From: Paraburkholderia caballeronis
GTDB lineage: Bacteria; Pseudomonadota; Gammaproteobacteria; Burkholderiales; Burkholderiaceae
Assembly (NCBI RefSeq): GCF_900104845.1
Contig: NZ_FNSR01000002.1
Location: 2,108,001-2,172,000 of the forward strand
Length of the DNA: 64,000 nucleotides
Direction of reading: 5' to 3'
Shown: in pieces, positions 1 through 64,000 of the stretch
Position numbering within the stretch: the first letter of the stretch is position 1
How the letters are laid out: each line of letters begins with the position of its first letter
The notes under the pieces: model-generated
Databases searched by the model: none
What the model saw: the letters and a program-made list of their open reading frames with translations, nothing else
What the model was told of the DNA's origin: nothing
Made by a program: the position numbers and the translations under genes

Positions 1-1
1 T

Positions 2-73
2 CCGGACGGACGCGCGTCGATCGCGCTGCAGGGTTCGCCGGTGGGCGCGGCGGCGGCAGTCGCGTTGAATTGA
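2..73 (+). CDS. C-terminal end of an unidentified protein (partial)
   Basis: An open frame enters from the left edge and stops at a TGA at 71-73. Only 23 residues are visible, an Ala-rich tail ending in VALN, too short to assign to a family. The downstream SsuA-like gene begins 30 bases later on the same strand, so this may be the preceding gene of the same transcription unit. The frame choice rests only on the absence of stops and on the spacing to the next gene. Confidence 0.4.
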   Translation, partial: PDGRASIALQGSPVGAAAAVALN

Positions 74-103
74 TTTGATTGACCATTTGCAGGCAGGGAC
101 ACG

Positions 104-1129
104 ATGTCGAAATACACGCAGGACGACCACACAGCAAACGGCACGCGCCGCGCGCTGCTGAAAGCCGCGGCCGGGGCCGCGACGTTTGCCGCGGTGCGCG
201 GCGCAACCGGAGTCGGCGCGGCGGCCGGGCTTGCCGCGGCCAGCGGCGCTGCTCAGGCGCAGGGCAGCAAGACGCTGCGAATCGGCTTCCAGAAATACGG
301 CAATTTCGTCGTTCTGAAGGCGCGAGGCACGCTCGAAAAGCGGCTCGCGCCGCTCGGCATCGGCGTGCAGTGGCTCGAATTTCCGGGCGGACCGCAACTG
401 CTCGAAGGGCTGAACGCGGGCGCGGTCGACGTCGGCACGGTCGGCGAAACGCCGCCGATTTTCGCGCAGGCGGGCGGCGTCGATTTCGTGTATGTCGGCA
501 GCGAGCCGCCGGCGCCGCAGGGCGAGGCGATCGTCGTTGCGCAAAATTCTCCGATCCGCACGCCGGCGGATCTGCGCGGCAAGCGCGTCGCGCTGAACAA
601 GGGGTCGAACGTTCACTATCTGCTTGTGAAGGTGCTGCAGAAGGCGAACCTCAAGTACACCGACATTCAGCCCGTCTATCTCGCGCCCGCCGATGCGCGC
701 GCGGCGTTCACGAGCGGCAGCGTCGATGCGTGGGTGATCTGGGATCCGTATCTGGCCGCGATCGAGCGCCAGGCGAATGCGCGTTCGATTGCGAACGGCG
801 ACGGGCTCGTGCGGAACACGCAGTACTATCTCGCGACCCGCAAGTTCGCGAACGCACAGCCGCAGGTCGTGCATGCGCTGCTCGACGAGATCGGCAAGAT
901 CGACGACTGGGCGCGCGACAACGTGCCGGCCGTGGCCGCACAGCTGTCGCCGCTCGTCGGGCTCGACGCGGGGACGCTTGAAGTCGCGTTGAAACGTTCC
1001 AGCTACGGCGTGCAGCCGATCGATGCCGCGACGCTTGCGTATCAGCAGCAGATCGCGGATACGTTTACGGAACTGAAGCTGATCCCGAAGAAGCTGGTCG
1101 TCGCCGACGCGCGCTGGCCGGCGGTTTGA
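104..1129 (+). CDS. Sulfonate/aliphatic sulfonate ABC transporter substrate-binding protein (SsuA-like)
   Basis: Periplasmic binding protein (341 aa) for uptake of alkanesulfonates or related organosulfur compounds. The N-terminus has a twin-arginine-type signal, TRRALLKAAAG near residues 14-24, followed by a long Ala/Gly-rich hydrophobic stretch and a likely cleavage after AQA near residue 52. The mature part has the SsuA/NMT1 fold: a start like TLRIGFQKYG, the GAVDVGTVGE segment that lines the ligand pocket, and DAWVIWDPYL in the second lobe. Length fits the family. It faces, on the opposite strand, a full ABC operon with its own binding protein, so the two proteins may share the transporter or bind different substrates. 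A purine-rich GGCAGGGACACG precedes the ATG. Confidence 0.9.
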   Translation: MSKYTQDDHTANGTRRALLKAAAGAATFAAVRGATGVGAAAGLAAASGAAQAQGSKTLRIGFQKYGNFVVLKARGTLEKRLAPLGIGVQWLEFPGGPQLLEGLNAGAVDVGTVGETPPIFAQAGGVDFVYVGSEPPAPQGEAIVVAQNSPIRTPADLRGKRVALNKGSNVHYLLVKVLQKANLKYTDIQPVYLAPADARAAFTSGSVDAWVIWDPYLAAIERQANARSIANGDGLVRNTQYYLATRKFANAQPQVVHALLDEIGKIDDWARDNVPAVAAQLSPLVGLDAGTLEVALKRSSYGVQPIDAATLAYQQQIADTFTELKLIPKKLVVADARWPAV

Positions 1130-1164
1130 CGATCGGGTAGTTCGATACGACGATCGGAATCACG

Positions 1165-1203
1165 CGACCTGCCGGCGCATCGAGTGCCGGCGGGTCGTTT
1201 CGT
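1165..1203. terminator. Bidirectional hairpin between convergent genes
   Basis: A 12-bp stem with one G-T wobble (1165-1176 with 1186-1197) and a 9-base loop is followed by TTT. It is enclosed by a second complementary pair, CGATACGA at 1143-1150 and TCGTATCG at 1200-1207. It lies between the ends of two convergent genes, as expected of a shared terminator. Confidence 0.65.
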
Positions 1204-1272
1204 ATCGGCAATTAAATTTCCGTTGTGCCGCTTTGCAGTCGGCACAGGTCGGGTTCGCGAACGAGCAAAGCG

Positions 1273-2652
1273 TCAGCCGGCGAGCGCCGCCGCAGCGACG
1301 TGGTTTGATTGCGCGTAGCGGTTGACGGGGCGCGGCAATCCGAGATTCTCGCGCAGCGTGCGGCCTTCGTATTCGGTGCGGAACAGTCCGCGCCGCTGAA
1401 GCTCCGGCACGACGAGCGTCGCGAATTCGGCGAGCCCGCCGGGCAGCCACGGCGACATGATGTTGAAACCGTCCGCGCCTTCTTCCTCGAACCATTGCTG
1501 CAACTGGTCCGCGATCGACTGCGGCGTGCCGACGACCTGCTGGTGTCCGCGCGCGCCGGCAATGCGCAGATACAGATCGCGAATCGTCAGGTTCTCGCGC
1601 CGCGCGAGATCGAACAGCAGCCGCTGGCGGCTCTTGCCGCCGTTGGTCTCCGGCAGTTCCGGCACCGGCCCGTCGACCGGATACTGCGATAGATCCACGT
1701 CGCCGCCGATCATCTTCGACAGCAGCGACACGCCGACGGTCGGCTGAATCAGCGATTGCAACGCGTCGAATTTTTCCTCGGCTTCCGCCTGGGTGCGGCC
1801 GACCACCGGGAAGATGCCCGGCATGATCTTCAGATGGTCCGGGTGGCGGCCGTAACGCGCGACACGCGCCTTCAGGTCGCGATAGAACGACTGCGCTTCC
1901 GCGAACGTCTGGTGCGCTACGAAGATCACCTCGGCCGTTTGCGCGGCGAGTTCACGGCCTGTTTCCGATGCGCCCGCCTGCACGACGACGGGCCATCCCT
2001 GCGGCGAACGCGCGACGTTCAACGGGCCGCGCACGCGAAAGTGCTTGCCATGGTGGTTCAGCACATGCAGCTTGTCCGCGTCGAAATAGACGCCGCTCGC
2101 CTTGTCGCGGACGAATGCATCGTCATCCCAACTGTCCCATAACCCTGCGACGACGTCGTAGAACTCGCGCGCGCGTTCGTAGCGCACTTCGTGGTCGAGA
2201 TGCTTCTCGAAGTTGAAGTTGTGCGCTTCCGACTCGGTGTTCGACGTGACGAGATTCCATCCGGCGCGCCCGCCGCTCAGATGGTCGAGCGACGCGAACT
2301 TGCGCGCGAGGTTATACGGCTCGTTGAAGGTCGTCGATACCGTTGCGATCAGGCCGATCTGTTTCGTCACGACCGATAGCGCGGACAGCAGCGTGAGCGG
2401 CTCGAAGTGATCGGCGCGCGCGGTGCGCGACAGCGATGCGAGGTTGTCGTCGCGCACGCTGACGCTGTCCGCGAAAAAGATCGTGTCGAATTTCGCGCGT
2501 TCGGCGATCTGCGCGAGTTCAGCGTAATGCGCGAAGTCGAGGCCGCCGCTCGCGAGGGCGTCCGGGTGCCGCCATGCGGCGATGTGGTGTCCCGTTTCCA
2601 TCAGGAACGCACCGAGCTTGATCTGGCGTTTTTGTTTGTTGTTGTCGCTCAT
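1273..2652 (-). CDS. LLM-class flavin-dependent monooxygenase, NtaA/SnaA/DszA (SoxA) family
   Basis: FMNH2-dependent monooxygenase (459 aa) of the bacterial luciferase-like fold; members oxidise nitrilotriacetate, dibenzothiophene sulfone, pristinamycin or organosulfur compounds using reduced flavin from a separate reductase. The start MSDNNKQKRQIKLGAFL is chosen at 2652, where GGAG lies just upstream; the frame remains open for 72 codons more but that extension is not family-like. Diagnostic segments are GHHIAAWRHP near residue 20, FFADSV, HLSGGRAGWNLVTS in mid-protein and GADGFNI near the C-terminus. It is the last gene of a five-gene operon with an ABC importer of sulfonate type, so the imported compound is probably its substrate, with release of sulfite. 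No flavin reductase gene is visible here, so one must come from elsewhere. Confidence 0.92.
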   Translation of the reverse strand: MSDNNKQKRQIKLGAFLMETGHHIAAWRHPDALASGGLDFAHYAELAQIAERAKFDTIFFADSVSVRDDNLASLSRTARADHFEPLTLLSALSVVTKQIGLIATVSTTFNEPYNLARKFASLDHLSGGRAGWNLVTSNTESEAHNFNFEKHLDHEVRYERAREFYDVVAGLWDSWDDDAFVRDKASGVYFDADKLHVLNHHGKHFRVRGPLNVARSPQGWPVVVQAGASETGRELAAQTAEVIFVAHQTFAEAQSFYRDLKARVARYGRHPDHLKIMPGIFPVVGRTQAEAEEKFDALQSLIQPTVGVSLLSKMIGGDVDLSQYPVDGPVPELPETNGGKSRQRLLFDLARRENLTIRDLYLRIAGARGHQQVVGTPQSIADQLQQWFEEEGADGFNIMSPWLPGGLAEFATLVVPELQRRGLFRTEYEGRTLRENLGLPRPVNRYAQSNHVAAAALAG

Positions 2653-2701
2653 CGGAAACTCCGTGAAAGTGCGGGGTGGATGCGCATTTAATCGATGCCC
2701 G

Positions 2702-3541
2702 TCATGCGGTGCGTGCAGTGGGCGCTGGCGTTTCATTGCGACGCTCGATGTTCGCGCGCGTATCGTCGTGCGTCGCATCGTGTTCGCCGACAAACTCGGC
2801 CAGCACTTCGTCGCGCAGTTGCACGAAGCGCGGATCGCTTCGATCGCGTGGCCGGGGCAGCGCGACATCGACGATGCGCCGGATGCGACCGGGACGCGGC
2901 GCCATCGTGACGACGCGCTCGCCGAGATAGATCGCCTCTTCGACGTCGTGCGTGACGAGAATCATCGTGATGCGTTCGCGTTCCCAGATGCGCTGAAGCT
3001 CGTTTTGCAGGCGGCTGCGCGTCAGCGCGTCGAGCGCGCCGAACGGTTCGTCGAGCAGCAGCACACGCGGACGGTTCACGAGTCCGCGCGCGATCGCGAC
3101 CCGCTGCGCCATGCCGCCGGACAGTTGATGCGGGTACGCGTTTTCGAAGCCTTCGAGGCCGACGAGCGCGATATGCGCGGCTACCGCGTCGCGCTTCTCG
3201 CGCTCGGACAGCGGCGCGTTGCGCAGCGCGGCGAGAATGTTTTGCGACGCGGTGAGCCACGGAAACAGCCGATGGTCCTGAAACACGATCCCGCGTTCGA
3301 GCGACGTGTCGTGCACGCGTTCGCCGCGCATCATGATCGCGCCGCTGTAGCCGGCATCGAGCCCGGCGATCAGCCGCAGCAGCGTGGACTTGCCGCAGCC
3401 GCTCGCGCCGAGCACGCTGACGAATTCGCCGGGGCGAACGCGCAGTGTGACGTCGTCGAGCACGACGAGCGCGGAGTCGCCGGCGCCGTAGCGTTTGCTG
3501 ACGTGCAGAATATCGAGTCCTTCGGATAGTGGCGCGTTCAT
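2702..3541 (-). CDS. ABC transporter ATP-binding protein, sulfonate/nitrate/taurine type (SsuB-like)
   Basis: Cytoplasmic ATPase subunit (279 aa) that powers the importer encoded upstream. Walker A is GASGCGKST, the ABC signature is LSGGMAQR, Walker B is VLLLDEP followed by FGALD, and the switch histidine is in LVTHDVEEA. The start MNAPLSEGL at 3541 has AGGAA upstream; the open frame upstream of it is not conserved-looking. Length and the short C-terminal extension fit the SsuB/TauB/NrtD group. It sits between a permease gene (35 bases away) and the flavin monooxygenase gene (49 bases away) in one minus-strand operon. Confidence 0.93.
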   Translation of the reverse strand: MNAPLSEGLDILHVSKRYGAGDSALVVLDDVTLRVRPGEFVSVLGASGCGKSTLLRLIAGLDAGYSGAIMMRGERVHDTSLERGIVFQDHRLFPWLTASQNILAALRNAPLSEREKRDAVAAHIALVGLEGFENAYPHQLSGGMAQRVAIARGLVNRPRVLLLDEPFGALDALTRSRLQNELQRIWERERITMILVTHDVEEAIYLGERVVTMAPRPGRIRRIVDVALPRPRDRSDPRFVQLRDEVLAEFVGEHDATHDDTRANIERRNETPAPTARTA

Positions 3542-3575
3542 CTGGGTTCCTGAATGAAGCGGGTTCGAAGTGGAT

Positions 3576-4412
3576 TCAAACGGTGATCGCGGGGCGACGC
3601 GAGAAGATCGCGCGTTCGACGGCGCGTGCGAGCGCATTCAGCGCCCAGCCGGTCGCGCCGACGACGATGATCCCGAACAGCACGAGGTCCATCCGGAACT
3701 GCTCGCTGCCGTCGATCAGCGTGTTGCCGATGCCGCTGCCGGCGACCAGCAGATATTCCGCGCCGAGCGTCGCGAGCCAGGAATAGATCAGCGCGAGATA
3801 GAGGCCGGTGAAGATCGACGGCAGCGCGGCGGGCAGGATCACGTAACGGATCAGTTGCAGCCGCGAATAGCGCAGCGCGCGGGCGACCTCGATGTATTTG
3901 CGCGGCACCGCGTGGATGCCGTCGCACGTGTGCGCGGCGACCGGCAGCAACGCGGCGAGCGACAGGAACACGACTTTCGCGACGTCGCCCAGGCCGAACC
4001 AGACCGAGATCAGCGGAATCCACGCGAATAGCGAAATTTGCTTGAACGTGTCGAAGCTCGGACCGACGATGCGCGCGGCGAGCCGCGAAAAACCGAGTAC
4101 GCAGCCGAGCAGCAGTCCGGCGGCGGTGCCGATCGCAAAGCCGCTCGCTTCGCGTGCGAGCGATGCGGACAGCGCGCGTAATAGCGCGCCGCTTTTTATC
4201 TGGTCCCATGCGGTATGCAGCACGTCCGCCGGGCTGACGAGCAGGCCGCTCTTCACGACGTGGGCGGCGCTGATCGCGGCCCAGATCGCGATGGCGACGG
4301 CCGGCAGCGCCGCGCCGCGCAGGTCGATATGCCGAAAGGAAACTTTCCGCTTCGGCGTTTCGCATTCGCACGCGGGCGGCGTTGGCGTGCCGAGGTCTTT
4401 CGTGGCGCTCAT
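3576..4412 (-). CDS. ABC transporter permease, sulfonate type (SsuC-like), second of two
   Basis: Inner-membrane permease (278 aa) with about six transmembrane helices. The EAA loop that contacts the ATPase is visible as YIEVARALRYSRLQLIRYVILPAA-like sequence in the second half, with the typical AALPSIFTGL following. The start at 4412 (MSATKD) has GGAG nine bases upstream; a much longer open frame to 6158 runs antisense-like through the two upstream genes and is rejected. The preceding gene encodes a second, different permease of the same family, so the channel is probably a heterodimer. Confidence 0.9.
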   Translation of the reverse strand: MSATKDLGTPTPPACECETPKRKVSFRHIDLRGAALPAVAIAIWAAISAAHVVKSGLLVSPADVLHTAWDQIKSGALLRALSASLAREASGFAIGTAAGLLLGCVLGFSRLAARIVGPSFDTFKQISLFAWIPLISVWFGLGDVAKVVFLSLAALLPVAAHTCDGIHAVPRKYIEVARALRYSRLQLIRYVILPAALPSIFTGLYLALIYSWLATLGAEYLLVAGSGIGNTLIDGSEQFRMDLVLFGIIVVGATGWALNALARAVERAIFSRRPAITV

Positions 4413-4435
4413 GCTGGCTACTCCGTGGCTTGATG

Positions 4436-5293
4436 TCACTCGCGAAACGCGGACGGCATGCCGCGACGCAGGCGTTTTTCGAGCGCGTCGAGCAGCCGGT
4501 TGATCGCGAACCCGATCGCCCCGACGACGACGACCGACGCCATCACAAGGTCGAGCTGAAACAACTGGCGGCCGTAGACGATCAGATAACCGAGCCCTTC
4601 GGACGACGCGACCAGTTCGACGACCACGAGCGCGAGCCACGCCTTCGTGAATGCCAGCCGCACGCCGGTGGCGAGCGTCGGCACCGCGGACGGCAGCACG
4701 ACCCGCACGATCCGCTGCCAGCGGTTGTAGCCGAACACGCGCGCAACTTCGTCCAGCGTGGCCGGCGTCTGCCGGAAACCTTGCAGCGTGCTGAGCGTGA
4801 CCGGCACGAGCGCCGCGTGTCCGATCAGCAAATATTTGAGCGGCTCGCCGACGCCGACGAGCAGCAGCAGGAACGGCAGCCAGCCCAGCACCGGAATCTG
4901 CACGATCGCGTTGAAGCTCGGCAGCACGTAGGCTTCGAGCGTGCGTGACAGGCCGAGTGCCGCGCCGATCGCGAAGCCGAGCAGCGAGCCGCCGGCGAAA
5001 CCGAGCAGCACGCGTTGCAGGCTGATCAGCGTGTTGCGTGCGAGGTCTCCGCTCGTCGCGAGTTCGACGAACGTGTCGTAGACGCGCTGCGGCGGCGGAA
5101 GGATCTGCGGCGCGATCCAGCCCCGTTCGCAGCCGATGCTCCACAGCGCATACAGCACGGCCGGCAGCAGCCACGGCGCGAGATGCCACCCGAGTGCGCG
5201 AAGTTTCCGATACGAACGGGGATGCGCGTCGGCGGCAAGCTTCAGTTCGCCATCGATCGCATCGGCCGGAATCGTGATCACGGTGTCGGCCAT
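4436..5293 (-). CDS. ABC transporter permease, sulfonate/nitrate type, first of two
   Basis: Inner-membrane permease (285 aa) with a cytoplasmic N-terminus, a first helix near residues 38-56 and five more. The EAA-type motif is DEVARVFGYNRWQRIVRVV followed by LPSAVPTLATGVR. It ends 23 bases before the second permease gene and starts 12 bases after the binding-protein gene, so the genes are cotranscribed. Most SsuC systems use a homodimer; two adjacent non-identical permeases point to a heterodimeric channel, seen in some taurine/sulfonate-like importers. Confidence 0.9.
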   Translation of the reverse strand: MADTVITIPADAIDGELKLAADAHPRSYRKLRALGWHLAPWLLPAVLYALWSIGCERGWIAPQILPPPQRVYDTFVELATSGDLARNTLISLQRVLLGFAGGSLLGFAIGAALGLSRTLEAYVLPSFNAIVQIPVLGWLPFLLLLVGVGEPLKYLLIGHAALVPVTLSTLQGFRQTPATLDEVARVFGYNRWQRIVRVVLPSAVPTLATGVRLAFTKAWLALVVVELVASSEGLGYLIVYGRQLFQLDLVMASVVVVGAIGFAINRLLDALEKRLRRGMPSAFRE

Positions 5294-5305
5294 GAGAAGC
5301 TCCGT

Positions 5306-6373
5306 TTAGCTGAGCGGCTTGCCTGCCGCGTCGTAGCGCATCCAGTAGCGTTCCAGCTTCTGATCGCGCAGCGCATTGTTCAGGTAGCGCGGATCGAACC
5401 ACGAATCGACGTCGACCGGCTGGCGGATCAGCTTCAGTTTCAGCGCGTCCTGTGCGACGGCCTTGTAGCGGGCAACGATGAACGGATCGATCAGCGGCGA
5501 GTTGCGATCCTTCAAGGTCTGGTTCGCGAATTCGGCCTGCCACGACGCATAACCGACGCCGCTTTTCGCCCACAGCTTGAACAGCGCGTCGCGGTTCGCT
5601 TCGTCGGACGACCATTGCGAACCCTTCACGAACACGTTGACGACGCGCTGCACGATGTCCGGGTGCGCTTTTTCGAAATCGTCGAGCACGAGCAGATGCG
5701 ATTGACGCGTGAATTGCGGCCCGTCGTTCTGCGATTCGTAGACGATCCGCGCCAGCCCCTGGTCGCGCAGCCGGTACAGGTGATAGTCGTTGATCGACGC
5801 GTCGATGCCCTTCGATGCGAGCGCCGCCAGCGAACTCGCGACGTCGAGATTGATCACGCGGAGATCGCGTTCGTCGAGGCTGTTCGCGGCGAGCGCGTTG
5901 TCCGCGACGAGTTGCAGGTTCGTGCCGCGGAAGATCGAGACGCGACGTCCTTTCAGGTCCTTGATCGAATGCACGTCGGAATCCGGCGGCACCGCGATCT
6001 TCACGCCTGCGCGCACGCCGGATTCGAGAAGGATGTGCGTTTTCAGGCCGTTTGCACGCGCGAGAACTGCCGGGAGATCGCCCTGGAACGCGAAGTCGAG
6101 CGACTTGTCCGCGATCGCTTCGTTGACCGCCGGACCGGCGCCCTTGAAGAACAGCCATTCCACCTTGATGCCGTCGGCGGCGAACTCTTTTTCGAGCGTC
6201 TGCTGGATCTGCACAGTGGCGGCCGGCGATCCGCCGAACGTCGGTGGATCGCCCGTGCCTTGCTGCGCGACGCCGATGCGGATCACCTCGGGCTTGTCGG
6301 CAAGCGCATGGGTTGCCGCAAACGCCAATGCGGCGGAGACGAACAAAGACTTCAGGACGCGAAAAGGACGCAT
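5306..6373 (-). CDS. ABC transporter substrate-binding protein, aliphatic sulfonate family
   Basis: Exported binding protein (355 aa), first gene of the five-gene importer/monooxygenase operon. The start at 6373 gives MRPFRVLKSLFVSAALAF, a classical Sec signal with likely cleavage after ALA near residue 24. The mature chain starts DKPEVIRIGV and carries the SsuA-like features FAADGIKVEWLFF and KSLDFAFQGDLPAV. The C-terminal VDSWFDPRYLNNAL segment is typical of the SfnB-neighbour/SsuA-like subgroup. The Shine-Dalgarno match is weak, but upstream in-frame ATGs would destroy the signal peptide. Ligand is unknown; the linked flavin monooxygenase suggests an organosulfur compound. Confidence 0.88.
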   Translation of the reverse strand: MRPFRVLKSLFVSAALAFAATHALADKPEVIRIGVAQQGTGDPPTFGGSPAATVQIQQTLEKEFAADGIKVEWLFFKGAGPAVNEAIADKSLDFAFQGDLPAVLARANGLKTHILLESGVRAGVKIAVPPDSDVHSIKDLKGRRVSIFRGTNLQLVADNALAANSLDERDLRVINLDVASSLAALASKGIDASINDYHLYRLRDQGLARIVYESQNDGPQFTRQSHLLVLDDFEKAHPDIVQRVVNVFVKGSQWSSDEANRDALFKLWAKSGVGYASWQAEFANQTLKDRNSPLIDPFIVARYKAVAQDALKLKLIRQPVDVDSWFDPRYLNNALRDQKLERYWMRYDAAGKPLS

Positions 6374-6888
6374 GGATTCGATCTGATGTTGACGATGCGA
6401 AACGGCGAAGAAATGAATGCCGCGCGGGGAATGCGGTGTTCGATGAGGCTCGAACATTCTTGTCGAGGGGATCGGCATGGACAAGAAACGAATTGAGCTA
6501 TAGATATCGCGCAGGTTGTTTTTGATTGCGGGCAAGGGGGCTTCGCAAATGAGGTGCGGTATTGACGCGTATCTTTTCGACCCGGTGGGTTTTGTCCGCA
6601 ATATCGGAAAACGGGAAAACATTGCGGACGATGCGCCGTTGTCGCATCGGAAACTAACGTGCGGCATCTGTTAGCAGCGGGCTGTGGCGTTATCGAGGTT
6701 CCCTGGCGGTCGCGGGTAGCGCGATGATCGAAGTTCCCGGTGCACCGATTCTCATAGGCGGCTGCTGGCCGCGCATCGGGGATAATCGTTTTTTCTGCCG
6801 GGTGACAGACATGCTTTTGCGTTCAATCGTTTCCGATCGGAACGCAAATGAACTCGCCGGCCAGCCTCAACAACGGAAAGGGAAAATC
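6374..6888. other. 515-base intergenic region between divergent genes
   Basis: This region separates the minus-strand importer operon from mobB. It carries a perfect 9-base inverted repeat, GTCCGCAAT at 6594-6602 and ATTGCGGAC at 6621-6629, with an A-rich spacer, a reasonable operator candidate. It also holds the 12-base palindrome TTCCGATCGGAA at 6831-6842, an instance of the motif repeated across the window. I see no convincing coding sequence or stable RNA. Confidence 0.5.
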
Positions 6889-7416
6889 ATGAGCGTTTTG
6901 TTCGGCATCGTCGGACGTTCCGGGCAGGGCAAGACGACATTGATCGAGGCGCTGTTACCGCGGTTTCGTGCGCTCGGTCTCAAGGTCAACGTCGTCAAGC
7001 ACAGCCATCACGTGCTCGAATTCGAACCGCCGCGCAAGGACAGTGCACGGTTTCGTACAGCTGGCGCGGCCGAGGTGTTGATCGCATCGCCGACCGGCTA
7101 CGCGATCGTGCGCGAACTTCATGGCGAACCGGAACCGACGCTGGCGGAATTGCTCGGACGTCTTGCGCCGGCCGACCTGACACTTGTCGAAGGGTACTCG
7201 CGGGCGGACATGCCGCGACTCGAAGTCGTGCGCTCGAACTCCGGCCTTGAGGTGCTGTATCCGGGCGACAGCCGGATCATCGCGATCGCGTCTAACGTGC
7301 CGGTCGACACCACTCTACGATGCCTGCCGCTAGACGATCCGGCCAGCATCGTGGCGTTTATCTGCGATTTACTCGGGCTTCAGATCCGTGCCGCGCATCG
7401 GGGAGAACTGAGCTGA
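6889..7416 (+). CDS. mobB: Molybdopterin-guanine dinucleotide biosynthesis protein MobB
   Basis: GTP-binding adaptor (175 aa) that assists MobA in attaching GMP to molybdopterin to make the bis-MGD cofactor. The P-loop is [12 protein letters not shown] at residues 8-19, followed by the MobB-typical VNVVKHSHH and [10 protein letters not shown] segments and the LTLVEGYSR motif in the middle. The start at 6889 follows GGAAAGGGAAAATC, a good ribosome site. MobB usually sits beside moeA or mobA; here it is alone, between a sulfonate importer and a degraded oxygenase reductase gene. Confidence 0.93.
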
Positions 7417-7447
7417 TGATGCAAGCCGGCATGCGAAACGCGTGTCA

Positions 7448-7480
7448 GCCTGCTTGAAGTCAGCAGGCGACCGTTTCGTT
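7448..7480 (+). terminator. Possible terminator after mobB
   Basis: GCCTGC at 7448-7453 pairs with GCAGGC at 7463-7468, nested inside GAAACG (7435-7440) and CGTTTC (7472-7477), then a short T-rich run. The stem overlaps the end of the adjacent pseudogene, so it could be coincidental. Confidence 0.35.
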
Positions 7481-8160
7481 TTGCCCGGCCACGAAGCGTT
7501 CGCTCTCGACATGATCGGTGGGCACCCCGGCTTCGGCGGCGACTGCGACGGTCGCCTGAACGAAACGGGGCGGTCCGAAAACAGAGATGTCCGGCCGAGC
7601 ATTGGAGTGCGCAGGTGCGGCGCGTAGCGCATCGATTGACGTACGTCGGAAGCCGGACCAGTCCCCGTCGGGGTTCGCAACGCAGATTTCCACTTGCAGT
7701 CGCGGCAACTGCGCGTTCAGCCGTTTCGGTTTGTCGAGGATAAACAACTGGTGCTTGCATTCGACGCCGAAGAATAGCCGTACGTCGAGACTTTCGCCGG
7801 ATTCGGCCATCCGGCGCAGCGTCGAAAGAACCGGGCGAGTCCGGTTCCGCAGGCGATAAACCAGCGCGGACCAGGGCTGTGTTGGTGGATACAGACCGCG
7901 CCGCGCGAGCCATGAGCCGTCAATATGTTTCCGATACGCGCATCGTTACGCAAAAATGTCGAGAAGCGACCATTCGGTCGCAGCCCGATCAGGAATTAGA
8001 GTGCGCCGCCCCAGTTGCCCATGTTCGCAAGCGCATACGCGCGGCGTTCCTGACTGCCGGGAATCTCGATCTCCATGAATCGCCCCGGTTCGAATTCGGC
8101 TGCGCCGCCAGAATAAAATTCGCCGGCTAAACCGGCGATTCAGGTCGCATGCGACCATCG
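7460..8160 (-). pseudogene. Degraded NADH reductase subunit of a soluble diiron monooxygenase (PrmB/MimB/MmoC-like)
   Basis: Three minus-strand pieces in different frames line up with one flavodoxin-reductase-type protein. The first (8130 to 7990) reads EFEPGRFMEIEIPGSQERR, the FAD-binding entry of this family; it then meets TAA where Glu is expected, and continues in frame as FLIGLRPNGRFSTFL and on to WFIACGTGLA, the NAD-binding glycine motif. After that a single missing C shifts the frame, and from about 7810 the rest reads MAESGESLDVRLFFGV through PDISVFGPPRFV to a normal C-terminus ending at 7460. So there is at least one nonsense change and one 1-base deletion. The N-terminal ferredoxin domain is mostly gone or unreadable beyond about 8160. 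No hydroxylase subunit genes remain nearby, so this is a relic of a lost oxygenase cluster. Confidence 0.72.
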
Positions 8161-8227
8161 CTCTCGTTGCCGATATCGAATGCGATGCTATAAACAAGGC
8201 GGGTGCTCGCCATCGAGGAGGACACCC

Positions 8228-8398
8228 ATGTTGTGGAAGCTCCGCTGTCGTTCCGGCAATATCGGACGACGTGTCCCAGTGCGAACGGATAGCCGGATTG
8301 ATTCCGGAGTTTGGCCGGCCTTCGGGTCGGCCTTTTTGTTTTTCCAATCCAGGGGGCAATGCAACGAAGCAGGCGGGACGCGACGTTCGATCGCTTGA
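8228..8398 (+). CDS. Possible small protein of 56 aa (uncertain)
   Basis: An ATG at 8228 is preceded by a perfect AGGAGG at 8216-8221 with a six-base spacer, much better than most genes in this window. The frame encodes a basic, Arg-rich N-terminus (MLWKLRCRSGNIGRR) and runs through a strong terminator hairpin at 8313-8346. I recognise no family. Either it is a leader peptide or small RNA with a translated head, or a chance frame. The strong ribosome site is the only real evidence. Confidence 0.25.
   Translation: MLWKLRCRSGNIGRRVPVRTDSRIDSGVWPAFGSAFLFFQSRGQCNEAGGTRRSIA
8313..8346 (+). terminator. Strong rho-independent terminator
   Basis: GGCCGGCC at 8313-8320 pairs with GGTCGGCC at 8325-8332 (one G-T wobble) around the extra-stable UUCG tetraloop, followed at once by TTTTTGTTTTT. 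It is one of the best intrinsic terminators in the window, on the plus strand, although no well-supported plus-strand gene precedes it. A short transcript starting after 8150 is implied. Confidence 0.85.
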
Positions 8399-8565
8399 AT
8401 GCGTGGCGGCGATCTGTATAGTCGTCATGGGCGGCATCGATGACAGATGCCGTCCGAGAGTGGTGGAGTAGCCAGAAACGCCTGCGCCGGGGCCGGAAAT
8501 ACCGGCGCACCTTCCATTTCAGACCGATATTCGGATTGCAGAAGGATTTCGCAATTCCAGGTCCC
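8399..8565. other. Intergenic stretch with two perfect hairpins
   Basis: GGCATC and GATGCC pair around a seven-base loop near 8431-8449, and GCGCCGG (8484-8490) pairs with CCGGCGC (8502-8508) around an 11-base loop. The second lies 58 bases past the end of the minus-strand transporter gene and could serve as its terminator. The spacing of the two stems also allows a structured RNA. No ORF here is convincing. Confidence 0.4.
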
Positions 8566-9813
8566 TCAATGCTCGACGGCCGGCTCCGCTGCCGTATTCG
8601 CGCGCCGCGACGGCATGAAGTACCACACGGCGCCGGCCAGTTGCAGCGCAATCAGCGCCAGCCACACGACCTGATGCGCGGCGGCCGGATAGTGGCCGTC
8701 GACTGCGGGCCAGTGCGCGAGCGCCGCGCCGACCGCGACCTGCACCGCGAAGATGCCGACGAAGATCACGAGCGTGAACGTCGTATTCACGCGGCCGATC
8801 ATGCGCGGCGGAAAGTAGCCGGCGAGCACCGCATACGTGAGGATGCCGGTGCCGCCGAGTCCGCCGTATGCGGCCCACAGCAGCGGGGCGGGCAGCGGCG
8901 CGCGCATCGCGAGCAGCGTCTGCACGACGACGAACAGCATCATCGTGAACCCCGAGAACAGGTGCACGCTGACGCCGCGTCGCTCGAACACGCGCGCCAG
9001 CATGCCGAAGCCGATGTTGCCGACGATGAACGCGCCGCCAAGCACCGACACGAGCGACGCCGCACGCGAGATCGCATCGGGACGGCCCGCGAGCACCACG
9101 TCGCGCATGAACGCGCCGACCCACAGCGACTGCATCGCGTAGAACACGGCCTGCGTGAGCGACGAGAACGTCGCGGTCTTCCAGAACGCGCGGCTCCTCA
9201 GGATGTGCGCGGTGCCGCGAAACTGGTCGAGCACGCTCGCCTGATGGTGCGTATCGCGTGCGCGCGGCCCGCCGATCCAGATCAGCGCGGCGACGGCGGT
9301 GGTCAGCACCGCGATGCCGACGCTTATCGCGCGCCAGCTCGCGACCGACAGCAGCCAGGACAACGGCGCGCCGACCGCGACGCCACCGAGGCCGCCGATC
9401 GCCATTACGAGTCCGTTCACGAGCGTGAGCTGCGCGACGGGGAAGTATTGCGCGTTCGCCTTGAACGCGCCGGCGAGGCACACCGACACGCCGATGCCGA
9501 TCAGCAGCCGGCCCGCCATCATCGCGCCGAGGCTGTGCGCGAAGCCGAACAGCAGCGCGCCGGCCGCCGCGACGAGCATCACGCCCGCTGTCGCGCGGCG
9601 CGGGCCGAAGTGGTCGAGCAGCACGCCGCCGGGGATCTGTGCGCCGGCGAAGCCGAGAAAATAAAGGCTCGTCAGCGTGCCGAGATCGGTTGAGGTGAAG
9701 CCGAGTTCGCGCGTGAGGAACGGCGCGAAGCCGAGATTCACGCCGCGGAAAAGATAGGAAACGAAGTAGCCGAGCGCGAATACGGCGAACACGCGCAATC
9801 TGGTCGATGTCAT
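8566..9813 (-). CDS. Major facilitator superfamily transporter
   Basis: Inner-membrane carrier (415 aa) with 12 predicted helices. The loop 2-3 motif is GGVLLDHFGPRRAT near residues 62-75, close to the G-x-L-x-D-R-x-G-x-R-x consensus with His in place of one Arg. The N-terminus FAVFALGYFVSYLFRGVN resembles small organic-acid or nitrate-type carriers, but substrate cannot be read from sequence. It is divergent from a GcvA-like LysR gene 111 bases away, the usual arrangement for a regulator and its target. Confidence 0.88.
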   Translation of the reverse strand: MTSTRLRVFAVFALGYFVSYLFRGVNLGFAPFLTRELGFTSTDLGTLTSLYFLGFAGAQIPGGVLLDHFGPRRATAGVMLVAAAGALLFGFAHSLGAMMAGRLLIGIGVSVCLAGAFKANAQYFPVAQLTLVNGLVMAIGGLGGVAVGAPLSWLLSVASWRAISVGIAVLTTAVAALIWIGGPRARDTHHQASVLDQFRGTAHILRSRAFWKTATFSSLTQAVFYAMQSLWVGAFMRDVVLAGRPDAISRAASLVSVLGGAFIVGNIGFGMLARVFERRGVSVHLFSGFTMMLFVVVQTLLAMRAPLPAPLLWAAYGGLGGTGILTYAVLAGYFPPRMIGRVNTTFTLVIFVGIFAVQVAVGAALAHWPAVDGHYPAAAHQVVWLALIALQLAGAVWYFMPSRRANTAAEPAVEH

Positions 9814-9924
9814 GAGGCGGTTGGGCCGGAAGCGGGCCGGGTGACGGGTTCACGATTATTGGCGATCGGCGCGGCGGATGCCAGCGAGAGATTTCGCAGC
9901 CGATTGTGAGTAGAATTTGACGTC

Positions 9925-10806
9925 ATGTCCCGTTCGCTTCCTCCATTGCAGGCGCTGCGCGCGCTGGAAGCCGCTGCGCGCCATCGCAGTTTTTCCCGCG
10001 CCGCCGAAGAATTGCATTTGACGCACAGCGCGATCAGCCATCATCTGCGCGCGCTCGAATCCGAACTGGGCGTCGAGCTGTTCCGGCGCGCGGGCAGCCG
10101 GATGATGCCGACCGCCGCCGGCGCGCAACTGGCGGACCGCGTGCGCCGCAGCCTCGACGATCTGCGCAGCGCGCTCGATGCGACGCGGCCCGGCGAAAAC
10201 GGCGCCGTGCGGCTCGAACTGAGCGTGATGTCCGACTTCGCGTCCGCGTGGCTGATTCCGCGGCTCGGCGACTTCTACGATCGCCACCCGAACGTGGACC
10301 TGTCGCTGCGGATGCACGCCGATCCGCTGCCGCCCGATCCGTATCCGTACGACATCGGCATCTGGTACCGGCGAATCGAGGAGCGGGGCTTTCAGATCCG
10401 CAAGCTGCTCGACGACTGGGTGGTCGCCGTGTGCAGCCCGGCGCTGCTTGCCCGCCATCCCGGCGCGACGCTCGACGATCTGCCGGCCATGCCGCTGCTG
10501 CGCTTCGCGCGCCGCTCGTGGCGGGACTTCTTCGACGCGGCGGGGCTGGCCGGCGACGAGCCGGAGCGCGGGCCGATCTTCGACGACGCGGGGCTGCTGT
10601 TGCAGGCGACCGTCGCCGGCCAGGGCGTGGCGACCGCGCGGTTGCAGCTCGCCCGTGATTTCATCGAGCGCGGTGAACTTGTGCAACTGGGACAGGTACG
10701 GATTCCCGCGATGCTCGACTACTACTTCACATGGCGCGAAGGCCATCCGCGCGAGGCGGCCATTCTCCAGTTCTATCGGTGGGTGAAGGCGCAACTGGCT
10801 GCGTGA
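9925..10806 (+). CDS. LysR-family transcriptional regulator, GcvA-like
   Basis: DNA-binding regulator (293 aa). The winged helix-turn-helix lies at residues 5-63 (LPPLQALRALEAAARHRSFS, then AAEELHLTHSAISHHLRALE), with the SRA-to-LTHSAIS pattern of the GcvA/AmpR branch. The rest is the substrate-binding-like effector domain with VMSDFASAWLIPRLGDF and DIGIWY. It probably controls the divergent MFS gene. The ATG at 9925 has no strong ribosome site, but the helix-turn-helix position fixes the start. Confidence 0.92.
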   Translation: MSRSLPPLQALRALEAAARHRSFSRAAEELHLTHSAISHHLRALESELGVELFRRAGSRMMPTAAGAQLADRVRRSLDDLRSALDATRPGENGAVRLELSVMSDFASAWLIPRLGDFYDRHPNVDLSLRMHADPLPPDPYPYDIGIWYRRIEERGFQIRKLLDDWVVAVCSPALLARHPGATLDDLPAMPLLRFARRSWRDFFDAAGLAGDEPERGPIFDDAGLLLQATVAGQGVATARLQLARDFIERGELVQLGQVRIPAMLDYYFTWREGHPREAAILQFYRWVKAQLAA

Positions 10807-10940
10807 GCGCGGGATGAACCGGGTGCGGGCCGTATGCGTATCGGGCCGCCTGAGCCGCTTCCCTTCGCCTGTCCGCAATGCACGCATGATTGGCGGACGT
10901 CGTGCGCCCGATGCCGGTTGAATTCAAACTTTTGCGTGTT

Positions 10941-10970
10941 GCTGGGTGTTTCCCGGTGTTTCCTGGTGTT
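10941..10970. repeat. Three imperfect 10-base tandem repeats
   Basis: The units GCTGGGTGTT, TCCCGGTGTT and TCCTGGTGTT follow each other in register, sharing GGTGTT at the same phase. A fourth, weaker unit follows. The 10-base period places each copy on the same face of the helix, so a protein-binding array is possible; chance slippage is as likely. Confidence 0.45.
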
Positions 10971-11353
10971 GCCGGTTGCGTCTGCCGCGGCGTTTGCTGT
11001 GCCGTTGAAACGGCTGGTCGATCTGTTCATCCGCACGGTAGAGGAACTGACGCGGCACGCGCGTGCGTACAGTCTGAGCGTTCGGCGCGCGCAATACAGG
11101 CACAATGACGAACGCAATCGATCCGGATGTCTTCGGATAAGCCTGGTTATGCAATACGCCATACGCCACCCGTTCGTCGCTCGATGCCGGCTGCGTGCCG
11201 TTTCCGATTGGACACGCAACGCTTCTACGGTGCCGCGTCCGGGTCGCCGTCGTTTCAATTGGAGTATGTTTACCCCGGCCCTACGTTTCGGACCGCTGTG
11301 TGTCGAATCGCCGGCACGCCGGTCGTTGCCGCGTACGGGTGCATACGTCGAAG

Positions 11354-11381
11354 TTGCCTCGCAGATGGGATTTCTTATGTA
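11354..11381 (+). promoter_or_regulatory. Possible sigma-70 promoter for the BON-domain gene
   Basis: TTGCCT at 11354-11359 and TATGTA at 11376-11381 are separated by 16 bases and lie about 67 bases before the ATG. Both elements match the consensus at four of six positions. The gene itself has AGGAG upstream of its start. Confidence 0.3.
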
Positions 11382-11447
11382 GTTGGCTGGTGCAGGGAAA
11401 GGGTCCGCTTCAGGACGATCTAGATCGGTGACAACAGGAGAAACTGC

Positions 11448-11846
11448 ATGAAGGCAATCCAGGTACTCAAGCTGGCGGGCGGCGCAATCCTCGTCGCGGC
11501 TTCGCTTCAAGCCAACGCACAGACGACCGACCAGTCGACGGCGGCTCCGGCCGCGGCTGCCTCGCCGACCGACGCGGCGAGGCAGCAACTCCGGCAATCT
11601 CGTTCGGAATACCGCGCGAAGCGCGCGGCCAATCGCAGGCTTGAGCGCCAGGTGCGCACTGCGCTGGCCCGCGACGGACGGGTCAGCGTCTCGAACATCA
11701 CCGTTCGCGCGCGCGATGGCGCCGTGACGTTGCAAGGCTCGGTGCCGGAAGCGCCGCAGCTCGATCGCGCGACCCAGGCGGCGAAGGGCGTCGCCGGCGT
11801 GACGTCGGTGCGCAACGCGTTGACGATCCGCCCGGTCGGAAGCTGA
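11448..11846 (+). CDS. BON-domain periplasmic protein
   Basis: Secreted protein (132 aa) with a Sec signal (MKAIQVLKLAGGAILVAASL) cleaved after ANA near residue 24. A low-complexity Ala/Thr/Gln linker and an Arg-rich helix follow. Residues about 65-128 form a BON domain: VRTALARDGRVSVSNITV, then DGAVTLQGSVPEAPQLDRA and GVAGVTSVRNAL, the classic OsmY-like pattern. BON proteins bind phospholipid or help hold the envelope together under osmotic stress. Single BON copies like this are common in Burkholderiales. An intrinsic terminator follows at 11922. Confidence 0.88.
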   Translation: MKAIQVLKLAGGAILVAASLQANAQTTDQSTAAPAAAASPTDAARQQLRQSRSEYRAKRAANRRLERQVRTALARDGRVSVSNITVRARDGAVTLQGSVPEAPQLDRATQAAKGVAGVTSVRNALTIRPVGS

Positions 11847-11921
11847 GCGTTCGTATCGGCAACGGCCGGTCGCTCAGGCCTGCGCGGGTGTCGGCGCGGC
11901 CTGCGCGACCGGCTCGTGACG

Positions 11922-11953
11922 AAAGCCGCCTGTTATCGACGGGCGGCTTTTTC
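11922..11953 (+). terminator. Rho-independent terminator after the BON-domain gene
   Basis: AAAGCCGCC pairs with GGCGGCTTT around an 11-base loop and runs into TTTTTC. It lies between convergent genes, so it can also stop the minus-strand LysR transcript. Confidence 0.8.
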
Positions 11954-11994
11954 ATATCCGCAACTCTGGTGCAGTTCGGCTGCGACTCGCGATG

Positions 11995-12948
11995 CTATGC
12001 ATCGACGTACTGCATCTGCGGAGATTCGCCCATCAGCAGCGCGTGATTCGCGTCGGCGGCCGCGCGCAGATAGTCCCACAGCGACGTGATGCGCCGCAGC
12101 TTGCGCAAGTCCTCGCGGCTGCACAGCCAGAAACGCCGCGTGACGACCACTTCGTCCGGCAGGATCCGCACGAGCCGGGGATCGGGCTCGGCCATGAAGC
12201 ACGGCAGGATCGCGAGGGCGCTGCCTTGCAACGCCGCGTGATACTGCGCGATCACGCTGGTGCTGCACAGGCTCGCGGTCACGTTCGGCGCGGTGCGTTC
12301 CAGATAGAGCAGTTCATGGCTGAACGCGAGGTCGGCGACGTAGCTGAGGAATGCGTGATGGCGCAGGTCCGCGCTCGTGCGGATCGGCGGATGCTGCGCC
12401 AGATAGTCCGGCGTGCCGTACAGCCTGAGCCGGTAATCGCACAGTTTCGTGTACACGTACTGTCCGCGCTCGGGCCGCTCCAGCATGATCGCGAGGTCCG
12501 CTTCGCGCTTCGACAGGCTCACGAAATGCGGAACCGGCAGCAGGTCGATCGACATGTCCGGATGCCGGCCGGTGAACCGCGCGAGTTGCGGCGCGAGAAA
12601 AAAGCAGCCAAAACCCTCGGTCGAGCCGACCCGCACGTGGCCTGACAGCGACTGCGCGCCCGCCGCGAACTGCTCGCTCGCGGATTGCACCGTCGTTTCC
12701 ACCGAGTCCGCGTAGGCGAGCAGCCGCTGTCCCTCGGCGGTCAGCACGAAACCGCCCGAGCGCGACTTGTCGAACAGCACCGTGCCGAGCGAGGTTTCCA
12801 GTTCGCGCACGCGGCGCGCGACCGTCGTGTGATCGACGCCGAGCCGCCGCGCGGCGCCGCTCGCGCGCTGCGTGCGCGCGACTTCGAGGAAGTAGCGCAG
12901 GTCGTCCCAGTTCAGCGCTTCCTGTCTCCTGATTGTGTTTTTTTGCAT
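11995..12948 (-). CDS. LysR-family regulator, likely controller of the mms genes
   Basis: Regulator (317 aa) with the helix-turn-helix at residues 14-70: WDDLRYFLEVARTQRASGAA, then RRLGVDHTTVARRVRELE. The DHTTVARRV recognition helix is typical of a LysR branch found next to mmsA and other amino-acid catabolic genes. The effector domain follows, with VGSTEGFGCFFLAPQLARF. It is divergent from the MHS transporter-mmsA-mmsB unit with a 102-base spacer containing a clear dyad, so it most likely regulates that unit. Confidence 0.9.
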   Translation of the reverse strand: MQKNTIRRQEALNWDDLRYFLEVARTQRASGAARRLGVDHTTVARRVRELETSLGTVLFDKSRSGGFVLTAEGQRLLAYADSVETTVQSASEQFAAGAQSLSGHVRVGSTEGFGCFFLAPQLARFTGRHPDMSIDLLPVPHFVSLSKREADLAIMLERPERGQYVYTKLCDYRLRLYGTPDYLAQHPPIRTSADLRHHAFLSYVADLAFSHELLYLERTAPNVTASLCSTSVIAQYHAALQGSALAILPCFMAEPDPRLVRILPDEVVVTRRFWLCSREDLRKLRRITSLWDYLRAAADANHALLMGESPQMQYVDA

Positions 12949-12985
12949 ATCAGATGGGCTTTTTCGTGTCTAGGCCGTGGATATT

Positions 12986-13001
12986 CGAGTAACTATACTC
13001 G
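12986..13001. promoter_or_regulatory. Dyad operator candidate between LysR and the mms genes
   Basis: CGAGTA, a four-base spacer ACTA, and TACTCG form a perfect palindrome in the middle of the spacer between divergent genes. Its position, near where a promoter for 13051 would lie, fits a LysR site. Confidence 0.45.
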
Positions 13002-13050
13002 GTTGCAGACCGTCGCCAACGCGGTCGCACACAACAAGGATGGAGACAAC

Positions 13051-14364
13051 ATGCAGATGCAGTCCACCCCCGACGGGGCGGCGGTTGCCGTCCCACGCCC
13101 GCGGCGCGCGCGGGACTACCTGATCGCCGGCTGGGCCAGCATGGCCGGCACGACGATCGAGTGGTACGACTTTTTCCTTTACGGCACGGCCGCCGCGCTT
13201 ATTTTCAACAAGGTCTTTTTCCCGACGCTCGACCCGATCCTCGGCACGCTCGCCGCGTTCGCGACGTATGGCGTCGGCTTCGTCGGCCGGCCGATGGGCG
13301 GCATCGTGTTCGGCCACTTCGGCGACCGGATCGGCCGCAAGTCGATGCTGCTCGCGACGCTGCTGCTGATGGGCATTCCGAGCGTCGCGATCGGGCTGAT
13401 TCCGTCGTACCAGAGCATCGGCTACTGGGCGGCCGCGCTGCTCGTCGCGATGCGCTTCATGCAGGGGATGGCGGTCGGCGGCGAATGGGGCGGCGCGGTG
13501 CTGATGGCCGTCGAGCACGCGCCGCCGGGTACGAAGGGCTTCTTCGGCAGCCTGCCGCAGACGGGCGTCGGCTTCGGGCTGATCCTGTCGTCGATCGCGA
13601 TGGCGGCCGTCACGGCGCTCCCCGAGGCGGACCTGCTGTCGTGGGGCTGGCGCGTGCCGTTCCTCGCGAGCATCGTGCTGGTGCTGATCGGCTGGGTGAT
13701 CCGCGTGCGCGTGCCGGAGTCGCCGGACTTCGAGCGCGTGAAGGAGCGCGGCGAGCCGGTGAAGGCGCCGGTGCTCGAAGTGATGCGCCGCCAGCCGCGC
13801 GAACTGCTGCTGATAATCGGCGCGCGCACCGCGGAGAACACGTGGTTCTACCTCGTCGTCGCGTTCGCGCTCGCGTATGCGGCGAACCAGTTGAAGATTC
13901 CGAAGGCCGTGATCCTGCACGCGATCACCGCGGGCGCGGTGCTGTCGCTCGCGACGATGCCGTTCTGCGGCTGGCTGAGCGACCGGATCGGCCAGCGGCG
14001 TCTGTTTCTGATCGGGCTCGTTTTGATGTGCGCGTTCGTGTCGCCGTTCTTCACCATGCTCGAAACGCTGCATCCGGTTACCGTCTGGTGGGCAATGGTG
14101 CTCGGCGTCGGCGTCGTGTTTCCGATCCTGTACGCGCCGGAGTCCCAACTGTTCGCCGCGCAGTTTCCGGCGGAAATCCGCTACAGCGGCATCTCGATGT
14201 CCGTGCAGATCGCCGGCGTGCTCGGCGGCGGCGTCGCGCCGATGATCGCGACCGCGCTGCTCGCGGCCGGCGGCGGGCGTCCGCACTACGTCGTCGCGTA
14301 CATGATCGCGCTCGGCGTGATCGGCTTCGTCTGCACGCTGCTGATGCGCTCGCGCACCGACTGA
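13051..14364 (+). CDS. MFS transporter, metabolite:H+ symporter (MHS) family
   Basis: Inner-membrane carrier (437 aa) with 12 helices. MHS hallmarks are TTIEWYDFFLYG near residue 35, GRPMGGIVFGHFGDRIGRKSML after helix 3, and GEWGGAVLMAVEHAP between helices 5 and 6. The start at 13051 follows AAGGATGGAG; a longer frame upstream overlaps the divergent regulator and is rejected. MHS members such as ShiA, KgtP and ProP carry organic acids, so uptake of valine-pathway acids (for example 3-hydroxyisobutyrate or methylmalonate) is likely from its place ahead of mmsA and mmsB. Confidence 0.92.
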   Translation: MQMQSTPDGAAVAVPRPRRARDYLIAGWASMAGTTIEWYDFFLYGTAAALIFNKVFFPTLDPILGTLAAFATYGVGFVGRPMGGIVFGHFGDRIGRKSMLLATLLLMGIPSVAIGLIPSYQSIGYWAAALLVAMRFMQGMAVGGEWGGAVLMAVEHAPPGTKGFFGSLPQTGVGFGLILSSIAMAAVTALPEADLLSWGWRVPFLASIVLVLIGWVIRVRVPESPDFERVKERGEPVKAPVLEVMRRQPRELLLIIGARTAENTWFYLVVAFALAYAANQLKIPKAVILHAITAGAVLSLATMPFCGWLSDRIGQRRLFLIGLVLMCAFVSPFFTMLETLHPVTVWWAMVLGVGVVFPILYAPESQLFAAQFPAEIRYSGISMSVQIAGVLGGGVAPMIATALLAAGGGRPHYVVAYMIALGVIGFVCTLLMRSRTD

Positions 14365-14446
14365 CGCAGACCGTCGAGCGCCATCCGTTTCGTTATCGAA
14401 TCCGGCCGCCGGCCGGTTCCATTCAATCCGTGAAAGAGAGTCCAAC

Positions 14447-15973
14447 ATGAACGCAGTGACCCAGGCATCGAATGCCCACGCCCCGACCGTCAAGCTGCTG
14501 ATCGGCGGCGAGTTCGTCGAGTCGAAGACCGGGGAGTGGCGCGACATCGTCAATCCGGCCACGCAGGAAGTGCTCGCGCGCGTGCCGTTCGCGACCGCAG
14601 AAGAAGTGGACGCGGCGATTCAAAGCGCGCATGCCGCATTCGCGAGCTGGCGCAACACGCCGATCGGCGCGCGGCTGAGGATCATGCTGAAGTACCAGGC
14701 GCTGATCCGCGAGCACATGCCGCGCATCGCGAAGACGCTGACCGCCGAGCAGGGCAAGACGCTGCCCGATGCGGAAGGCGACATCTTCCGCGGCCTCGAA
14801 GTGGTCGAGCACGCGTGCTCGATCGGTACGCTGCAACAGGGCGGCTTCGCGGAGAACGTCGCGGGCGGCGTCGATACGTACACGCTGCAGCAGCCGATCG
14901 GCGTCTGCGCGGGCATCACGCCGTTCAACTTCCCGGCGATGATCCCGCTGTGGATGTTTCCGATGGCGATCGTCTGCGGCAATACTTTCGTATTGAAGCC
15001 GTCCGAGCAGGACCCGCTGTCGACGATGCAGCTGGTCGAACTCGCGCTTCAGGCCGGCATTCCGGCGGGCGTGCTGAACGTCGTGCACGGCGGCAAGGAA
15101 GTCGTGGACGCGCTGTGCACGCACGAGCATGTGAAGGCGATTTCGTTCGTCGGCTCGACGGCGGTCGGCACGCACGTGTACCGGCTCGGCAGCGAGCACG
15201 GCAAGCGCGTGCAGTCGATGATGGGCGCGAAGAACCACGCGGTCGTGCTGCCGGACGCGAACCGCGAGCAGACGGTCAACGCGCTCGTCGGCGCGGGTTT
15301 CGGCGCGGCCGGGCAACGCTGCATGGCGACGTCGGTGGTCGTGCTGGTGGGCGCCGCGCAGCAGTGGCTGCCGGAGCTGGTCGAGAAGGCGAGGGCGCTG
15401 AAGGTCAACGCCGGGCACGAGCCGGGCACCGACATCGGGCCGGTCGTGTCGCGCGCGGCGAAGCAGCGTATTCTCGGGCTGATCGACTCGGGCGTGAAGC
15501 AGGGCGCGACGCTCGCGCTCGACGGCCGCGACGTGAGCGTGAAGGGCTACGAGCAGGGCAACTTCATCGGCCCGACGGTGTTCACCGACGTGACGACCAG
15601 CATGGACATCTATCGCAACGAGATCTTCGGGCCGGTGCTCGTCGTGCTGACCGCGGCGACGCTCGACGAAGCGATCGCGATCGTCAACGCGAATCCGTTC
15701 GGCAACGGCGTCGGCCTGTTCACGCAGAGCGGCGCGGCGGCGCGTAAATTCCAGAGCGAAATCGACGTCGGCCAGGTCGGCATCAATATTCCGATTCCGG
15801 TGCCGGTGCCTTATTTCAGCTTCACCGGCTCGCGCGGCTCGAAGCTCGGCGACCTCGGCCCGTACGGCAAGCAGGTCGTGCAGTTCTACACGCAGACCAA
15901 AACGGTGACCGCGCGCTGGTTCGACGACGCGACCGTCAACGACGGCGTGAACACGACGATCAGCCTGCGCTGA
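14447..15973 (+). CDS. mmsA: CoA-acylating methylmalonate-semialdehyde dehydrogenase
   Basis: NAD-dependent aldehyde dehydrogenase (508 aa) that converts methylmalonate semialdehyde to propionyl-CoA plus CO2, the last step of valine and myo-inositol breakdown. The catalytic cysteine is in GQRCMATSV, with the MmsA-specific ITPFNFPAMIPLWMFP and KPSEQDPLS segments for NAD binding and SFVGSTAVGTHVY next to it. MmsA lacks the general-base Glu of ordinary aldehyde dehydrogenases, as here (MMGAKNHAVVLPDA). AAAGAGAG precedes the ATG. It is followed 35 bases later by mmsB. Confidence 0.96.
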   Translation: MNAVTQASNAHAPTVKLLIGGEFVESKTGEWRDIVNPATQEVLARVPFATAEEVDAAIQSAHAAFASWRNTPIGARLRIMLKYQALIREHMPRIAKTLTAEQGKTLPDAEGDIFRGLEVVEHACSIGTLQQGGFAENVAGGVDTYTLQQPIGVCAGITPFNFPAMIPLWMFPMAIVCGNTFVLKPSEQDPLSTMQLVELALQAGIPAGVLNVVHGGKEVVDALCTHEHVKAISFVGSTAVGTHVYRLGSEHGKRVQSMMGAKNHAVVLPDANREQTVNALVGAGFGAAGQRCMATSVVVLVGAAQQWLPELVEKARALKVNAGHEPGTDIGPVVSRAAKQRILGLIDSGVKQGATLALDGRDVSVKGYEQGNFIGPTVFTDVTTSMDIYRNEIFGPVLVVLTAATLDEAIAIVNANPFGNGVGLFTQSGAAARKFQSEIDVGQVGINIPIPVPVPYFSFTGSRGSKLGDLGPYGKQVVQFYTQTKTVTARWFDDATVNDGVNTTISLR

Positions 15974-16008
15974 GCGGTTCGTCGTCGCTTGATAACGGAG
16001 GAGACAAC

Positions 16009-16896
16009 ATGAAAATCGGATTCGTCGGACTCGGCAACATGGGTGCGCCGATGGCGCTGAACCTGCTGAAAGCGGGGCATGCGGTAGCGGTATTCGACCT
16101 GAACGCGGCGGCCGTGCAGACGCTCGTCGCGGCCGGCGCGCGCGCGGCCGCGTCGCCGAAGGCCGCCGCGAGCGACGCCGAATGCGTGATGACGATGCTG
16201 CCCGCGGCCGCGCACGTGCGCACCGTGCTGACGTCGGAGGACGGCGTGCTCGCGGGCATCGCGAGCGGCGTGACGATCGTCGATTCGAGCACGATCGACC
16301 CGGCGAGCGTGAAGGAGTTTGCGGCGCTCGCCGCCGCGCGCGGCAATGCGTTCGTCGATGCGCCGGTGTCCGGCGGCACGGGCGGCGCGGCGGCCGGCAC
16401 GCTGACCTTCATGGTCGGCGGCAGCGCCGCGCAGTACGAGCAGGTGAGGCCGGTGCTGGCCGCGATGGGCAAGAACATCGTTCATTGCGGCGACACCGGC
16501 ACGGGGCAGGTCGCGAAGATCTGCAACAACCTCGTGCTCGGCGTCACGATGGCGGGCGTCGCGGAAGCGATGGCGCTCGGCGCGGCGCTCGGCATCGACC
16601 CGAAGGTGCTCGGCGGCATCATGAACACGTCGACCGGACGCAGTTGGAGTTCGGATACGTACAACCCGTTTCCGGGCGTGATCGAAACCGCGCCTGCGTC
16701 GCGCGGTTATACGGGCGGCTTCGGCACCGACCTGATGCTGAAGGACCTCGGCCTCGCGACCGATGCCGCGAAGAGCGTGCGGCAGCCCGCGTTCATGGGC
16801 GCGCTCGCGCAGCAGTTGTACCAGGCGATGAGCAGCCGCGGCGACGGCAAGCTCGATTTTTCCGCGGTGATCAAGCTGTATCGCGCGAAGGACTAG
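16009..16896 (+). CDS. mmsB: 3-hydroxyisobutyrate dehydrogenase
   Basis: NAD-dependent beta-hydroxyacid dehydrogenase (295 aa) that oxidises 3-hydroxyisobutyrate to methylmalonate semialdehyde, the substrate of the neighbouring mmsA product. The dinucleotide fold starts GFVGLGNMGAPMALNLLKAG, the substrate signature is DAPVSGGTGGAAAGTLTFMVGG at about residue 119, and the catalytic Lys is in GTGQVAKICNN. GGAGGAGA-like sequence precedes the ATG. A long hairpin just after the stop separates it from the convergent synthase gene. Confidence 0.96.
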   Translation: MKIGFVGLGNMGAPMALNLLKAGHAVAVFDLNAAAVQTLVAAGARAAASPKAAASDAECVMTMLPAAAHVRTVLTSEDGVLAGIASGVTIVDSSTIDPASVKEFAALAAARGNAFVDAPVSGGTGGAAAGTLTFMVGGSAAQYEQVRPVLAAMGKNIVHCGDTGTGQVAKICNNLVLGVTMAGVAEAMALGAALGIDPKVLGGIMNTSTGRSWSSDTYNPFPGVIETAPASRGYTGGFGTDLMLKDLGLATDAAKSVRQPAFMGALAQQLYQAMSSRGDGKLDFSAVIKLYRAKD

Positions 16897-16905
16897 CCGC
16901 ACGAT

Positions 16906-16932
16906 GCGCGGGACGTTCGCTGCGTCCCGCGC
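16906..16932. terminator. Bidirectional hairpin between mmsB and the synthase gene
   Basis: GCGCGGGACG pairs perfectly with CGTCCCGCGC around a seven-base loop. It starts nine bases after the mmsB stop and ends 14 bases before the convergent gene's stop. No T-run follows, so it may work with Rho or only protect 3' ends. Confidence 0.55.
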
Positions 16933-16946
16933 GTGCCGGCTGCGAC

Positions 16947-17999
16947 TTATCGCGCGAGCCGGACTTCGATGCGAGCGATCAGGCCGTCGAACCAGACGCG
17001 CAGCAGACGGTTCGACGGCGCGCTCAACGTCGAGCGCGCGAGAATGCGGTACACGTCGCCGCGTTTCAGCTTCGACGGTTTTTGCGGGTCGAGCCAGTCG
17101 TCGTTATCCGCGAGCAGCAGCAGCGTTTCGAGGCCGATCAGGATCGGCCACAGGCACGCGAGCCGCAGGCGCAGCGACCAGCCGGGAATCGCGAACGTGT
17201 AGTCGATCGCGGCGCGGAAGTGGTCGAGCGTGTGCCGCACGAGCGCGAACATCAATGGGCGCGCGCGCCGCGACGCATCGGGCGCGAGCAGGTCTTCCGC
17301 GCGCAGGCCGGTTTCGTTCAGCATCGTCTCGGGCAGATAACAGCGGCCGATCCGCAAATCCTTTCCGCAGTCGCGCAGCACGTTGACCATCTGCAACGCC
17401 TTGCCGAAGCGCACGCCGTTTTCCATCAGCGTCGCCGGGTCGCCGTTCAGCGCGCCGGGCACGTGCGCGTACGTCATCTTCGTCCAGAACTCGCCGACGC
17501 AGCCCGCGACCAGATACGTGTAGCGGTCCAGATCGTCCAGCGTGCGCAGCGCGGCCACGCGGCCCGAGCGTTCGTCCGGGAACGTGCGCAGGTCGAATTC
17601 CATCCCTTCGGTCAGCGTGGTGACGATGCCGCGTACCGCCGCCCGATCCGCGTCGTCCAGTTGCGCGAGCACGGCGAGCGCGTCGTCCAGCGATTCGAGC
17701 AACACCTTCTCGTCCGACTGCGTCTGCTGGTTCGCGACTTCGACCGCGATCCGGCGGATCGATGCGTCGTCGGTCGTCGTGCCGTTCACGCTCGCGCGCA
17801 GCGACAGCAGCAGTTCGAGCCGCTGTTCCGGCGGGATCAGCGACGTGTCGGCGATCGTGTCGGCCGCGCGCGCGAGCAGATACGCGACGCCGACCGGATC
17901 GCGCATGCCGGCCGGCAGCACGCTCAGCGTGAGATAGAACGAGCGGGAAACGCCTTTCAACAACGGGCCGAGCAGGAAAGCCCGGGAACGATTTTGCAT
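16947..17999 (-). CDS. Squalene/phytoene synthase family protein
   Basis: Head-to-head prenyltransferase (350 aa) of the all-alpha isoprenoid fold, condensing two prenyl diphosphates. The two Mg-binding aspartate motifs are present: ADTIADT near residue 39 and LRDCGKDL near residue 211, with VSRSFYLTLSVLP near the N-terminus and RCYLPETML after the second motif. Bacterial homologues make squalene or dehydrosqualene for hopanoids. No hpn, crt or squalene-hopene cyclase gene accompanies it, so the product is not certain. The start is placed at MQNRSRAF (17999); the longer frame adds 50 non-conserved residues. Confidence 0.85.
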   Translation of the reverse strand: MQNRSRAFLLGPLLKGVSRSFYLTLSVLPAGMRDPVGVAYLLARAADTIADTSLIPPEQRLELLLSLRASVNGTTTDDASIRRIAVEVANQQTQSDEKVLLESLDDALAVLAQLDDADRAAVRGIVTTLTEGMEFDLRTFPDERSGRVAALRTLDDLDRYTYLVAGCVGEFWTKMTYAHVPGALNGDPATLMENGVRFGKALQMVNVLRDCGKDLRIGRCYLPETMLNETGLRAEDLLAPDASRRARPLMFALVRHTLDHFRAAIDYTFAIPGWSLRLRLACLWPILIGLETLLLLADNDDWLDPQKPSKLKRGDVYRILARSTLSAPSNRLLRVWFDGLIARIEVRLAR

Positions 18000-18232
18000 G
18001 ACGGGGTTGAGCGCCGCATCCGGCGGGTCTGACGAGAGCCCGCATTGTAGCGTCGTTCCGGGGCGGGTCTGCCGCTGGTTATTTCGCTGGTTCTTTCTTA
18101 TCGGCAATCCAGGATGCGATGTTTTCGTATCGGCACGCATTGTCATCATGGCGGGGGCGATTTTTGATGCCGTTTTTGCGCGCCGGTCCGTAGAATCCGT
18201 TCGGGTTCAACAACAAACGACGCACGCGGACG

Positions 18233-18598
18233 ATGCCCGTGGCGCGCCGGCTCACGATGCCTACGCTTTCCCTGCTTCACGCCGCTCAGCCGAAACCCGC
18301 CCCCGTGCGCGTGGCCGGCCGTGCCGCGCAGCCCCGCCCGGCGCGGATCGTCACGATGACCGTCCGGGTCGGCACCGGCGACGCCGCCGCCGCGCGGCGC
18401 GCGCTTCAACAATTGCCCGATGCGGCTTCCCATCTCTGCGTCGTCGTGGACCTCGACAGGAAACGCGACGTCGCGTGCCTGTACGTCGAACTGGACGCAA
18501 GCGAAACCGATGCGGCGATGGTGCTGCTGATGCGCTCGCTGCGGAGCGCGGAGTTCGGGCCGATTCGCCGCGCGGCTCGCCGGCCCGCGCGCTCATAG
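18233..18598 (+). CDS. Conserved-looking hypothetical protein, possible ACT-like fold
   Basis: A 121-residue protein (or 113 from the second ATG at 18257). A Pro/Ala-rich N-terminal 40 residues is followed by an alpha/beta stretch: ARIVTMTVRVGTGDAAAARRAL, SHLCVVVDLDRKRDVACLYVEL, then TDAAMVLLMRSLRSAEF. The beta-alpha-beta-beta-alpha-beta order resembles small ACT or GlnB-like regulatory domains, but I cannot name a family. Codon use is like the neighbours and the opposite strand frames are poorer. It is divergent from the synthase gene with 233 bases between. Confidence 0.6.
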   Translation: MPVARRLTMPTLSLLHAAQPKPAPVRVAGRAAQPRPARIVTMTVRVGTGDAAAARRALQQLPDAASHLCVVVDLDRKRDVACLYVELDASETDAAMVLLMRSLRSAEFGPIRRAARRPARS

Positions 18599-18755
18599 GA
18601 AACTTCGCGGCAGCACGTTTCCATCCGGCAACGCGGAACGGCCCGACAGCGGCACGACGCCGGGTCCGGGCCTTGCTGCGACGAAGCGAACGGACAGTGC
18701 CGCAATGCATCGCTCACGCGGACTGCCGTCTACGACTTCAGTCACGGAGGGAACA

Positions 18756-19016
18756 ATGGCGATCGAATTCACGAACCGGCGTCACGTCGTCGCTGCCGCG
18801 CGCGTTGCGTTCGAAGCGCATGTCGAAGGCCGGCCGGTGTGGTGCAGCGTGTCGCTCGACGCGCTGAACGATAGTTTCGGCAACACCGGCACGTCGGCGC
18901 GCGACCTGATCCAGTCGTTCGAAGCGAATCGCCCGAAGATCGAGGCCGCCGCGCGCGACGCGCTCGAAAAGAATGGCGGGCAGTCGGTCGAACTGGAAAC
19001 GCGCGATCTGGATTGA
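18756..19016 (+). CDS. DUF1488 family protein
   Basis: Small acidic cytoplasmic protein (86 aa) with the DUF1488 pattern: IEFTNRRHVVAAARVAFEAH, then GRPVWCSVSLDALNDSFG and the C-terminal helices with RPKIEAAARDALEKNG. Function is unknown; members are common in Burkholderiales, usually as single genes. The start at 18756 has a clean GGAGGG upstream, which excludes the 17-codon-longer frame. Confidence 0.85.
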   Translation: MAIEFTNRRHVVAAARVAFEAHVEGRPVWCSVSLDALNDSFGNTGTSARDLIQSFEANRPKIEAAARDALEKNGGQSVELETRDLD

Positions 19017-19173
19017 GTCCGGTGGCCGCGCGCTCCTGGCGGTGAGCGGACGGCGTGGTTTGCCCGGATAACGCCCGGCGTTAGGGCGTGTTTCGCTCAG
19101 GCACACGAGCGGCGCTGCGATCGTGGCGGTTAACCGTCGCCCGTTGCCGCCGTTGTCGTCACTGCCGGCGCGC

Positions 19174-20079
19174 TCATCCGGCCGCCATGGTGCCGAGCGA
19201 CGCATCGGCGACGAAGTTCGCGAACGCGCGCGCCTTCGCGCCGATCCGCCGTCCACCCGGAAATACCGCCCACAGGTCCAGCGTCGGCAGATGCCAGTCC
19301 GCCAGCACCTCGACGACCCGGCCGCTCGCCAGTTCGTCGCGGAACATCCATTCGGTGGTCACGCATAACGCGATGTCCGCGAACACCGCTTCGCGCATCC
19401 CTTCGGCCGCCGTGGTGCGCAGCGCGTCGTCGAGCGTTGCGGTTTCTGTTTCGTCGGTGTTTCCGTTGCGAAATGTCCAGACCGAGCCGCCACCGGTTTG
19501 CAGATAGGTCGCGGCCGGGTAACGGGCAAGATCGGCTGGCCTCCGAGGCTCGCCGTGCCGCGCGAAAAACGCGGGCGTGCCGACCACGATGCGCCGCGCG
19601 GCGCCGACCCGTTGCGCGGTCGCCGTCGAATCCGCAAGCGTTCCGATCCGCAACGCCACGTCGATGCTTTCCTCGATCAGGTCGACGCGGCGGTCGTCGA
19701 GAATCGCGTCGATCGCGAGCGCCGGATGTTGCGCGATGAACGCCGGCAGCCGCGGCATCAGATGCAGCCGCGCGAACGTGACCGGCGCCGCGAAGCGCAG
19801 CCGCCCGGTCAGCCCCGCCGCGGCGCCGGTGGCCGCGAGGTCGGCTTCGTGCGCCGCGTCGAGCGCGCGCTGCGCGTGCTCGTAATAACGCCGGCCGGCC
19901 TCGGTTGGCGACAGGCCGCGCGTCGACCGCAGCAGCAGCTTCACGCCGATGCGCGTTTCCAGTTGCGCGATCGTCTTCGATATCGCCGGCTGGCCGACGC
20001 CCAGTTGCCGCGCGGCCGCCGAGAACGAGCCGGTGTCGATCACCTTGACCAGCACTTCCATTGCCGCGAATCGGTCCAT
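19174..20079 (-). CDS. LysR-family transcriptional regulator
   Basis: Regulator (301 aa). The helix-turn-helix at residues 1-60 reads MDRFAAMEVLVKVIDTGSFS, then AARQLGVGQPAISKTIAQLE, the pattern of the large CrgA/AaeR-like branch. The effector domain follows with RFAAPVTFARLHLMPRLPAF. Three ATGs lie in tandem at 20079-20085; GGAGG sits seven bases from the innermost one, so that start is preferred. It is divergent from a peroxiredoxin-like gene with an AT-rich palindrome between, and probably controls it. Confidence 0.92.
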   Translation of the reverse strand: MDRFAAMEVLVKVIDTGSFSAAARQLGVGQPAISKTIAQLETRIGVKLLLRSTRGLSPTEAGRRYYEHAQRALDAAHEADLAATGAAAGLTGRLRFAAPVTFARLHLMPRLPAFIAQHPALAIDAILDDRRVDLIEESIDVALRIGTLADSTATAQRVGAARRIVVGTPAFFARHGEPRRPADLARYPAATYLQTGGGSVWTFRNGNTDETETATLDDALRTTAAEGMREAVFADIALCVTTEWMFRDELASGRVVEVLADWHLPTLDLWAVFPGGRRIGAKARAFANFVADASLGTMAAG

Positions 20080-20138
20080 CATCATTCCTCCGTGGAATGG
20101 ATGTTATCGCCTGCGCGCGACTTCTGCACCTCATGGGA

Positions 20139-20148
20139 ATTAATTAAT
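20139..20148. promoter_or_regulatory. AT-rich palindrome between LysR and peroxiredoxin genes
   Basis: ATTAATTAAT is a perfect palindrome in otherwise GC-rich DNA, about midway between the two divergent starts. It could be an operator core or a -10-like element. Confidence 0.4.
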
Positions 20149-20194
20149 CTGCGTGGACTGTCATCAACGCGGATTCGATCCGGAGGAAACAGCC

Positions 20195-20863
20195 ATGTCG
20201 CTGCAAGACAAACTCGATGCGTTTCGTGCAAATTTCGAAGCCGGCGGGCCGCCGTACCATGCGCCGCCGCATATCCACGAGCCGATGCACCGCGCGACCG
20301 CCGAACTGATCGCGTCAGGCGCGGCCCAGCACGCGCCGAAGGTCGGCGCGCAAGCGCCCGCGTTCGTGCTCGACGATCCGGACGGCCGTCCGGTGTCGTC
20401 GGCAACCCTGCTCGCGCAGGGGCCGCTGGTCGTCACGTTCTATCGCGGCGTCTGGTGCCCGTACTGCAACATGGACTTGCAGGCGCTCGAAGCGGCGAGA
20501 CCCCAGATCGAGGCGCGCGGCGCGCAACTCGTCGCGGTGTCGCCGCAGACCGCGCCGAACAGCCGCCGCTCGCAGCGCGAAAATGCGCTCGGGTTTACGA
20601 TCCTGTCCGATTCGCACAATGACGTCGCGGCTGCGTTCGGGCTGCGCTTCGAACTGCCGGATTACCTGGCGGATCTGTACAAAAACACCTTCGGGAACGA
20701 CCTCGCGATCGTCAACGGCGACGCGAGCTGGACGCTGCCGATGCCGGCTCGTTTCGTGATCGCTCAGGACGGCACGATCGCGTATGCGGAGGTCAACCCG
20801 GACTACACGCGCCGGCCGGACCCGGAAGAACTGCTGCCGGTGCTGGACCGCCTGAAGGGCTGA
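20195..20863 (+). CDS. Peroxiredoxin-like AhpC/TSA family protein
   Basis: Thioredoxin-fold protein (222 aa). The active region is VVTFYRGVWCPYCNMDLQAL, with a C-P-Y-C pair near residue 90; the first Cys corresponds to the peroxidatic or redox-active Cys of this AhpC/TSA subgroup, and the C-x-x-C arrangement is more thioredoxin-like than in typical peroxiredoxins. The C-terminal half has VIAQDGTIAYAEVNPDYTRRPDPEEL, a hallmark of the group. It likely reduces peroxides or quinone-derived stress products. GGAGG precedes the ATG and a strong hairpin follows the stop. Confidence 0.9.
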   Translation: MSLQDKLDAFRANFEAGGPPYHAPPHIHEPMHRATAELIASGAAQHAPKVGAQAPAFVLDDPDGRPVSSATLLAQGPLVVTFYRGVWCPYCNMDLQALEAARPQIEARGAQLVAVSPQTAPNSRRSQRENALGFTILSDSHNDVAAAFGLRFELPDYLADLYKNTFGNDLAIVNGDASWTLPMPARFVIAQDGTIAYAEVNPDYTRRPDPEELLPVLDRLKG

Positions 20864-20879
20864 ACGTTTGAACGACGCG

Positions 20880-20908
20880 CCGCGCTGCGCTGACCCGCAG
20901 CGCGGTTA
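20880..20908. terminator. Hairpin between convergent genes
   Basis: CCGCGCTGCG (20880-20889) pairs perfectly with CGCAGCGCGG (20896-20905) around CTGACC and is followed by TTATCT. It sits 17 bases after the peroxiredoxin stop. Confidence 0.65.
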
Positions 20909-20951
20909 TCTGAACCGTGCCGATCATGCGCAAAGCGTTCCGAAGTTTCCG

Positions 20952-21740
20952 TTACGCGTCACCGCGTTTGCGGGAGGGCGCGCAAGCCGCGAGTCGTTCG
21001 AGCAGCGCGACCAGCAGGTCCGGATCGAGCACCATCGCGTCGTGTCCGGTATCGAGCGTCTCCCAGTGCCAGCCGGGTTTCTGCCGCACGCGTTCCCGCA
21101 CCGGCGCAAGCGTGTCGTAAGACGGGTTCGCGCAGTGCACGTACGTGCAAGGCAGTCCGTTGCCGATCGGAAAACGCAGTGCCAGCGGCGTCCGGTAGGT
21201 CGCGAGCGGATGCGGCGTCAGCCGCCGCCGCACCCACGGCGCAAGCGGATGGTCGTCCGGAATGCCGGTGCCGCCGAGTCCGTCCGGCACCGGCATCGCG
21301 AGCGTCTGCCCGCTCGCGGCGACGGCCGCGAGCCGTTCTTCCGCGACCGCGCGCGGCAGCACGTCCATGGCCGCCTCGCCGTTCTCGACCAGCAGGCTGT
21401 CGAGGAACACCAGCGCGCGCAGCGCGTCGGGTTTCCGGTCGGCAACGCCCGACGCGATCAGTCCGCCGTAGCTATGGCCGACCAGCACCACGTCGTCCAG
21501 TTCTTCCGCTTCGATCAGGTTTTCGATGTCCGCGACCGGCACGTCCAGCGACGTGACCGCGTTCAGCAGATGCCGCCGTTCGCCCTGGCCGGTCAGCGTC
21601 GGCGCGAACACGCGATGCCCGCGCGCGACGAGCCGTTCCGATACGAAACGCCAGCACCATCCGCCGTGCCACGCGCCATGTATCAGCACGAACGTGGCGG
21701 GGGACGGTCGGGTGTCGGGTGTCGTCGGCTGCGCGGTCAT
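20952..21740 (-). CDS. Alpha/beta hydrolase (esterase/hydroxynitrile-lyase-like)
   Basis: Cytoplasmic hydrolase (262 aa). The oxyanion segment is LIHGAWHGGWCW at residue 20, the nucleophile elbow is LVGHSYGGL (Ser near 88), and the catalytic His is in LDTGHDAMV near the C-terminus. The HGAWHGGWCW start and short lid are typical of the plant methylesterase/hydroxynitrile-lyase-like group that is abundant in Burkholderia. AAGGAGA precedes the ATG at 21740. Substrate is unknown. Confidence 0.9.
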   Translation of the reverse strand: MTAQPTTPDTRPSPATFVLIHGAWHGGWCWRFVSERLVARGHRVFAPTLTGQGERRHLLNAVTSLDVPVADIENLIEAEELDDVVLVGHSYGGLIASGVADRKPDALRALVFLDSLLVENGEAAMDVLPRAVAEERLAAVAASGQTLAMPVPDGLGGTGIPDDHPLAPWVRRRLTPHPLATYRTPLALRFPIGNGLPCTYVHCANPSYDTLAPVRERVRQKPGWHWETLDTGHDAMVLDPDLLVALLERLAACAPSRKRGDA

Positions 21741-21810
21741 GGCGTCTCCTTCATCGCGGTCGGTATGAAGCGTGACTATAGCCACATCGACGCGCAGGCG
21801 TGCAGCGCGT

Positions 21811-22152
21811 TCACACCTTCTTCAGATACGCGGCCTTCAGCATGAAGCTGCCCGCGTCGGTCTTGCAGTCCACTTCGTGGTCGCCGCCGACGATGCGGAT
21901 GCCCTTGATCTTCGTGCCGACCTTCAGCGTGATCGACGAGCCCTTCACCTTCAGGTCCTTCACCAGCACGACGGTGTCGCCGTCCGCGAGCGCGTTGCCG
22001 TTCGCGTCCTTCACGACGGCCGTTGCGTCGTCCTCGTCGGCCGCCGTCGCGACGGTCGACCACTCGTGGCCGCAATCGGCGCAGACGTAGTGATCGCCGT
22101 CTGGATACGTGTTTTCCAGCGCGCATTGAGGGCAGGGCGGAATGTTCGACAT
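21811..22152 (-). CDS. yjdM: Zinc-ribbon PhnA/YjdM family protein
   Basis: Small protein (113 aa): an N-terminal zinc ribbon with CPQCALENTY and CADCGHEW (two C-x-x-C pairs, residues 7-32), a short acidic linker, and a C-terminal PhnA domain of SH3-like beta strands, VKDANGNALADGDTV, then KVKGSSITLKVGTKIKGIRI. Historically called PhnA from the phosphonate region of E. coli, but it is not needed for phosphonate use and its role is unclear. AAGGGAA precedes the ATG. The next gene on the strand lies 70 bases on. Confidence 0.92.
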   Translation of the reverse strand: MSNIPPCPQCALENTYPDGDHYVCADCGHEWSTVATAADEDDATAVVKDANGNALADGDTVVLVKDLKVKGSSITLKVGTKIKGIRIVGGDHEVDCKTDAGSFMLKAAYLKKV

Positions 22153-22255
22153 GATGCGTTCCCTTGCAGGATTGAAGAAGCGCGCAAGTATAGCCGCTCG
22201 GCGTGCGTCGCCGTCCGCGGCTGGCCCTCGCTGCACCGCCGCGACGTGACGAACG

Positions 22256-23191
22256 TCAGCGCGCGGCGCTGCGCTCGACGCACAGATCGATGAAGCGCTG
22301 CACCGGCTGCGTGAGTGTCGCGCCGCGCCTCGTCGCGAGTCCGTACGCCGGCCCGCGCCGCTCGATCGGAATCGACAGGATCCCTATCAACCCGCATTCC
22401 GCGAAATACTGCGCGACCTTCAGCGGAAAGAGGCCGACCGTTCCGTTGCCGGAGCGCAGCAGCGACAGCGTTGCGAACGTGGACGACGTCTCGATCGAAT
22501 AACGCGGAAACGGCAACCCCTCGTCGTCGAACAACTGCTCCAGCAGCGAGCGCAGCGGCAGCGTCGCCTGCGGCACGATCCACGGATGGCCGGCGATGTC
22601 CGCGAGCGTCAGGTTCGGCCGATGCGCGAGCGGGTCTGCGCCGTCCACGATGTAGCACATCTCCTCGACTTCGAGCGGAATGAAGTCGTAAGCCTCCGGG
22701 TGCACGCTGATGCTCGGCCGCCCGATCACGATGTCGAGCAGCCGCTGGTCGAGCATCGACAGCAGCCGCGCGCTGTTGTCCTCCCACACCTCGACCGAGA
22801 TGTCCGGCTGCACTTCGCGCAGCGTTTTCAGCGTCGGCGTGAGCCACACCGGCACCGAACCCATCACCGCGCCGACCGCGAGCGTGCCGCCGCCGCCGCG
22901 CATGATCGCCGCGAGTTCGTCGCGCAGCGCGCTGACCTCGGAGCGCAGCGCGCGCGCATGACGGATCACGCAGCGGCCGAGTTCGTTCGCGACGATCCCG
23001 CGCGGCGAGCGCGCAAACAGATCCGCGCCGAACATCGCCTCGATTTCGCGCAGCGACTTTGTCGTCGCGGGCTGCGAAAGGGATACCTGCTGTGCGGCCT
23101 TGCGCAGCGAGCCGTGGTCGTCCAGCGCGATCAACAGCGCGATGTGGCTGCCGCGCAGTCTCCTCAGGATCGCATCGATACTGGTTATCAC
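22256..23191 (-). CDS. LysR-family regulator, GbpR-like, next to the HyuAB island
   Basis: Regulator (311 aa). The N-terminal helix-turn-helix reads HIALLIALDDHGSLRKAAQQ, then VSLSQPATTKSLREIEAMFG, the GbpR/aromatic-catabolism type (SQPATTKSLRE). The effector domain has VGAVMGSVPVWLTPTLKTL and DIVIGRPS. It is divergent from the HyuA-like gene 306 bases away and is the most likely local regulator of that catabolic operon. Confidence 0.92.
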   Translation of the reverse strand: MITSIDAILRRLRGSHIALLIALDDHGSLRKAAQQVSLSQPATTKSLREIEAMFGADLFARSPRGIVANELGRCVIRHARALRSEVSALRDELAAIMRGGGGTLAVGAVMGSVPVWLTPTLKTLREVQPDISVEVWEDNSARLLSMLDQRLLDIVIGRPSISVHPEAYDFIPLEVEEMCYIVDGADPLAHRPNLTLADIAGHPWIVPQATLPLRSLLEQLFDDEGLPFPRYSIETSSTFATLSLLRSGNGTVGLFPLKVAQYFAECGLIGILSIPIERRGPAYGLATRRGATLTQPVQRFIDLCVERSAAR

Positions 23192-23200
23192 CGATATAAC
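23184..23200. promoter_or_regulatory. Dyad overlapping the LysR start codon
   Basis: GTTAT and ATAAC flank seven bases at 23184-23200, covering the LysR ATG. A LysR protein bound here would block its own gene, so autoregulation is possible. The remaining 23201-23497 contains no other clear site and no gene. Confidence 0.4.
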
Positions 23201-23497
23201 TCCACTGTCTCACGTGATCGGAAGGTTTCATTATCAGCGCGGCTGCCGTGCCTTCTACACTGGCCTTGCCGGTTTGCGCCGCGCCGCCCGCGCGTGTGTG
23301 CGCCGCGGCGGTCCGGCGTCGATCATAGCCGAACCGTCTCGCGCACGACGCATCGAAGGCGACGCTTCGGACCGCGCACGAAGATGCTGCAACGCAGCGC
23401 GATGAAACGATATCGCGATGCGAAGCGGCGCGACTCATGCGGCGCAGGGCCGGCGATTTCCGTATCGACGCCAGTGAATGGCATGGAGAGAGGCAAC

Positions 23498-25543
23498 GTG
23501 AAAAGAATAGGTATCGACGTCGGCGGCACGTTCACCGACGTAGTGATGGTGGACGACGACACGGGCCGCATCTGGTCAACGAAGGTGCCGACGACGCCGA
23601 AGGACCGGGTGATCGGCACGATCGAAGGTTTCCGCCGCATCCTCGAACTGTCGGGCACGGCCAGCGCGGACGTGTCCTTCCTCGGCCACGGCACGACGAT
23701 GGCGACGAACATGGTCGTCGAAGGCACCGGCGCGAAAACCGCGCTGGTGACGACGCGCGGCTTCCGCGACATCCTCGAACTGCGCCGCGTGTCGCGGCAC
23801 GATCGCGCGGATCTGTACGACCTGCTGTTCGACAATCCGCGTCCGCTCGTGGAGCGCCGCTGGCGGCTCGAAGTGACCGAGCGCCTGCGCTACGACGGCC
23901 GGATCGAAACGCCGCTCGATCACGACGAACTGGTCGAGATCGCCGAACGCATCCGCGCGTCGGACGTCGAGGCGGTCGCCGTGTGCCTGCTGCATGCGCA
24001 CGTGAATCCGGAGCACGAGCGCGCGGCCGTCGAAACGCTGCGCCGTCTGCTGCCGGACCGCTTCATCTGCGCATCGCACGAAGTGAACCCCGAAGCGATG
24101 GAGTACGAGCGCGCCAGTTCGACCGTCATCAACGCGATGCTCGGCCCGGTATGCGGCCGCTACATCGGCCGCCTGATCGACGCGCTCGCGCAGCTCGGCT
24201 TCGCGGGCAAGTTCCTGTTCATGCAGTCGAACGGCGGTCTCGCGAGCCCCGCGATGGTCGCGGACCGGCCGATCGTGCTGCTCGAATCCGGCCCGGCCGG
24301 CGGCGTCAGCGCGGCGATCCGCAACTGCGAGAAGGGCGACCTGCGCAACGCGATTCTCGGCGACATGGGCGGCACCACGTTCGACGTGTCGCTGATCCGC
24401 GACTTCCGTCCGGAGATCCGCAACAAGAGCCTGCTGCACACGTACGCGGTGCGCTCGCCGAGCATCGACATCGATTCGGTCGGCGCGGGCGGCGGCTCGA
24501 TCGTGTGGATCGACGCGGGCGGCGGCGTGCGCATCGGGCCGGAAAGCGCGGGCGCCGATCCCGGCCCCGCGTGTTACGGACGCGGCGGCACGCGTCCGAC
24601 CGTCACCGACTGCAACCTCGTGCTCGGCTACATCGACCCGGACAACTTCCTCGGCGGCGAATTCAGGCTCGACGCGAAAGCAGCATGGCGGGTGGTGGAC
24701 GACGTGCTCGCGAAGCCGCTCGGCATGAGCGTGCCGGAGGCCGCCCAGGTCGTGCGCTCGGTCGCTAACGCGCTAATGGCGCAGGCGATCCGCATCATGA
24801 CCGTCGAGCGCGGCTACGATCCGCGCGAGTTCTCGTACATCTGCTACGGCGGCGCGGGGCCGGTGCACGCGGTCGATCTCGCGGAACAGATGGGCATCCG
24901 CCGCGTCGTGATTCCGCCGCTGCCGGGCCTCTTCAGCGCGTTCGGGATGACCGTCGCGGATCAGCAGTACGACTATCAAAGCCCGGTCGAAACGGACCTC
25001 GCGCAACTGGACGACGCGCGCCTCGCCGGCGACCTCGACGCGCTGCTCGCGCAGGGCAGCGACGAACTGCGCCGGCACGGCGTCGATCCGGACAGCGTGC
25101 GCGTCGTGCGGCTCGCGGACTGCCGTTATGCGGGGCAGCCGGACGTCATCACGGTCGCGGTGCAGGACGGCAACGCCGGGCTGTGCGATGCGCTGGCGCG
25201 CGAATTCGAGGCCGCGCACCAGCGGCTGTGGAATTTCGTCAGCAAGGACAAGCCGATCGTCGTCGCGAACGTGCGGCTGCAACTGATTACAGCGACCGGC
25301 TGGCGCGGCGGCGTCGCGCCGCCGGACGGCCTCGGCGACCCGAAGGCGGTCCGCACCCGCGACGTGTATTTCGACGGCGGCGTGCGCACGCTGCCGGTGT
25401 TCGCGCGCCACGAGATTCCGGTCGGCGCGCGCATCGAGGGGCCGGCGGTGATCGAGGAGCACAGCAGTTGCGCGGTGCTGAAGGCGTCGCATACCGCGCG
25501 CGTGGACCCGGACCTCAACCTTGTGATCGAACTGGCAGCCTGA
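23498..25543 (+). CDS. Hydantoinase/oxoprolinase family protein, HyuA-type subunit
   Basis: ATP-dependent subunit (681 aa) of a HyuA/HyuB enzyme. Family members hydrolyse N-methylhydantoin, 5-oxoproline or caprolactam, or carboxylate acetone and acetophenone. The start motif RIGIDVGGTFTDVVM is the phosphate-1 loop of the actin-like ATPase fold; GDMGGTTFDVSLI near residue 290 is the second loop, and GGGSIVWIDAGG and SAGADPGPACYGRGG are family signatures. The GTG at 23498 is chosen because GGAGAGAGG lies just upstream; an ATG five codons earlier is possible. HyuB follows three bases after the stop, as usual. Confidence 0.93.
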   Translation: MKRIGIDVGGTFTDVVMVDDDTGRIWSTKVPTTPKDRVIGTIEGFRRILELSGTASADVSFLGHGTTMATNMVVEGTGAKTALVTTRGFRDILELRRVSRHDRADLYDLLFDNPRPLVERRWRLEVTERLRYDGRIETPLDHDELVEIAERIRASDVEAVAVCLLHAHVNPEHERAAVETLRRLLPDRFICASHEVNPEAMEYERASSTVINAMLGPVCGRYIGRLIDALAQLGFAGKFLFMQSNGGLASPAMVADRPIVLLESGPAGGVSAAIRNCEKGDLRNAILGDMGGTTFDVSLIRDFRPEIRNKSLLHTYAVRSPSIDIDSVGAGGGSIVWIDAGGGVRIGPESAGADPGPACYGRGGTRPTVTDCNLVLGYIDPDNFLGGEFRLDAKAAWRVVDDVLAKPLGMSVPEAAQVVRSVANALMAQAIRIMTVERGYDPREFSYICYGGAGPVHAVDLAEQMGIRRVVIPPLPGLFSAFGMTVADQQYDYQSPVETDLAQLDDARLAGDLDALLAQGSDELRRHGVDPDSVRVVRLADCRYAGQPDVITVAVQDGNAGLCDALAREFEAAHQRLWNFVSKDKPIVVANVRLQLITATGWRGGVAPPDGLGDPKAVRTRDVYFDGGVRTLPVFARHEIPVGARIEGPAVIEEHSSCAVLKASHTARVDPDLNLVIELAA

Positions 25544-25546
25544 CCC

Positions 25547-27304
25547 ATGGATATCGTCACTTACGAAATCATTCGCAGCAGTCTCTTCGCCGTCGCGCGC
25601 GAGATGAAGATCGCCATGATGCGCACCGCGGGCAGTCCGCTGATGCACGCGAGCGGCGACTCGTCGGCCGCGATCTTCGACGCCGACATGCAACTCGTCG
25701 CGCAGGGCAACGACATTCCGACGATGCTCGGCTCGGCGGTGATCTCGACGCGCGTGTCGGTCGAGACGATCGGCCGCGAGAATCTGCGCCCCGGCGACGT
25801 GATCGTCAGCAACGACGCGTACGTCGGCGGCGGCAACCATCAGCCGGACGTGCAGTTCACGCGGCCGGTGTTCGTCGATGACCGGATCGTCGCGTTCGTG
25901 ATGACGCGCGGCCACTGGACCGACATCGGCGGCCAGACGCCGGGCAGCTACACCGTCACGACGTGGGACGTGTTCGCGGAAGGCATCCGCATTCCGCCGG
26001 TGCTGCTGTACCGCAACGACGAGCCGGTGCGCGACATGCTGGAGATCCTCACGCGCAACAGCCGCAACGCGCACGAACTGCGGCTCGACATCCAGGCGCA
26101 GTACGCGGGCACCTATGTGGGCGACCGCCGCATCGCGGACCTCGTCGGCAAGTACGGCGCGGATGCGCTGCGCGACGTGATGAGCCAGAGCCTCGATCAT
26201 TCGGAGAAGCTGATCCGCGCGGAGATCGCAAGGATTCCCGATGGCGTGTACGAGGCCGAGGAATATCTCGATCCGATCGAGGCGCAGGGCTGGAAACAGG
26301 AGCGTCCGCTGCTGAAAGTGAAGGTGACGGTCGCGGGCGACGAGATCACGTTCGACTACACCGGCACCGGCGCGCAGGTGCGCGGCGGCATCAACTGCCC
26401 GCTGTCGGTCACCTGCAACAGCACGTGGTTCACCGTGAAGGCGCTGACCGATCTCAGCATTCCGATCAACCAGGGCTGCTACCGGCCCGTGAAGATCATC
26501 GCGCCGCAGGGCAGCGTGCTGAACTGCGAATATCCGGCGTCGGTCGTGTCGGGCAACACCGAGACGTCGCCGCGCGTGATCGACCTGCTGCTGAAGGCGC
26601 TTTCGCGCGCCGTGCCGGAGCGGATCGTCGGGCAGAGCAACTGCGCGTCGTGCGCGGGCATCTTCAGCGGCCGCGATACCGACGAAACGCGCGTGCGGCA
26701 GACCGGCCAGCCGTTCGTCACGATGCACGACGTACACGCGGGCGGCATGGGCGCGCGGGCCGACAAGGACGGCGTGAGCGGCATCCGCGTGTACGTCGGC
26801 AACGCGGGCAGCCAGTCGGTCGAGATGATCGAGCGCACATCGCCGCTGATGGTCGAGGAATGGTCGCTCGTCACCGACAGCGGCGGCGCGGGCCGCCGGC
26901 GCGGCGGCCTCACGTCGCGGCGCGTGTATCGCGTCGACTACGACGAGGCGACCTTCACGGTGTCCGGCGAGCGCGGCCGCACCGCCCCCGAAGGCCACTT
27001 CGGCGGGATGGCCGGCACGCCGTTCTTCAGCACCGTGAAGCACGCGGACGGCAGCGAGCATCGGGTGCCGGCGAAGGGCGGGCAGACCGTCGTCCATCGC
27101 GGCGACCGCGTGGTCGTGCAGCCGGCGGGCAGCGGCGGTTATGGCGATCCGCTCGAACGCGAGCGCGAGCGCGTGCTGGCCGATATCGCGGACGGTTATG
27201 TCAGCGAGGAAGCGGCGCGGCGGCTGTATCGCGTGGATGCGCGCGCCGGCGAGACGGCCGAAGCGGGCGCGGATGCAGCGTCGTTCGCGGTGACCGCCGA
27301 ATGA
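25547..27304 (+). CDS. Hydantoinase B/oxoprolinase family protein, HyuB-type subunit
   Basis: Partner subunit (585 aa) of the HyuA-type protein. Family landmarks are ITYEIIRSSL-like opening (VTYEIIRSSLFAVAREMK), the DAYVGGGNHQPDVQF segment (usually D-P-Y-x-G-G-x-H), FVMTRGHWTDIGGQTPGS, and the C-terminal VVVQPAGSGGYGDPLER. In HyuB enzymes the conserved His and Asp residues bind the metal of the active site. Substrate cannot be told from sequence; the downstream CoA enzymes suggest the product is an acid that is activated to a CoA ester. Confidence 0.93.
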   Translation: MDIVTYEIIRSSLFAVAREMKIAMMRTAGSPLMHASGDSSAAIFDADMQLVAQGNDIPTMLGSAVISTRVSVETIGRENLRPGDVIVSNDAYVGGGNHQPDVQFTRPVFVDDRIVAFVMTRGHWTDIGGQTPGSYTVTTWDVFAEGIRIPPVLLYRNDEPVRDMLEILTRNSRNAHELRLDIQAQYAGTYVGDRRIADLVGKYGADALRDVMSQSLDHSEKLIRAEIARIPDGVYEAEEYLDPIEAQGWKQERPLLKVKVTVAGDEITFDYTGTGAQVRGGINCPLSVTCNSTWFTVKALTDLSIPINQGCYRPVKIIAPQGSVLNCEYPASVVSGNTETSPRVIDLLLKALSRAVPERIVGQSNCASCAGIFSGRDTDETRVRQTGQPFVTMHDVHAGGMGARADKDGVSGIRVYVGNAGSQSVEMIERTSPLMVEEWSLVTDSGGAGRRRGGLTSRRVYRVDYDEATFTVSGERGRTAPEGHFGGMAGTPFFSTVKHADGSEHRVPAKGGQTVVHRGDRVVVQPAGSGGYGDPLERERERVLADIADGYVSEEAARRLYRVDARAGETAEAGADAASFAVTAE

Positions 27305-27318
27305 GCGGAGACGAACGC

Positions 27319-28497
27319 ATGACGACCTCATCCACCGCGAAGTCCGACGCGAAGCCGCTGCCGCTCGACGGCGTGTGCGTGGTCGAGATCGGCCACAGCC
27401 TCGCCGCGCCGTATGCGGGCATGATTCTCGGCGCGCTCGGCGCGGACGTGATCAAGATCGAGAGCGTGGACGGCGGCGACTATGCGCGCGACTGGGGGCC
27501 GCCGTTCGTCGACGGCGCGGCCGCGCTGTTCCATGCGGTGAATCACGGCAAGTCGAGTGTCGCGCTGTCGCTGTCGAATCCCGGCGACGCCGACGCGTTG
27601 CGCGACTTCATCGTGCGCCGCGCGGACGTCGTGCTGCAGAACCTGAAGGCGGGCGGCACCGACAAATACGGTCTCGGCGCGGAGCAGCTGCGCGCGCTGA
27701 AGCCGTCGCTCGTGTACTGCAACCTCGGCGCGTTCGGTGACAACGGGCCATGGCGCGACAAGCCCGGTTACGACCCGCTCGTGCAGGCGCTCGCGGGGCT
27801 GATGAGCTTCATGGGCGGGCCGGGCGAGCCGCTTGCGCGGATTCCGGTGTCGGTGAACGACATGGGCACCGGGCTGTGGGCCGCGATCGGCGTGCTGGCC
27901 GCGCTGTTCCGCCGCCAGGCGAGCGGCGACGGCGAGGTCGTGTCGGTGTCGCTGTACGAGACCGCGCTCAGTTGGGGCGGCATGCAGATCGCGGACTACC
28001 TGGCCTCCGGCGTGCTGCCGGGACGCTGGGGCTCGGGCACCGCCGCGATCGTCCCGCATCAGGCGTTCGAATGCGCGGACGGCACGATCATGGTCGCGGC
28101 CGGCAACGACCGGCTGTTCCGCCGGCTGTGCGACGTGCTCGACGTGCCGGCGCTCGCGGACGATCCGCGCTTCGCGACGAACGGCGCGCGCGTCGGCCAT
28201 CGCGACGAACTGATCGACCGGCTGCACGACGCGTTCCGGCGCGGCAACTGCGCGTCGTGGCTCGCGGCGCTCGACGCGGCCGGCATTCCGTGCGGGCCGA
28301 TCCAGACGATCGACCAGGTCGTCGAACACGAGCAGACGAAGGCGCTCGACATCCTGCGCGCGACCGACGACGGCGCGGCGACGGTGGTCGGCCTGCCGGT
28401 GTCGTTCGGCGGCGCGCGGCCGTCGAAGATCGGGCGCACGCCGAAGCTCGGAGAACACAATCATCTGCTGGCGAACGCGCCTCTGGAGACACCTTGA
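27319..28497 (+). CDS. CaiB/BaiF (family III) CoA-transferase
   Basis: CoA-transferase (392 aa) that moves CoA from one acyl-CoA to a carboxylic acid. The fold starts PLDGVCVVEIGHSLAAPYAG, followed by LGADVIKIESVDGGDYAR and the NLKAGGTDKYGLG segment. The catalytic Asp is in KPGYDPLVQALAGLMSFMG. The ATG at 27319 has GGAG eight bases upstream; another ATG overlaps the HyuB stop as ATGA and would add six residues. It probably activates the HyuAB product for the crotonase and lyase that follow. Confidence 0.92.
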   Translation: MTTSSTAKSDAKPLPLDGVCVVEIGHSLAAPYAGMILGALGADVIKIESVDGGDYARDWGPPFVDGAAALFHAVNHGKSSVALSLSNPGDADALRDFIVRRADVVLQNLKAGGTDKYGLGAEQLRALKPSLVYCNLGAFGDNGPWRDKPGYDPLVQALAGLMSFMGGPGEPLARIPVSVNDMGTGLWAAIGVLAALFRRQASGDGEVVSVSLYETALSWGGMQIADYLASGVLPGRWGSGTAAIVPHQAFECADGTIMVAAGNDRLFRRLCDVLDVPALADDPRFATNGARVGHRDELIDRLHDAFRRGNCASWLAALDAAGIPCGPIQTIDQVVEHEQTKALDILRATDDGAATVVGLPVSFGGARPSKIGRTPKLGEHNHLLANAPLETP

Positions 28498-29309
28498 AAA
28501 TTGCCTCGCACCTCGGCCCCGCGCCGATCGAAACCCTGCAACTCGAAGAGATAGACGGCCAGATCCTCGTGATCCAGCTGAACCGTCCGCAAGTGTCGAA
28601 CGCGATCAGCACGCCGATGGGCCACGAACTGATCCGCGTGTTCGGCGCGCTCGAAGCGGACCCGTCGCTGTACCGCTGCGCGATCCTGACCGGCGCGGGC
28701 GAGCGCGCGTTCTGCGGCGGCGCGGACCTGAAGCAGCGCGACGGGATGACCGACGAGCAGTTCGGCACGCAGCACTACCTGTTCGAGCGGATGAACCGCG
28801 CGCTCACGAACTGTCCGCTGCCGCTGATCGGCGCGGCGAACGGCTCGGCGGTCGCGGGCGGCCTCGAACTGCTGCTCGCGTGCGACTTCGCGTATGCGTC
28901 GAAGCACGCGGTGTTCGGCTTCACCGAAGTGAAGCGTGGGATCATGCCGGGCGGCGGCGGCACCCAGCAGTTGCCGCGCACGATCGGCGCGCGGCGCGCG
29001 AAGGAATTGATTTTTCGCGGCGCGCGCTTCACGGCCGAAGAGGCGCTCGCGTGGGGCGTCGTGAACCGGCTCTGCGAGCCGAACCGCGTGCTCGCCGACG
29101 CGATCGAGGCCGCGCGCGACATCTGCACGAGCGCGCCGCTGTCGGTCTCGCAGGCGAAGAAGGCGATCGATCTCGGCATGCAGGCGGACCTGCGCACCGG
29201 CCTCTTTGTCGAGATCGAGGCGTACAACCGGCTGATCCCGACCGAGGATCGTCTGGAGGGCATCAGCGCATACAACGAGAAACGGCAGCCCGTGTTCAAG
29301 GGGCGCTAG
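28494..29309 (+). CDS. Enoyl-CoA hydratase/isomerase (crotonase) family protein
   Basis: Crotonase (271 aa). The oxyanion motif is AFCGGADLKQR near residue 67, and both catalytic glutamates of true hydratases are present: one in GGLELLLACD and the other 20 residues on in GFTEVKRG. GGGGTQQLPRTIG follows. The start is a TTG at 28494 that overlaps the previous stop as TTGA, with GGAG seven bases upstream; no ATG fits the fold. The translational coupling shows one operon. It probably hydrates an unsaturated acyl-CoA such as a methylglutaconyl-type ester. Confidence 0.9.
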   Translation: MKIASHLGPAPIETLQLEEIDGQILVIQLNRPQVSNAISTPMGHELIRVFGALEADPSLYRCAILTGAGERAFCGGADLKQRDGMTDEQFGTQHYLFERMNRALTNCPLPLIGAANGSAVAGGLELLLACDFAYASKHAVFGFTEVKRGIMPGGGGTQQLPRTIGARRAKELIFRGARFTAEEALAWGVVNRLCEPNRVLADAIEAARDICTSAPLSVSQAKKAIDLGMQADLRTGLFVEIEAYNRLIPTEDRLEGISAYNEKRQPVFKGR

Positions 29310-29412
29310 TTTTCCGATCCGAGACGCCGGCCGGCGCACGCACGCATTGCACACGCGCATGCGGGCACGACCGGCCGGCAACACAAACCGGCAAGAACCG
29401 GAGGAGACACGC

Positions 29413-30789
29413 ATGAACCCAGCAGTCGGCAACGTCGGCGATCCAGCAGCCGAAGGCACGTACACGAAGATCACGCGACGGCTGATCCCGTTCCTGTTCC
29501 TGTGCTACGTGTTCGCGTTCCTGGACCGCATCAACATCGGCATCGCGCAACTCGACATGAAGCAGGACGTCGGCTTCAGCGACCTCACGTACAGCGTCGG
29601 CGCGGGCATCTTCTTTCTCGGCTACGTGCTGATGGAAGTGCCGAGCAATTTGCTGCTCGCGCGCATCGGCGTGAAAAAGACGTTCTCGCGGATCATGATC
29701 CTGTGGGGCATCGTCGCGGCGTCGACGGCGTTCGTCACGCTGCCGTCGCATCTGTACGCGGTGCGCTTCCTGCTCGGCCTCGCGGAAGCCGGGCTGTATC
29801 CGGGCGTGATCTTCTACCTGACGCGCTGGTATCCGGTCGAGCGGCGCGCGAAGGTGATCGCGATCTTCACGTGCGCGACCGGCATCGCGGGCCTGTTCGG
29901 CGGCCCGATGTCCGGCTGGCTGATGACGCACTTCGACGGCCTGCACGGGCTGCACGGCTGGCAGTGGATGTTCATCGCGCAGGGGCTGCCGGCGAGCGTG
30001 CTCGGCGTGATCGCGTTCTTCTACCTGGACGACGGCCCGCAGCAGGCGAAGTGGCTGAGCGACAGCGAGAAGGCGCAGGTGGTCCGCGATCTGCAACGCA
30101 GTTCCGGCGTCAGCGCCACGCATGCGGAGCATACGTTCGGCCGCGCGCTGCTCGATCCGCATGTCTACGTGATGGGTTTCGTGTGGTTCACGCAGATCGC
30201 CGGCGTGTTCGCGATCGGCTTCTGGCTGCCGACGCTCATCAAGAGTTCCGGCGTGCAGAGCCCGCTCGCGATCGGCGGTTATTCGGCGATTCCGTATTTC
30301 GTCAGCTGGGTCGCGCTGATCGCGCTGAACCGCAGTTCCGATCGCACGATGGAGCGGCGCTGGCACTGCGCGGTCGCGATGCTGGTCGGCGCGGGCGGCC
30401 TGCTCGCGGCGGGGCTGATCGGCGGCAATCTGGTGCTGTCGCTCGTCGCGCTGTCGATCGCGACGGCCGGGATTCTCGCGCCGAATCCGCTGATCTGGGC
30501 GATCACGACCGACTACATCCGCGGCCGCGGCGCCGCGGGCGGCGTCGCGATCGTGAACTGCGTCGGGCTGCTCGGCGGCTTCGTGAGCCCGATGATCATC
30601 GGCTCGATCAAGACGCTGACGAACAGCATGGCGGGCGGCCTCGGCGCGGTCTCGCTCCTGATGGTGCTCGGCGCCATCGCGGCGATCGTATTCGCGCCGC
30701 GCACGTCCGGCGCGCCGGGTTCGTTGCCGGAAGCGAACGGACTCGGCGACCGCGCGGACGACGCGGCAGCCGCGAACGCGACGCTGTGA
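29413..30789 (+). CDS. MFS transporter, anion:cation symporter (ACS) family
   Basis: Inner-membrane carrier (458 aa) with 12 helices, of the tartrate/phthalate/allantoate-type ACS group. Landmarks are FLFLCYVFAFLDRINIGIAQ at helix 1, VPSNLLLARIGVKK in loop 2-3, GLAEAGLYPGVIFYLTRWYP in helices 4-5 and the GPMSGWLM motif. The start at 29413 is preceded by GGAGGAGAC. It lies inside the catabolic operon, so it most likely imports the pathway substrate, an organic anion. Confidence 0.92.
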   Translation: MNPAVGNVGDPAAEGTYTKITRRLIPFLFLCYVFAFLDRINIGIAQLDMKQDVGFSDLTYSVGAGIFFLGYVLMEVPSNLLLARIGVKKTFSRIMILWGIVAASTAFVTLPSHLYAVRFLLGLAEAGLYPGVIFYLTRWYPVERRAKVIAIFTCATGIAGLFGGPMSGWLMTHFDGLHGLHGWQWMFIAQGLPASVLGVIAFFYLDDGPQQAKWLSDSEKAQVVRDLQRSSGVSATHAEHTFGRALLDPHVYVMGFVWFTQIAGVFAIGFWLPTLIKSSGVQSPLAIGGYSAIPYFVSWVALIALNRSSDRTMERRWHCAVAMLVGAGGLLAAGLIGGNLVLSLVALSIATAGILAPNPLIWAITTDYIRGRGAAGGVAIVNCVGLLGGFVSPMIIGSIKTLTNSMAGGLGAVSLLMVLGAIAAIVFAPRTSGAPGSLPEANGLGDRADDAAAANATL

Positions 30790-30872
30790 ACCTGCTTTGA
30801 ACATTTGACGGAAAGACGCGAAGCGGGCCGCGCGATGCACGGCCGGCTTCGCGCGACGAGAGGAATACGACG

Positions 30873-31823
30873 ATGACGAAGGAAACGGCGCAGGTCCGCG
30901 AAGTGGGGTTGCGCGACGGGTTGCAGATGGTGCGGACGATCCTGTCCACGGAGCAGAAGCTCGAATGGTGCGCGCGGATGGTCGATGCGGGCTGCACGCA
31001 GATCGAGGTGACGTCGTTCGTGCCGCCGAAGATCGTTCCGCAGTTCGCGGACGCGGTCGAAGTCGCGACCGGCGCGCTGAAGATCGACGGGCTGCATGCA
31101 GCCGCGCTGGTGCCGAACCTGAAAGGCGCGCAGCGCGCGTTCGACGTCGGGCTGCGCAAGATCCACTACGTGCTGTCCGCTAGCAACGAGCACAACCTGA
31201 AGAACGTGCGGCGCACGACGGTGGAATCGGCGGAGGACTTCGCGCGGATCGTCGCCGCGCGCGACGAAAGCGGCGATGCGGGCGTGCGGAGCACCGTGCT
31301 CGGCGCGGGTGTCGCGACCGCGTTCGGCTGCACGATCCAGGGCCGCGTGGATGAGCGTTTCGTGCTCGGCCTCGTCGAAACGCTGCTGAAGGCCGGCGCG
31401 GACGAGATCACGATTGCGGACACCGTCGGTTACGCAAACCCCGGCCAGGTGCGCGCGCTGATGCGCCGGGTGCTCGCGCTGACCGGCGACGTGCCGGTTG
31501 CATGCCACTTCCACGACACGCGCGGACTCGGCCTCGCGAACGTGATCGCCGCGCTCGACGCGGGCGTGCGCAGCTTCGACGCGTCGCTCGGCGGCCTCGG
31601 CGGCTGTCCGTTCGCACCGAATGCGACCGGCAACATCAATACCGAGGACACGGTGTTCCTGCTCGAATCCGAAGGGCTCGACACCGGCATCGACATCGGC
31701 GCGCTGCTCGCGATCCGCGAGACGATCGCGGGCTGGCTGCCGGGCGAGCCGTTCACCGGCGCGATCGCGCGCGCCGGGTTGCCGAAGACGTTCGCGCGCG
31801 CGGAGACCGAGGCTTTGGCCTGA
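30873..31823 (+). CDS. Hydroxymethylglutaryl-CoA lyase family protein
   Basis: Metal-dependent TIM-barrel lyase (316 aa) splitting 3-hydroxy-3-methylglutaryl-CoA or a close analogue into acetyl-CoA and an oxo acid. It starts VREVGLRDGLQMV, has IEVTSFVPPKIVPQ, the metal-binding CHFHDTRGLGLANV, and the family signature GGLGGCPFAPNATGN with the active-site Cys. Together with the CoA-transferase and crotonase this gives a chain acid, CoA ester, hydroxyacyl-CoA, acetyl-CoA. It could instead cleave a citramalyl-type ester, since the family is used for several C5-C6 substrates. Confidence 0.93.
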   Translation: MTKETAQVREVGLRDGLQMVRTILSTEQKLEWCARMVDAGCTQIEVTSFVPPKIVPQFADAVEVATGALKIDGLHAAALVPNLKGAQRAFDVGLRKIHYVLSASNEHNLKNVRRTTVESAEDFARIVAARDESGDAGVRSTVLGAGVATAFGCTIQGRVDERFVLGLVETLLKAGADEITIADTVGYANPGQVRALMRRVLALTGDVPVACHFHDTRGLGLANVIAALDAGVRSFDASLGGLGGCPFAPNATGNINTEDTVFLLESEGLDTGIDIGALLAIRETIAGWLPGEPFTGAIARAGLPKTFARAETEALA

Positions 31824-31860
31824 ATCGCCGAATTTTCCGATCCTGTTCAAATCATCCCGA

Positions 31861-32793
31861 ATGACTCAACCGAAAGCAGCCGCGCGTTATCGCGGCGTAT
31901 TCCCGGTCGTGCCGACGATCTTCGACGCAACCGGCGCGCTTGACCTCGCAGGCCAGTTGCGCTGCGTCGATTTCATGATCGACGCGGGCTCGAACGGGCT
32001 GTGCATCCTCGCGAACTTCTCCGAGCAGTTCGCGCTGTCCGACGACGAGCGCGAACGGCTCACGCGCGCGATTCTCGAACACGTGGACGGCCGCGTGCCG
32101 GTGATCGTGACGACCACGCACTTCAGTTCGCAGGTGTGCGCGGCGCGCAGCCGCGCGGCGCAGGAGGCGGGCGCCGCGATGGTGATGGTGATGCCGCCGT
32201 ATCACGGCGCGACGATCCGTATTGGCGAGGCGGGGATTCGCACGTTTTTCCAGCGGGTTTCCGATGCGATAACAATTCCCGTGATGATCCAGGACGCGCC
32301 GGTCAGCGGCACGACGCTGTCGGCCGCGTTTCTCGCGCGGCTCGCGAACGAGGTCGAGCGCGTGTCGTACTTCAAGATCGAGGTGCCGCAGGCGGCCGCG
32401 AAGCTGCGCGAGCTGATCGCGCTCGGCGGCGACGCGATCGAGGGGCCGTGGGACGGCGAGGAGGCGATCACGCTGCACGCGGACCTCGAAGCGGGCGCGA
32501 CCGGCTCGATGACCGGCGGCGGTTATCCGGACGGCATTCGCCGGATCGTCGATGCGTGGTTCGCGGGCGACGTCGAGACCGCGACGCGGCACTATCAGGA
32601 ATGGCTGCCGCTGATCAACTGCGAGAACCGGCAGGGCGGCCTGGCAACCGCGAAGGCGCTGATGAAGGAAGGCGGGATCATCGCGTCCGACGCGGTGCGC
32701 GAGCCGTTCGCGCCGATGCATCCGGAGACGCGTGCGAGCCTGCTGCGGATCGCGCGGCGGCTCGATCCGCTGGTGTTGAGGTGGGCGAGGTAG
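31861..32793 (+). CDS. Dihydrodipicolinate synthase (DapA) family aldolase/dehydratase
   Basis: Class I TIM-barrel enzyme (310 aa) acting through a Schiff base with pyruvate-like substrates. The Lys is in YFKIEVP (residue 172). The Tyr that relays protons in DapA, normally in a Y-N-x-P motif, is replaced: the segment reads MIQDAPVSG, as in a subgroup of unassigned DapA-like proteins. So it is not a lysine-pathway enzyme. It is the last plus-strand gene of the catabolic island and probably cleaves or dehydrates a keto acid. Only 15 bases separate it from the convergent dehydrogenase gene. Confidence 0.88.
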   Translation: MTQPKAAARYRGVFPVVPTIFDATGALDLAGQLRCVDFMIDAGSNGLCILANFSEQFALSDDERERLTRAILEHVDGRVPVIVTTTHFSSQVCAARSRAAQEAGAAMVMVMPPYHGATIRIGEAGIRTFFQRVSDAITIPVMIQDAPVSGTTLSAAFLARLANEVERVSYFKIEVPQAAAKLRELIALGGDAIEGPWDGEEAITLHADLEAGATGSMTGGGYPDGIRRIVDAWFAGDVETATRHYQEWLPLINCENRQGGLATAKALMKEGGIIASDAVREPFAPMHPETRASLLRIARRLDPLVLRWAR

Positions 32794-32808
32794 GGGACGG
32801 GACTACGC

Positions 32809-33735
32809 TCAAAACCCCCGCCCGACATCGACCTGATTCATCAGCGGCTCGCCGCGCTGCATCCGCCGCACGTTCTCCGCGATCTGTTGCGCGACGACGT
32901 CGAATCCCGCGCTCGACGCCATATGCGGCGTGACGACGAGATTCGGCGCGCGCCACAGCGGATCGTCGGCGGGCAGCGGTTCCGCTTCGAACACGTCGAC
33001 CACCGCGCCGCCGAGTCGCCCTTCGCGTAACGCGGCCAGCAGGTCGGCGCTCACCAGATGCTCGCCGCGCCCGACGTGCACGAGCTTCGCGCCGGGCCGC
33101 AACTGCCGCAGCAGCTGCGCGTCGATCAGCCCGCGCGTCTCGGCCGTCAGCGGCAGCAGACACACCAGCACGTCGGTCTGCGCGAGGAACGCGGGCAGCG
33201 CGTCGCGGCCCGCGAAACTCTCGATGCCCGCTTCGCGCTTCGGCTCGCGGGTCCAGCCGAGCACCCGGAAGCCCATGTGCGCGAGGTCGCGCGCGACCTG
33301 CAACCCGATTTCGCCAAGCCCCATCACGCCGACCGTGCACGCATGCGCGGGCCGCTGGTCGGGCGGGTCCCAGCGCGCGTCGCGCTGGTTCGCGAGCACG
33401 CGGTCGAAACCGCGATGGAAGTGCAGCACGCTCCACAGCACGAATTCGCTCATCCCGCGCGCCTGCGCCGGATCGACGATCCGGCACAACGGCACTGGCG
33501 GAAAGCCGGGATCGCACAGGATGTTGTCGACGCCGGCCGCGACCGCGTGCACGAGCCGCAGGTTCGGCAGCGTGCGCAGCGCGCCGGGCGGCGGGTTCCA
33601 GCAGACGGCCACTTCGGCGTCCGCCGCTTCCGGCGTGCCGAACGCATGCACGCTCAATTCGGGGGCGGCTTGCGTGATACGCGGCGCGAGCGCGGACAGG
33701 TCGTAGCCGCGGCTGACGAGAACGAGCTGGGTCAT
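32809..33735 (-). CDS. D-2-hydroxyacid dehydrogenase, GhrA-like (glyoxylate/hydroxypyruvate reductase)
   Basis: NAD(P)-dependent dehydrogenase (308 aa). The cofactor fold is VGVMGLGEIGLQVARDLAHMG near residue 136, and the catalytic set is Arg in HVGRGEHLV, Glu in DVFEAEPLP and His in VTPHMAS. It lacks the long C-terminal domain of SerA. GhrA-type enzymes reduce glyoxylate and hydroxypyruvate. It lies downstream of the class II aldolase and ureohydrolase on the minus strand and probably handles their 2-oxo product. Confidence 0.9.
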   Translation of the reverse strand: MTQLVLVSRGYDLSALAPRITQAAPELSVHAFGTPEAADAEVAVCWNPPPGALRTLPNLRLVHAVAAGVDNILCDPGFPPVPLCRIVDPAQARGMSEFVLWSVLHFHRGFDRVLANQRDARWDPPDQRPAHACTVGVMGLGEIGLQVARDLAHMGFRVLGWTREPKREAGIESFAGRDALPAFLAQTDVLVCLLPLTAETRGLIDAQLLRQLRPGAKLVHVGRGEHLVSADLLAALREGRLGGAVVDVFEAEPLPADDPLWRAPNLVVTPHMASSAGFDVVAQQIAENVRRMQRGEPLMNQVDVGRGF

Positions 33736-33793
33736 CGGAAGTTTCGGCGGGTTTCCAGTCGGAAAGTATCGGGCAGCGGGTTTCCGATCGTCG

Positions 33794-34597
33794 TTACGAG
33801 CGATAGTCGGTGCGGACCGGCCGGGCGTCGGGGCCGGTTTCGATCAGCCGCAGCGCGGCCTGCCAGGCGAGGTCGATGATGCCGTCCTCGTCGTCGGCCG
33901 CGAACTGCGCGGCGGTGCGCGCGCAGACTTCGGGTGGCGGGATGTTCAGTTCGACGCCGCCCGCGAGCGCGTTGATCTGCGCCTGGCACGCGCGTTCGAG
34001 GAAGTAGATTTCGTGGAATGCGTCGGCCACCGACTTGCCGCACGCGAGCAAACCGTGGTTGCGCAGGATCATCGCGTTATGCGGGCCAAGGTCCGCGACG
34101 AGCCGCTCGCGTTCGCCGAGGTCGAGCGCGATGCCTTCGTAGTCGTGATACGCGAGCTTGCCGTAGAACTTCAGCGCGTGCTGGCTGATCGGCAGCAGCC
34201 CGCGCCGCTGCGCGGACACGCCGATGCCCGCCGCCGTGTGCGTATGCACGACGAACGCGACGTCCTCGCGCGCCATGTGGACCGCCGAATGGATCGTGAA
34301 GCCGGCCGCGTTCACGCGGCAGTGCTCCGGGTGCTCGCGCGCGCGCTCGTCGATCACGTTGCCGCGATAGTCGATCTTCACGAGGTCCGACGCGCGCATC
34401 TCGTCGAACAGCACGCCATAGCGGTTGATGAGGAACGCCGGCGGCTCGCCGGGCTTGCCCGGCAGCCGCGCGCTGATGTGCGTGTCGATCATGTCCGTCA
34501 TCCGGAAATGCGCGACGACGCGATAGAGCGCGGCGAGTTCGATCCGGGTCGTGCGTTCGGCGTCGGACACGTCGAGCGGCGGCGTGGGAGCGTTCAT
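33794..34597 (-). CDS. Class II aldolase/adducin family protein
   Basis: Zinc-dependent aldolase-like protein (267 aa). The metal site is visible as FVVHTHTAAGIGVSA, with another His in AMILRNHGLLACG; the active-site DTHISARLPG loop is near the N-terminus. Substrates in the family range from fuculose phosphate to small hydroxy acids, and some members are not aldolases. The start at 34597 has GAGGAA upstream; the longer frame adds 69 Arg/Ser-rich residues and is rejected. It sits between the ureohydrolase and dehydrogenase genes. Confidence 0.9.
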   Translation of the reverse strand: MNAPTPPLDVSDAERTTRIELAALYRVVAHFRMTDMIDTHISARLPGKPGEPPAFLINRYGVLFDEMRASDLVKIDYRGNVIDERAREHPEHCRVNAAGFTIHSAVHMAREDVAFVVHTHTAAGIGVSAQRRGLLPISQHALKFYGKLAYHDYEGIALDLGERERLVADLGPHNAMILRNHGLLACGKSVADAFHEIYFLERACQAQINALAGGVELNIPPPEVCARTAAQFAADDEDGIIDLAWQAALRLIETGPDARPVRTDYRS

Positions 34598-34649
34598 GGG
34601 CAGCGTGTTCCTCGGCGCGGGACAGCGCCGGTTCCGGCGCAAAAAGGGG

Positions 34650-35603
34650 TTAACGGCGCGTGACGCCCGGCAGCACGCACAGCATCTCGTACAGCAGGTT
34701 CGCGCCGAGCAGCGACGTGTTGCCGGTCGTGTCGTACGGCGGCGACACCTCGACCAGATCGCCGCCGACGAGATCGAGCCCGTGGCATCCGCGGATAATC
34801 TCAAGCGCCTGAATCGTCGTCAACCCGCCGATTTCCGGCGTGCCGGTGCCGGGCGCCCACGCGGGATCGATGCCGTCGATGTCGAAGCTCAAATACACGG
34901 GGCCGCCGCCGACCTTGTCGCGCACCTCGGCCATCAGCGGTTCGAGCGACCGGTGCCAGCATTCCTCGGCCTGCACGACGCGAAAACCCTGCCTGCGGCT
35001 CCAGTCGAAATCGTCGGCTGTATAACCCTGCGCGCGCAGCCCGATCTGCACGACGCGCTCGCAGTCGAGCAGCCCTTCCTCGACCGCGCGGCGGAACGTC
35101 GTGCCGTGCGCGATCTTCTCGCCGAACATGTGGTCGTTCACGTCCGCGTGCGCGTCGACGTGCACCAGCCCGACCTTGCCGTGGCGGCGGCGGATCGCGC
35201 GCAGGATCGGCAGCGTGATCGTATGGTCGCCGCCGAGCGTCAGCGGCATGACGCCGTGTGCGAGGATGCGGTCGTACGACTCCTCGATGATCCGCACCGC
35301 GTCGAGCAGGTTGAAGGTGTTGATCGGGACGTCGCCGATGTCCGCGACCGACAGCGAATCGAACGGCGCGGCGCCGGTCGCCATGTTGTACGGGCGGATC
35401 ATCACCGACTGCGCGCGGATCTCGCGCGGGCCGAAGCGGGTGCCCGCGCGCAGCGACGTGCCGATGTCGAGCGGCACGCCGACGAACGCGGCGTCGAGCC
35501 CGGCCGGCGACGCGAGATGCGGCAGCCGCATCATCGTCGCGATGCCGCCGAAGCGGGGCATCTCGTTGCCGCCGAGCGGCTGGTAAAGCTGCTTTTCGAT
35601 CAC
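34650..35603 (-). CDS. Agmatinase-family ureohydrolase
   Basis: Dimanganese enzyme (317 aa) releasing urea from a guanidino compound. Metal-binding motifs are GGDHTITLP (His), VHVDAHADVND (Asp-x-His-x-Asp) and SFDIDGIDPAWAPGTGTPE (two Asp). The N-terminus with MPRFGGIATMMRLPH is typical of the agmatinase/guanidinobutyrase group; substrate specificity is not decided by these motifs. A GTG start at 35603 is preferred because AGGAAAC lies upstream and VIEKQLYQPL is family-like. It is the first gene of a minus-strand unit with the aldolase and dehydrogenase genes, and divergent from a LysR gene. Confidence 0.9.
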   Translation of the reverse strand: MIEKQLYQPLGGNEMPRFGGIATMMRLPHLASPAGLDAAFVGVPLDIGTSLRAGTRFGPREIRAQSVMIRPYNMATGAAPFDSLSVADIGDVPINTFNLLDAVRIIEESYDRILAHGVMPLTLGGDHTITLPILRAIRRRHGKVGLVHVDAHADVNDHMFGEKIAHGTTFRRAVEEGLLDCERVVQIGLRAQGYTADDFDWSRRQGFRVVQAEECWHRSLEPLMAEVRDKVGGGPVYLSFDIDGIDPAWAPGTGTPEIGGLTTIQALEIIRGCHGLDLVGGDLVEVSPPYDTTGNTSLLGANLLYEMLCVLPGVTRR

Positions 35604-35701
35604 GTTGTCGTTTCCTGTTGGCCTGGCTGCGCGCCGCGCGGCGCACGTTGCCGATACTGCGTCCCGCGCGCGTTTCGACAAATCGCTGGAAAGAAATATT
35701 T

Positions 35702-35719
35702 AGTTCAGTTATTTCTGAA
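35702..35719. promoter_or_regulatory. Operator candidate upstream of the ureohydrolase unit
   Basis: AGTTC, five bases, TTTCTGAA. The same layout recurs at 41340-41357, upstream of the next minus-strand operon. Here it also forms TTCAG-N6-CTGAA, and a wider repeat AGAAATA (35692-35698) with TATTTCT (35710-35716). It is an AT-rich island about 100 bases before the ureohydrolase start and about 120 before the LysR start. Confidence 0.5.
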
Positions 35720-35840
35720 GTGAAACGGCGCGCACGACCGCGCGGCGCCGGCCGGCCGCGGCCGCGCCGGGATTTCGCCTGGGTGCTGTGCCCGGGTGCT
35801 GCGCCGCGCTGAAACGTTTCGACAACGGAGGAAACATCGC

Positions 35841-36758
35841 TTGGCCAACGTCCTGCCTGAAGCCCGCCTGCTGCGGATCTTTGCGTGCGTGGTCCGCCAC
35901 CAGGGGTTCGCGCCCGCGCAACAGGAACTGAACCTGTCCACGTCCGCGATCAGCACGTACATGAGCCAGCTCGAAGCGCTGGTCGGCGTCGTGTTGTGCC
36001 ATCGCGGGCGCGGCGGCTTCGCGCTGACGCCGAAGGGCGAGGAGTTCCACCAGGAGGCGCTGCGCGTGCTCGCGGAACTCGACGGCTTCGAACGCTACGC
36101 GGCCGGGATGCGCGGCGACCTGCGCGGCAGCCTGAAGGTCGGCGTGCTCGACGCGACGATCAGCGACCCGATGCTGCCGCTGCCCGCGATCGTCGGCGAG
36201 TTCGCGCGCGAACATCCGGCGGTGCAGTTGCACCTGAACGTGCAGAGCCCGTACGACCTTCAGCTGAGCGTGCTCGGCAACCGGCTTGACGTCGCGATCG
36301 GCGCGTTCCAGTTGCGGATGAACGGGCTCGTGTACCAGCCGCTGTACCGCGAGCAGCACTGGCTCTATTGCAGCGACGCGCATCCGCTGTTCGGCGACAC
36401 GCGGATCGCGCCCGAGGCGATCGGCCAGCAGCGGATGGTGAGCCGCTCGTACTGGAGCCAGACGGAACTGGCGCGGCACGGCTTCAAGCGCAGCGAGGCG
36501 GCCGTGGACAGCATGGAGGGGCAACTGATCCTGATCCTGTCCGGCGCGTACATCGGCTTCCTGCCCGAGCACTTCGCGAAGACATGGGTCGATGCGGGGC
36601 GGCTGCGCGCGCTGCTGCCCGCGTCGTTCGGCTATCAGGCGCCGTTCTCGGTGGTGCTGCGGCGCGGCCGCGCGAAGGAGCCGCTGGTGCAGAAGTTTCG
36701 CGACGCGCTGAAGCGCCATGTCGCGAGCGCCGACACGGACGCGTTCATGCATGATTGA
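35841..36758 (+). CDS. LysR-family transcriptional regulator
   Basis: Regulator (305 aa). The helix-turn-helix is LPEARLLRIFACVVRHQGFAP then QQELNLSTSAISTYMSQLE. The recognition helix TSAISTYMSQLE is of a less common LysR subgroup. The effector domain has VGVLDATISDPMLPLPAIVGEF. The start is TTG at 35841, nine bases after GGAGGAAAC; no ATG or GTG fits without losing the first helix. It is divergent from the ureohydrolase unit, and its last 14 bases overlap the end of the convergent ABC gene. Confidence 0.9.
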   Translation: MANVLPEARLLRIFACVVRHQGFAPAQQELNLSTSAISTYMSQLEALVGVVLCHRGRGGFALTPKGEEFHQEALRVLAELDGFERYAAGMRGDLRGSLKVGVLDATISDPMLPLPAIVGEFAREHPAVQLHLNVQSPYDLQLSVLGNRLDVAIGAFQLRMNGLVYQPLYREQHWLYCSDAHPLFGDTRIAPEAIGQQRMVSRSYWSQTELARHGFKRSEAAVDSMEGQLILILSGAYIGFLPEHFAKTWVDAGRLRALLPASFGYQAPFSVVLRRGRAKEPLVQKFRDALKRHVASADTDAFMHD

Positions 36759-38319
36759 CCGCTGCGGGCGCGGGGATCGGCGGCGGCGTGCTGCCGTCGG
36801 GCTCCGCGAGGCCCGCGAAGCGGCGCACGCGTTCCGCGCGCGGGTCGCGCCGCACCGCATCCGGCGAGCCGTCGAACTGGATCACGCCGTGCTCCATGAA
36901 CACCACGCGATCGGAGATCGACAGCGCGAAGTCCATCTCGTGCGTGACGATCACCATCGTCATCCCTTCCTTCGCGAGCGAGCCGATCACGTTCAGCACG
37001 TCGCCGACCAGTTCGGGGTCGAGCGCGGACGTCGGTTCGTCGAACAGCATGATCGCGGGTTCCATCGCGAGCGCGCGCGCGATCGCGACGCGCTGCTGCT
37101 GGCCGCCCGACAACTGATGCGGATACTTGTACGCGTGCGCGAGCAGGCCGACCTTGTCGAGCAGCGTCAGCGCGCGGGCGGCGGTGTCGTCGCGCGAGCC
37201 GTGGCCGTGATAGCGCGGCGCGAGCGCCACGTTGTCGACGATCGTGCGGTGCGGGAACAGGTTGAAGCTCTGGAACACCATGCCGATGTGGCTGATGCCG
37301 TCACGCATCCGCGCGCCGCCCGGCCGCTCGCCCGCGCGGATGAACGCCTCGCCGAACAGCACGATCTCGCCGCGGTCGATCGTTTCGAGGCCGTTGATCG
37401 TGCGGATCAGCGACGTCTTGCCGGAGCCGGACGGCCCGATGATCGACACGACCTCGCCGGCGCGGACCGTCAGGCCGATGCCCTTCAGCACTTCGTGGTG
37501 GCCGTAGCTCTTATGCAGGTCCTTCAGCAGCAGCGCGTCCGGCGCGCCGCGGCCGCGCGGCGACGCGGCACTCGCCGCGCGGGGCGGCGGCGCGAGGCTT
37601 GCGCGCGCGGCCGCGAGCGCCGTTTCGTCGAGCGTCTGCGGACGCCGCCGCGTCAGGTCGAGCCGGCGCTCCACGTATTGCAGCACCCAGCCGAACACGG
37701 TGACGATCAGCACGTAGTAGATCGCGATCGCCGATAACGTTTCCATCACGAGGAAATTCTGCGCATACAGCCGCTGGCCGACGAGCAGCAGTTCGGTCAG
37801 CGAGATCACCGACACCAGCGACGTCAGCTTCACGCAGGTGACGAACTCGTTGATCAGCGCGGGCAGCGCGACGCGGAACGCCTGCGGAATCACGACCAGC
37901 CGCTGCTGCCCGAACGCGCGGATGCCGAGCGCCGCGCCCGCTTCGTGCTGCCCCTTCGACACCGACAGCAGTCCGCCGCGATGGATCTCCGCCATGTACG
38001 CGGTTTCGGTCAGCACCAGCGCAACCAGCCCGGAAAAGAACGGATGCGACAGCGCCGCGCCTGCCGCCGGAAACATCTGCGGCAGGTTGTACACGAACAC
38101 GATCAGCACGAGCAGCGGCACGCTGCGGAAGAACCACACGTACACCGACGCGGGCATCGACAGCCAGCGCGAGCGCGACAGCTTCGCGGTCGCGAGCAGG
38201 AAGCCGAGCACGAGCCCGAGCGCCCACGACAGCGCGCTCAGTTCGACCACGGTCGCGCAGGCCCGCCAGAACGCGGGCAGCGCGAACAGCGACAGGAAGT
38301 AGCCGAAGTCGAAGGTCAT
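36745..38319 (-). CDS. Fused amino-acid ABC permease and ATP-binding protein
   Basis: One chain (524 aa) joins the two subunits of a polar-amino-acid importer. Residues about 1-225 are a HisM/GlnP-type permease, with the EAA-type loop GAALGIRAFGQQRLVVIPQAFRV. A Pro/Ala/Arg linker follows, and residues about 262-505 are a GlnQ-type ATPase: GPSGSGKTS (Walker A), LSGGQQQR (signature), IMLFDEPTSALDPE (Walker B) and VTHEMDFA. The fused form is rarer than separate genes and would give a fixed 1:1 ratio in a homodimer. The binding-protein gene is just upstream. It ends in a Pro-rich tail. Confidence 0.93.
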   Translation of the reverse strand: MTFDFGYFLSLFALPAFWRACATVVELSALSWALGLVLGFLLATAKLSRSRWLSMPASVYVWFFRSVPLLVLIVFVYNLPQMFPAAGAALSHPFFSGLVALVLTETAYMAEIHRGGLLSVSKGQHEAGAALGIRAFGQQRLVVIPQAFRVALPALINEFVTCVKLTSLVSVISLTELLLVGQRLYAQNFLVMETLSAIAIYYVLIVTVFGWVLQYVERRLDLTRRRPQTLDETALAAARASLAPPPRAASAASPRGRGAPDALLLKDLHKSYGHHEVLKGIGLTVRAGEVVSIIGPSGSGKTSLIRTINGLETIDRGEIVLFGEAFIRAGERPGGARMRDGISHIGMVFQSFNLFPHRTIVDNVALAPRYHGHGSRDDTAARALTLLDKVGLLAHAYKYPHQLSGGQQQRVAIARALAMEPAIMLFDEPTSALDPELVGDVLNVIGSLAKEGMTMVIVTHEMDFALSISDRVVFMEHGVIQFDGSPDAVRRDPRAERVRRFAGLAEPDGSTPPPIPAPAAVNHA

Positions 38320-38362
38320 GGCAGGCTCCCGCTGCGTCGTTGAACCGGATGCGGCGTGCAGG

Positions 38363-39238
38363 TCACGACGACGCGACCGGCGCGAGGTTGTACTTCTTCA
38401 GCATCGCGCCGTATTCGCCGTTCTTCTTCAACTGGTCGAACGCCTTCGTCAGCGCGTCGTACAGCGCCTTGTTGTCCTTGCGCACGTAGATGCCGAGCGT
38501 CTGCGGATAGATCAGGTCGCGGGATGAAACGATCACGCGGCCGGACGACTTCGCGGACAGCGCCTGCGCCGCGCCCGCGATCTCCATCTGCGCCTGCACG
38601 TTGTTCGACAGCAGCGCCTGCATCACCTCGGGGGCGGACGGGTATTCGCTGACGGTGATCTCGCCCTTGCCGTTCGGCTCGCAATACGTCTTCGACAGCG
38701 TCTGCAACTGGTTCACCCACGTCGTGCCCTGTTCGAGGCCGACGTGCAGTCCGCACAGGTCCTCGGGTTTCGTCGGGCGCAGCTTGCCGGCGGCCGGCAC
38801 CATGATCGCCGCGCCGGTCTGCGCATACGGAATCGCCTGGGCCTGCGCGGTGCGCTCGGGCGTCACGTACACGCCGGAAATCACCGCATCGTAGTGGCGC
38901 GCGTTCAGGCCGAGAATCAGCCCGGACAGCCGCGTGTCGACGAAGCTGGTCGACGCGCCCAGCTGCTTGCCGAGCGCGCGCGCGAACTCCGGATCGGAGC
39001 CGACCACCTGGTCGCCGTCGTACGACTCGAACGGCGGATAGGTGATTTCCATGCCGACCTTGAACTGGCCCGGCGCGAGCATGCCGGCCGGCGTCGCGGT
39101 CTGCGCGAACGCGTGGCCGCCGAACAGCAGGCCGGCGATGAGCGCGCCGGCGCGCGCGGTCCGATGCAGCGGGGCGAGTCGGCCGGTGGCGCGGATCTGG
39201 CCGCGTTCGCGTGCAGGACGGGTGAACGTGATGGACAT
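38363..39238 (-). CDS. Amino-acid ABC transporter substrate-binding protein (family 3)
   Basis: Exported binding protein (291 aa) with a signal segment near residues 24-46 (a Leu/Ala-rich stretch ending HAFAQT) and a mature chain of SBP family 3: GQFKVGMEITYPPFESYDGD at the start, GSDPEFARALGKQLG, DAVISGVYVTPERTAQ and GTTWVNQLQ in the hinge region. The ligand is probably a polar amino acid or a derivative. The N-terminus is longer than usual; a later start is possible but would still leave the signal. It lies 43 bases before the fused importer gene. Confidence 0.9.
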   Translation of the reverse strand: MSITFTRPARERGQIRATGRLAPLHRTARAGALIAGLLFGGHAFAQTATPAGMLAPGQFKVGMEITYPPFESYDGDQVVGSDPEFARALGKQLGASTSFVDTRLSGLILGLNARHYDAVISGVYVTPERTAQAQAIPYAQTGAAIMVPAAGKLRPTKPEDLCGLHVGLEQGTTWVNQLQTLSKTYCEPNGKGEITVSEYPSAPEVMQALLSNNVQAQMEIAGAAQALSAKSSGRVIVSSRDLIYPQTLGIYVRKDNKALYDALTKAFDQLKKNGEYGAMLKKYNLAPVASS

Positions 39239-39307
39239 GCGAGGGCTCCAGTGTCGTTGCAGGGTAGGGATTATGGGGGCGCAGGGCGCGGCGCGCGCGT
39301 TCCGGTT

Positions 39308-40351
39308 TCAGCCCGGCTGCGACGCCTTCTTCAGATGGCCGAAGCTCGCGGGCCGGCGCGCGTTGCGCGGCAGCGCCGCGTCGCCGGCCTCGACGCGGCG
39401 TTGCAGATACTGGTACGTCTGCAAGGCCTGCGACCACATATGCTCGCCGATCGAAATCTCGTCGTACTCCGCGTTGCCGTTCGCGAACGCGGGCAGTGGC
39501 TTGATCAGCGTGTGGTAGTCGCACGCGTAGAACAGCGGGAACGAATACCGCTCCTCGCGCACCGCGCGCACGCGGTGCGCGGTCGCGACGAACGCGCCGG
39601 CCGTCATCACTTCGAGCATGTCGCCGATGTTCACGACGAACGTGCCCGGGATCGGCGGCGTGTCGATCCATTCGCCGCGGCCGTTCATCGCTTCGAGTCC
39701 GGGCGCATCCGCGAGCAGGATCGTGAAGCACTCGTAGTCGGTATGCGCGCCGATGCCCGGCGCGTCCTGCGCCGCGCCGTCGAACGGATAGTGGATCAGC
39801 CGAAGCTTCGACGGCGGCCGCGTGACGAGCGGGTCGAAATGATATTCGGGCAGCCCGAGCGCCAGCGCGAAGCCGCTGAAGAGCCGCCGGCCGAGCGCGA
39901 ACACCTCGTCGTAATAACGTTTCACCGCAGGCTGGAAACCCGCCAGCTGCGGCCAGCGGTTCGGCCCGAGCAGCGGCGTGCCGGCGAGCACGAGCGGATC
40001 GTCGGCGGCCACTTCGTAGCCGACGTCGAACGCTTCCTTGTGGTCCGGCTTGCCCTTCGAATACACCTCTTCGCCTTCCGGCACGAAACCCTTGTGCGAC
40101 TCGGACGCGCCGATGTAGTGCTGCATCTTGCGGTCGAGCGGCTGCGCGAAATAATCCTTCGCCGCGTGGCGCAGGCCGTCGATCGTCGCCTGCGAAATGC
40201 CGTGGCCGGAGATGTACAGGAAGCCGACGCGGCGCGCGGCGTCGCCGAGTTTCGCGGCGACCGCCGCGCGGTTTGCGAGGTCGGTGCTGAAGAGGCCGGC
40301 GATGTCGATCACCGGAATCGACGTGAAATCCGTGTCCTGCCTGGTTGACAT
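39308..40351 (-). CDS. 2-oxoglutarate/Fe(II)-dependent oxygenase, isopenicillin N synthase family
   Basis: Non-haem iron oxygenase (347 aa). The N-terminal DIOX_N part begins [11 protein letters not shown] and carries [11 protein letters not shown]. The iron triad is His and Asp in [15 protein letters not shown] and a second His in TAHRVRAV, and the 2-oxoglutarate contact R-x-S is in RYSFPLFY. Bacterial members hydroxylate small acids or amino acids or make ethylene. The start at 40351 has GGAG-like sequence (CAGGAGCG) upstream. Substrate is unknown; the operon suggests an imported amino-acid-like compound. Confidence 0.92.
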
Positions 40352-40398
40352 CGTGGGTCGCTCCTGGTTTTTTGCGTCGTTGCAGGGGAATGAAACGA

Positions 40399-41241
40399 TC
40401 ACGCGCCGAAGCGGCGCGCGAAGTGCGCGCGCTGCGCGTCGACCATCCATGCGTTCAATTGCGCGAGGTCGGCGATGGGCGCGTCGGTGAACGGCAGATG
40501 ATGCAGATAACCATCCGGGCCGAACTCCGGCGTCATCGTCGTGACGGGGTAGCCGCGCTCTGCCTGCGAGCGCCACACGGCGGCCCAGTGCGCCTCGTGG
40601 AACGCGAGCGCCGCCGCGTACTCGGGCGCGGCCGGATGCGGCACCTGCGGCCCCTGGTCGTAACCGACGCGCGCCTGGATGTGATGCACGCGCGACACGA
40701 ACGGCGCGAGGTCATCGGCCGCGTCGTCGAGCAGCCGCTCGCAGACGACGACCCAATGGCTGATGTCGCTCGTGAAGCGCAGGTCCGGCACCTGGCGGAT
40801 CAGGTCCAGCGTGACCCACGGGCTATACAGCGAGCGCGCGCGATGCGTCTCGAAGCTGCACATCTGGCCATGTTTCGTGGCCAGTTCGAGCGCCCGGCCG
40901 AAGAACTCGACCTGTGCGGCGAGCGGCCAGCGGTCGTTGCCGGCGAGCACGTTCACGAAGCGCGGCGACAGGTCCGCCGCCGCCGCGAGCAGGCGGTCGA
41001 GGTCGTCGAGATGCCGGGCCGGCGTCGCGCGCTGGTCGGGCAGCACGATGCCGGACGTGAAGCAGGCCGCGATGTAGTCGAGTCCGTGGTCGGCCAGTTG
41101 CGCGGCGAGCGCGGCGCGGCCGTCCGGGTCGAGCGGCAGCCGCGTCTCGATGCCGGCGAGCCCGGCCGCGCGGACCGCCTCGCATGCGGCGCGCAACTCG
41201 CCGCGATATCCCCACAATGACCGGAAGAGATCTAGCCGCAT
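40399..41241 (-). CDS. Sugar phosphate isomerase/epimerase-like TIM-barrel protein
   Basis: AP-endonuclease-2-type TIM barrel (280 aa). It starts [20 protein letters not shown], and the metal ligands are suggested by [22 protein letters not shown], the [15 protein letters not shown] segment and a C-terminal [15 protein letters not shown]. This family includes epimerases, hydroxypyruvate isomerase and inosose dehydratase, and the substrate is not decided. No strong ribosome site precedes the ATG at 41241. It is the first gene of the minus-strand operon running down to 36745. Confidence 0.85.
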
Positions 41242-41339
41242 GGTTCGTGTCGTGTGTCCGGAAAAGGCCGTCGGGCCGGGAACTGAAGCCGATGGTGCAG
41301 GCAGGTTAGGGCACGAAAAATCTGCGAAACAAAACAATC

Positions 41340-41357
41340 AGTTCTGGATTTTCTGAA
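41340..41357. promoter_or_regulatory. Second copy of the AGTTC-N5-TTTCTGAA element
   Basis: Thirteen positions match the element at 35702-35719 with the same five-base spacer. It lies about 100 bases upstream of the isomerase-like gene, the same distance and orientation relative to the gene as the first copy to the ureohydrolase gene. It is also part of GTTC-N10-GAAC, a T-N11-A-like site. Confidence 0.5.
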
Positions 41358-42043
41358 CCAACCACTGGTTAGCGGCAGCGGCGGCGACAGGTTGAGCGCC
41401 AGCCCGGTTGCACTGCGGAGAGCCATGAAACACGGCCGCCTGGCAACCGTTCGCCAATCCTGTGCGCGGCGGCGCGTTCGGGCACGATTTCGGTGCGGCT
41501 ATGGACGAGCGGCGAGCATGCGTTCATGCTGTGGTCACGCGGTCGGCGCACGCTGCGACGCACGGCGGCGCGCTTTCATGCGCGCGGCGGCGCGAAGCGA
41601 ACGGAACATGGCGGCTGCGGAGTGACGAATGACGGGCCTGGCAGGCAGGCGCCGCGCGGTGGGCGACCCATTGCGCAAACCCCGTTCCCGTCGCCCGCAA
41701 TCGGCATGGAAGTTGCGTGAGCCGCTGTGACGCCTGGTTACTCGCGGTCAGCCCGGCGGCCCTGGCTGCGGCGCCGTCTTTCGACGGCGCGGCGGCGATG
41801 GCCGCGGGCGCGTCGCGCGGCATGTGCGCGGCCGGTCCGTTGGGGTCCGGCTCGCGCAAAGCAGTTCTGCAATCGGGCGATGAGGCGCGGCGGGCAACCG
41901 TCGCGGGAACGGGGTGCGCCGTGGCGCGTCCCGTTTCCTCCCGATCGGAACGTCGCGGCGCAGGCGACGGCGAGGGCTACCGGGCAGTCGCGGCTGTTGA
42001 GCCGCGGCATCTGACGGCACGCATCTCACGGGGACGATCGGTT
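41358..42043. other. Intergenic region before the ATP-grasp cluster
   Basis: No gene is supported. The frame of the ATP-grasp gene is open back to 41717 but that stretch is Ala/Gly-rich and not family-like. A perfect hairpin, GCGCCGTC (41771-41778) and GACGGCGC (41783-41790), has a TTTC loop. CCGATCGGAA at 41941-41950 is another copy of the repeated motif. The long spacer and lower codon bias suggest regulatory DNA. Confidence 0.45.
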
Positions 42044-43516
42044 ATGACGCAAGCATTCTTCAACGAAATGTTCGAGCGCTCCACGCTCGACGTGAAGGGC
42101 CTTTCACAGACGGCCTTTGTGTCGGCGGGCGATCCGCGCAGCCACTATCAGGCATTCCTCGACTGGATGCACGGCCAGAGCGAGCAGCAGATGCAGAACA
42201 AGCGCGCCGAGGCGGACCTCAACTTCCGGCGCACCGGCATCACGTTCGCGGTGTATGGCGAGAAGGACGAAAGCGGGATCGGCACCGAGCGCACGATTCC
42301 GTTCGACGTGATTCCGCGCATCTTCCCGGCCGACGAATGGGCGGCGCTGGAGCGCGGGCTGCGGCAGCGCGTGACCGCGCTGAACATGTTCATCCGCGAC
42401 ATCTATCACGACCAGCACATCGTGAAGGCGGGCGTGATCCCGATCGAGCAGATCGTCGGCAACGCGCAGTACCGGCCGCAGATGCAGGGCGTCAACGTGG
42501 TGCGGGACATCTACGCGCACATCGCGGGCATCGACATCGTGCGCGCCGGCGCGGGCGAGTTCTACGTGCTCGAAGACAACCTGCGCGTGCCGTCCGGCGT
42601 GTCGTACATGCTGGAGAACCGCAAGGCGATGATGCGGCTCTTTCCCGAACTGTTCGCGCGCAACCGGGTCGCGCCGGTCGCGCACTATCCGGACCTGCTG
42701 CTCGACACGCTGCGCGCGGCCGCGCCGCACGGCGTCGACAACCCGACGATCGTCGTGCTGACGCCCGGCATGTACAACTCCGCGTATTTCGAGCACGCGT
42801 TCCTCGCGCAGCAGATGGGCATCGAACTCGTCGAGGGGCAGGACCTGTTCGTCGAAGGCGGCTACCTCTACATGCGCACGACCGAGGGGCCGCAGCGCGT
42901 CGACGTGATCTATCGCCGCGTGGACGACGACTTCCTCGACCCGGACGTGTTCCGCCCGGACTCGATGCTCGGCGCGGCCGGCCTGCTGTCGGTCTATCAG
43001 GCGGGCAACGTGACGCTGTGCAACGCGGTCGGCACCGGCGTCGCGGACGACAAGTCGATCTATCCGTACGTGCCGGACATGGTGCGCTTCTACCTGAGCG
43101 AAGAGCCGATCCTGAACAACGTGCCGACGTGGATGTGCCGCAAGGCGGACGACCTCCAGTACGTGCTCGACCATCTGTCCGAACTCGTCGTGAAGGAGAC
43201 GCACGGCGCGGGCGGCTACGGGATGCTGGTCGGCCCGGCCGCGAGCAAGGCGGAGATCGAGGCGTTCCGCGCGGCGCTCGTCGCGACGCCGGAACGCTAC
43301 ATCGCGCAGCCGACGCTCGCGCTGTCCACCTGCCCGACCTACGTCGACGCGGGCATCGCGCCGCGCCACATCGACCTGCGGCCGTTCGTGCTGTCCGGCC
43401 AGCAGGTGCGGATGGTGCCGGGCGGCCTCACGCGCGTCGCGCTGCGCGAGGGCTCGCTCGTCGTGAACTCGTCGCAGGGCGGCGGCACCAAGGACACCTG
43501 GGTTCTCGAATGCTGA
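42044..43516 (+). CDS. Circularly permuted ATP-grasp protein (DUF404/DUF407)
   Basis: Cytoplasmic protein (490 aa) of the circularly permuted type 2 ATP-grasp family, predicted to form amide or peptide bonds using ATP. Family landmarks are the opening GDPRSHYQAFLDWM, GITFAVYG, ERTIPFDVIPRIF, LNMFIRDIYHDQHI, YVLEDNLRVPSGVSYMLENR, the FVEGGYLYMRTTEGPQRVD segment and the C-terminal VVKETHGAGGYGMLVGP and SSQGGGTKDTWVL. The start MTQAFFNEMF at 42044 has GGGACG upstream. It is followed 66 bases later by an alpha-E gene and then by a transglutaminase gene, the usual set. Confidence 0.93.
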   Translation: MTQAFFNEMFERSTLDVKGLSQTAFVSAGDPRSHYQAFLDWMHGQSEQQMQNKRAEADLNFRRTGITFAVYGEKDESGIGTERTIPFDVIPRIFPADEWAALERGLRQRVTALNMFIRDIYHDQHIVKAGVIPIEQIVGNAQYRPQMQGVNVVRDIYAHIAGIDIVRAGAGEFYVLEDNLRVPSGVSYMLENRKAMMRLFPELFARNRVAPVAHYPDLLLDTLRAAAPHGVDNPTIVVLTPGMYNSAYFEHAFLAQQMGIELVEGQDLFVEGGYLYMRTTEGPQRVDVIYRRVDDDFLDPDVFRPDSMLGAAGLLSVYQAGNVTLCNAVGTGVADDKSIYPYVPDMVRFYLSEEPILNNVPTWMCRKADDLQYVLDHLSELVVKETHGAGGYGMLVGPAASKAEIEAFRAALVATPERYIAQPTLALSTCPTYVDAGIAPRHIDLRPFVLSGQQVRMVPGGLTRVALREGSLVVNSSQGGGTKDTWVLEC

Positions 43517-43582
43517 GCGGCGCGCGCGCCGCTCTTACGTCCGCCGTCGCGGGCTCCCGATAACGAAAACGCTGGAACCATC

Positions 43583-44545
43583 ATGCTGAGCCGTACTGCC
43601 GACCATCTCTTCTGGATGGCGCGCTACATCGAGCGCGCCGAAAACACCGCGCGGATGCTCGACGCGAACTACCAGTTGTCGCTGCTGCCGCAATCCGACG
43701 AATACGCGGAAGCCGGCTGGCGCGCGATGCTGTCGATCTCCGAGCTGAGCGGCAACTATGCGGACCGCCACGCGGGCATGAAGAGCCGCGACGTGATCGC
43801 GTTCATGTCGCGCGACCCGGACAACCTGTCGTCGATCGTCAGCTGCCTGCGCGCGGCGCGCGAAAACGCGCGCGCGGTGCGCTTCGAGATCACGACCGAA
43901 CTGTGGGAGTCGATCAACACGACGTGGCTCGACTGCCAGCGGCTGCTGAAGGAAGGCATCCTCGAACGCGACCCGCGCGAATTCTTCGAGTGGGTGAAGT
44001 TCCGTTCGCACCTGTCGCGCGGCGTCGAGTCCGGCACGATGGTGAAGGACGCGGCGTTCTACTTCATGCGGCTCGGCACGTTCATCGAGCGCGCGGACAA
44101 CACCGCGCGGATCCTCGACGTGAAGTTCGAGATGCGCGAGCAGAGCCGCGAGGCCGTCGCGCCGCAGTCGCTCGACTACTACCACTGGGCCGCGGTGCTG
44201 CGCTCGGTGTCGGGCTTCGAGGTGTACCGCAAGGTGTATCGCGACGTGATCACGCCGGAGCGCGTCGCCGGGCTGCTGATCCTGTACCGCGACTGGCCGC
44301 GCTCGCTCGCCGCGAGTCTGGAGGAGGTGCAGCAGATCATCGGGCGCGTGCGCATCGCCGGGTCCGGGCAGACCGAGCGGCTCGCGACGCAACTGTGGTC
44401 CGAACTGCGCGACGGCAGCATCCGCGACATCCTGCGCGGCGGCCTGCACGAGTACCTGACGAGCTTCCTCGCGCGCGTGAACGCGCTCGCGAGCAGCGTG
44501 AGCAGCGACTTCCTCGTGCCGCTCGTGGAGGAAAGCGCCGCCTGA
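43583..44545 (+). CDS. Alpha-E domain protein (DUF403)
   Basis: All-helical protein (320 aa), the constant partner of circularly permuted ATP-grasp proteins. The first helix, LSRTADHLFWMARYIERAEN, is the DUF403 signature, and later helices keep the pattern AAFYFMRLGTFIERADNTARI and YYHWAAVLRSVSGFEVY. Catalytic activity is not known. The same signature appears inside the large fused protein at 48392, so this gene and the previous one correspond to the two halves of that protein. Confidence 0.93.
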   Translation: MLSRTADHLFWMARYIERAENTARMLDANYQLSLLPQSDEYAEAGWRAMLSISELSGNYADRHAGMKSRDVIAFMSRDPDNLSSIVSCLRAARENARAVRFEITTELWESINTTWLDCQRLLKEGILERDPREFFEWVKFRSHLSRGVESGTMVKDAAFYFMRLGTFIERADNTARILDVKFEMREQSREAVAPQSLDYYHWAAVLRSVSGFEVYRKVYRDVITPERVAGLLILYRDWPRSLAASLEEVQQIIGRVRIAGSGQTERLATQLWSELRDGSIRDILRGGLHEYLTSFLARVNALASSVSSDFLVPLVEESAA

Positions 44546-44858
44546 GACGGCGTTCGCATCGCCGGCCGCGCGCGGGGTGTCGCGCGGCGGGGTCGCGGCG
44601 TCGGGCGGCGTGCGGCCGTGCGCGCGAACTTCGCGGGCACGGTGCATGCGGCCGACGGCGGGCGGTGCGGACGTCACGTGCATTTCAGAGGCTCCGGGCA
44701 TGATGGCGGGTCCGGAGCGCCGCCGCGGCATCTGCGGGTGAGGCCGCGGCGGTACGGGTCTGGATGCCGGCGCGCGTCGTCGCGGGCCGGCATCGTGAAA
44801 CAAGTGAAAACCAGCTATCCGGCGTGATTGCCTGTCTGCATCTAACGAGGAGTCCGGT
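44546..44858. other. 313-base gap within the ATP-grasp cluster
   Basis: No protein or RNA gene is supported; all frames are Arg/Ala-rich. The GC content is very high at the left and lower near the right end, where AACGAGGAG forms the ribosome site of the next gene. Its length leaves room for a separate promoter for 44859. Confidence 0.4.
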
Positions 44859-47800
44859 GTGTCCATCCGCGTCGCATTGAATCATGTCACGCATTACCGT
44901 TACGACCGCCTGGTCGGACTGTCCCCGCAGGTCGTCCGACTGCGGCCCGCCCCGCATTGCCGCACGCCGATCGTGTCGTACTCGATGCGCGTCGAGCCGG
45001 AGCAGCACTTCATCAACTGGCAGCAGGACGCGTTCGCGAACTACCAGGCGCGGCTCGTGTTCCCGGAGCCGACCCGCGAATTCAAGGTGACCATCGACCT
45101 GGTCGCCGAGATGGCGGTGTACAACCCGTTCGACTTTTTCCTGGAGCCGTCGGCCGAGCAGTTTCCGTTCGAGTACGCGCCGGAACTGGCGGCGGAACTG
45201 GCGCCGTATCTGGTGCGGCGCGAGCCGACGCCGCGTTTCGCGGCGTTCGTCGAGAGCATCGACCGCACGCCGCGCAAGACCATCGACTTCCTCGTCGAAC
45301 TGAACCAGCGGCTGCAGCACGAGATCCGCTACCTGATCCGGATGGAGCCGGGCGTGCAGACGCCGGAAGAGACGCTCGCAAACGCGTCCGGCTCGTGCCG
45401 CGACTCCGGCTGGCTGCTGGTCGAGGCGCTGCGCCAGCTTGGGCTCGCCGCGCGTTTCGTGTCGGGTTACCTGCTGCAACTGGCGCCGGACACCAAGGCG
45501 CTCGACGGCCCGAGCGGCACCGACGTCGATTTCACCGACCTGCACGCGTGGTGCGAGGTCTATCTGCCAGGCGCGGGCTGGATCGGCCTCGATCCGACGT
45601 CCGGGCTGCTGGCCGGCGAAGGGCACATCCCGCTCGCGTGCACGCCGGAGCCGGGCAGCGCCGCGCCGATCTCGGGCGCGGTCGACGAATGTGAGGTCGA
45701 GTTTTCCCACGAGATGTCGATCGAGCGCGTGCTGGAAACGCCGCGCGTGACGAAGCCGTACACCGACGACGCATGGGCGCGCGTGCACGAGATGGGCGTG
45801 CAGGTCGACGCGGATCTCGTCGCACAGGACGTGCGGCTCACGATGGGCGGCGAGCCGACGTTCGTGTCGGTGCGCGACCGCGACGCGGCCGAATGGAACA
45901 CCGACGCGCTCGGGCCGACCAAGCGCGGTTACGCGGTCGCGCTGATGGACCGGCTGCGCGCGAGGTACGGCGCGAACGGCTTCCTGCACATCGGCCAGGG
46001 CAAGTGGTATCCGGGCGAGCAGTTGCCGCGCTGGGCGCTGTCGCTGTACTGGCGCACGGACGGCCAGCCGTGCTGGCACGACCCGTCGCTGTTCGCGGAC
46101 GAGCGCGAGCCGGCCTACCACACGTCCGAGGACGCCGAGCGTTTTATCCAGCACCTCGCGGGCAAGCTGGCGCTCGACACGCGTTTCATCCGCCCCGGCT
46201 ACGAGGACACCTGGTATTACCTGTGGCGCGAACGCCGGCTGCCGGTGAACGTCGATCCGTTCGATTCGCGGCTGGACGACGAGATGGAGCGCATGCGGCT
46301 GCGCCGCGTGTTCGACGCGGGGCTGCCGTCGGTGACCGGCTACGTGCTGCCGCTCGCCCGCGCGAACGACGTGCCGATGCAGCCGCCGCGCTGGGTCAGC
46401 GGCCCGTGGTTCTTCCGCGACGAACGGATGTACCTGATGCCGGGCGATTCGCCGATGGGTTACCGGCTGCCGCTCGATTCGCTGCCGTGGGTGTCCGCGG
46501 CCGATTATCCGTGGCAATACGCGCACGATCCGTTCGCGCCGTCGCAGCCGCTGCGCAGCGCGGCCGAGATGCGGATGCAGTATCGCGGCGACGGCCAGCC
46601 GGACGCGAGCGGCGACCCGACCGCCGCGTATCGCGCGCCGGGTTGGGCCGGTGACGGCGAAGGCTTCGGCGCGCCGCACGCGGGTAGCGGCACGGGCACG
46701 GGCACGCCGGCCGCGGCCGATGGGCGGCTGCCCGCGCGCGGCGAATCCGCGTCGTGGATCACCCGCACCGCGATCTGCGTGGAGGCGCGCGACCCGGCGC
46801 GCGCGGCCGGCCCGACGGCCGAGGCCGACGCGTTCGGCAGCGGCCGGCGTCTGCTGCACGTGTTCATGCCGCCGCTCGCGAACCTCGACGACTATCTGGA
46901 CCTGCTCGCCGCCGTCGAGACGACCGCCGCCGACCTCGGCGTGAAGGTGATCGTCGAGGGCTATCCGCCGCCGCGCGACGCGCGGCTGAAGCTGCTCCAG
47001 GTGACGCCCGACCCGGGCGTGATCGAGGTGAACATCCACCCGGCGTCGAACTGGGACGAACTGGTCGATCACACCGAGTACCTGTACGAGGCCGCGCACG
47101 AGACTTATCTGTCCAGCGAGAAGTTCATGCTCGACGGCCGCCACGCCGGCACCGGCGGCGGCAACCACTTCGTGCTCGGCGGCGCGACGCCGCCCGACAG
47201 CCCGTTCCTGCGCCGGCCGGACCTGCTCGCGAGCCTCGTCGCGTACTGGCATAACCATCCGTCGCTGTCGTACCTGTTCTCGGGGCTCTTCATCGGGCCG
47301 ACGAGCCAGGCGCCGCGCGTCGACGAGGCGCGCAACGACCAGGTGTACGAACTGGAACTCGCGTTCCGCGAGCTTCAGCACCAGATCGACCTGCTCGGCG
47401 GGCGCGGCAGCGCGACGCTGCCGCCGTGGCTCGTCGACCGCACGCTGCGCAACATCCTGATCGACGTGACCGGCAACACGCACCGCGCCGAGTTCTGCAT
47501 CGACAAGCTGTACTCGCCGGACGGCCCGACCGGCCGCCTCGGCCTGCTGGAGCTGCGCGGCTTCGAAATGCCGCCGCACGCGCGGATGAGCCTCGTGCAG
47601 CAGTTGCTGCTGCGCGCGCTGGTCGCGCGTTTCTGGCGCACGCCGTACACGACGCGGCTCACGCGCTGGGGCACCGAACTGCACGACCGCTTCATGCTCA
47701 GCACGTTCGTGCGGATGGACTTCGACGACGTGCTCGCGGAACTGGCCGAGGCCGGCTTCGCGTTCGAGCCGCAGTGGTTCGCGCCGCACTTCGAGTTCCG

Positions 47801-48341
47801 CTTCCCGTTCGTCGGCGAATTGCAGACGAGCGGCATCGAGCTGACCGTGCGCAACGCGCTGGAGCCGTGGCACGTGATGGGCGAGGAAGGCTCGGTCGGC
47901 GGCACGGTGCGCTACGTCGATTCGTCGGTGGAGCGGCTGGAGGTGCGCGTGCTCGGGCTGAACGGCAACCGCCACGTGGTCACGGTGAACGGCGTGCCGC
48001 TGCCGCTGCAGCCGACCGGCCGGGTCAGCGAGCACGTGGCCGGGGTGCGGTTCCGTGCGTGGCGGCAGCCGTCGGCGCTGCATCCGACGATCGGCGTGCA
48101 CGCGCCGCTGACGATCGACGTCGTCGATACATGGAACGGGCGCTCGATCGGCGGATGCCAGTACCATGTCGCCCATCCGGGCGGGCGCAATTACCAGACG
48201 TTCCCGGTCAACGCGTACGAGGCCGAGAGCCGGCGGCGCGCGCGCTTCTTCACGATCGGGCATACTCCGGGTCCGCTCGTGCCGGCGCCGCGCGAGCGCA
48301 GCCTTGAGTTTCCGTTCACGCTGGACCTGCGCCACCGATGA
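44859..48341 (+). CDS. Transglutaminase-like protein fused to a DUF2126 putative amidoligase
   Basis: Large cytoplasmic protein (1160 aa). Residues about 1-80 are the bacterial transglutaminase N-domain (VALNHVTHYRYDRLVGLSPQ). Residues about 150-250 are the cysteine-peptidase-like core with a full triad: Cys180 in GSCRDSGW, His229 in LHAWCEV and Asp245 in LDPTSG. From about residue 300 to the end is DUF2126, described as a putative amidoligase, with LTMGGEPTFVSVRDRDAAEWN, GQGKWYPGEQLPRWALSLYW and GTGGGNHFVLGGATPPDSPFLRRPDLL. So one chain could both cut or transfer and ligate amide bonds. GTG start with GAGGAG six bases upstream. It has no signal peptide. Confidence 0.92.
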   Translation: MSIRVALNHVTHYRYDRLVGLSPQVVRLRPAPHCRTPIVSYSMRVEPEQHFINWQQDAFANYQARLVFPEPTREFKVTIDLVAEMAVYNPFDFFLEPSAEQFPFEYAPELAAELAPYLVRREPTPRFAAFVESIDRTPRKTIDFLVELNQRLQHEIRYLIRMEPGVQTPEETLANASGSCRDSGWLLVEALRQLGLAARFVSGYLLQLAPDTKALDGPSGTDVDFTDLHAWCEVYLPGAGWIGLDPTSGLLAGEGHIPLACTPEPGSAAPISGAVDECEVEFSHEMSIERVLETPRVTKPYTDDAWARVHEMGVQVDADLVAQDVRLTMGGEPTFVSVRDRDAAEWNTDALGPTKRGYAVALMDRLRARYGANGFLHIGQGKWYPGEQLPRWALSLYWRTDGQPCWHDPSLFADEREPAYHTSEDAERFIQHLAGKLALDTRFIRPGYEDTWYYLWRERRLPVNVDPFDSRLDDEMERMRLRRVFDAGLPSVTGYVLPLARANDVPMQPPRWVSGPWFFRDERMYLMPGDSPMGYRLPLDSLPWVSAADYPWQYAHDPFAPSQPLRSAAEMRMQYRGDGQPDASGDPTAAYRAPGWAGDGEGFGAPHAGSGTGTGTPAAADGRLPARGESASWITRTAICVEARDPARAAGPTAEADAFGSGRRLLHVFMPPLANLDDYLDLLAAVETTAADLGVKVIVEGYPPPRDARLKLLQVTPDPGVIEVNIHPASNWDELVDHTEYLYEAAHETYLSSEKFMLDGRHAGTGGGNHFVLGGATPPDSPFLRRPDLLASLVAYWHNHPSLSYLFSGLFIGPTSQAPRVDEARNDQVYELELAFRELQHQIDLLGGRGSATLPPWLVDRTLRNILIDVTGNTHRAEFCIDKLYSPDGPTGRLGLLELRGFEMPPHARMSLVQQLLLRALVARFWRTPYTTRLTRWGTELHDRFMLSTFVRMDFDDVLAELAEAGFAFEPQWFAPHFEFRFPFVGELQTSGIELTVRNALEPWHVMGEEGSVGGTVRYVDSSVERLEVRVLGLNGNRHVVTVNGVPLPLQPTGRVSEHVAGVRFRAWRQPSALHPTIGVHAPLTIDVVDTWNGRSIGGCQYHVAHPGGRNYQTFPVNAYEAESRRRARFFTIGHTPGPLVPAPRERSLEFPFTLDLRHR

Positions 48342-48343
48342 CC

Positions 48344-48376
48344 GGCTGCCGTTAACCCGTCGGCAGCCCCTTTTTT
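48344..48376 (+). terminator. Intrinsic terminator between the two ATP-grasp modules
   Basis: GGCTGCCG (48344-48351) pairs perfectly with CGGCAGCC (48361-48368) across nine bases, then CC and six T. It starts three bases after the previous stop and ends 15 bases before the next start, so it either insulates the two modules or attenuates read-through. Confidence 0.75.
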
Positions 48377-48391
48377 GAACACGATACGATC

Positions 48392-50980
48392 TTGAATCTC
48401 CAGTCCACCCTGCCGTTCGACATCCCCGCGCTGCATGCGCACGTGCCGCCGCGTCTGCCGGTGCCGGAAGGGCACTGGGACGAGATGCGCGACGCGTCGG
48501 GGCTGCCGCGCGAGTCGTGGCGGAGATTCTTCGATCTGCTCGGCGACGAAGGGATCGCGGGGCTCGACGTGGGCCTCGCGTCGGTCGCGCAGCAGGTGCG
48601 CGACAACGACATCAGCTACAACGTGTACGCGGACAACGGGCTGCCGCGCGCGTGGGCGCTCGACCTGCTGCCGTTCCTGATCGACGAGAGCGAGTGGGCG
48701 GAGATCGCGCACGGCGTCGCGCAGCGCGCGCGTCTGCTGAACGCGATCGTCGCGGACATCTACGGCCCGCAGACGCTGTTGCAGCGCGGGCTGCTGCCGC
48801 CCGCGCTGGTGTTCGGGCATCCGGGCTACCTGCGGGCGGTGAAGGGGTATCTGCCGTTCAACGGGCAGTTCCTGCAGATCGTCGCGATCGACCTCGCGCG
48901 CGCGCCCGGCGGCGAATGGACGGTGATCTCGCACCGCACCGAGGCGCCGTCCGGCCTCGGTTACGCGCTGGAGAACCGGCTGATCGTCGCGAGCCTGTTC
49001 GCGGAGCCGTTCCGCGAGATGTGCGTGTCGCGGCTCGCGCCGTCGTATTCGCAGCTGATCGCGACGCTCGCGGAAAGCGCGCGCCTGACGATGCGCGGCG
49101 GCGACAGCACCGACGGCGACCGGCGCGACTCGCCGCACATCGCGCTGCTCACGCCGGGGCCGTACAGCGAAACCTATTTCGAGCACGTGTTCCTCGCGCG
49201 CTACCTCGGCCTCACGCTGGTCGAGGGCAAGGACCTGACGGTGCGCGGCGACAAGCTGTACCTGAAGACGCTCGCCGGGCTCGAACGCGTGCACGCGGTG
49301 CTGCGCCGGCTCGACGACGCGTTCTGCGACCCGGTCGAACTGCGGCCCGATTCGACGATCGGCGTGCCGGGGCTGTTGCAGGTGATGCGCGCGGGCAACG
49401 TGATGGTCGCGAACGTGCCGGGCGCGGCGCTCGCGGAAACGCCCGCGCTGCACGGCTTCCTGCCGGCGATCTCGCAGTCGCTGCTCGGCGAGCCGCTCGC
49501 GCTGCCGACCGTGTCGACGTGGTGGTGCGGCGAGAAGGTCGCGCGCGACGAGGCGTTCGCGCAGCTCGACAGCGCGTACCTCCAGCCGACGTGGCCCGGT
49601 GTGCAGGGCAGCGTCGCGCCGGGGCTCGAAGTCGGCGAGCAGCGGCTCGAAAGCTGGCGCGAGCGCATCGAGCGGTCGCCGGACAGCTTCACGATCCAGG
49701 CGCCGCTGCCGTATTCGTGCGCGCCGCGCTACGACGGCGGCACGATCGGCGCGCGGCCGTCGGCGCTGCGCGTGTACGCGTTCGCCGGCCCCGACGGCAG
49801 CTGGAGCGTGATGCCCGGCGGCTTCACGCGGCTGGCGGCCGAGCGCCGCTCGACCGTGTCGATGCAGCTGGGCGGCAGCAGCGTCGACACGTGGGTGCTG
49901 TCGAGCCAGCCGGTGCCGTCGTTTTCGCTGCTGCCGTCGCCGATGAAGCCCGGCGACCTCGCGAAGCGCCGTCGCACGGTGGTGTCGAGCCGCGCGGCGG
50001 AGAACCTGTTCTGGGCGGGCCGCTACGGCGAGCGCGCGGAGAACAACGTGCGGCTGTGCCGGCTGATCCTCGGCTCGCTCGACGGTGGCGACGCGGACGG
50101 GATGTTCGACACGCTCGTCGAACTGGCCGCGCACAGCGGGCTGATCGCGCCGGCCGACAAGGTCGCGCGCAGTTCCGCGAAGGATTTCGAGGCCGCGCTG
50201 CTCGCCGGGCTGGGCGGCGCGACCGACGCGGGCGCCACCAGCATCGGCCAGAACCTCGCGAGCCAGGCGTACGCGTGCGGCGAGATTCGCGGCCGGCTCT
50301 CGACCGACCACTGGCGCACGGTGCTCGCCGCGCGCAACGACTTCCGCGACGCGCTCGACTGGATCGCTCGCGTCGGCAAGGGCGGCCGCTACGACCGCGT
50401 CGCGCTGATCGACGTGCTGGAGGCGCTGTCCACGCAGTTGTCCGCGATCAGCGGCGCGCAGGGCGACCGGATGGTCCGCGACGAGGCGTGGCGGCTGCTG
50501 TTCATCGGCCGCCACATCGAGCGCGTGTCCACCATGTCGATGTATCTCGGCGTCGTGATCGGCGAAGGGCGGCTCGCGAGCCCGGCCGCGTTCGAACTGC
50601 TGCTGCAACTGTTCGACAGCATCCTCACGTACCGGTCGCTGTATCCGGGCCGCCTCGAAGCGCCCGCGCTGCTCGACCTGCTGGTCGTCGATCCGGCGAA
50701 TCCGCGCGGGCTGTACGGCGTGTTCGACCGGCTGCGCAAGAAGCTCGGCGAAATACCGGCCGCGGCCGGCGTGCGCCGCGCGCCGCTGTCGGACCTGATG
50801 CCGGCCATCGACACGCTGCCGGACCTCGAACGGCTGTGCACGACCGATGCGGCCGGCGGTTATCCGGTGCTCGTGGAGGTCTGCGACCAGTTGGGCGCGT
50901 GCGTGGCAGCGGTGTCGAACGAGATCAGCGTGCGCCACTTCAGCCACGCGAATCCGTACGGCGCGGGAGGTGCGCAATGA
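48392..50980 (+). CDS. Fused circularly permuted ATP-grasp and alpha-E protein
   Basis: Cytoplasmic protein (862 aa) with the ATP-grasp half at about 1-500 (NDISYNVYADNGLPRAWALD, LLNAIVADIYGPQTLL, VISHRTEAPSGLGYALENR, LVEGKDLTVRGDKLYL, QLGGSSVDTWVL) and the alpha-E half from about 530 (SSRAAENLFWAGRYGERAEN). It is the single-chain counterpart of the separate genes at 42044 and 43583 and a diverged paralogue. The start must be the TTG at 48392: a stop lies 13 codons upstream in frame and no ATG or GTG occurs between. No clear ribosome site is seen, so translation may be weak. It overlaps the next gene by ATGA. Confidence 0.92.
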   Translation: MNLQSTLPFDIPALHAHVPPRLPVPEGHWDEMRDASGLPRESWRRFFDLLGDEGIAGLDVGLASVAQQVRDNDISYNVYADNGLPRAWALDLLPFLIDESEWAEIAHGVAQRARLLNAIVADIYGPQTLLQRGLLPPALVFGHPGYLRAVKGYLPFNGQFLQIVAIDLARAPGGEWTVISHRTEAPSGLGYALENRLIVASLFAEPFREMCVSRLAPSYSQLIATLAESARLTMRGGDSTDGDRRDSPHIALLTPGPYSETYFEHVFLARYLGLTLVEGKDLTVRGDKLYLKTLAGLERVHAVLRRLDDAFCDPVELRPDSTIGVPGLLQVMRAGNVMVANVPGAALAETPALHGFLPAISQSLLGEPLALPTVSTWWCGEKVARDEAFAQLDSAYLQPTWPGVQGSVAPGLEVGEQRLESWRERIERSPDSFTIQAPLPYSCAPRYDGGTIGARPSALRVYAFAGPDGSWSVMPGGFTRLAAERRSTVSMQLGGSSVDTWVLSSQPVPSFSLLPSPMKPGDLAKRRRTVVSSRAAENLFWAGRYGERAENNVRLCRLILGSLDGGDADGMFDTLVELAAHSGLIAPADKVARSSAKDFEAALLAGLGGATDAGATSIGQNLASQAYACGEIRGRLSTDHWRTVLAARNDFRDALDWIARVGKGGRYDRVALIDVLEALSTQLSAISGAQGDRMVRDEAWRLLFIGRHIERVSTMSMYLGVVIGEGRLASPAAFELLLQLFDSILTYRSLYPGRLEAPALLDLLVVDPANPRGLYGVFDRLRKKLGEIPAAAGVRRAPLSDLMPAIDTLPDLERLCTTDAAGGYPVLVEVCDQLGACVAAVSNEISVRHFSHANPYGAGGAQ

Positions 50981-51888
50981 GCGCCGGCGCGACGACCACG
51001 AACGACGCATCCGTGATGCTGGCGGTGTCGCACAGCACCACCTACCGGTATTCGACGCAGGTCGAGACCGCGCAGCATCTCGCGACGATCCGGCCGATCG
51101 AGTGCCCGTGGCAGCACGTGGTGAAGCACACCGAGCACATCGATCCCGCGCCGTCGTACCTGAAGAGCCGGCTCGACGCGTTCGGCAACGACGTGCTGTA
51201 TTTCTCGCTCGACACGCCGCACGACACGTTGCAGATGACGAGCGAGACGACCGTCGAACTGTCGCCGCGCTGGTCGTCGCTCGATCCGCACACGACGCCC
51301 GCATGGGAAAAAGTCGCGGACGCCTTGCGTTTTCGCGCGGGCGGCGGTTTCCGGCCGGAGTCCGAGTTCTGTTATGCGTCGCCGTACATCGTGCCGTCCG
51401 CCGCGTTGCGTGCGTATGCACTGCCGAGCTTCGCGCCGGGCAAGGCGCTCGTCGACGGCGCGATCGACCTGATGCACCGGATCCACGCGGACTTCGAATA
51501 CAAGCCGGCGACGACCGCGTTCGATACGCCGGCCGCGCGCGCGTTCGAGATGAAGAGCGGCGTGTGCCAGGACTTTTCGCAGGTGATGATCGGCTGCCTG
51601 CGCTCGCTCGGCCTGCCGGCCCGCTACGTGAGCGGTTATCTGCGCAACGACCCGCCGCCGGGGCAGCCGAAGCTGATCGGCGCGGACGCGTCGCACGCGT
51701 GGGTGTCGGTGCATTGCCCGGTCAGCGGCTGGATCGACCTCGATCCGACCAACGACGTGCTCGCCGATCTCGATCACATCACGCTCGCGACCGGGCGCGA
51801 CTATAGCGACGTGTCGCTGCTGCGCGGGATGATCCTCGGCGGCGGCGCGCATCAGGTCGAAGTGGGCGTCAGCGTGACCGCGGTTTGA
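50977..51888 (+). CDS. Transglutaminase family protein
   Basis: Cytoplasmic transglutaminase-like cysteine enzyme (303 aa). The N-domain begins AVSHSTTYRYSTQVETAQHL, and the triad is Cys197 in SGVCQDFSQ, His240 in DASHAWVSV and Asp256 in IDLDPTND. It resembles the N-terminal part of the large protein at 44859 but lacks the amidoligase domain. GGGAGG precedes the ATG, which overlaps the previous stop, so the two are translationally coupled. In this family the activity may be peptidase or amide transfer rather than protein crosslinking. Confidence 0.94.
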   Translation: MSAGATTTNDASVMLAVSHSTTYRYSTQVETAQHLATIRPIECPWQHVVKHTEHIDPAPSYLKSRLDAFGNDVLYFSLDTPHDTLQMTSETTVELSPRWSSLDPHTTPAWEKVADALRFRAGGGFRPESEFCYASPYIVPSAALRAYALPSFAPGKALVDGAIDLMHRIHADFEYKPATTAFDTPAARAFEMKSGVCQDFSQVMIGCLRSLGLPARYVSGYLRNDPPPGQPKLIGADASHAWVSVHCPVSGWIDLDPTNDVLADLDHITLATGRDYSDVSLLRGMILGGGAHQVEVGVSVTAV

Positions 51889-51934
51889 CGCGCGCGGAGC
51901 GGGGCATACCCCGGGGCAGGCTCCCGGGCGCGTC
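51887..51934 (+). terminator. Long GC-rich hairpin after the transglutaminase gene
   Basis: GACGCGC at the stop codon pairs with GCGCGTC at 51928-51934, and GGAGC with GCTCC inside it, with further GGGG-CCCC pairing in the loop. There is only a weak T-run (TCGTTCGT). It separates the ATP-grasp cluster from the sigma-factor operon. Confidence 0.4.
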
Positions 51935-51980
51935 TCGTTCGTAAGTGAAATGTAGGGTGGCGAGCGGTTTATTGCGCCAT

Positions 51981-51994
51981 CGTAATCTGTTACG
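51981..51994. promoter_or_regulatory. Dyad upstream of the sigma-factor operon
   Basis: CGTAA-TCTG-TTACG is a perfect short palindrome about 50 bases before the sigma-factor start, where a promoter should lie. GTAA-like sequence is common in -35 boxes read by ECF-type sigma factors, so autoregulation is possible but unproven. Confidence 0.35.
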
Positions 51995-52044
51995 CTGCAC
52001 GGCGCAGTGAGCGCAGTGCTCGATAATCAGACGAACAACAATAA

Positions 52045-52674
52045 ATGGACTACGGGGCTAATCTCGCCATTCGGCAACTGATTGCCGATCGCGTGCATTT
52101 TCGCGACTTCTTTCTCGCGTTGCGCAAGGACGTGTTTCGCGTGGCGCGCCGGCGTTTTCCGTGGGTGCGCGACGCGGACGTCGAAGAGTGCCTGCACGAA
52201 GCGGTGCTGTACGTGCTCGAAGGGCGCGGCGACTTCGACGTGCCGCCCGAGGTGCTCCACGACCGCACGCGGCTCGCGGCCCAACTGGGCGCTTACATCC
52301 GCAGCGCCGCCACTTACCGTTTGATCGATCGCCTGACCCGCCTCGGCCACGAGACGCGCGTGACGGTTCGCATCGACGACGACGAACACCCGACCGACCT
52401 GCTCGATGCGCTGCTTGCGCAGGCCGGCCATGTGCCGCCGTCGGTCGAAGGGGATATCGAGCGCAGGGAGCGGCTGCGGATTCTCGGCGACTGTTTGCTC
52501 CGCTTGACCGCGCTCGCGCGGCAGACGATCGAACTGGCGCTGCTCGGCCATAGCGACGTCGATATCCAGGTGGCGACCGGCGCGGGCTCGGCGGTCGCGG
52601 TGCGGCGGCGTATTTCCGAAACGAAAAACGTGCTCGCGCGCTGCGCGCAGTCGTCGCTGCGGAGCGCGGCATGA
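52045..52674 (+). CDS. RNA polymerase sigma factor, ECF-like
   Basis: Sigma-70 family protein (209 aa). Residues about 20-100 fit region 2 (FRDFFLALRKDVFRVARRRFP, ADVEECLHEAVLYVLEGRG, then GAYIRSAATYRLIDRLTR), and the C-terminal third fits region 4 with a helix-turn-helix (LTALARQTIELALLGHSDVD, IQVATGAGSAVAVRRRISETK). It is a diverged ECF-type factor. It starts an operon of five genes in which each stop overlaps the next start by four bases, and the next gene encodes a membrane anti-sigma factor, which supports the assignment. Confidence 0.85.
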   Translation: MDYGANLAIRQLIADRVHFRDFFLALRKDVFRVARRRFPWVRDADVEECLHEAVLYVLEGRGDFDVPPEVLHDRTRLAAQLGAYIRSAATYRLIDRLTRLGHETRVTVRIDDDEHPTDLLDALLAQAGHVPPSVEGDIERRERLRILGDCLLRLTALARQTIELALLGHSDVDIQVATGAGSAVAVRRRISETKNVLARCAQSSLRSAA

Positions 52675-53336
52675 ACGGCGAACCGACGACATTCGATACG
52701 CCGCGCGCCGGCGACGGACACGACGAACTCCTCGCGTATCTGCGCGGCGAACTGAGCCGCGAGCGGACCAGCGAACTCGCGCGCCGCCTTGCCGTGTCGC
52801 CGGCGCTGCGCGACGAACTCGCATGGCTGCGCGCAGCCGGCGAACTGGTGCAGGCCGAGCGGACCGACGCGAGCGCCGATGTTGCGTTTGCGAAACTCGA
52901 AGCCGCGCTAGCGCAATCGCCGGTGCTGAACCCGCGCGCGCGGCGCTCGTGGTTCGCGAAGCTCGGCGACCTGATGCGCGATTACATGCACGTGTTGCAG
53001 CCGGCGTTCATCGCGCTCGTCGTCGTGCAGACCGGCGTGATCGGTTATCTGCTGAACGTGGACGATCGCATCGAGAGTCCCGCCGTCGTGCGCGGCGGCG
53101 GCGCGTCGTGCTTCGACGTATGGATTACGCCGCGCGCGGACGTCAGCATCGGCTCGCTGCGCGACTGGGTGCTGCAATACGGCGGCTCGATCGCGGCCGG
53201 TCCCGATTCGCAGGGGCGTCTGCGCATCGCGCTGCCGGATCGCGACGCGTCGGCCGGCTTCGCGCACGACGCGGCGGCCGCGCGCATCGCGGAGCGCGTC
53301 GAGCGCACGGTGCAATGCGGAGCGGCCACCCCATGA
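52671..53336 (+). CDS. Membrane-bound anti-sigma factor
   Basis: Protein (221 aa) with three parts. Residues 17-60 form an anti-sigma helical bundle (DELLAYLRGELSRERTSELA, then LAVSPALRDELAWLRAAGEL) like RskA/FecR-type cytoplasmic domains but without the zinc Cys/His pair. Residues about 108-128 are one transmembrane helix. Residues 147-216 are a periplasmic domain bounded by Cys147 and Cys216, containing LRDWVLQYGGSIAAGPDSQG, the motif of anti-sigma tails. The next gene's product has a paralogous tail. The ATG overlaps the sigma-factor stop. It should hold the sigma factor at the membrane until a periplasmic signal releases it. Confidence 0.82.
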   Translation: MNGEPTTFDTPRAGDGHDELLAYLRGELSRERTSELARRLAVSPALRDELAWLRAAGELVQAERTDASADVAFAKLEAALAQSPVLNPRARRSWFAKLGDLMRDYMHVLQPAFIALVVVQTGVIGYLLNVDDRIESPAVVRGGGASCFDVWITPRADVSIGSLRDWVLQYGGSIAAGPDSQGRLRIALPDRDASAGFAHDAAAARIAERVERTVQCGAATP

Positions 53337-53761
53337 GCGCGAAACCGGCGGGGCTGATCGATGGCGCGGCGCGGTGGATCAACAGCAAGGCCGCGTTCGT
53401 GCTCGCGTTCATGCTGGTGCTCGCGGGACTCACGATGGCGCTCGGCCGCACGGCCGCGACGTTCGCCGGCGCGAACGGGCACAGCGCGACGCGCGGCGCG
53501 ACGGGCGGCCCGTGCGGCGAAGTGCTCGCGTGGTTCGAGCCGGACGCGCGGCTGAAATCGGTCGACGACTTCCTCACGCAGTTTGGCGCGACGATCGTCG
53601 GCGGCCCGGACGAAGAGGGTGCGTATCAACTGCACTTCGGCGCGCTGTCGCTCGACGACGCGTTGCGGGTCAGCGCGCATGCGCCGGCGTTCTCGCGCAC
53701 GCGCGCGAACGCGCGATGCACGGCCGCGGAGCCGTCCGTGCCGATCGGAAACGCGTCGTGA
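53333..53761 (+). CDS. Small membrane protein with an anti-sigma-like periplasmic domain
   Basis: Protein (142 aa) with one transmembrane helix at about 19-38 and a short cytoplasmic N-terminus that is too small to bind a sigma factor. Its periplasmic domain, Cys61 to Cys129, aligns with residues 147-216 of the anti-sigma factor: C-x-x-V, then FLTQFGATIVGGPDEEGAYQL against WVLQYGGSIAAGPDSQGRLRI, and Cys pairs 68 and 69 residues apart. It may compete with, or pair with, the anti-sigma tail. I know of no named family. It starts with an ATG overlapping the anti-sigma stop and ends in a GTGA overlap. Confidence 0.75.
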   Translation: MSAKPAGLIDGAARWINSKAAFVLAFMLVLAGLTMALGRTAATFAGANGHSATRGATGGPCGEVLAWFEPDARLKSVDDFLTQFGATIVGGPDEEGAYQLHFGALSLDDALRVSAHAPAFSRTRANARCTAAEPSVPIGNAS

Positions 53762-55467
53762 GCGCGGCCGCGCCGTTGCCGGCGGGCCGCGGTTCCAGCC
53801 GCTGGTTCGTCGAGGCGCTCGCCGCAGTCGTCGTCACGCTCGGCTGCGCGACCGAATACGTCGCGCTCGGCGCGCAGGCAACGTCCGCGCTGCCGGGCGC
53901 GCAGGCCGCCGCGTACGGCGTGCTGCTCGGCATCCTGACCGCGGTGATCGGCGTGCCGCTCGCGTCGCTGACGATCAGCACGCGGCCGATGATCTCCGGC
54001 CCGCGCGTCGCGTCGACGATCCTGATGTCGAGCCTCGTCGCGCGGCTGCTCGGCGACGGTTCGGCCGCGACGCTCGGCATGCGCGGGATCGTTGCGCTCG
54101 CGTGCTGCGCGGTCGTCGTCGCCGGTGTCGTGCAGCTTGCGCTCGGCGCGTTGCGCGGCGGCTCGCTGGTGCGCATGGTGCCGGCGCCGGTACTGTCCGG
54201 CTTGCTGTTCGGCGTCGCGGGGCTCGCGATGCAGGACCAGTTCGCGTTCGTCGCCGGCTGCGTGATCGACTGGCATGTCGCCGCGATCGGCATCGCGACA
54301 GTCGGCGTCGCCGCGCATTTCGGCTGGAAGATGCTGTGCCGGCGCGTCGCCCGGCGGGTCGCGCTGCCGCCCGGCCTGTCGCTGTTCGCCGCGCTGCTCG
54401 CGTCGGCCGCGTGTTATTACGCGGCGGTCGGCGTGCTGCCGTTGCCGCCGTCCACCTGCCGCCTCGTCGGCATCGCCGGGCTCGACCTGCATGCGTGGCG
54501 GCCGTTCGATGCCGGCGTGTGGCGCATGGTGGCGGATATTGCCGATGCGAAACTCTGGATCCTCGTGCTCGGTTATGGCGCGCTGATCGGCGTCATCTCG
54601 TCGATCGACACGGTGATCGCGGTGTCGAGCATCGAAGCGCAGACGCACCGGCGCGGCTCCGTCAATCACGATCTGCTCGGCTTCGGCGCGGTCAACGTGC
54701 TGCTCGGCGCGCTGACGCTGCTGCCGTGCGTCGGTTCGGTCACGCGCTCGGGGATGGCGATTGCGGCCGGCGCGCGCACGCGCGCGGTCGCGTGGCTGCA
54801 TGCGGCGCTGGTGCTGGTCGCGTTGACCGTCGGGCTGCGTTTCGTCGCGATGCTGCCGAAGCTGTCCGCGGCGGTCGTCGTGATCGCGATGTCGCTCGAC
54901 ATGATCGACGACTGGTCGAAGCAGCTCACGACGCTCGCGTTCAGCGACCGCGAGCCGCGCGGCGTGATCGGCGGCGCGATGTGGCTGTTCGCGGTCGAGG
55001 CGGCGGCGACGCTCGCGACCGGGCAACCGAGCATCGGTTTCGCGGCGGGCTGCGCGGCGGGCGTGCTGCTCGCGTGGCCGTCGCCGCGCACGCTCGCCGT
55101 ATCGTTCGCGCAGCGCGGCGATACGCTGGCCGCGAGCGCCGATGGCGCGCTGCTCTGCTACAACGCGGACACGCGGCTCGTTGCGCCGCTGCTGAAACGC
55201 ATCGACGCGGAGCCTGCGCCGGCCCGCGTCGCGCTCGACCTGACCGGCGTGCGGCGGATCGATGCGACCGCCTGCCGGGCGCTCGCGCAGTTCGACCGGC
55301 TGTGCACGATGCGCGGCGTCGAGTCGACGTTCGTGCTGCCGTCGTCGCGGAACGGCGGAGAGGAAGTTGCCGATGCGCTACGGCTTTTTCTGCGGCTCGA
55401 CGCGCTGAAATTTTCGGACGAACGCGGGGACGTCGAAGCCGGCACGCGCATGGAGGTATCGGCGTGA
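53758..55467 (+). CDS. SulP-like permease with a C-terminal STAS domain
   Basis: Inner-membrane protein (569 aa) with about 11-12 helices in residues 15-450 (ISTRPMISGPRVASTILMSS near residue 77 and the GVISSIDTVIAVSSIEAQTH segment, as in SulP carriers). Residues about 475-560 form a STAS domain: RVALDLTGVRRIDATACRALAQF, the anti-anti-sigma-type fold. SulP carriers take sulfate, bicarbonate or dicarboxylates; here the place between signalling genes suggests a sensor role. A GTG start overlaps the previous stop as GTGA. Confidence 0.85.
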   Translation: MSAAAPLPAGRGSSRWFVEALAAVVVTLGCATEYVALGAQATSALPGAQAAAYGVLLGILTAVIGVPLASLTISTRPMISGPRVASTILMSSLVARLLGDGSAATLGMRGIVALACCAVVVAGVVQLALGALRGGSLVRMVPAPVLSGLLFGVAGLAMQDQFAFVAGCVIDWHVAAIGIATVGVAAHFGWKMLCRRVARRVALPPGLSLFAALLASAACYYAAVGVLPLPPSTCRLVGIAGLDLHAWRPFDAGVWRMVADIADAKLWILVLGYGALIGVISSIDTVIAVSSIEAQTHRRGSVNHDLLGFGAVNVLLGALTLLPCVGSVTRSGMAIAAGARTRAVAWLHAALVLVALTVGLRFVAMLPKLSAAVVVIAMSLDMIDDWSKQLTTLAFSDREPRGVIGGAMWLFAVEAAATLATGQPSIGFAAGCAAGVLLAWPSPRTLAVSFAQRGDTLAASADGALLCYNADTRLVAPLLKRIDAEPAPARVALDLTGVRRIDATACRALAQFDRLCTMRGVESTFVLPSSRNGGEEVADALRLFLRLDALKFSDERGDVEAGTRMEVSA

Positions 55468-56873
55468 AGTGGATCGCCGGGTTCGTCCAGGCGCTGCTGG
55501 CAGGCGTCGCGTTGCTGCTGGTGCCGATCGGAAACAACGCGCAGGCTGCGGCTGCCGTTGCCGCGAGCGGCGGCAAAGTGGCGCTCGTGATCGGCAACAG
55601 CGGTTATGGCGGCGCGGATCGCCTGCTGTCGCCGGCCAACGACGCGAAGCTGATCGGCGATACGTTGAAGCAGCTCGGCTTCGATACGCGCGTCGATTAC
55701 GATCTGTCGCAGGACGAGTTCAACGCATCGGTCGACTGGCTTGCCGGACGCGCGCGCGGCGCGCGGGTCGTCGTGTTCTATTACGCGGGGCATGGCTTCG
55801 AATCCGGCGGCGACAATTTTCTGGTGCCGGTCAAGACGGGTTTCGCGATCAACGCGATGACGCGCCTCGATCTGCTCGAACATGCGGTGCGGCTGAATAC
55901 GGTGCGCACGCGCGTGAAGGCGGCGGGACCGGCCGCGTTCGTCGCGCTGATCGACGCGTGCCGCGTGCCGTCGCGCGGGCCGGGCGGCGCGACGCTGAAA
56001 CACGAGACGGTTGCGCGCGGCGAACTGATTGCGTTTTCGACGGCGGACCAGGCGTCCGCATACGATTCGATGCGCACGTTCGGCACGGCGGTGGACGACG
56101 GCCCCTTCGCCTATTACCTCGCGATGTACCTGAAAGCGCCTGACGCGACGATCAAGGGCGCGCTCGAACAGACGCAGCAGCAGGTCAGCGACCTGACGCT
56201 GGGGCGGCAGCGGCCGTGGATAGCGAGCGGCCTGCTCGGCGACGTGACGATGGCGCAGGCGTATGCGAGTCCGCTGCCGGCGCCGGTTGCGGCTGTGCCG
56301 CGCAGCGGGCCGACGCGTGGCGCAGCCACGGCGCCAGCCGCGGCCGACGACTGGCGCGCGGCGCCGAAGATCGGCGCGACGCCGTTGCCGCAAACGGCCG
56401 ACACTGCGGCGGACCAGCGTTCGGATTCGTGGGACGACGCGGAATACCGGCTTACGATGGCGTCGCAGCACGCGGACCGCGAGGACATCGCCGCGCTGCG
56501 CGCGCGCGGCGACGACCCGGCTGCGTTGACGACGCTCGGCATGATCTACGAGGGCGGCTTCGGCGTGCGCAAGGACTCGCGCACGGCCGTTGCGTATTAT
56601 CGGCGCGCCGCGCAGAAGAACTATCCGATCGCGCAGACGCTGCTCGGCGAGGTGTATTTCGAAGGCAAGCTCGTGCCGCGCGACTATCACGAAGCGGAGA
56701 GGTGGCTGGCCCGCGCGGCCGCGCAGGACCATACGCGCGCGAAGCTTGATCTCGCGCAGTTGCGTGCGGAGCGCGGCCAGGGCGACGCGACGCAGAACTG
56801 GGCCAACGCGATCTCGTTGATGATGAAGAGCGTGAGCCGGCAGAGCCAGCGTCCGCCGCCGCCGGCCGATTGA
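55464..56873 (+). CDS. Exported caspase-like peptidase with Sel1 repeats
   Basis: Peptidase C14 family protein (469 aa). The signal peptide is residues 1-28 (hydrophobic, ending NNAQA), so it acts in the periplasm. The caspase fold starts KVALVIGNSGYGG; the catalytic His110 is in FYYAGHGFES and Cys166 in LIDACRVPSR. A Pro/Ala linker follows, and residues about 350-440 contain Sel1-type repeats (LTTLGMIYEGGFGVRKDSRTA, then LLGEVYFEGKLVPRDYHEAE), usual for partner binding. A GTG start overlaps the previous stop, with GGAGG upstream. Caspase-like proteins cleave after Arg, Lys or Asp; the target here is unknown, but the neighbouring anti-sigma factors are candidates. Confidence 0.88.
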   Translation: MKWIAGFVQALLAGVALLLVPIGNNAQAAAAVAASGGKVALVIGNSGYGGADRLLSPANDAKLIGDTLKQLGFDTRVDYDLSQDEFNASVDWLAGRARGARVVVFYYAGHGFESGGDNFLVPVKTGFAINAMTRLDLLEHAVRLNTVRTRVKAAGPAAFVALIDACRVPSRGPGGATLKHETVARGELIAFSTADQASAYDSMRTFGTAVDDGPFAYYLAMYLKAPDATIKGALEQTQQQVSDLTLGRQRPWIASGLLGDVTMAQAYASPLPAPVAAVPRSGPTRGAATAPAAADDWRAAPKIGATPLPQTADTAADQRSDSWDDAEYRLTMASQHADREDIAALRARGDDPAALTTLGMIYEGGFGVRKDSRTAVAYYRRAAQKNYPIAQTLLGEVYFEGKLVPRDYHEAERWLARAAAQDHTRAKLDLAQLRAERGQGDATQNWANAISLMMKSVSRQSQRPPPPAD

Positions 56874-56886
56874 TGGACCGCTTCGC

Positions 56887-56905
56887 GGCGCGCGCAATGC
56901 GCGCC
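56887..56905 (+). terminator. Hairpin after the caspase-like gene
   Basis: GGCGCGC (56887-56893) pairs with GCGCGCC (56899-56905) across five bases, followed by a T-rich stretch that includes two TTTT runs. It lies 14 bases after the stop and ends the five-gene operon. Confidence 0.5.
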
Positions 56906-56967
56906 GTGCCTGCTTTTGCTGCTCTTGCTGCTTTTACTACCGTCGGCAGCGGCTAGTGGCTCCGCAG

Positions 56968-57321
56968 CTAGTCGCGATGGCGGCGCAGCCGCTGCGCGAA
57001 CGTTTCGACCCAATCCACCAGCATCTGCCTGTCCTTCTGCGACAGGCCCCGCAGGCTGCGCGCGATCGCGAGCGCCTGGTCGTCGGCGCGCGTCGATGCG
57101 CCGGTCAGCAACTCCTCGGTCGCGCAGCCGAACAGCTCGGCCAGCTCCGCGAGCCGCACGACCGTCGGTATCGCGGTGCCGCGCTCCACGCGCGCGACCG
57201 CCTCCCGGCCGAGCGACAACTGCTCGGCCACCTGCTCCTGGGTCAGCCCTGCCTCGACGCGCTTGCGCGCGATCGTGCGGCCAACGGTTTCGGCCAGCGC
57301 CTGCGCTTCTTCCCGTTCCAT
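56968..57321 (-). CDS. XRE-family helix-turn-helix regulator
   Basis: Small DNA-binding protein (117 aa). The Cro/C1-type helix-turn-helix is at residues 14-68: GRTIARKRVEAGLTQEQVAE, then LSLGREAVARVERGTAIPTV and LAELFGCATEELL. The rest is a short helical tail with AIARSLRGLSQKDRQML. The ATG at 57321 has AGGATGAGG upstream; a longer frame to 57372 or 57393 lacks a site. It is convergent with the caspase operon and divergent from an orphan gene. Target unknown. Confidence 0.88.
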   Translation of the reverse strand: MEREEAQALAETVGRTIARKRVEAGLTQEQVAEQLSLGREAVARVERGTAIPTVVRLAELAELFGCATEELLTGASTRADDQALAIARSLRGLSQKDRQMLVDWVETFAQRLRRHRD

Positions 57322-57628
57322 ATCCTCATCCTGTCGTGCTACTCGAATAGTCGCATTGCTACTTGTTGACATACAGGGTGCATTAGGTTTCAATGCGACT
57401 TTAAAGGTAGCATCGTGATGCCGCGCAACCTGCGTTTACACGTGCGATGCCACGCGCCGTTGCGCCGGTATCCGCTATCGGCGCGAACGCCGCAAAAAAA
57501 TTCGCGATGGGCCGAACAAATTTCCCTCCCGGACGAATACATCAGCAGAGCGAGACGGACCAACGTCGATCGCGGCGCGCGGCAGGGGCCGGCGCATCAG
57601 TCAGGCAAGAAACCGGGGCATAGAGAGA
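57322..57628. other. Spacer between XRE and an orphan gene
   Basis: A 307-base AT-richer stretch than the surrounding DNA, with several T and A runs near 57350-57420 where an XRE operator might lie. No clear dyad or gene is seen. The frame open across it is Arg-rich and unsupported. Confidence 0.4.
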
Positions 57629-57928
57629 ATGATGGAATCCATCGCGCTGCAATTCCTTCTGGATACCGTACCTTCGAATTTCCATTCCGATACCAACGTG
57701 TTCGTCGCCGGATGCTTCATCTGCCTCGCGTGGCCGCAGATCGAAATTTCCGGAGGCGAATTGAAAGTCGTCGTGAATTGCCCGCGCGATAAAGGCGAAT
57801 TCGCGCGCGACGACACACCGCTCATTCCTTTTCTGAAGTCGTTTCCGGACGTGTGTCTATCGATCGTCGAAGCGCATCCGGCGCTTCGGCAGTCTTTTCT
57901 CGAATATTGCGGATCCGTTTCGCGATAA
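57629..57928 (+). CDS. Hypothetical protein of low GC content
   Basis: A 99-residue protein (98 from the second ATG) that I do not recognise. It has a hydrophobic N-terminal half (SIALQFLLDTVPSNF, then NVFVAGCFICLAWPQIEI) and a charged middle, with Cys pairs. Codon use and base content are more AT-rich than its neighbours, suggesting a recent arrival. GAGAGAATG gives a reasonable start. It is divergent from the XRE gene and followed by a lipoprotein gene, with no known partner. Confidence 0.55.
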   Translation: MMESIALQFLLDTVPSNFHSDTNVFVAGCFICLAWPQIEISGGELKVVVNCPRDKGEFARDDTPLIPFLKSFPDVCLSIVEAHPALRQSFLEYCGSVSR

Positions 57929-58001
57929 ATCGGCGTGCCGGGTGTTTCCGGCCGAATAACGGCGGCACGCCTGTTTCCTACTCTAACCACGCGTTGACTA
58001 T

Positions 58002-59294
58002 ATGAAATTTGCGAGGACCACCTTCCTGTGCGTTAGCACGACCTTGTCGATCCTGCTCGCCGCATGCGGCGGAGGCGGCGGAGACAGCAGCAACGGCTCG
58101 CCGTCGTCGCCGGGCTCGGGCGGCACGTCGTCGGGCAGCACGAATGTCGCGCCGCTGCAGTCCGGCTCCAGCTATGTCGGCACCGTCGGTTTCGGCGACA
58201 CGATCCGCGTCGATCTCGACCAGCCGGCCGCGGGCCAGTTGACGCTCACGTTCGTGAATTCGCAGTTCGGCCTCGCGGGCCAGGTCGTCGGCCACTATCA
58301 GATCAGCAATACCAACCAGATCGTCGTGTCCGGCCTCGCGGCCGGCACCGGCTCGACGCTGTCCGCCGCGCAGGCGTCGGCGCTGTCACTGTCGTTGACG
58401 CTCGCGAAGGACAGCGGCGGGGCCGGCCTGCTGAGCGGCTCGCTGTCGAACGTGCCGAACCTGCTCGGCGGCGGCGGGCTGCTGCAAGGGCAGCTTGCGC
58501 TGACGAACAACGGCGTGACGACGCTCGCCGCGCTCGCGGGCACCTACAGCCTCGTCGCGCTGGACGGCGATTTCTCGAAGAACGGCGTGCCGGTCGGCGC
58601 GCAGTCCCCGGAGGCCGGGCAGGTGCGGATCAATGCGGACGGCACGTCGCGCTTCTGCTTCGGCAAGGCGTATTCGGACACCTGCACGAACCTCGACACC
58701 GACACGGGCGCGACGCTCGTCGATACCGCGACGTTCACGGCCGATCCGGATCAGACCACGTATCCGGGCGCGTTCGACATGACGGTGAACGGTCAGCTCA
58801 ACGGTCGCGCGTTCGTGACGAAGCAGGGCGGCAACACGACGCTGTTCATCGACCGCTTCGGCACGTCGCCGGAAGGCACGCCGCGCACCGGCTCGATGAT
58901 CCTGACGTCCACCCGCACGCTGAACAGCACCGACTACGACGGTCAATGGGTCTGCACGGAGCCGGACACGACGGTGAACAACGTGCTGACCGGCAAGGCC
59001 GACGTGGTCCCGTCGACGTTCAGCGGTCAGCAGATGTCGAGTACGGACGGCACGCAGCATACGCCGCTGAACTACAACTCGGCGTTCGATCTGGACACGG
59101 CCGTGCGCACCGGCGCGGACCCGGTGATCGTGCAGGGCGTCGACGGGCTGATCGCCGCGCAGATTCCGCTGCAGACCGAGAAGGAAACGACGCTGCTGCT
59201 GCCGGTGAACAACACGACGATGTACTGGCTCGACGAGCCGAACGGTTCGGGTTTCTTCGTGATGGGGCTGTGCAGCAGGCAGGCGGCTCAATAA
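58002..59294 (+). CDS. Surface lipoprotein of unknown function
   Basis: Predicted lipoprotein (430 aa). The N-terminus MKFARTTFLCVSTTLSILLAAC carries a lipobox LLAAC with Cys near residue 22, followed by a Gly/Ser-rich linker, as in outer-membrane or surface lipoproteins. The rest is low in charge, rich in Thr, Gly and Asp, and likely beta-rich, with repeated patterns such as LAGTYSLVALDGDFSKNG and GQVRINADGTSRFCFGKAY. Burkholderia has families of such proteins with no assigned role. It follows the low-GC orphan by 73 bases. Confidence 0.75.
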   Translation: MKFARTTFLCVSTTLSILLAACGGGGGDSSNGSPSSPGSGGTSSGSTNVAPLQSGSSYVGTVGFGDTIRVDLDQPAAGQLTLTFVNSQFGLAGQVVGHYQISNTNQIVVSGLAAGTGSTLSAAQASALSLSLTLAKDSGGAGLLSGSLSNVPNLLGGGGLLQGQLALTNNGVTTLAALAGTYSLVALDGDFSKNGVPVGAQSPEAGQVRINADGTSRFCFGKAYSDTCTNLDTDTGATLVDTATFTADPDQTTYPGAFDMTVNGQLNGRAFVTKQGGNTTLFIDRFGTSPEGTPRTGSMILTSTRTLNSTDYDGQWVCTEPDTTVNNVLTGKADVVPSTFSGQQMSSTDGTQHTPLNYNSAFDLDTAVRTGADPVIVQGVDGLIAAQIPLQTEKETTLLLPVNNTTMYWLDEPNGSGFFVMGLCSRQAAQ

Positions 59295-59550
59295 CCCAAT
59301 GACGACTGGCCGGCGTGCGGGCGAATCGAATGCCGCTCATGCATTCGGATTGAGCCGGCATGCCGGTCATGCGGAAAATGCGTATCAAATGGGCGCAATG
59401 AAATCGATTTAACGACGAATTCCGGATCGCTCGAAAACGATTCATTGGCCGGTGGCGACTCTTGTTCTGCGAGGCTCAGAGGCCAGAATCCCGCTCGATC
59501 AGAAAAAAAGCACAGTCATATGCCCGCGTCGTAACGCCGTCTGAATCGTT

Positions 59551-60588
59551 TCAGCGGACGCCGCGCCGCCGGAACGCCCACCACCCGGCGAGCGCGGTGA
59601 AGCCCGCGACCAGCACCACCATCAGCCAGAAGCCGTGCCGGTTCTCGGCGAACGGTATGCCGCCGACGTTCATCCCGAAGAAGCCCGCGACGATGTTGAT
59701 CGGCAGCGCGAGCACGGTCACGAGCGTCAGCGTGAACAGCGTGCGGTTGTTCTGTTCTTCGAGGCGCGCGGCGATCTCTTCCTGCAACAGCTTGATCCGC
59801 TCGACCAGCCCGGCCATGTCGCCGAGCACGAGCGAAAACTCTTCGGTCGATTCGCGCAGGTCCTGCACGTCGTGCGTATGCAGCCACTGCGGCGGCCGCG
59901 CCAGCAGCCGGAACACGGAACCCGGTTCCGGCGCGAGCATTCGCTGCAGACGCACCAGCATCCGGCGCATCGTCGAAAGCGCATGGCGGCTCGCATGGGT
60001 CTTCGACGCGAGAAACTGGTCCTCGGCCTGGTCCACGTCGATGCTCGTGCGGCGCACGATCTGCACCATCAGGTCGGCCTGATCGCGCATCAGGTGAACC
60101 AGCAGTTCCGCCGGCGAGCGAAACGTTTCACCGTCGCGGACGAAACCGCGCAGCTTGTCGATCGAGCGCAGCGGCTTCAGCCGCGCGGTCACGAGGATGC
60201 GCCGGTGCGTGTAGGCCCACAGCGTCGCGATCTGCGACGGGATCAGTTCGAAGTCGAACATCACGTCGTTGATGACGGCAAGCAATGCGCCGTCCAGTTG
60301 CTCGATGCGCGTCGAATGCGAGCCTTCGACCAGCGCCTCGAAGAACGAATCCGGCAGTTCCAGATGCGTTCTCATCCAGTGCTCGCTGGCCGCGTGCGCG
60401 AGATTGAAATGCAGCCAGAAGAATTCCTCGTCGCTCCCGCCATGGCTGCCGGGAGCGGAGCCGCGCAATGCGTCCACGACGTCGCTGGCGCTGACGGGCA
60501 TGCCGGGTTTGCCCGGCGCAAAACGAAAGCCGCATATCAGCCCGGACATGTCGGCGCCGTAGGCGGTGATGGTAGAGGAGAGATTCAT
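59551..60588 (-). CDS. zntB: Zinc/metal transporter, CorA family (ZntB-like)
   Basis: Inner-membrane pentameric channel-type carrier (345 aa). The soluble N-domain (residues 1-270) is typical of ZntB, with HWMRTHLELPDSFFEAL and FRSPAELLVHLM. Two helices end the protein and the loop between them has GMN in FFGMNVGGIPFAE, the CorA-family signature, with no MPEL-like change. ZntB carries Zn2+ by proton-coupled uptake in current models and was earlier called an efflux channel. The start MNLSSTITAYG at 60588 has no strong ribosome site. Confidence 0.9.
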   Translation of the reverse strand: MNLSSTITAYGADMSGLICGFRFAPGKPGMPVSASDVVDALRGSAPGSHGGSDEEFFWLHFNLAHAASEHWMRTHLELPDSFFEALVEGSHSTRIEQLDGALLAVINDVMFDFELIPSQIATLWAYTHRRILVTARLKPLRSIDKLRGFVRDGETFRSPAELLVHLMRDQADLMVQIVRRTSIDVDQAEDQFLASKTHASRHALSTMRRMLVRLQRMLAPEPGSVFRLLARPPQWLHTHDVQDLRESTEEFSLVLGDMAGLVERIKLLQEEIAARLEEQNNRTLFTLTLVTVLALPINIVAGFFGMNVGGIPFAENRHGFWLMVVLVAGFTALAGWWAFRRRGVR

Positions 60589-60983
60589 GGTCGTCTGGCC
60601 GCAGCGGAATTCATCGCGGAGCGAACAGGGCGCGGACACGAACGCCGATGCGGGCTGTCGCGGCGCGGCCCGGCAGGGCCGGCGCAACCGCTAGCCGCAC
60701 GGCATTCGGGGCCGATCCTGCGGTCTGCGGCAGTCTAGCATTCCAGGATGGCTTTTTCCATGCGTTCCCGGCGCTGCGGGAGATCGGGTTGACGATCGGA
60801 AAAAGCGCGCCCGCGCGGGCTGAACGGTCGTTTCCGATCGGGAACCCGGCGGCTTTGCGGAAGTTTCGAACCGGAAACGGACGGGCCGTTCGTTGGCGGG
60901 AGCGGGTTCCGCGGGTGCGGTCGGTCTGCCGGCTTTGGGCTGCGCGGCGTGTGGCCGCGTTGCTTCGATGCCGCGGATTCGGC
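60589..60983. other. 395-base spacer between zntB and the AraC gene
   Basis: This lies between two minus-strand genes. It has TTTCCGATCGG (60831-60841), another copy of the repeated motif, with a near-copy, ACGATCGGAA, just upstream. Two inverted repeats can be drawn but none is a clear terminator. No gene is supported; one long plus-strand frame across it is the antisense of the AraC gene. Confidence 0.4.
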
Positions 60984-61907
60984 TTACGCCGGGACAGGTT
61001 TGCCGGTGTCGTGGCGGTGATACAGCTTTCTCAACTCGCCGGCGTCGCGCTTCGGCGGCGTACCGAACATGCGTTTGTACTCGCGGCTGAACTGCGACGT
61101 GCTTTCGTAGCCGACCCGAAACGCAGCGTCGGTGACGTTGACGGCTTCGGTCGTCAGCAGGTTGCGGGCCTCCAGCAGCCTGAGCTGCTTCTGGTACTGG
61201 AGCGGCGTCATCGACGTGAGCGCCTTGAAATGCTGGTGGAACGACGAGACGCTCATCCGCGCGGCCGAGGCCAGTTGCTCGATGCGAACCGCCTGCGAAA
61301 AATTCTGCCGGAGTACGTAGATCGCATCGGCGATCCGCTGTGTATGGCCGTGCGGCGACACGAGCTTGCAGACCTCGCTGCCGTTCGCGCCGGTGAGCAG
61401 CCAGAAACAGACTTCGCGCATGATGCCCGGGTACAGGATCGGGATCGCATCGGGCATCGCGAGCAGCCGGACGAGCCGTGTCAGGCAGTCGATCAGCGGC
61501 GGCGTCAGTTCGTCGATGAAGAGTCCGAGGGTGCTGCTGCCGGCCATCGCGGGCGGTTCGTCGAGACGTTCCATCACGTCGCGCATCGTGCCGACGTCGA
61601 ACTCCAGCGTCAGCCCGATGAACGGCTCGCGCGTGCTTGCACGCGTGATGCCGCCGAATGCGGGCAGCTCGACGCTGACGACCAGCGCGTGCGCCGCCGC
61701 ATAGTCGAGCGTCGTGTCGCCGAGCGTCACCTGCTTCGCGCCCTGCACGACGACGCACAACGCGGGCCGGTAGATCATCCGCTGAGGCAGGACCTGTGTG
61801 GTGGACTTCATCAGCGCGAGGCCGTCGGCCGGCGTGACGAACAGGCCGTTGCCGCCGCCGTTCGCAGCGATGTAGTCGTCGCAGGCGTTTTTCAACGCGG
61901 ACAGCAT
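60984..61907 (-). CDS. AraC-family transcriptional regulator
   Basis: Regulator (307 aa). The N-terminal AraC_N-type domain includes QRMIYRPALCVVVQGAKQV and a cupin-like set of strands. The C-terminal DNA-binding domain has two helix-turn-helix units: IEQLASAARMSVSSFHQHFK, then VTDAAFRVGYESTSQFSREYKRMFG. The start at 61907 is chosen because GGAGAG precedes MLSALKN; the longer frame adds 12 residues. It is divergent from a pair of short-chain dehydrogenase genes and probably controls them. Confidence 0.9.
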   Translation of the reverse strand: MLSALKNACDDYIAANGGGNGLFVTPADGLALMKSTTQVLPQRMIYRPALCVVVQGAKQVTLGDTTLDYAAAHALVVSVELPAFGGITRASTREPFIGLTLEFDVGTMRDVMERLDEPPAMAGSSTLGLFIDELTPPLIDCLTRLVRLLAMPDAIPILYPGIMREVCFWLLTGANGSEVCKLVSPHGHTQRIADAIYVLRQNFSQAVRIEQLASAARMSVSSFHQHFKALTSMTPLQYQKQLRLLEARNLLTTEAVNVTDAAFRVGYESTSQFSREYKRMFGTPPKRDAGELRKLYHRHDTGKPVPA

Positions 61908-62140
61908 TCGCACTCTCCAGAAATTTCCTGTCGGCAACAGCATACCGGTTTCCGGCCCGCTGCGAACAGCCGGGACGGGGCTTGTGGCCCATTGCAGGAT
62001 CGGGCAAGAAATTCGCGCGTTAAGGCATGCGGCGCGCGGCGGCGCTGCCCATAATCCGTAGCCTCAAGCGAAACATCAACCATCTTGCACGGGATCGGAG
62101 TAAGCGCTGAAGCGCGAGCTCCGATCGACAGGAGAGAGCC

Positions 62141-62923
62141 ATGACTACGGAAAACACCCACGTTTCTCAAGCGAAAATTGCGATCGTCACCGGCGCGAGC
62201 CGTGGTCTCGGGCGCAATACGGCGCTCAGTCTTGCAGCGGCCGGCGTCGACGTGATCGTCACCTGGCTGGCGGATCGTGCCCAGGCAGACGAGGTGGTCC
62301 AGCAGATCGAGGCGCTGGGCCGCAAGGCGGTCGCGCTGCAACTCGATGCCGGCAACGCCGCGTCGTTCGGCCAGTTCGCCGCCGACGTGCAGCGTGCGCT
62401 GAAAGACGGTTGGGCACGCGACCAGTTCGACTTTCTGGTCAACAACGCGGGCAGTTACCGCACCGCTCCGATCGGTCAGATCACGGAAGCGGACTTCGAT
62501 CTGCTGTGCAACGTGCACTTCAAGGGGGTGCTGTTTCTTACCCAGGCGCTGCTGCCGCTGCTCGCAGACGGAGGCCGGATCGTCAACGTGTCGTCGGGCC
62601 TGACGCGGTTCGCCGGTTTCGGCAGCGCCGCTTATGCGTCGATGAAAGGCGCGGTCGAGGTGCTGACGCGCTACATGGCGAAGGAGTTTGCCCCTCGCGG
62701 CATCACGGTGAACACGGTGGCGCCCGGTGCGATCGAAACGGACTTCGGCGGCGGCCTCGTGCGCGACAACCGCGAGTTGAACCAGACGATCGCGGCGGCA
62801 ACCGCGCTCGGCCGCGTAGGACTGCCGGACGACATCGGCCCGATGATCGCGGCGCTGCTGTCGGACGCGAACCGCTGGGTGACCGCACAGCGCATCGAGG
62901 CGTCCGGCGGGATGTTCCTGTAG
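62141..62923 (+). CDS. Short-chain dehydrogenase/reductase
   Basis: NAD(P)-dependent oxidoreductase (260 aa). The cofactor motif is VTGASRGLGRNTAL near residue 17; the NNAG motif is in FLVNNAGSYR; the catalytic Ser is in NVSSGLTRF and Tyr/Lys in YASMKGAVE. The C-terminal KEFAPRGITVNTVAPGAIET fits classical SDRs such as FabG-like reductases. The substrate is unknown. GGAGAGAG precedes the ATG. It is followed 52 bases later by a second SDR gene. Confidence 0.92.
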   Translation: MTTENTHVSQAKIAIVTGASRGLGRNTALSLAAAGVDVIVTWLADRAQADEVVQQIEALGRKAVALQLDAGNAASFGQFAADVQRALKDGWARDQFDFLVNNAGSYRTAPIGQITEADFDLLCNVHFKGVLFLTQALLPLLADGGRIVNVSSGLTRFAGFGSAAYASMKGAVEVLTRYMAKEFAPRGITVNTVAPGAIETDFGGGLVRDNRELNQTIAAATALGRVGLPDDIGPMIAALLSDANRWVTAQRIEASGGMFL

Positions 62924-62975
62924 ATCGCGATAGATCGCCACGATTGCACAGAAAGACCCAACGAAGCGGACCATC

Positions 62976-63770
62976 ATGAGAATGACCGATAACACGATCC
63001 TGATTACCGGCGGCACGTCCGGCATCGGGCTCGAACTGGCGCAACAGTTCATCGCGCTCGGCAACGACGTGATCGTCGTCGGGCGCAACCCGGCGAGACT
63101 CGATGCGCTGCGCGTTTCGCATCCGAAACTGCACGTGCTGCGCGGCGACGTCGGCGATCCTCGTTCCGTCGCCGCGCTGTACGAGCAGGTGGCCGGCGCG
63201 TTCCCGGATCTGAACGTGCTCGTCAATTCGGCGGGGATCATGCGGAAGATCGATCTGCAACGGCCGGACTTCGATCTCGCGGACGTCACACGCGAAGTCG
63301 AGGCGAACCTGAACGGCACGATCTGGATGGACGTGCAGTTTCTTGCCCATCTGAAGCAGAAACAGAATGCCGCAATCGTCAACGTGTCGTCGGGGCTCGC
63401 GTTCGTGCCGATGCCGATTGCGCCGGTGTACTGCGCAACCAAAGCAGCGATTCATGCGTTCACGCTGTCATTGCGGGTGCAGTTGAGGAACACCCCGGTC
63501 AAGGTGTTCGAACTGGCGCCGCCGGGAACCGACACGCCGCTTTTCCACGGCGAGTTCGCAGCGGACGACGGCGGCGGCATCAAGCCGATGGCCGTGGACG
63601 TTCTTGCCCGGCATGCGATCGACGGCATGCGGCGCGACGTTCTGGAAATCCGTCCGGGACTCGCGAACGTGTTGAAACTCGGCAGCCGGATCGCACCAAA
63701 CTTCATGCTCGCGCAGACGAGCCGGTCGGTCGATGCGATGCACGGCAATGCCGGAAGCCGGCGCGCATGA
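62976..63770 (+). CDS. Short-chain dehydrogenase/reductase, DltE-like
   Basis: NAD(P)-dependent oxidoreductase (264 aa). The cofactor motif is ITGGTSGIGLELAQ, with NSAG in VLVNSAGIMRKID and the catalytic YCATK in APVYCATKAAIHAFT; the ELAPPGTDTPLF segment marks the DltE-like group. It overlaps the next gene by ATGA, so the two are cotranscribed. A second ATG two codons on is possible, with weak support for either start. Confidence 0.92.
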   Translation: MRMTDNTILITGGTSGIGLELAQQFIALGNDVIVVGRNPARLDALRVSHPKLHVLRGDVGDPRSVAALYEQVAGAFPDLNVLVNSAGIMRKIDLQRPDFDLADVTREVEANLNGTIWMDVQFLAHLKQKQNAAIVNVSSGLAFVPMPIAPVYCATKAAIHAFTLSLRVQLRNTPVKVFELAPPGTDTPLFHGEFAADDGGGIKPMAVDVLARHAIDGMRRDVLEIRPGLANVLKLGSRIAPNFMLAQTSRSVDAMHGNAGSRRA

Positions 63771-64000
63771 CGAACGCGTCGCGGGTTCTTCTTTGGGCTG
63801 CGTACGGGTGGCTGACGGCGGGCGGCGTACTGCATTTCGCGATCGACGTGGTATCGCAATACCTGCGCGGGAAGCGGGTGCCCGGTGCGGAGACGACGTT
63901 GTACTACGGGATGAACAGCGCCTATGCGTTCGGGCAGGTGCTGTTCGGCGTCGTCGGCCTGGGGTTGTGCTGGCGGGCCGCGACGCTGGCCGGCGGATTG
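63767..64000 (+). CDS. Membrane protein of unknown function (partial)
   Basis: The start of a protein (78 residues visible) that runs off the right edge. Two hydrophobic segments are seen, WAAYGWLTAGGVLHFAIDVV and AFGQVLFGVVGLGLCW, with a charged loop between them. It overlaps the stop of the SDR gene as ATGA, so it belongs to the same operon. No family is recognised. Confidence 0.75.
   Translation, partial: MTNASRVLLWAAYGWLTAGGVLHFAIDVVSQYLRGKRVPGAETTLYYGMNSAYAFGQVLFGVVGLGLCWRAATLAGGL

Follow-up and report, generated by a model that had tools for sequence, protein, structure and literature searches.

Caspase relatives are common in bacteria and we know of hardly any substrates for them, while the protease that acts first to set an ECF sigma factor free is in many cases not known. 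A locus of Paraburkholderia caballeronis, contained in a stretch of 64,000 nucleotides (the window) and conserved in a group of soil bacteria, raises the question of whether a caspase-like protein encoded with a sigma factor and a membrane anti-sigma factor could be the protease that frees that sigma factor.

Gene content of the locus

The five overlapping genes claimed in the initial annotation are real: the five ORFs are uninterrupted, the fourth and fifth start with GTG, and all four junctions show four-base overlaps (ATGA, ATGA, GTGA and GTGA). The identical five-gene order was found in two further genomes (L045 and L046), and the linkage of sigma, anti-sigma and caspase genes in additional ones, which argues that the set is not due to chance. 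A divergent version of the system, type B, is present in two other genera. Although the first reading had stopped at 56873, the gene set extends past the caspase gene to 59294. Genes were called with a custom script, and some were missed or shortened by the caller. The features of the locus are:

52045..52674 (+), ECF-type sigma factor, 209 aa (TIGR02937)
52671..53336 (+), putative membrane anti-sigma factor, 221 aa (weak family match and adjacency to the sigma gene)
53091..53096 (+), Arg141-Gly142, candidate caspase site in the anti-sigma factor, invariant and aligned with type B and TM3
53333..53761 (+), TM3, small membrane protein, 142 aa, with a transmembrane segment and an anti-sigma-type periplasmic domain, lacking the sigma-binding part
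53492..53497 (+), Arg54-Gly55, candidate caspase site in TM3, kept in homologues
53758..55467 (+), SulP/SLC26-type permease with a STAS domain, 569 aa (PF00916, PF01740)
55464..56873 (+), paracaspase-like protease with Sel1 repeats, 469 aa (PF00656, PF08238)
55641..55643 (+), Asp60, aligned with the MALT1 Asp taken as alpha-1 Asp365 and predicted to be an acid of the S1 pocket
55791..55793 (+), catalytic His110, invariant
55953..55955 (+), Asp164, at position -2 relative to Cys166 and predicted to be an acid of the S1 pocket
55959..55961 (+), catalytic Cys166, invariant
56316..56321 (+), Arg285-Gly286, possible self-cleavage site in the linker between the caspase and Sel1 parts
56968..57321 (-), XRE-type helix-turn-helix protein (PF01381)
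57513..57539 (+), promoter-like motif CGAACAAA-N14-GAATA, at which the window sigma factor is proposed to act
57629..57928 (+), small protein, 99 aa, between the promoter-like motif and the lipoprotein gene
58002..59294 (+), lipoprotein, 430 aa, with a lipobox-like N-terminus by eye, proposed sigma target

The sigma factor matches the TIGR02937 ECF superfamily model with E 1e-7 and 31.7 bits, below the cut-off of 42.9, and its Pfam region 2 match is also below cut-off. However, 11 of 13 aligned relatives match TIGR02937 at E <=0.01 and the type B sigma factor passes the Pfam cut-off (32.8 versus 24). The window protein remains a putative ECF sigma factor. The anti-sigma factor shows a single transmembrane segment at about residues 112-130, according to a hydrophobicity script, followed by a predicted periplasmic domain with invariant Cys147 and Cys216; its N-terminal part is presumed to bind the sigma factor. 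Its match to the NCBIfam antisigma model is weak (E 0.0013), and eight of 12 relatives match at E <=0.1, the best at 7.4e-6. The anti-sigma assignment is tentative: one transmembrane segment and adjacency to the sigma gene were observed, and the weakness of the family matches counts against the switch proposed below. P0002 as a single query in the protein database returned itself only, and as a profile nine proteins including P0002.

TM3, whose nature was overlooked at first reading, is paralogous to the anti-sigma factor over the membrane segment and the outer part (hhalign E 6e-17 against the anti-sigma profile), and its gene adjoins the permease gene at every locus where TM3 was read. The SulP-like STAS permease was correctly named, since both domains are above cut-off: Sulfate_transp with E 5.5e-24 and 85.1 bits (cut-off 23.2) and STAS with E 3.4e-5 and 24 bits (cut-off 22.6). 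PDB profile searches with the sigma, anti-sigma, TM3 and lipoprotein alignments returned nothing useful, and Pfam searches assigned no family to the lipoprotein or the 99-residue protein. The latter is found in four of 18 loci searched (61-66% identity), and the XRE-type gene, which a subset of loci keeps between the caspase and lipoprotein genes, in four of 18 (72-80% identity).

The fifth gene product belongs to Peptidase C14, with 101.1 bits against PF00656 (cut-off 21.4), and contains two Sel1 stretches missed at first reading. The intact His110/Cys166 pair described initially was located codon by codon and is invariant in 12/12 aligned relatives, as are Asp60 and Asp164. With S1-pocket roles assigned from the part of the MALT1 report concerned (PMC4357240), these two acids would, judged by sequence, form the acidic S1 pocket of the C14B paracaspases and metacaspases, which have a basic P1, the third MALT1 acid, Glu500, not being located. 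By profile, the caspase domain has its nearest solved relatives in chains of the human protease MALT1 (E ~1e-19), caspase-1 gives 4e-5, and no metacaspase is among the solved relatives listed. By eye, the hydrophobic N-terminus resembles a Sec signal and the protein reads as exported. Plasmid records hold distant caspases only (six records, none covering 80% of the query). An anti-phage defence reading was also considered and dropped, with nothing beyond a weak PADLOC match of the caspase (E 2.3e-5).

Arg-Gly pairs next to the membrane and in the caspase linker

MALT1 cuts between Arg and Gly with a near-strict Gly at P1-prime, according to the available part of PMC6207715. An Arg-Gly pair just outside the membrane is invariant in 15/15 type A anti-sigma factors, always six residues before a Cys, and TM3 shows one in the same position in 12/12 homologues read. 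Type A and type B anti-sigma factors have only 20% identity, yet this Arg-Gly aligns. Furthermore, the linker Arg-Gly is present in 10/10 type B anti-sigma factors from caspase-bearing genomes and in 0/3 from caspase-free genomes (G223, G191 and G354), with p 0.0035 uncorrected for kinship, on sequences found after the cleavage idea was formed. These three cases are not clean losses, because the G354 protein is a truncated remnant and the other two are distant homologues, zinc-finger-like by eye. One sequence, L234, gave no local alignment in the type B linker comparison and was read separately. Type B anti-sigma factors have further Arg-Gly pairs outside this position, such as in the outer domain, and 10-29% of shuffles place an Arg-Gly in a 20-residue linker by chance. 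In a control of 25 loci with weak sigma matches, 19 had a transmembrane gene directly downstream and two of these 19 proteins showed Arg-Gly, both at the C-terminal tail; the control is poor, since many of the 19 are probably not single-pass anti-sigma factors.

The linker behind the caspase domain shows Arg in 20/20 proteins read from this subfamily and Arg-Gly in 19/20; the type B genome G264 has Arg-Ser. This count leaves out L208, L242 (cut by the locus end), second caspase copies in G135 and G098 (contig C9) and one caspase in G467 (contig C63). Among 21 control caspases, 18 have Arg-Gly within 80 residues after the domain; as a negative control the set failed, since it is made up mostly of a different exported caspase family, in which the stretch RGI(L/M)PKD is conserved. 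Arg-Gly in the caspase linker is not special to this subfamily. In caspases of other kinds, L214 lacks it, the second copy of L212 has only one far downstream (484), L213 has one at 282, roughly 60 residues past the domain, and the repeats of L217 allow no judgment.

Co-occurrence of the genes and the promoter-like motif

Neighborhood comparison, as suggested in the initial annotation, shows the sigma factor and the caspase subfamily in the identical eight of 144 genomes of the genus, a sigma count that leaves out two weak matches (G014, E 3.4e-4, and G155, E 5.0e-4). Together with the two type B genera, this ties the caspase to the sigma/anti-sigma pair across genomes, and the idea that the linkage would prove unconserved failed. 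In a further homologue search, 48 of 53 matching genomes did not reach E 1e-60 and were set aside. The caspase gene lies far from the sigma/anti-sigma pair in type B genomes G319, G339 and G364, which weighs against the switch proposed below. In G002 and G135 it is split off and runs divergently to the sigma gene; the motif is absent from the space between the two, which suggests a regulator and not a target. In P. ferrariae, a second caspase copy sits behind a motif-bearing gene, and thus is apparently a sigma target.

A lipoprotein gene stands beside the system in 8/8 sigma-positive genomes, a count leaving out 71 genomes whose only matches were weak, at best E 5e-7, and mostly confined to a short N-terminal piece. 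The permease subfamily is confined to sigma-positive genomes, six of the eight (144 genomes searched). G096 and G158 have the sigma factor, anti-sigma factor, caspase and lipoprotein, and a search at E 1e-40 finds no member of this permease subfamily in them; these four genes are therefore the core, and the permease and TM3 an accessory pair.

The small protein and lipoprotein genes stand behind a separate promoter-like motif, whose exact form in the window is the sole match in its own genome. The two-block motif has 16 sites in the eight sigma-positive genomes, six of these sites having served to define it, and no site is farther than 13 kb from the sigma gene. The sites precede lipoprotein and accessory genes, and none is found before the sigma gene or the main caspase gene; the motif is proposed as the promoter used by this sigma factor. 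Nine type B loci scanned do not show the motif, with the exception of one match with one mismatch. No promoter common to the sigma and lipoprotein genes was found by eye. The sigma genes of the close group have in common a different extended -10-like stretch.

A proposed switch, its alternatives and related systems

The sequences themselves show the gene set, its co-occurrence, the motif and the conserved Arg-Gly pair, and on these features the caspase is best read as the site-1 protease of the anti-sigma factor. We consider it somewhat probable that the locus encodes a self-contained transmembrane switch, in which an exported paracaspase-like protease frees the sigma factor by cutting the anti-sigma factor. 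The sigma factor would be kept bound by the membrane anti-sigma factor, while the caspase, produced with both, would wait in the periplasm, perhaps matured by its own cut at linker Arg285. A trigger may be sensed through its Sel1 repeats or through the anti-sigma outer domain with its two conserved Cys. The caspase would then cut between Arg141 and Gly142, about ten residues outside the membrane, and a site-2 protease of the RseP type and cytoplasmic proteases would complete the breakdown of the anti-sigma factor, releasing the sigma factor. The released sigma factor would turn on the operon of the lipoprotein, along with other envelope genes nearby, from the CGAACAAA-N13-15-GAATA promoter. 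TM3 may be a second substrate, coupling the same caspase to the neighboring permease. The relay proposed initially is partly supported: the idea of a caspase acting on the anti-sigma factor gains from a suitably placed, conserved Arg-Gly that matches the MALT1 site, and the permease is an accessory.

It is fairly unlikely that the caspase is instead an effector, with the sigma/anti-sigma pair under DegS-type or other proteases and the caspase, lipoprotein and permease acting on the envelope or on intruders under stress. Bacterial caspase-like proteins are often effectors, and both the second caspase copy of P. ferrariae and the weak PADLOC match fit this role; however, the main caspase gene is co-transcribed with the sigma/anti-sigma pair or divergent without the motif, and the anti-sigma linker Arg-Gly tracks caspase presence. 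The same tracking bears on the unlikely case that the Arg-Gly is a structural turn, retained beside the outer domain because folding or positioning in the membrane needs it, with the caspase substrates elsewhere: the linker pair is absent from the three caspase-free homologues and recurs in the unrelated caspase linker. The homology of the anti-sigma and TM3 outer domains favors such a turn, and through it the Arg-Gly may be one inherited feature and not repeated evidence.

It is quite improbable that the SulP/STAS permease is the sensor, binding TM3, whose outer domain would block or expose the anti-sigma factor, with the caspase secondary. The constant adjacency of TM3 and permease genes, the outer domain common to TM3 and the anti-sigma factor and the restriction of the permease to six of the eight sigma-positive genomes agree with it, while G096 and G158 argue that the switch can do without the permease.

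RseA/DegS/RseP (PMC8103513) is the envelope-stress pathway with DegS as site-1 serine protease. The proposed switch would share with it the ECF sigma factor, the single-pass membrane anti-sigma factor and an initial outer-side proteolysis, but its candidate site-1 enzyme is a caspase-family cysteine protease of the same operon. In the type III-E CRISPR system of Cas7-11, Csx29, Csx30 and CASP-sigma, a caspase-fold protease relieves the sigma factor from its inhibitor; according to the section of PMC10028731 concerned, that protease is a target-RNA-triggered TPR-CHAT, whereas here it is an apparently exported C14 protein with Sel1 repeats. A CRISPR link is not supported: the initial annotation named no CRISPR gene, no array-like direct repeat is found in 50000-60000 of the window (tandem search 44000-64000), and the fifth gene product matches C14 and not CHAT in Pfam. 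For ECF54 sigma factors, part of PMC8999054 describes a context with no anti-sigma factor and with CHAT, subtilase or carboxypeptidase neighbors as proteases predicted to control them, while here an anti-sigma-like gene overlaps the sigma gene. Among solved proteins MALT1 is the nearest to the caspase by sequence. The caspase resembles it in its pair of predicted S1 acids and in having Arg|Gly as candidate cleavage site (PMC4357240 and PMC6207715, in the parts available), and differs from this animal multi-domain protein with death and Ig-like domains in its export-like N-terminus and Sel1 repeats. The arrangement is less new than the initial annotation supposed: in 2012, metacaspase genes that share an operon with a sigma-70 factor had been described from Myxococcus xanthus, Ralstonia and others (PMC3501461). 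The available part of that report gives co-operonic occurrence and mentions neither an anti-sigma site nor a promoter motif, a lipoprotein or a permease; the type B genus g35 may correspond to the Ralstonia named there.

A bolder reading, less likely than not, is that the periplasmic paracaspase serves a new class of ECF switch as its dedicated site-1 protease and has two substrates of the same design, the anti-sigma factor for transcription and TM3 for SulP transport. If so, the MALT1-type Arg|Gly would be a very old code, used in the bacterial envelope and in animal immune signaling. A named protein, bond and promoter are now available for testing a bacterial caspase relative. If confirmed, the switch would be a new kind of outside-to-inside signaling in bacteria, which would add a caspase-family cysteine protease to the site-1 enzymes and tie a SulP permease to sigma control.

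Gene set and its distribution

Rereading of the sequence bore out the five open reading frames at 52045-56873 (+), the four-base overlaps at their four junctions and the His110/Cys166 pair of the caspase-like protein, all as described in the initial annotation. The genome holding them has 7.1 Mb in three contigs, and the named relatives at the locus belong to Paraburkholderia and Burkholderia. The domain scan also shows Sel1 repeats on gene 5, and according to sequence comparison gene 3 encodes a small membrane protein (TM3) that corresponds to the anti-sigma factor's membrane-spanning and outer half and lacks the half that binds sigma. Furthermore, the set is larger than five genes and continues past the caspase gene:

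56968-57321 (-), XRE-type regulator, on the opposite strand to the caspase gene
57629-57928 (+), small protein gene, past the caspase gene
58002-59294 (+), lipoprotein gene, past the caspase gene

The genes directly upstream (42044-51888) resemble by eye an alpha-E/ATP-grasp/transglutaminase-like cluster, and no link to the five genes was seen.

Among 144 genomes of the genus, the sigma factor was found in eight (E 3.1e-20 or better) and the caspase subfamily in the identical eight (E 1e-25). The permease subfamily is present in six (E 1e-40), all within the sigma-positive eight, and the lipoprotein in 11 (E 1e-140 or better): the same eight plus G102, G134 and G165. Each overlap has a chance probability of p < 1e-8 assuming independent genomes, which in fact they are not. 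The lipoprotein gene adjoins the system in all eight sigma-positive genomes, the small protein and XRE genes were each found at only 4 of 18 loci searched, and extra genes in other genomes encode a thioredoxin-like protein, membrane proteins with a zinc ribbon and more lipoprotein-like products.

The uninterrupted five-gene row is found in the window and at loci L045 and L046. Loci L044 and L049 show sigma, anti-sigma and caspase genes without the permease; so does L048/L059, where TM3, permease and a second caspase are nearby. In genomes G002 and G135 the caspase gene is divergent from the sigma/anti-sigma pair, and a TM3-permease pair lies about 8 kb off. When species genomes were scanned with the lipoprotein profile, 11 loci came up. 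Six of them combine the lipoprotein with caspase, sigma and anti-sigma; two (Burkholderia aenigmatica/LMG 13014) have only caspase and lipoprotein, one of which ends at a contig edge; and three have just the lipoprotein.

Lipoprotein homologues at five loci (L056, L058, L138, L139 and L140) have neither this sigma factor nor this caspase nearby and adjoin a divergent gene whose product is a related protein some 380-400 residues long, perhaps a different regulatory partner. The lipoprotein gene occurs in three consecutive copies in Pararobbsia silviterrae (L060) and carries one in-frame stop, TAG, in P. susongensis (L044/L053).

Caspase domain and the Arg-Gly linker

A profile search of solved structures placed MALT1 chains closest to the caspase domain (E about 1e-19), followed by caspase-1 (4e-5); no metacaspase was among the 55 structures listed. 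Arginine specificity of MALT1 is conferred by Asp365 and Asp462, with Glu500, and the pocket proposed for the trypanosome metacaspase TbMCA2 consists of Cys92, Asp95, Ser156 and Asp211 (PMC4357240). Asp60 of the window caspase aligns with a MALT1 aspartate, taken to be Asp365, and Asp164 lies two residues ahead of the catalytic cysteine; each is invariant in 12 of 12 aligned relatives. Natural MALT1 substrates are cleaved at an Arg-Gly bond, with P1-prime almost entirely restricted to Gly (PMC6207715).

Other genomes of the genus (L124-L132) show a recurring cluster with a second exported caspase family, which has a conserved RGI(L/M)PKD stretch. Beside it are short peptides with leaders ending in AVRGG or similar, which it might process, and, by eye, kinase-, formylglycine-type enzyme- and outer-membrane efflux protein-like genes.

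In anti-sigma factors of the window kind (type A), Arg-Gly is invariant in all 15 sequences, comprising nine loci and six database proteins close to some of the nine. It is always six residues ahead of the first outer cysteine and about 10-20 residues beyond the predicted membrane segment, in an otherwise variable linker. Arg-Gly is also present in 12 of 12 TM3 sequences read, and the caspase linkers read have Arg in 20/20 and Arg-Gly in 19/20. The per-linker chances of any Arg-Gly, multiplied over seven representative anti-sigma linkers, come to 2e-5, and joint shuffles gave Arg-Gly in all seven in 2 of 20000.

Searching 249 genomes from the family with the Pfam Peptidase_C14 model, blind to Arg-Gly, brought up two further genera whose sigma/anti-sigma pair is divergent (type B); their sigma factor passes the Pfam region 2 cut-off. 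Genus g48 (G298, G264) has sigma, anti-sigma and caspase together; four g35 genomes (G253, G301, G344 twice, G359) have five places where some 8 kb separates the pair from an operon of TM3, permease and caspase, and in G319, G339 and G364 of this genus the caspase gene is far off or on a separate contig. The anti-sigma profiles of the two types match at E 4e-13 and 20% identity, Arg-Gly aligned to Arg-Gly. Thirteen type B proteins were found in 12 of the 249 genomes: ten carry Arg-Gly in the linker past the membrane segment, and the nine genomes they come from all have a C14 gene; three, from genomes without a C14 match, have a linker without it (one remnant and two distant proteins). The remnant (L241, G354) is truncated, with the linker Arg replaced by His; since no adjacent sigma gene and no C14 gene in that genome were found, it looks like a decayed copy. 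With the remnant, the distant pair and the Arg-Gly at other places in type B proteins as caveats, we take this apparent tracking as the strongest single test.

Promoter-like motif

The block pair CGAACAAA and GAATA was spotted by eye at seven sites. Scanning 372 kb (19 sequences including the window, genes called by our script) gave 15 exact and five one-mismatch matches, every one outside called genes; three mononucleotide shuffles of the set and its six lipoprotein-only loci gave none. Nine exact matches precede the lipoprotein gene, at some of these sites with the small gene intervening; of the others, five precede accessory genes of the zinc-ribbon or membrane kind and one a thioredoxin-like gene. 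In P. ferrariae (L059 13052-17353, -), thioredoxin-like, second caspase, TM3 and permease genes are consecutive behind a motif copy.

Across the 144 genomes, the eight sigma-positive ones hold 16 exact matches, all no more than 13 kb from the sigma gene and ten of them outside the group of sites that defined the motif; 40 matches are spread over 36 of the 136 sigma-negative genomes. A reversed control pattern gave 29 matches over all 144, two in sigma-positive genomes. The window copy is the only exact match in its genome:

57513-57539, promoter-like motif

From position and co-occurrence, we infer that the motif is the target promoter of this sigma factor. Neither the sigma gene nor the main caspase gene is preceded by it, and therefore these two look like machinery set up beforehand, with the lipoprotein operon as the apparent output.

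Proposed mechanism

Four of five metacaspases of M. xanthus are in operons with sigma-70 factors, an arrangement also described elsewhere, Ralstonia included (PMC3501461). ECF54 sigma factors have CHAT neighbours (PMC8999054), and cleavage of Csx30 by Csx29 frees CASP-sigma (PMC10028731). Exact-term searches of open-licence PMC papers, some of them covering the top 10-15 of 38 to 1,524 papers, turned up no description of a site-1 protease that is periplasmic and of the caspase family, which argues only weakly that none has been reported.

In the simplest model that fits these sequences, the putatively exported caspase would make the site-1 cut in the anti-sigma factor. The caspase would cut at Arg141-Gly142, and the usual site-2 and cytoplasmic steps would follow, as in the RseA/RseP pattern. 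The TM3 gene adjoins the permease gene at every locus read for TM3; this neighbour and the shared site suggest another output for this protease, one linked to transport.
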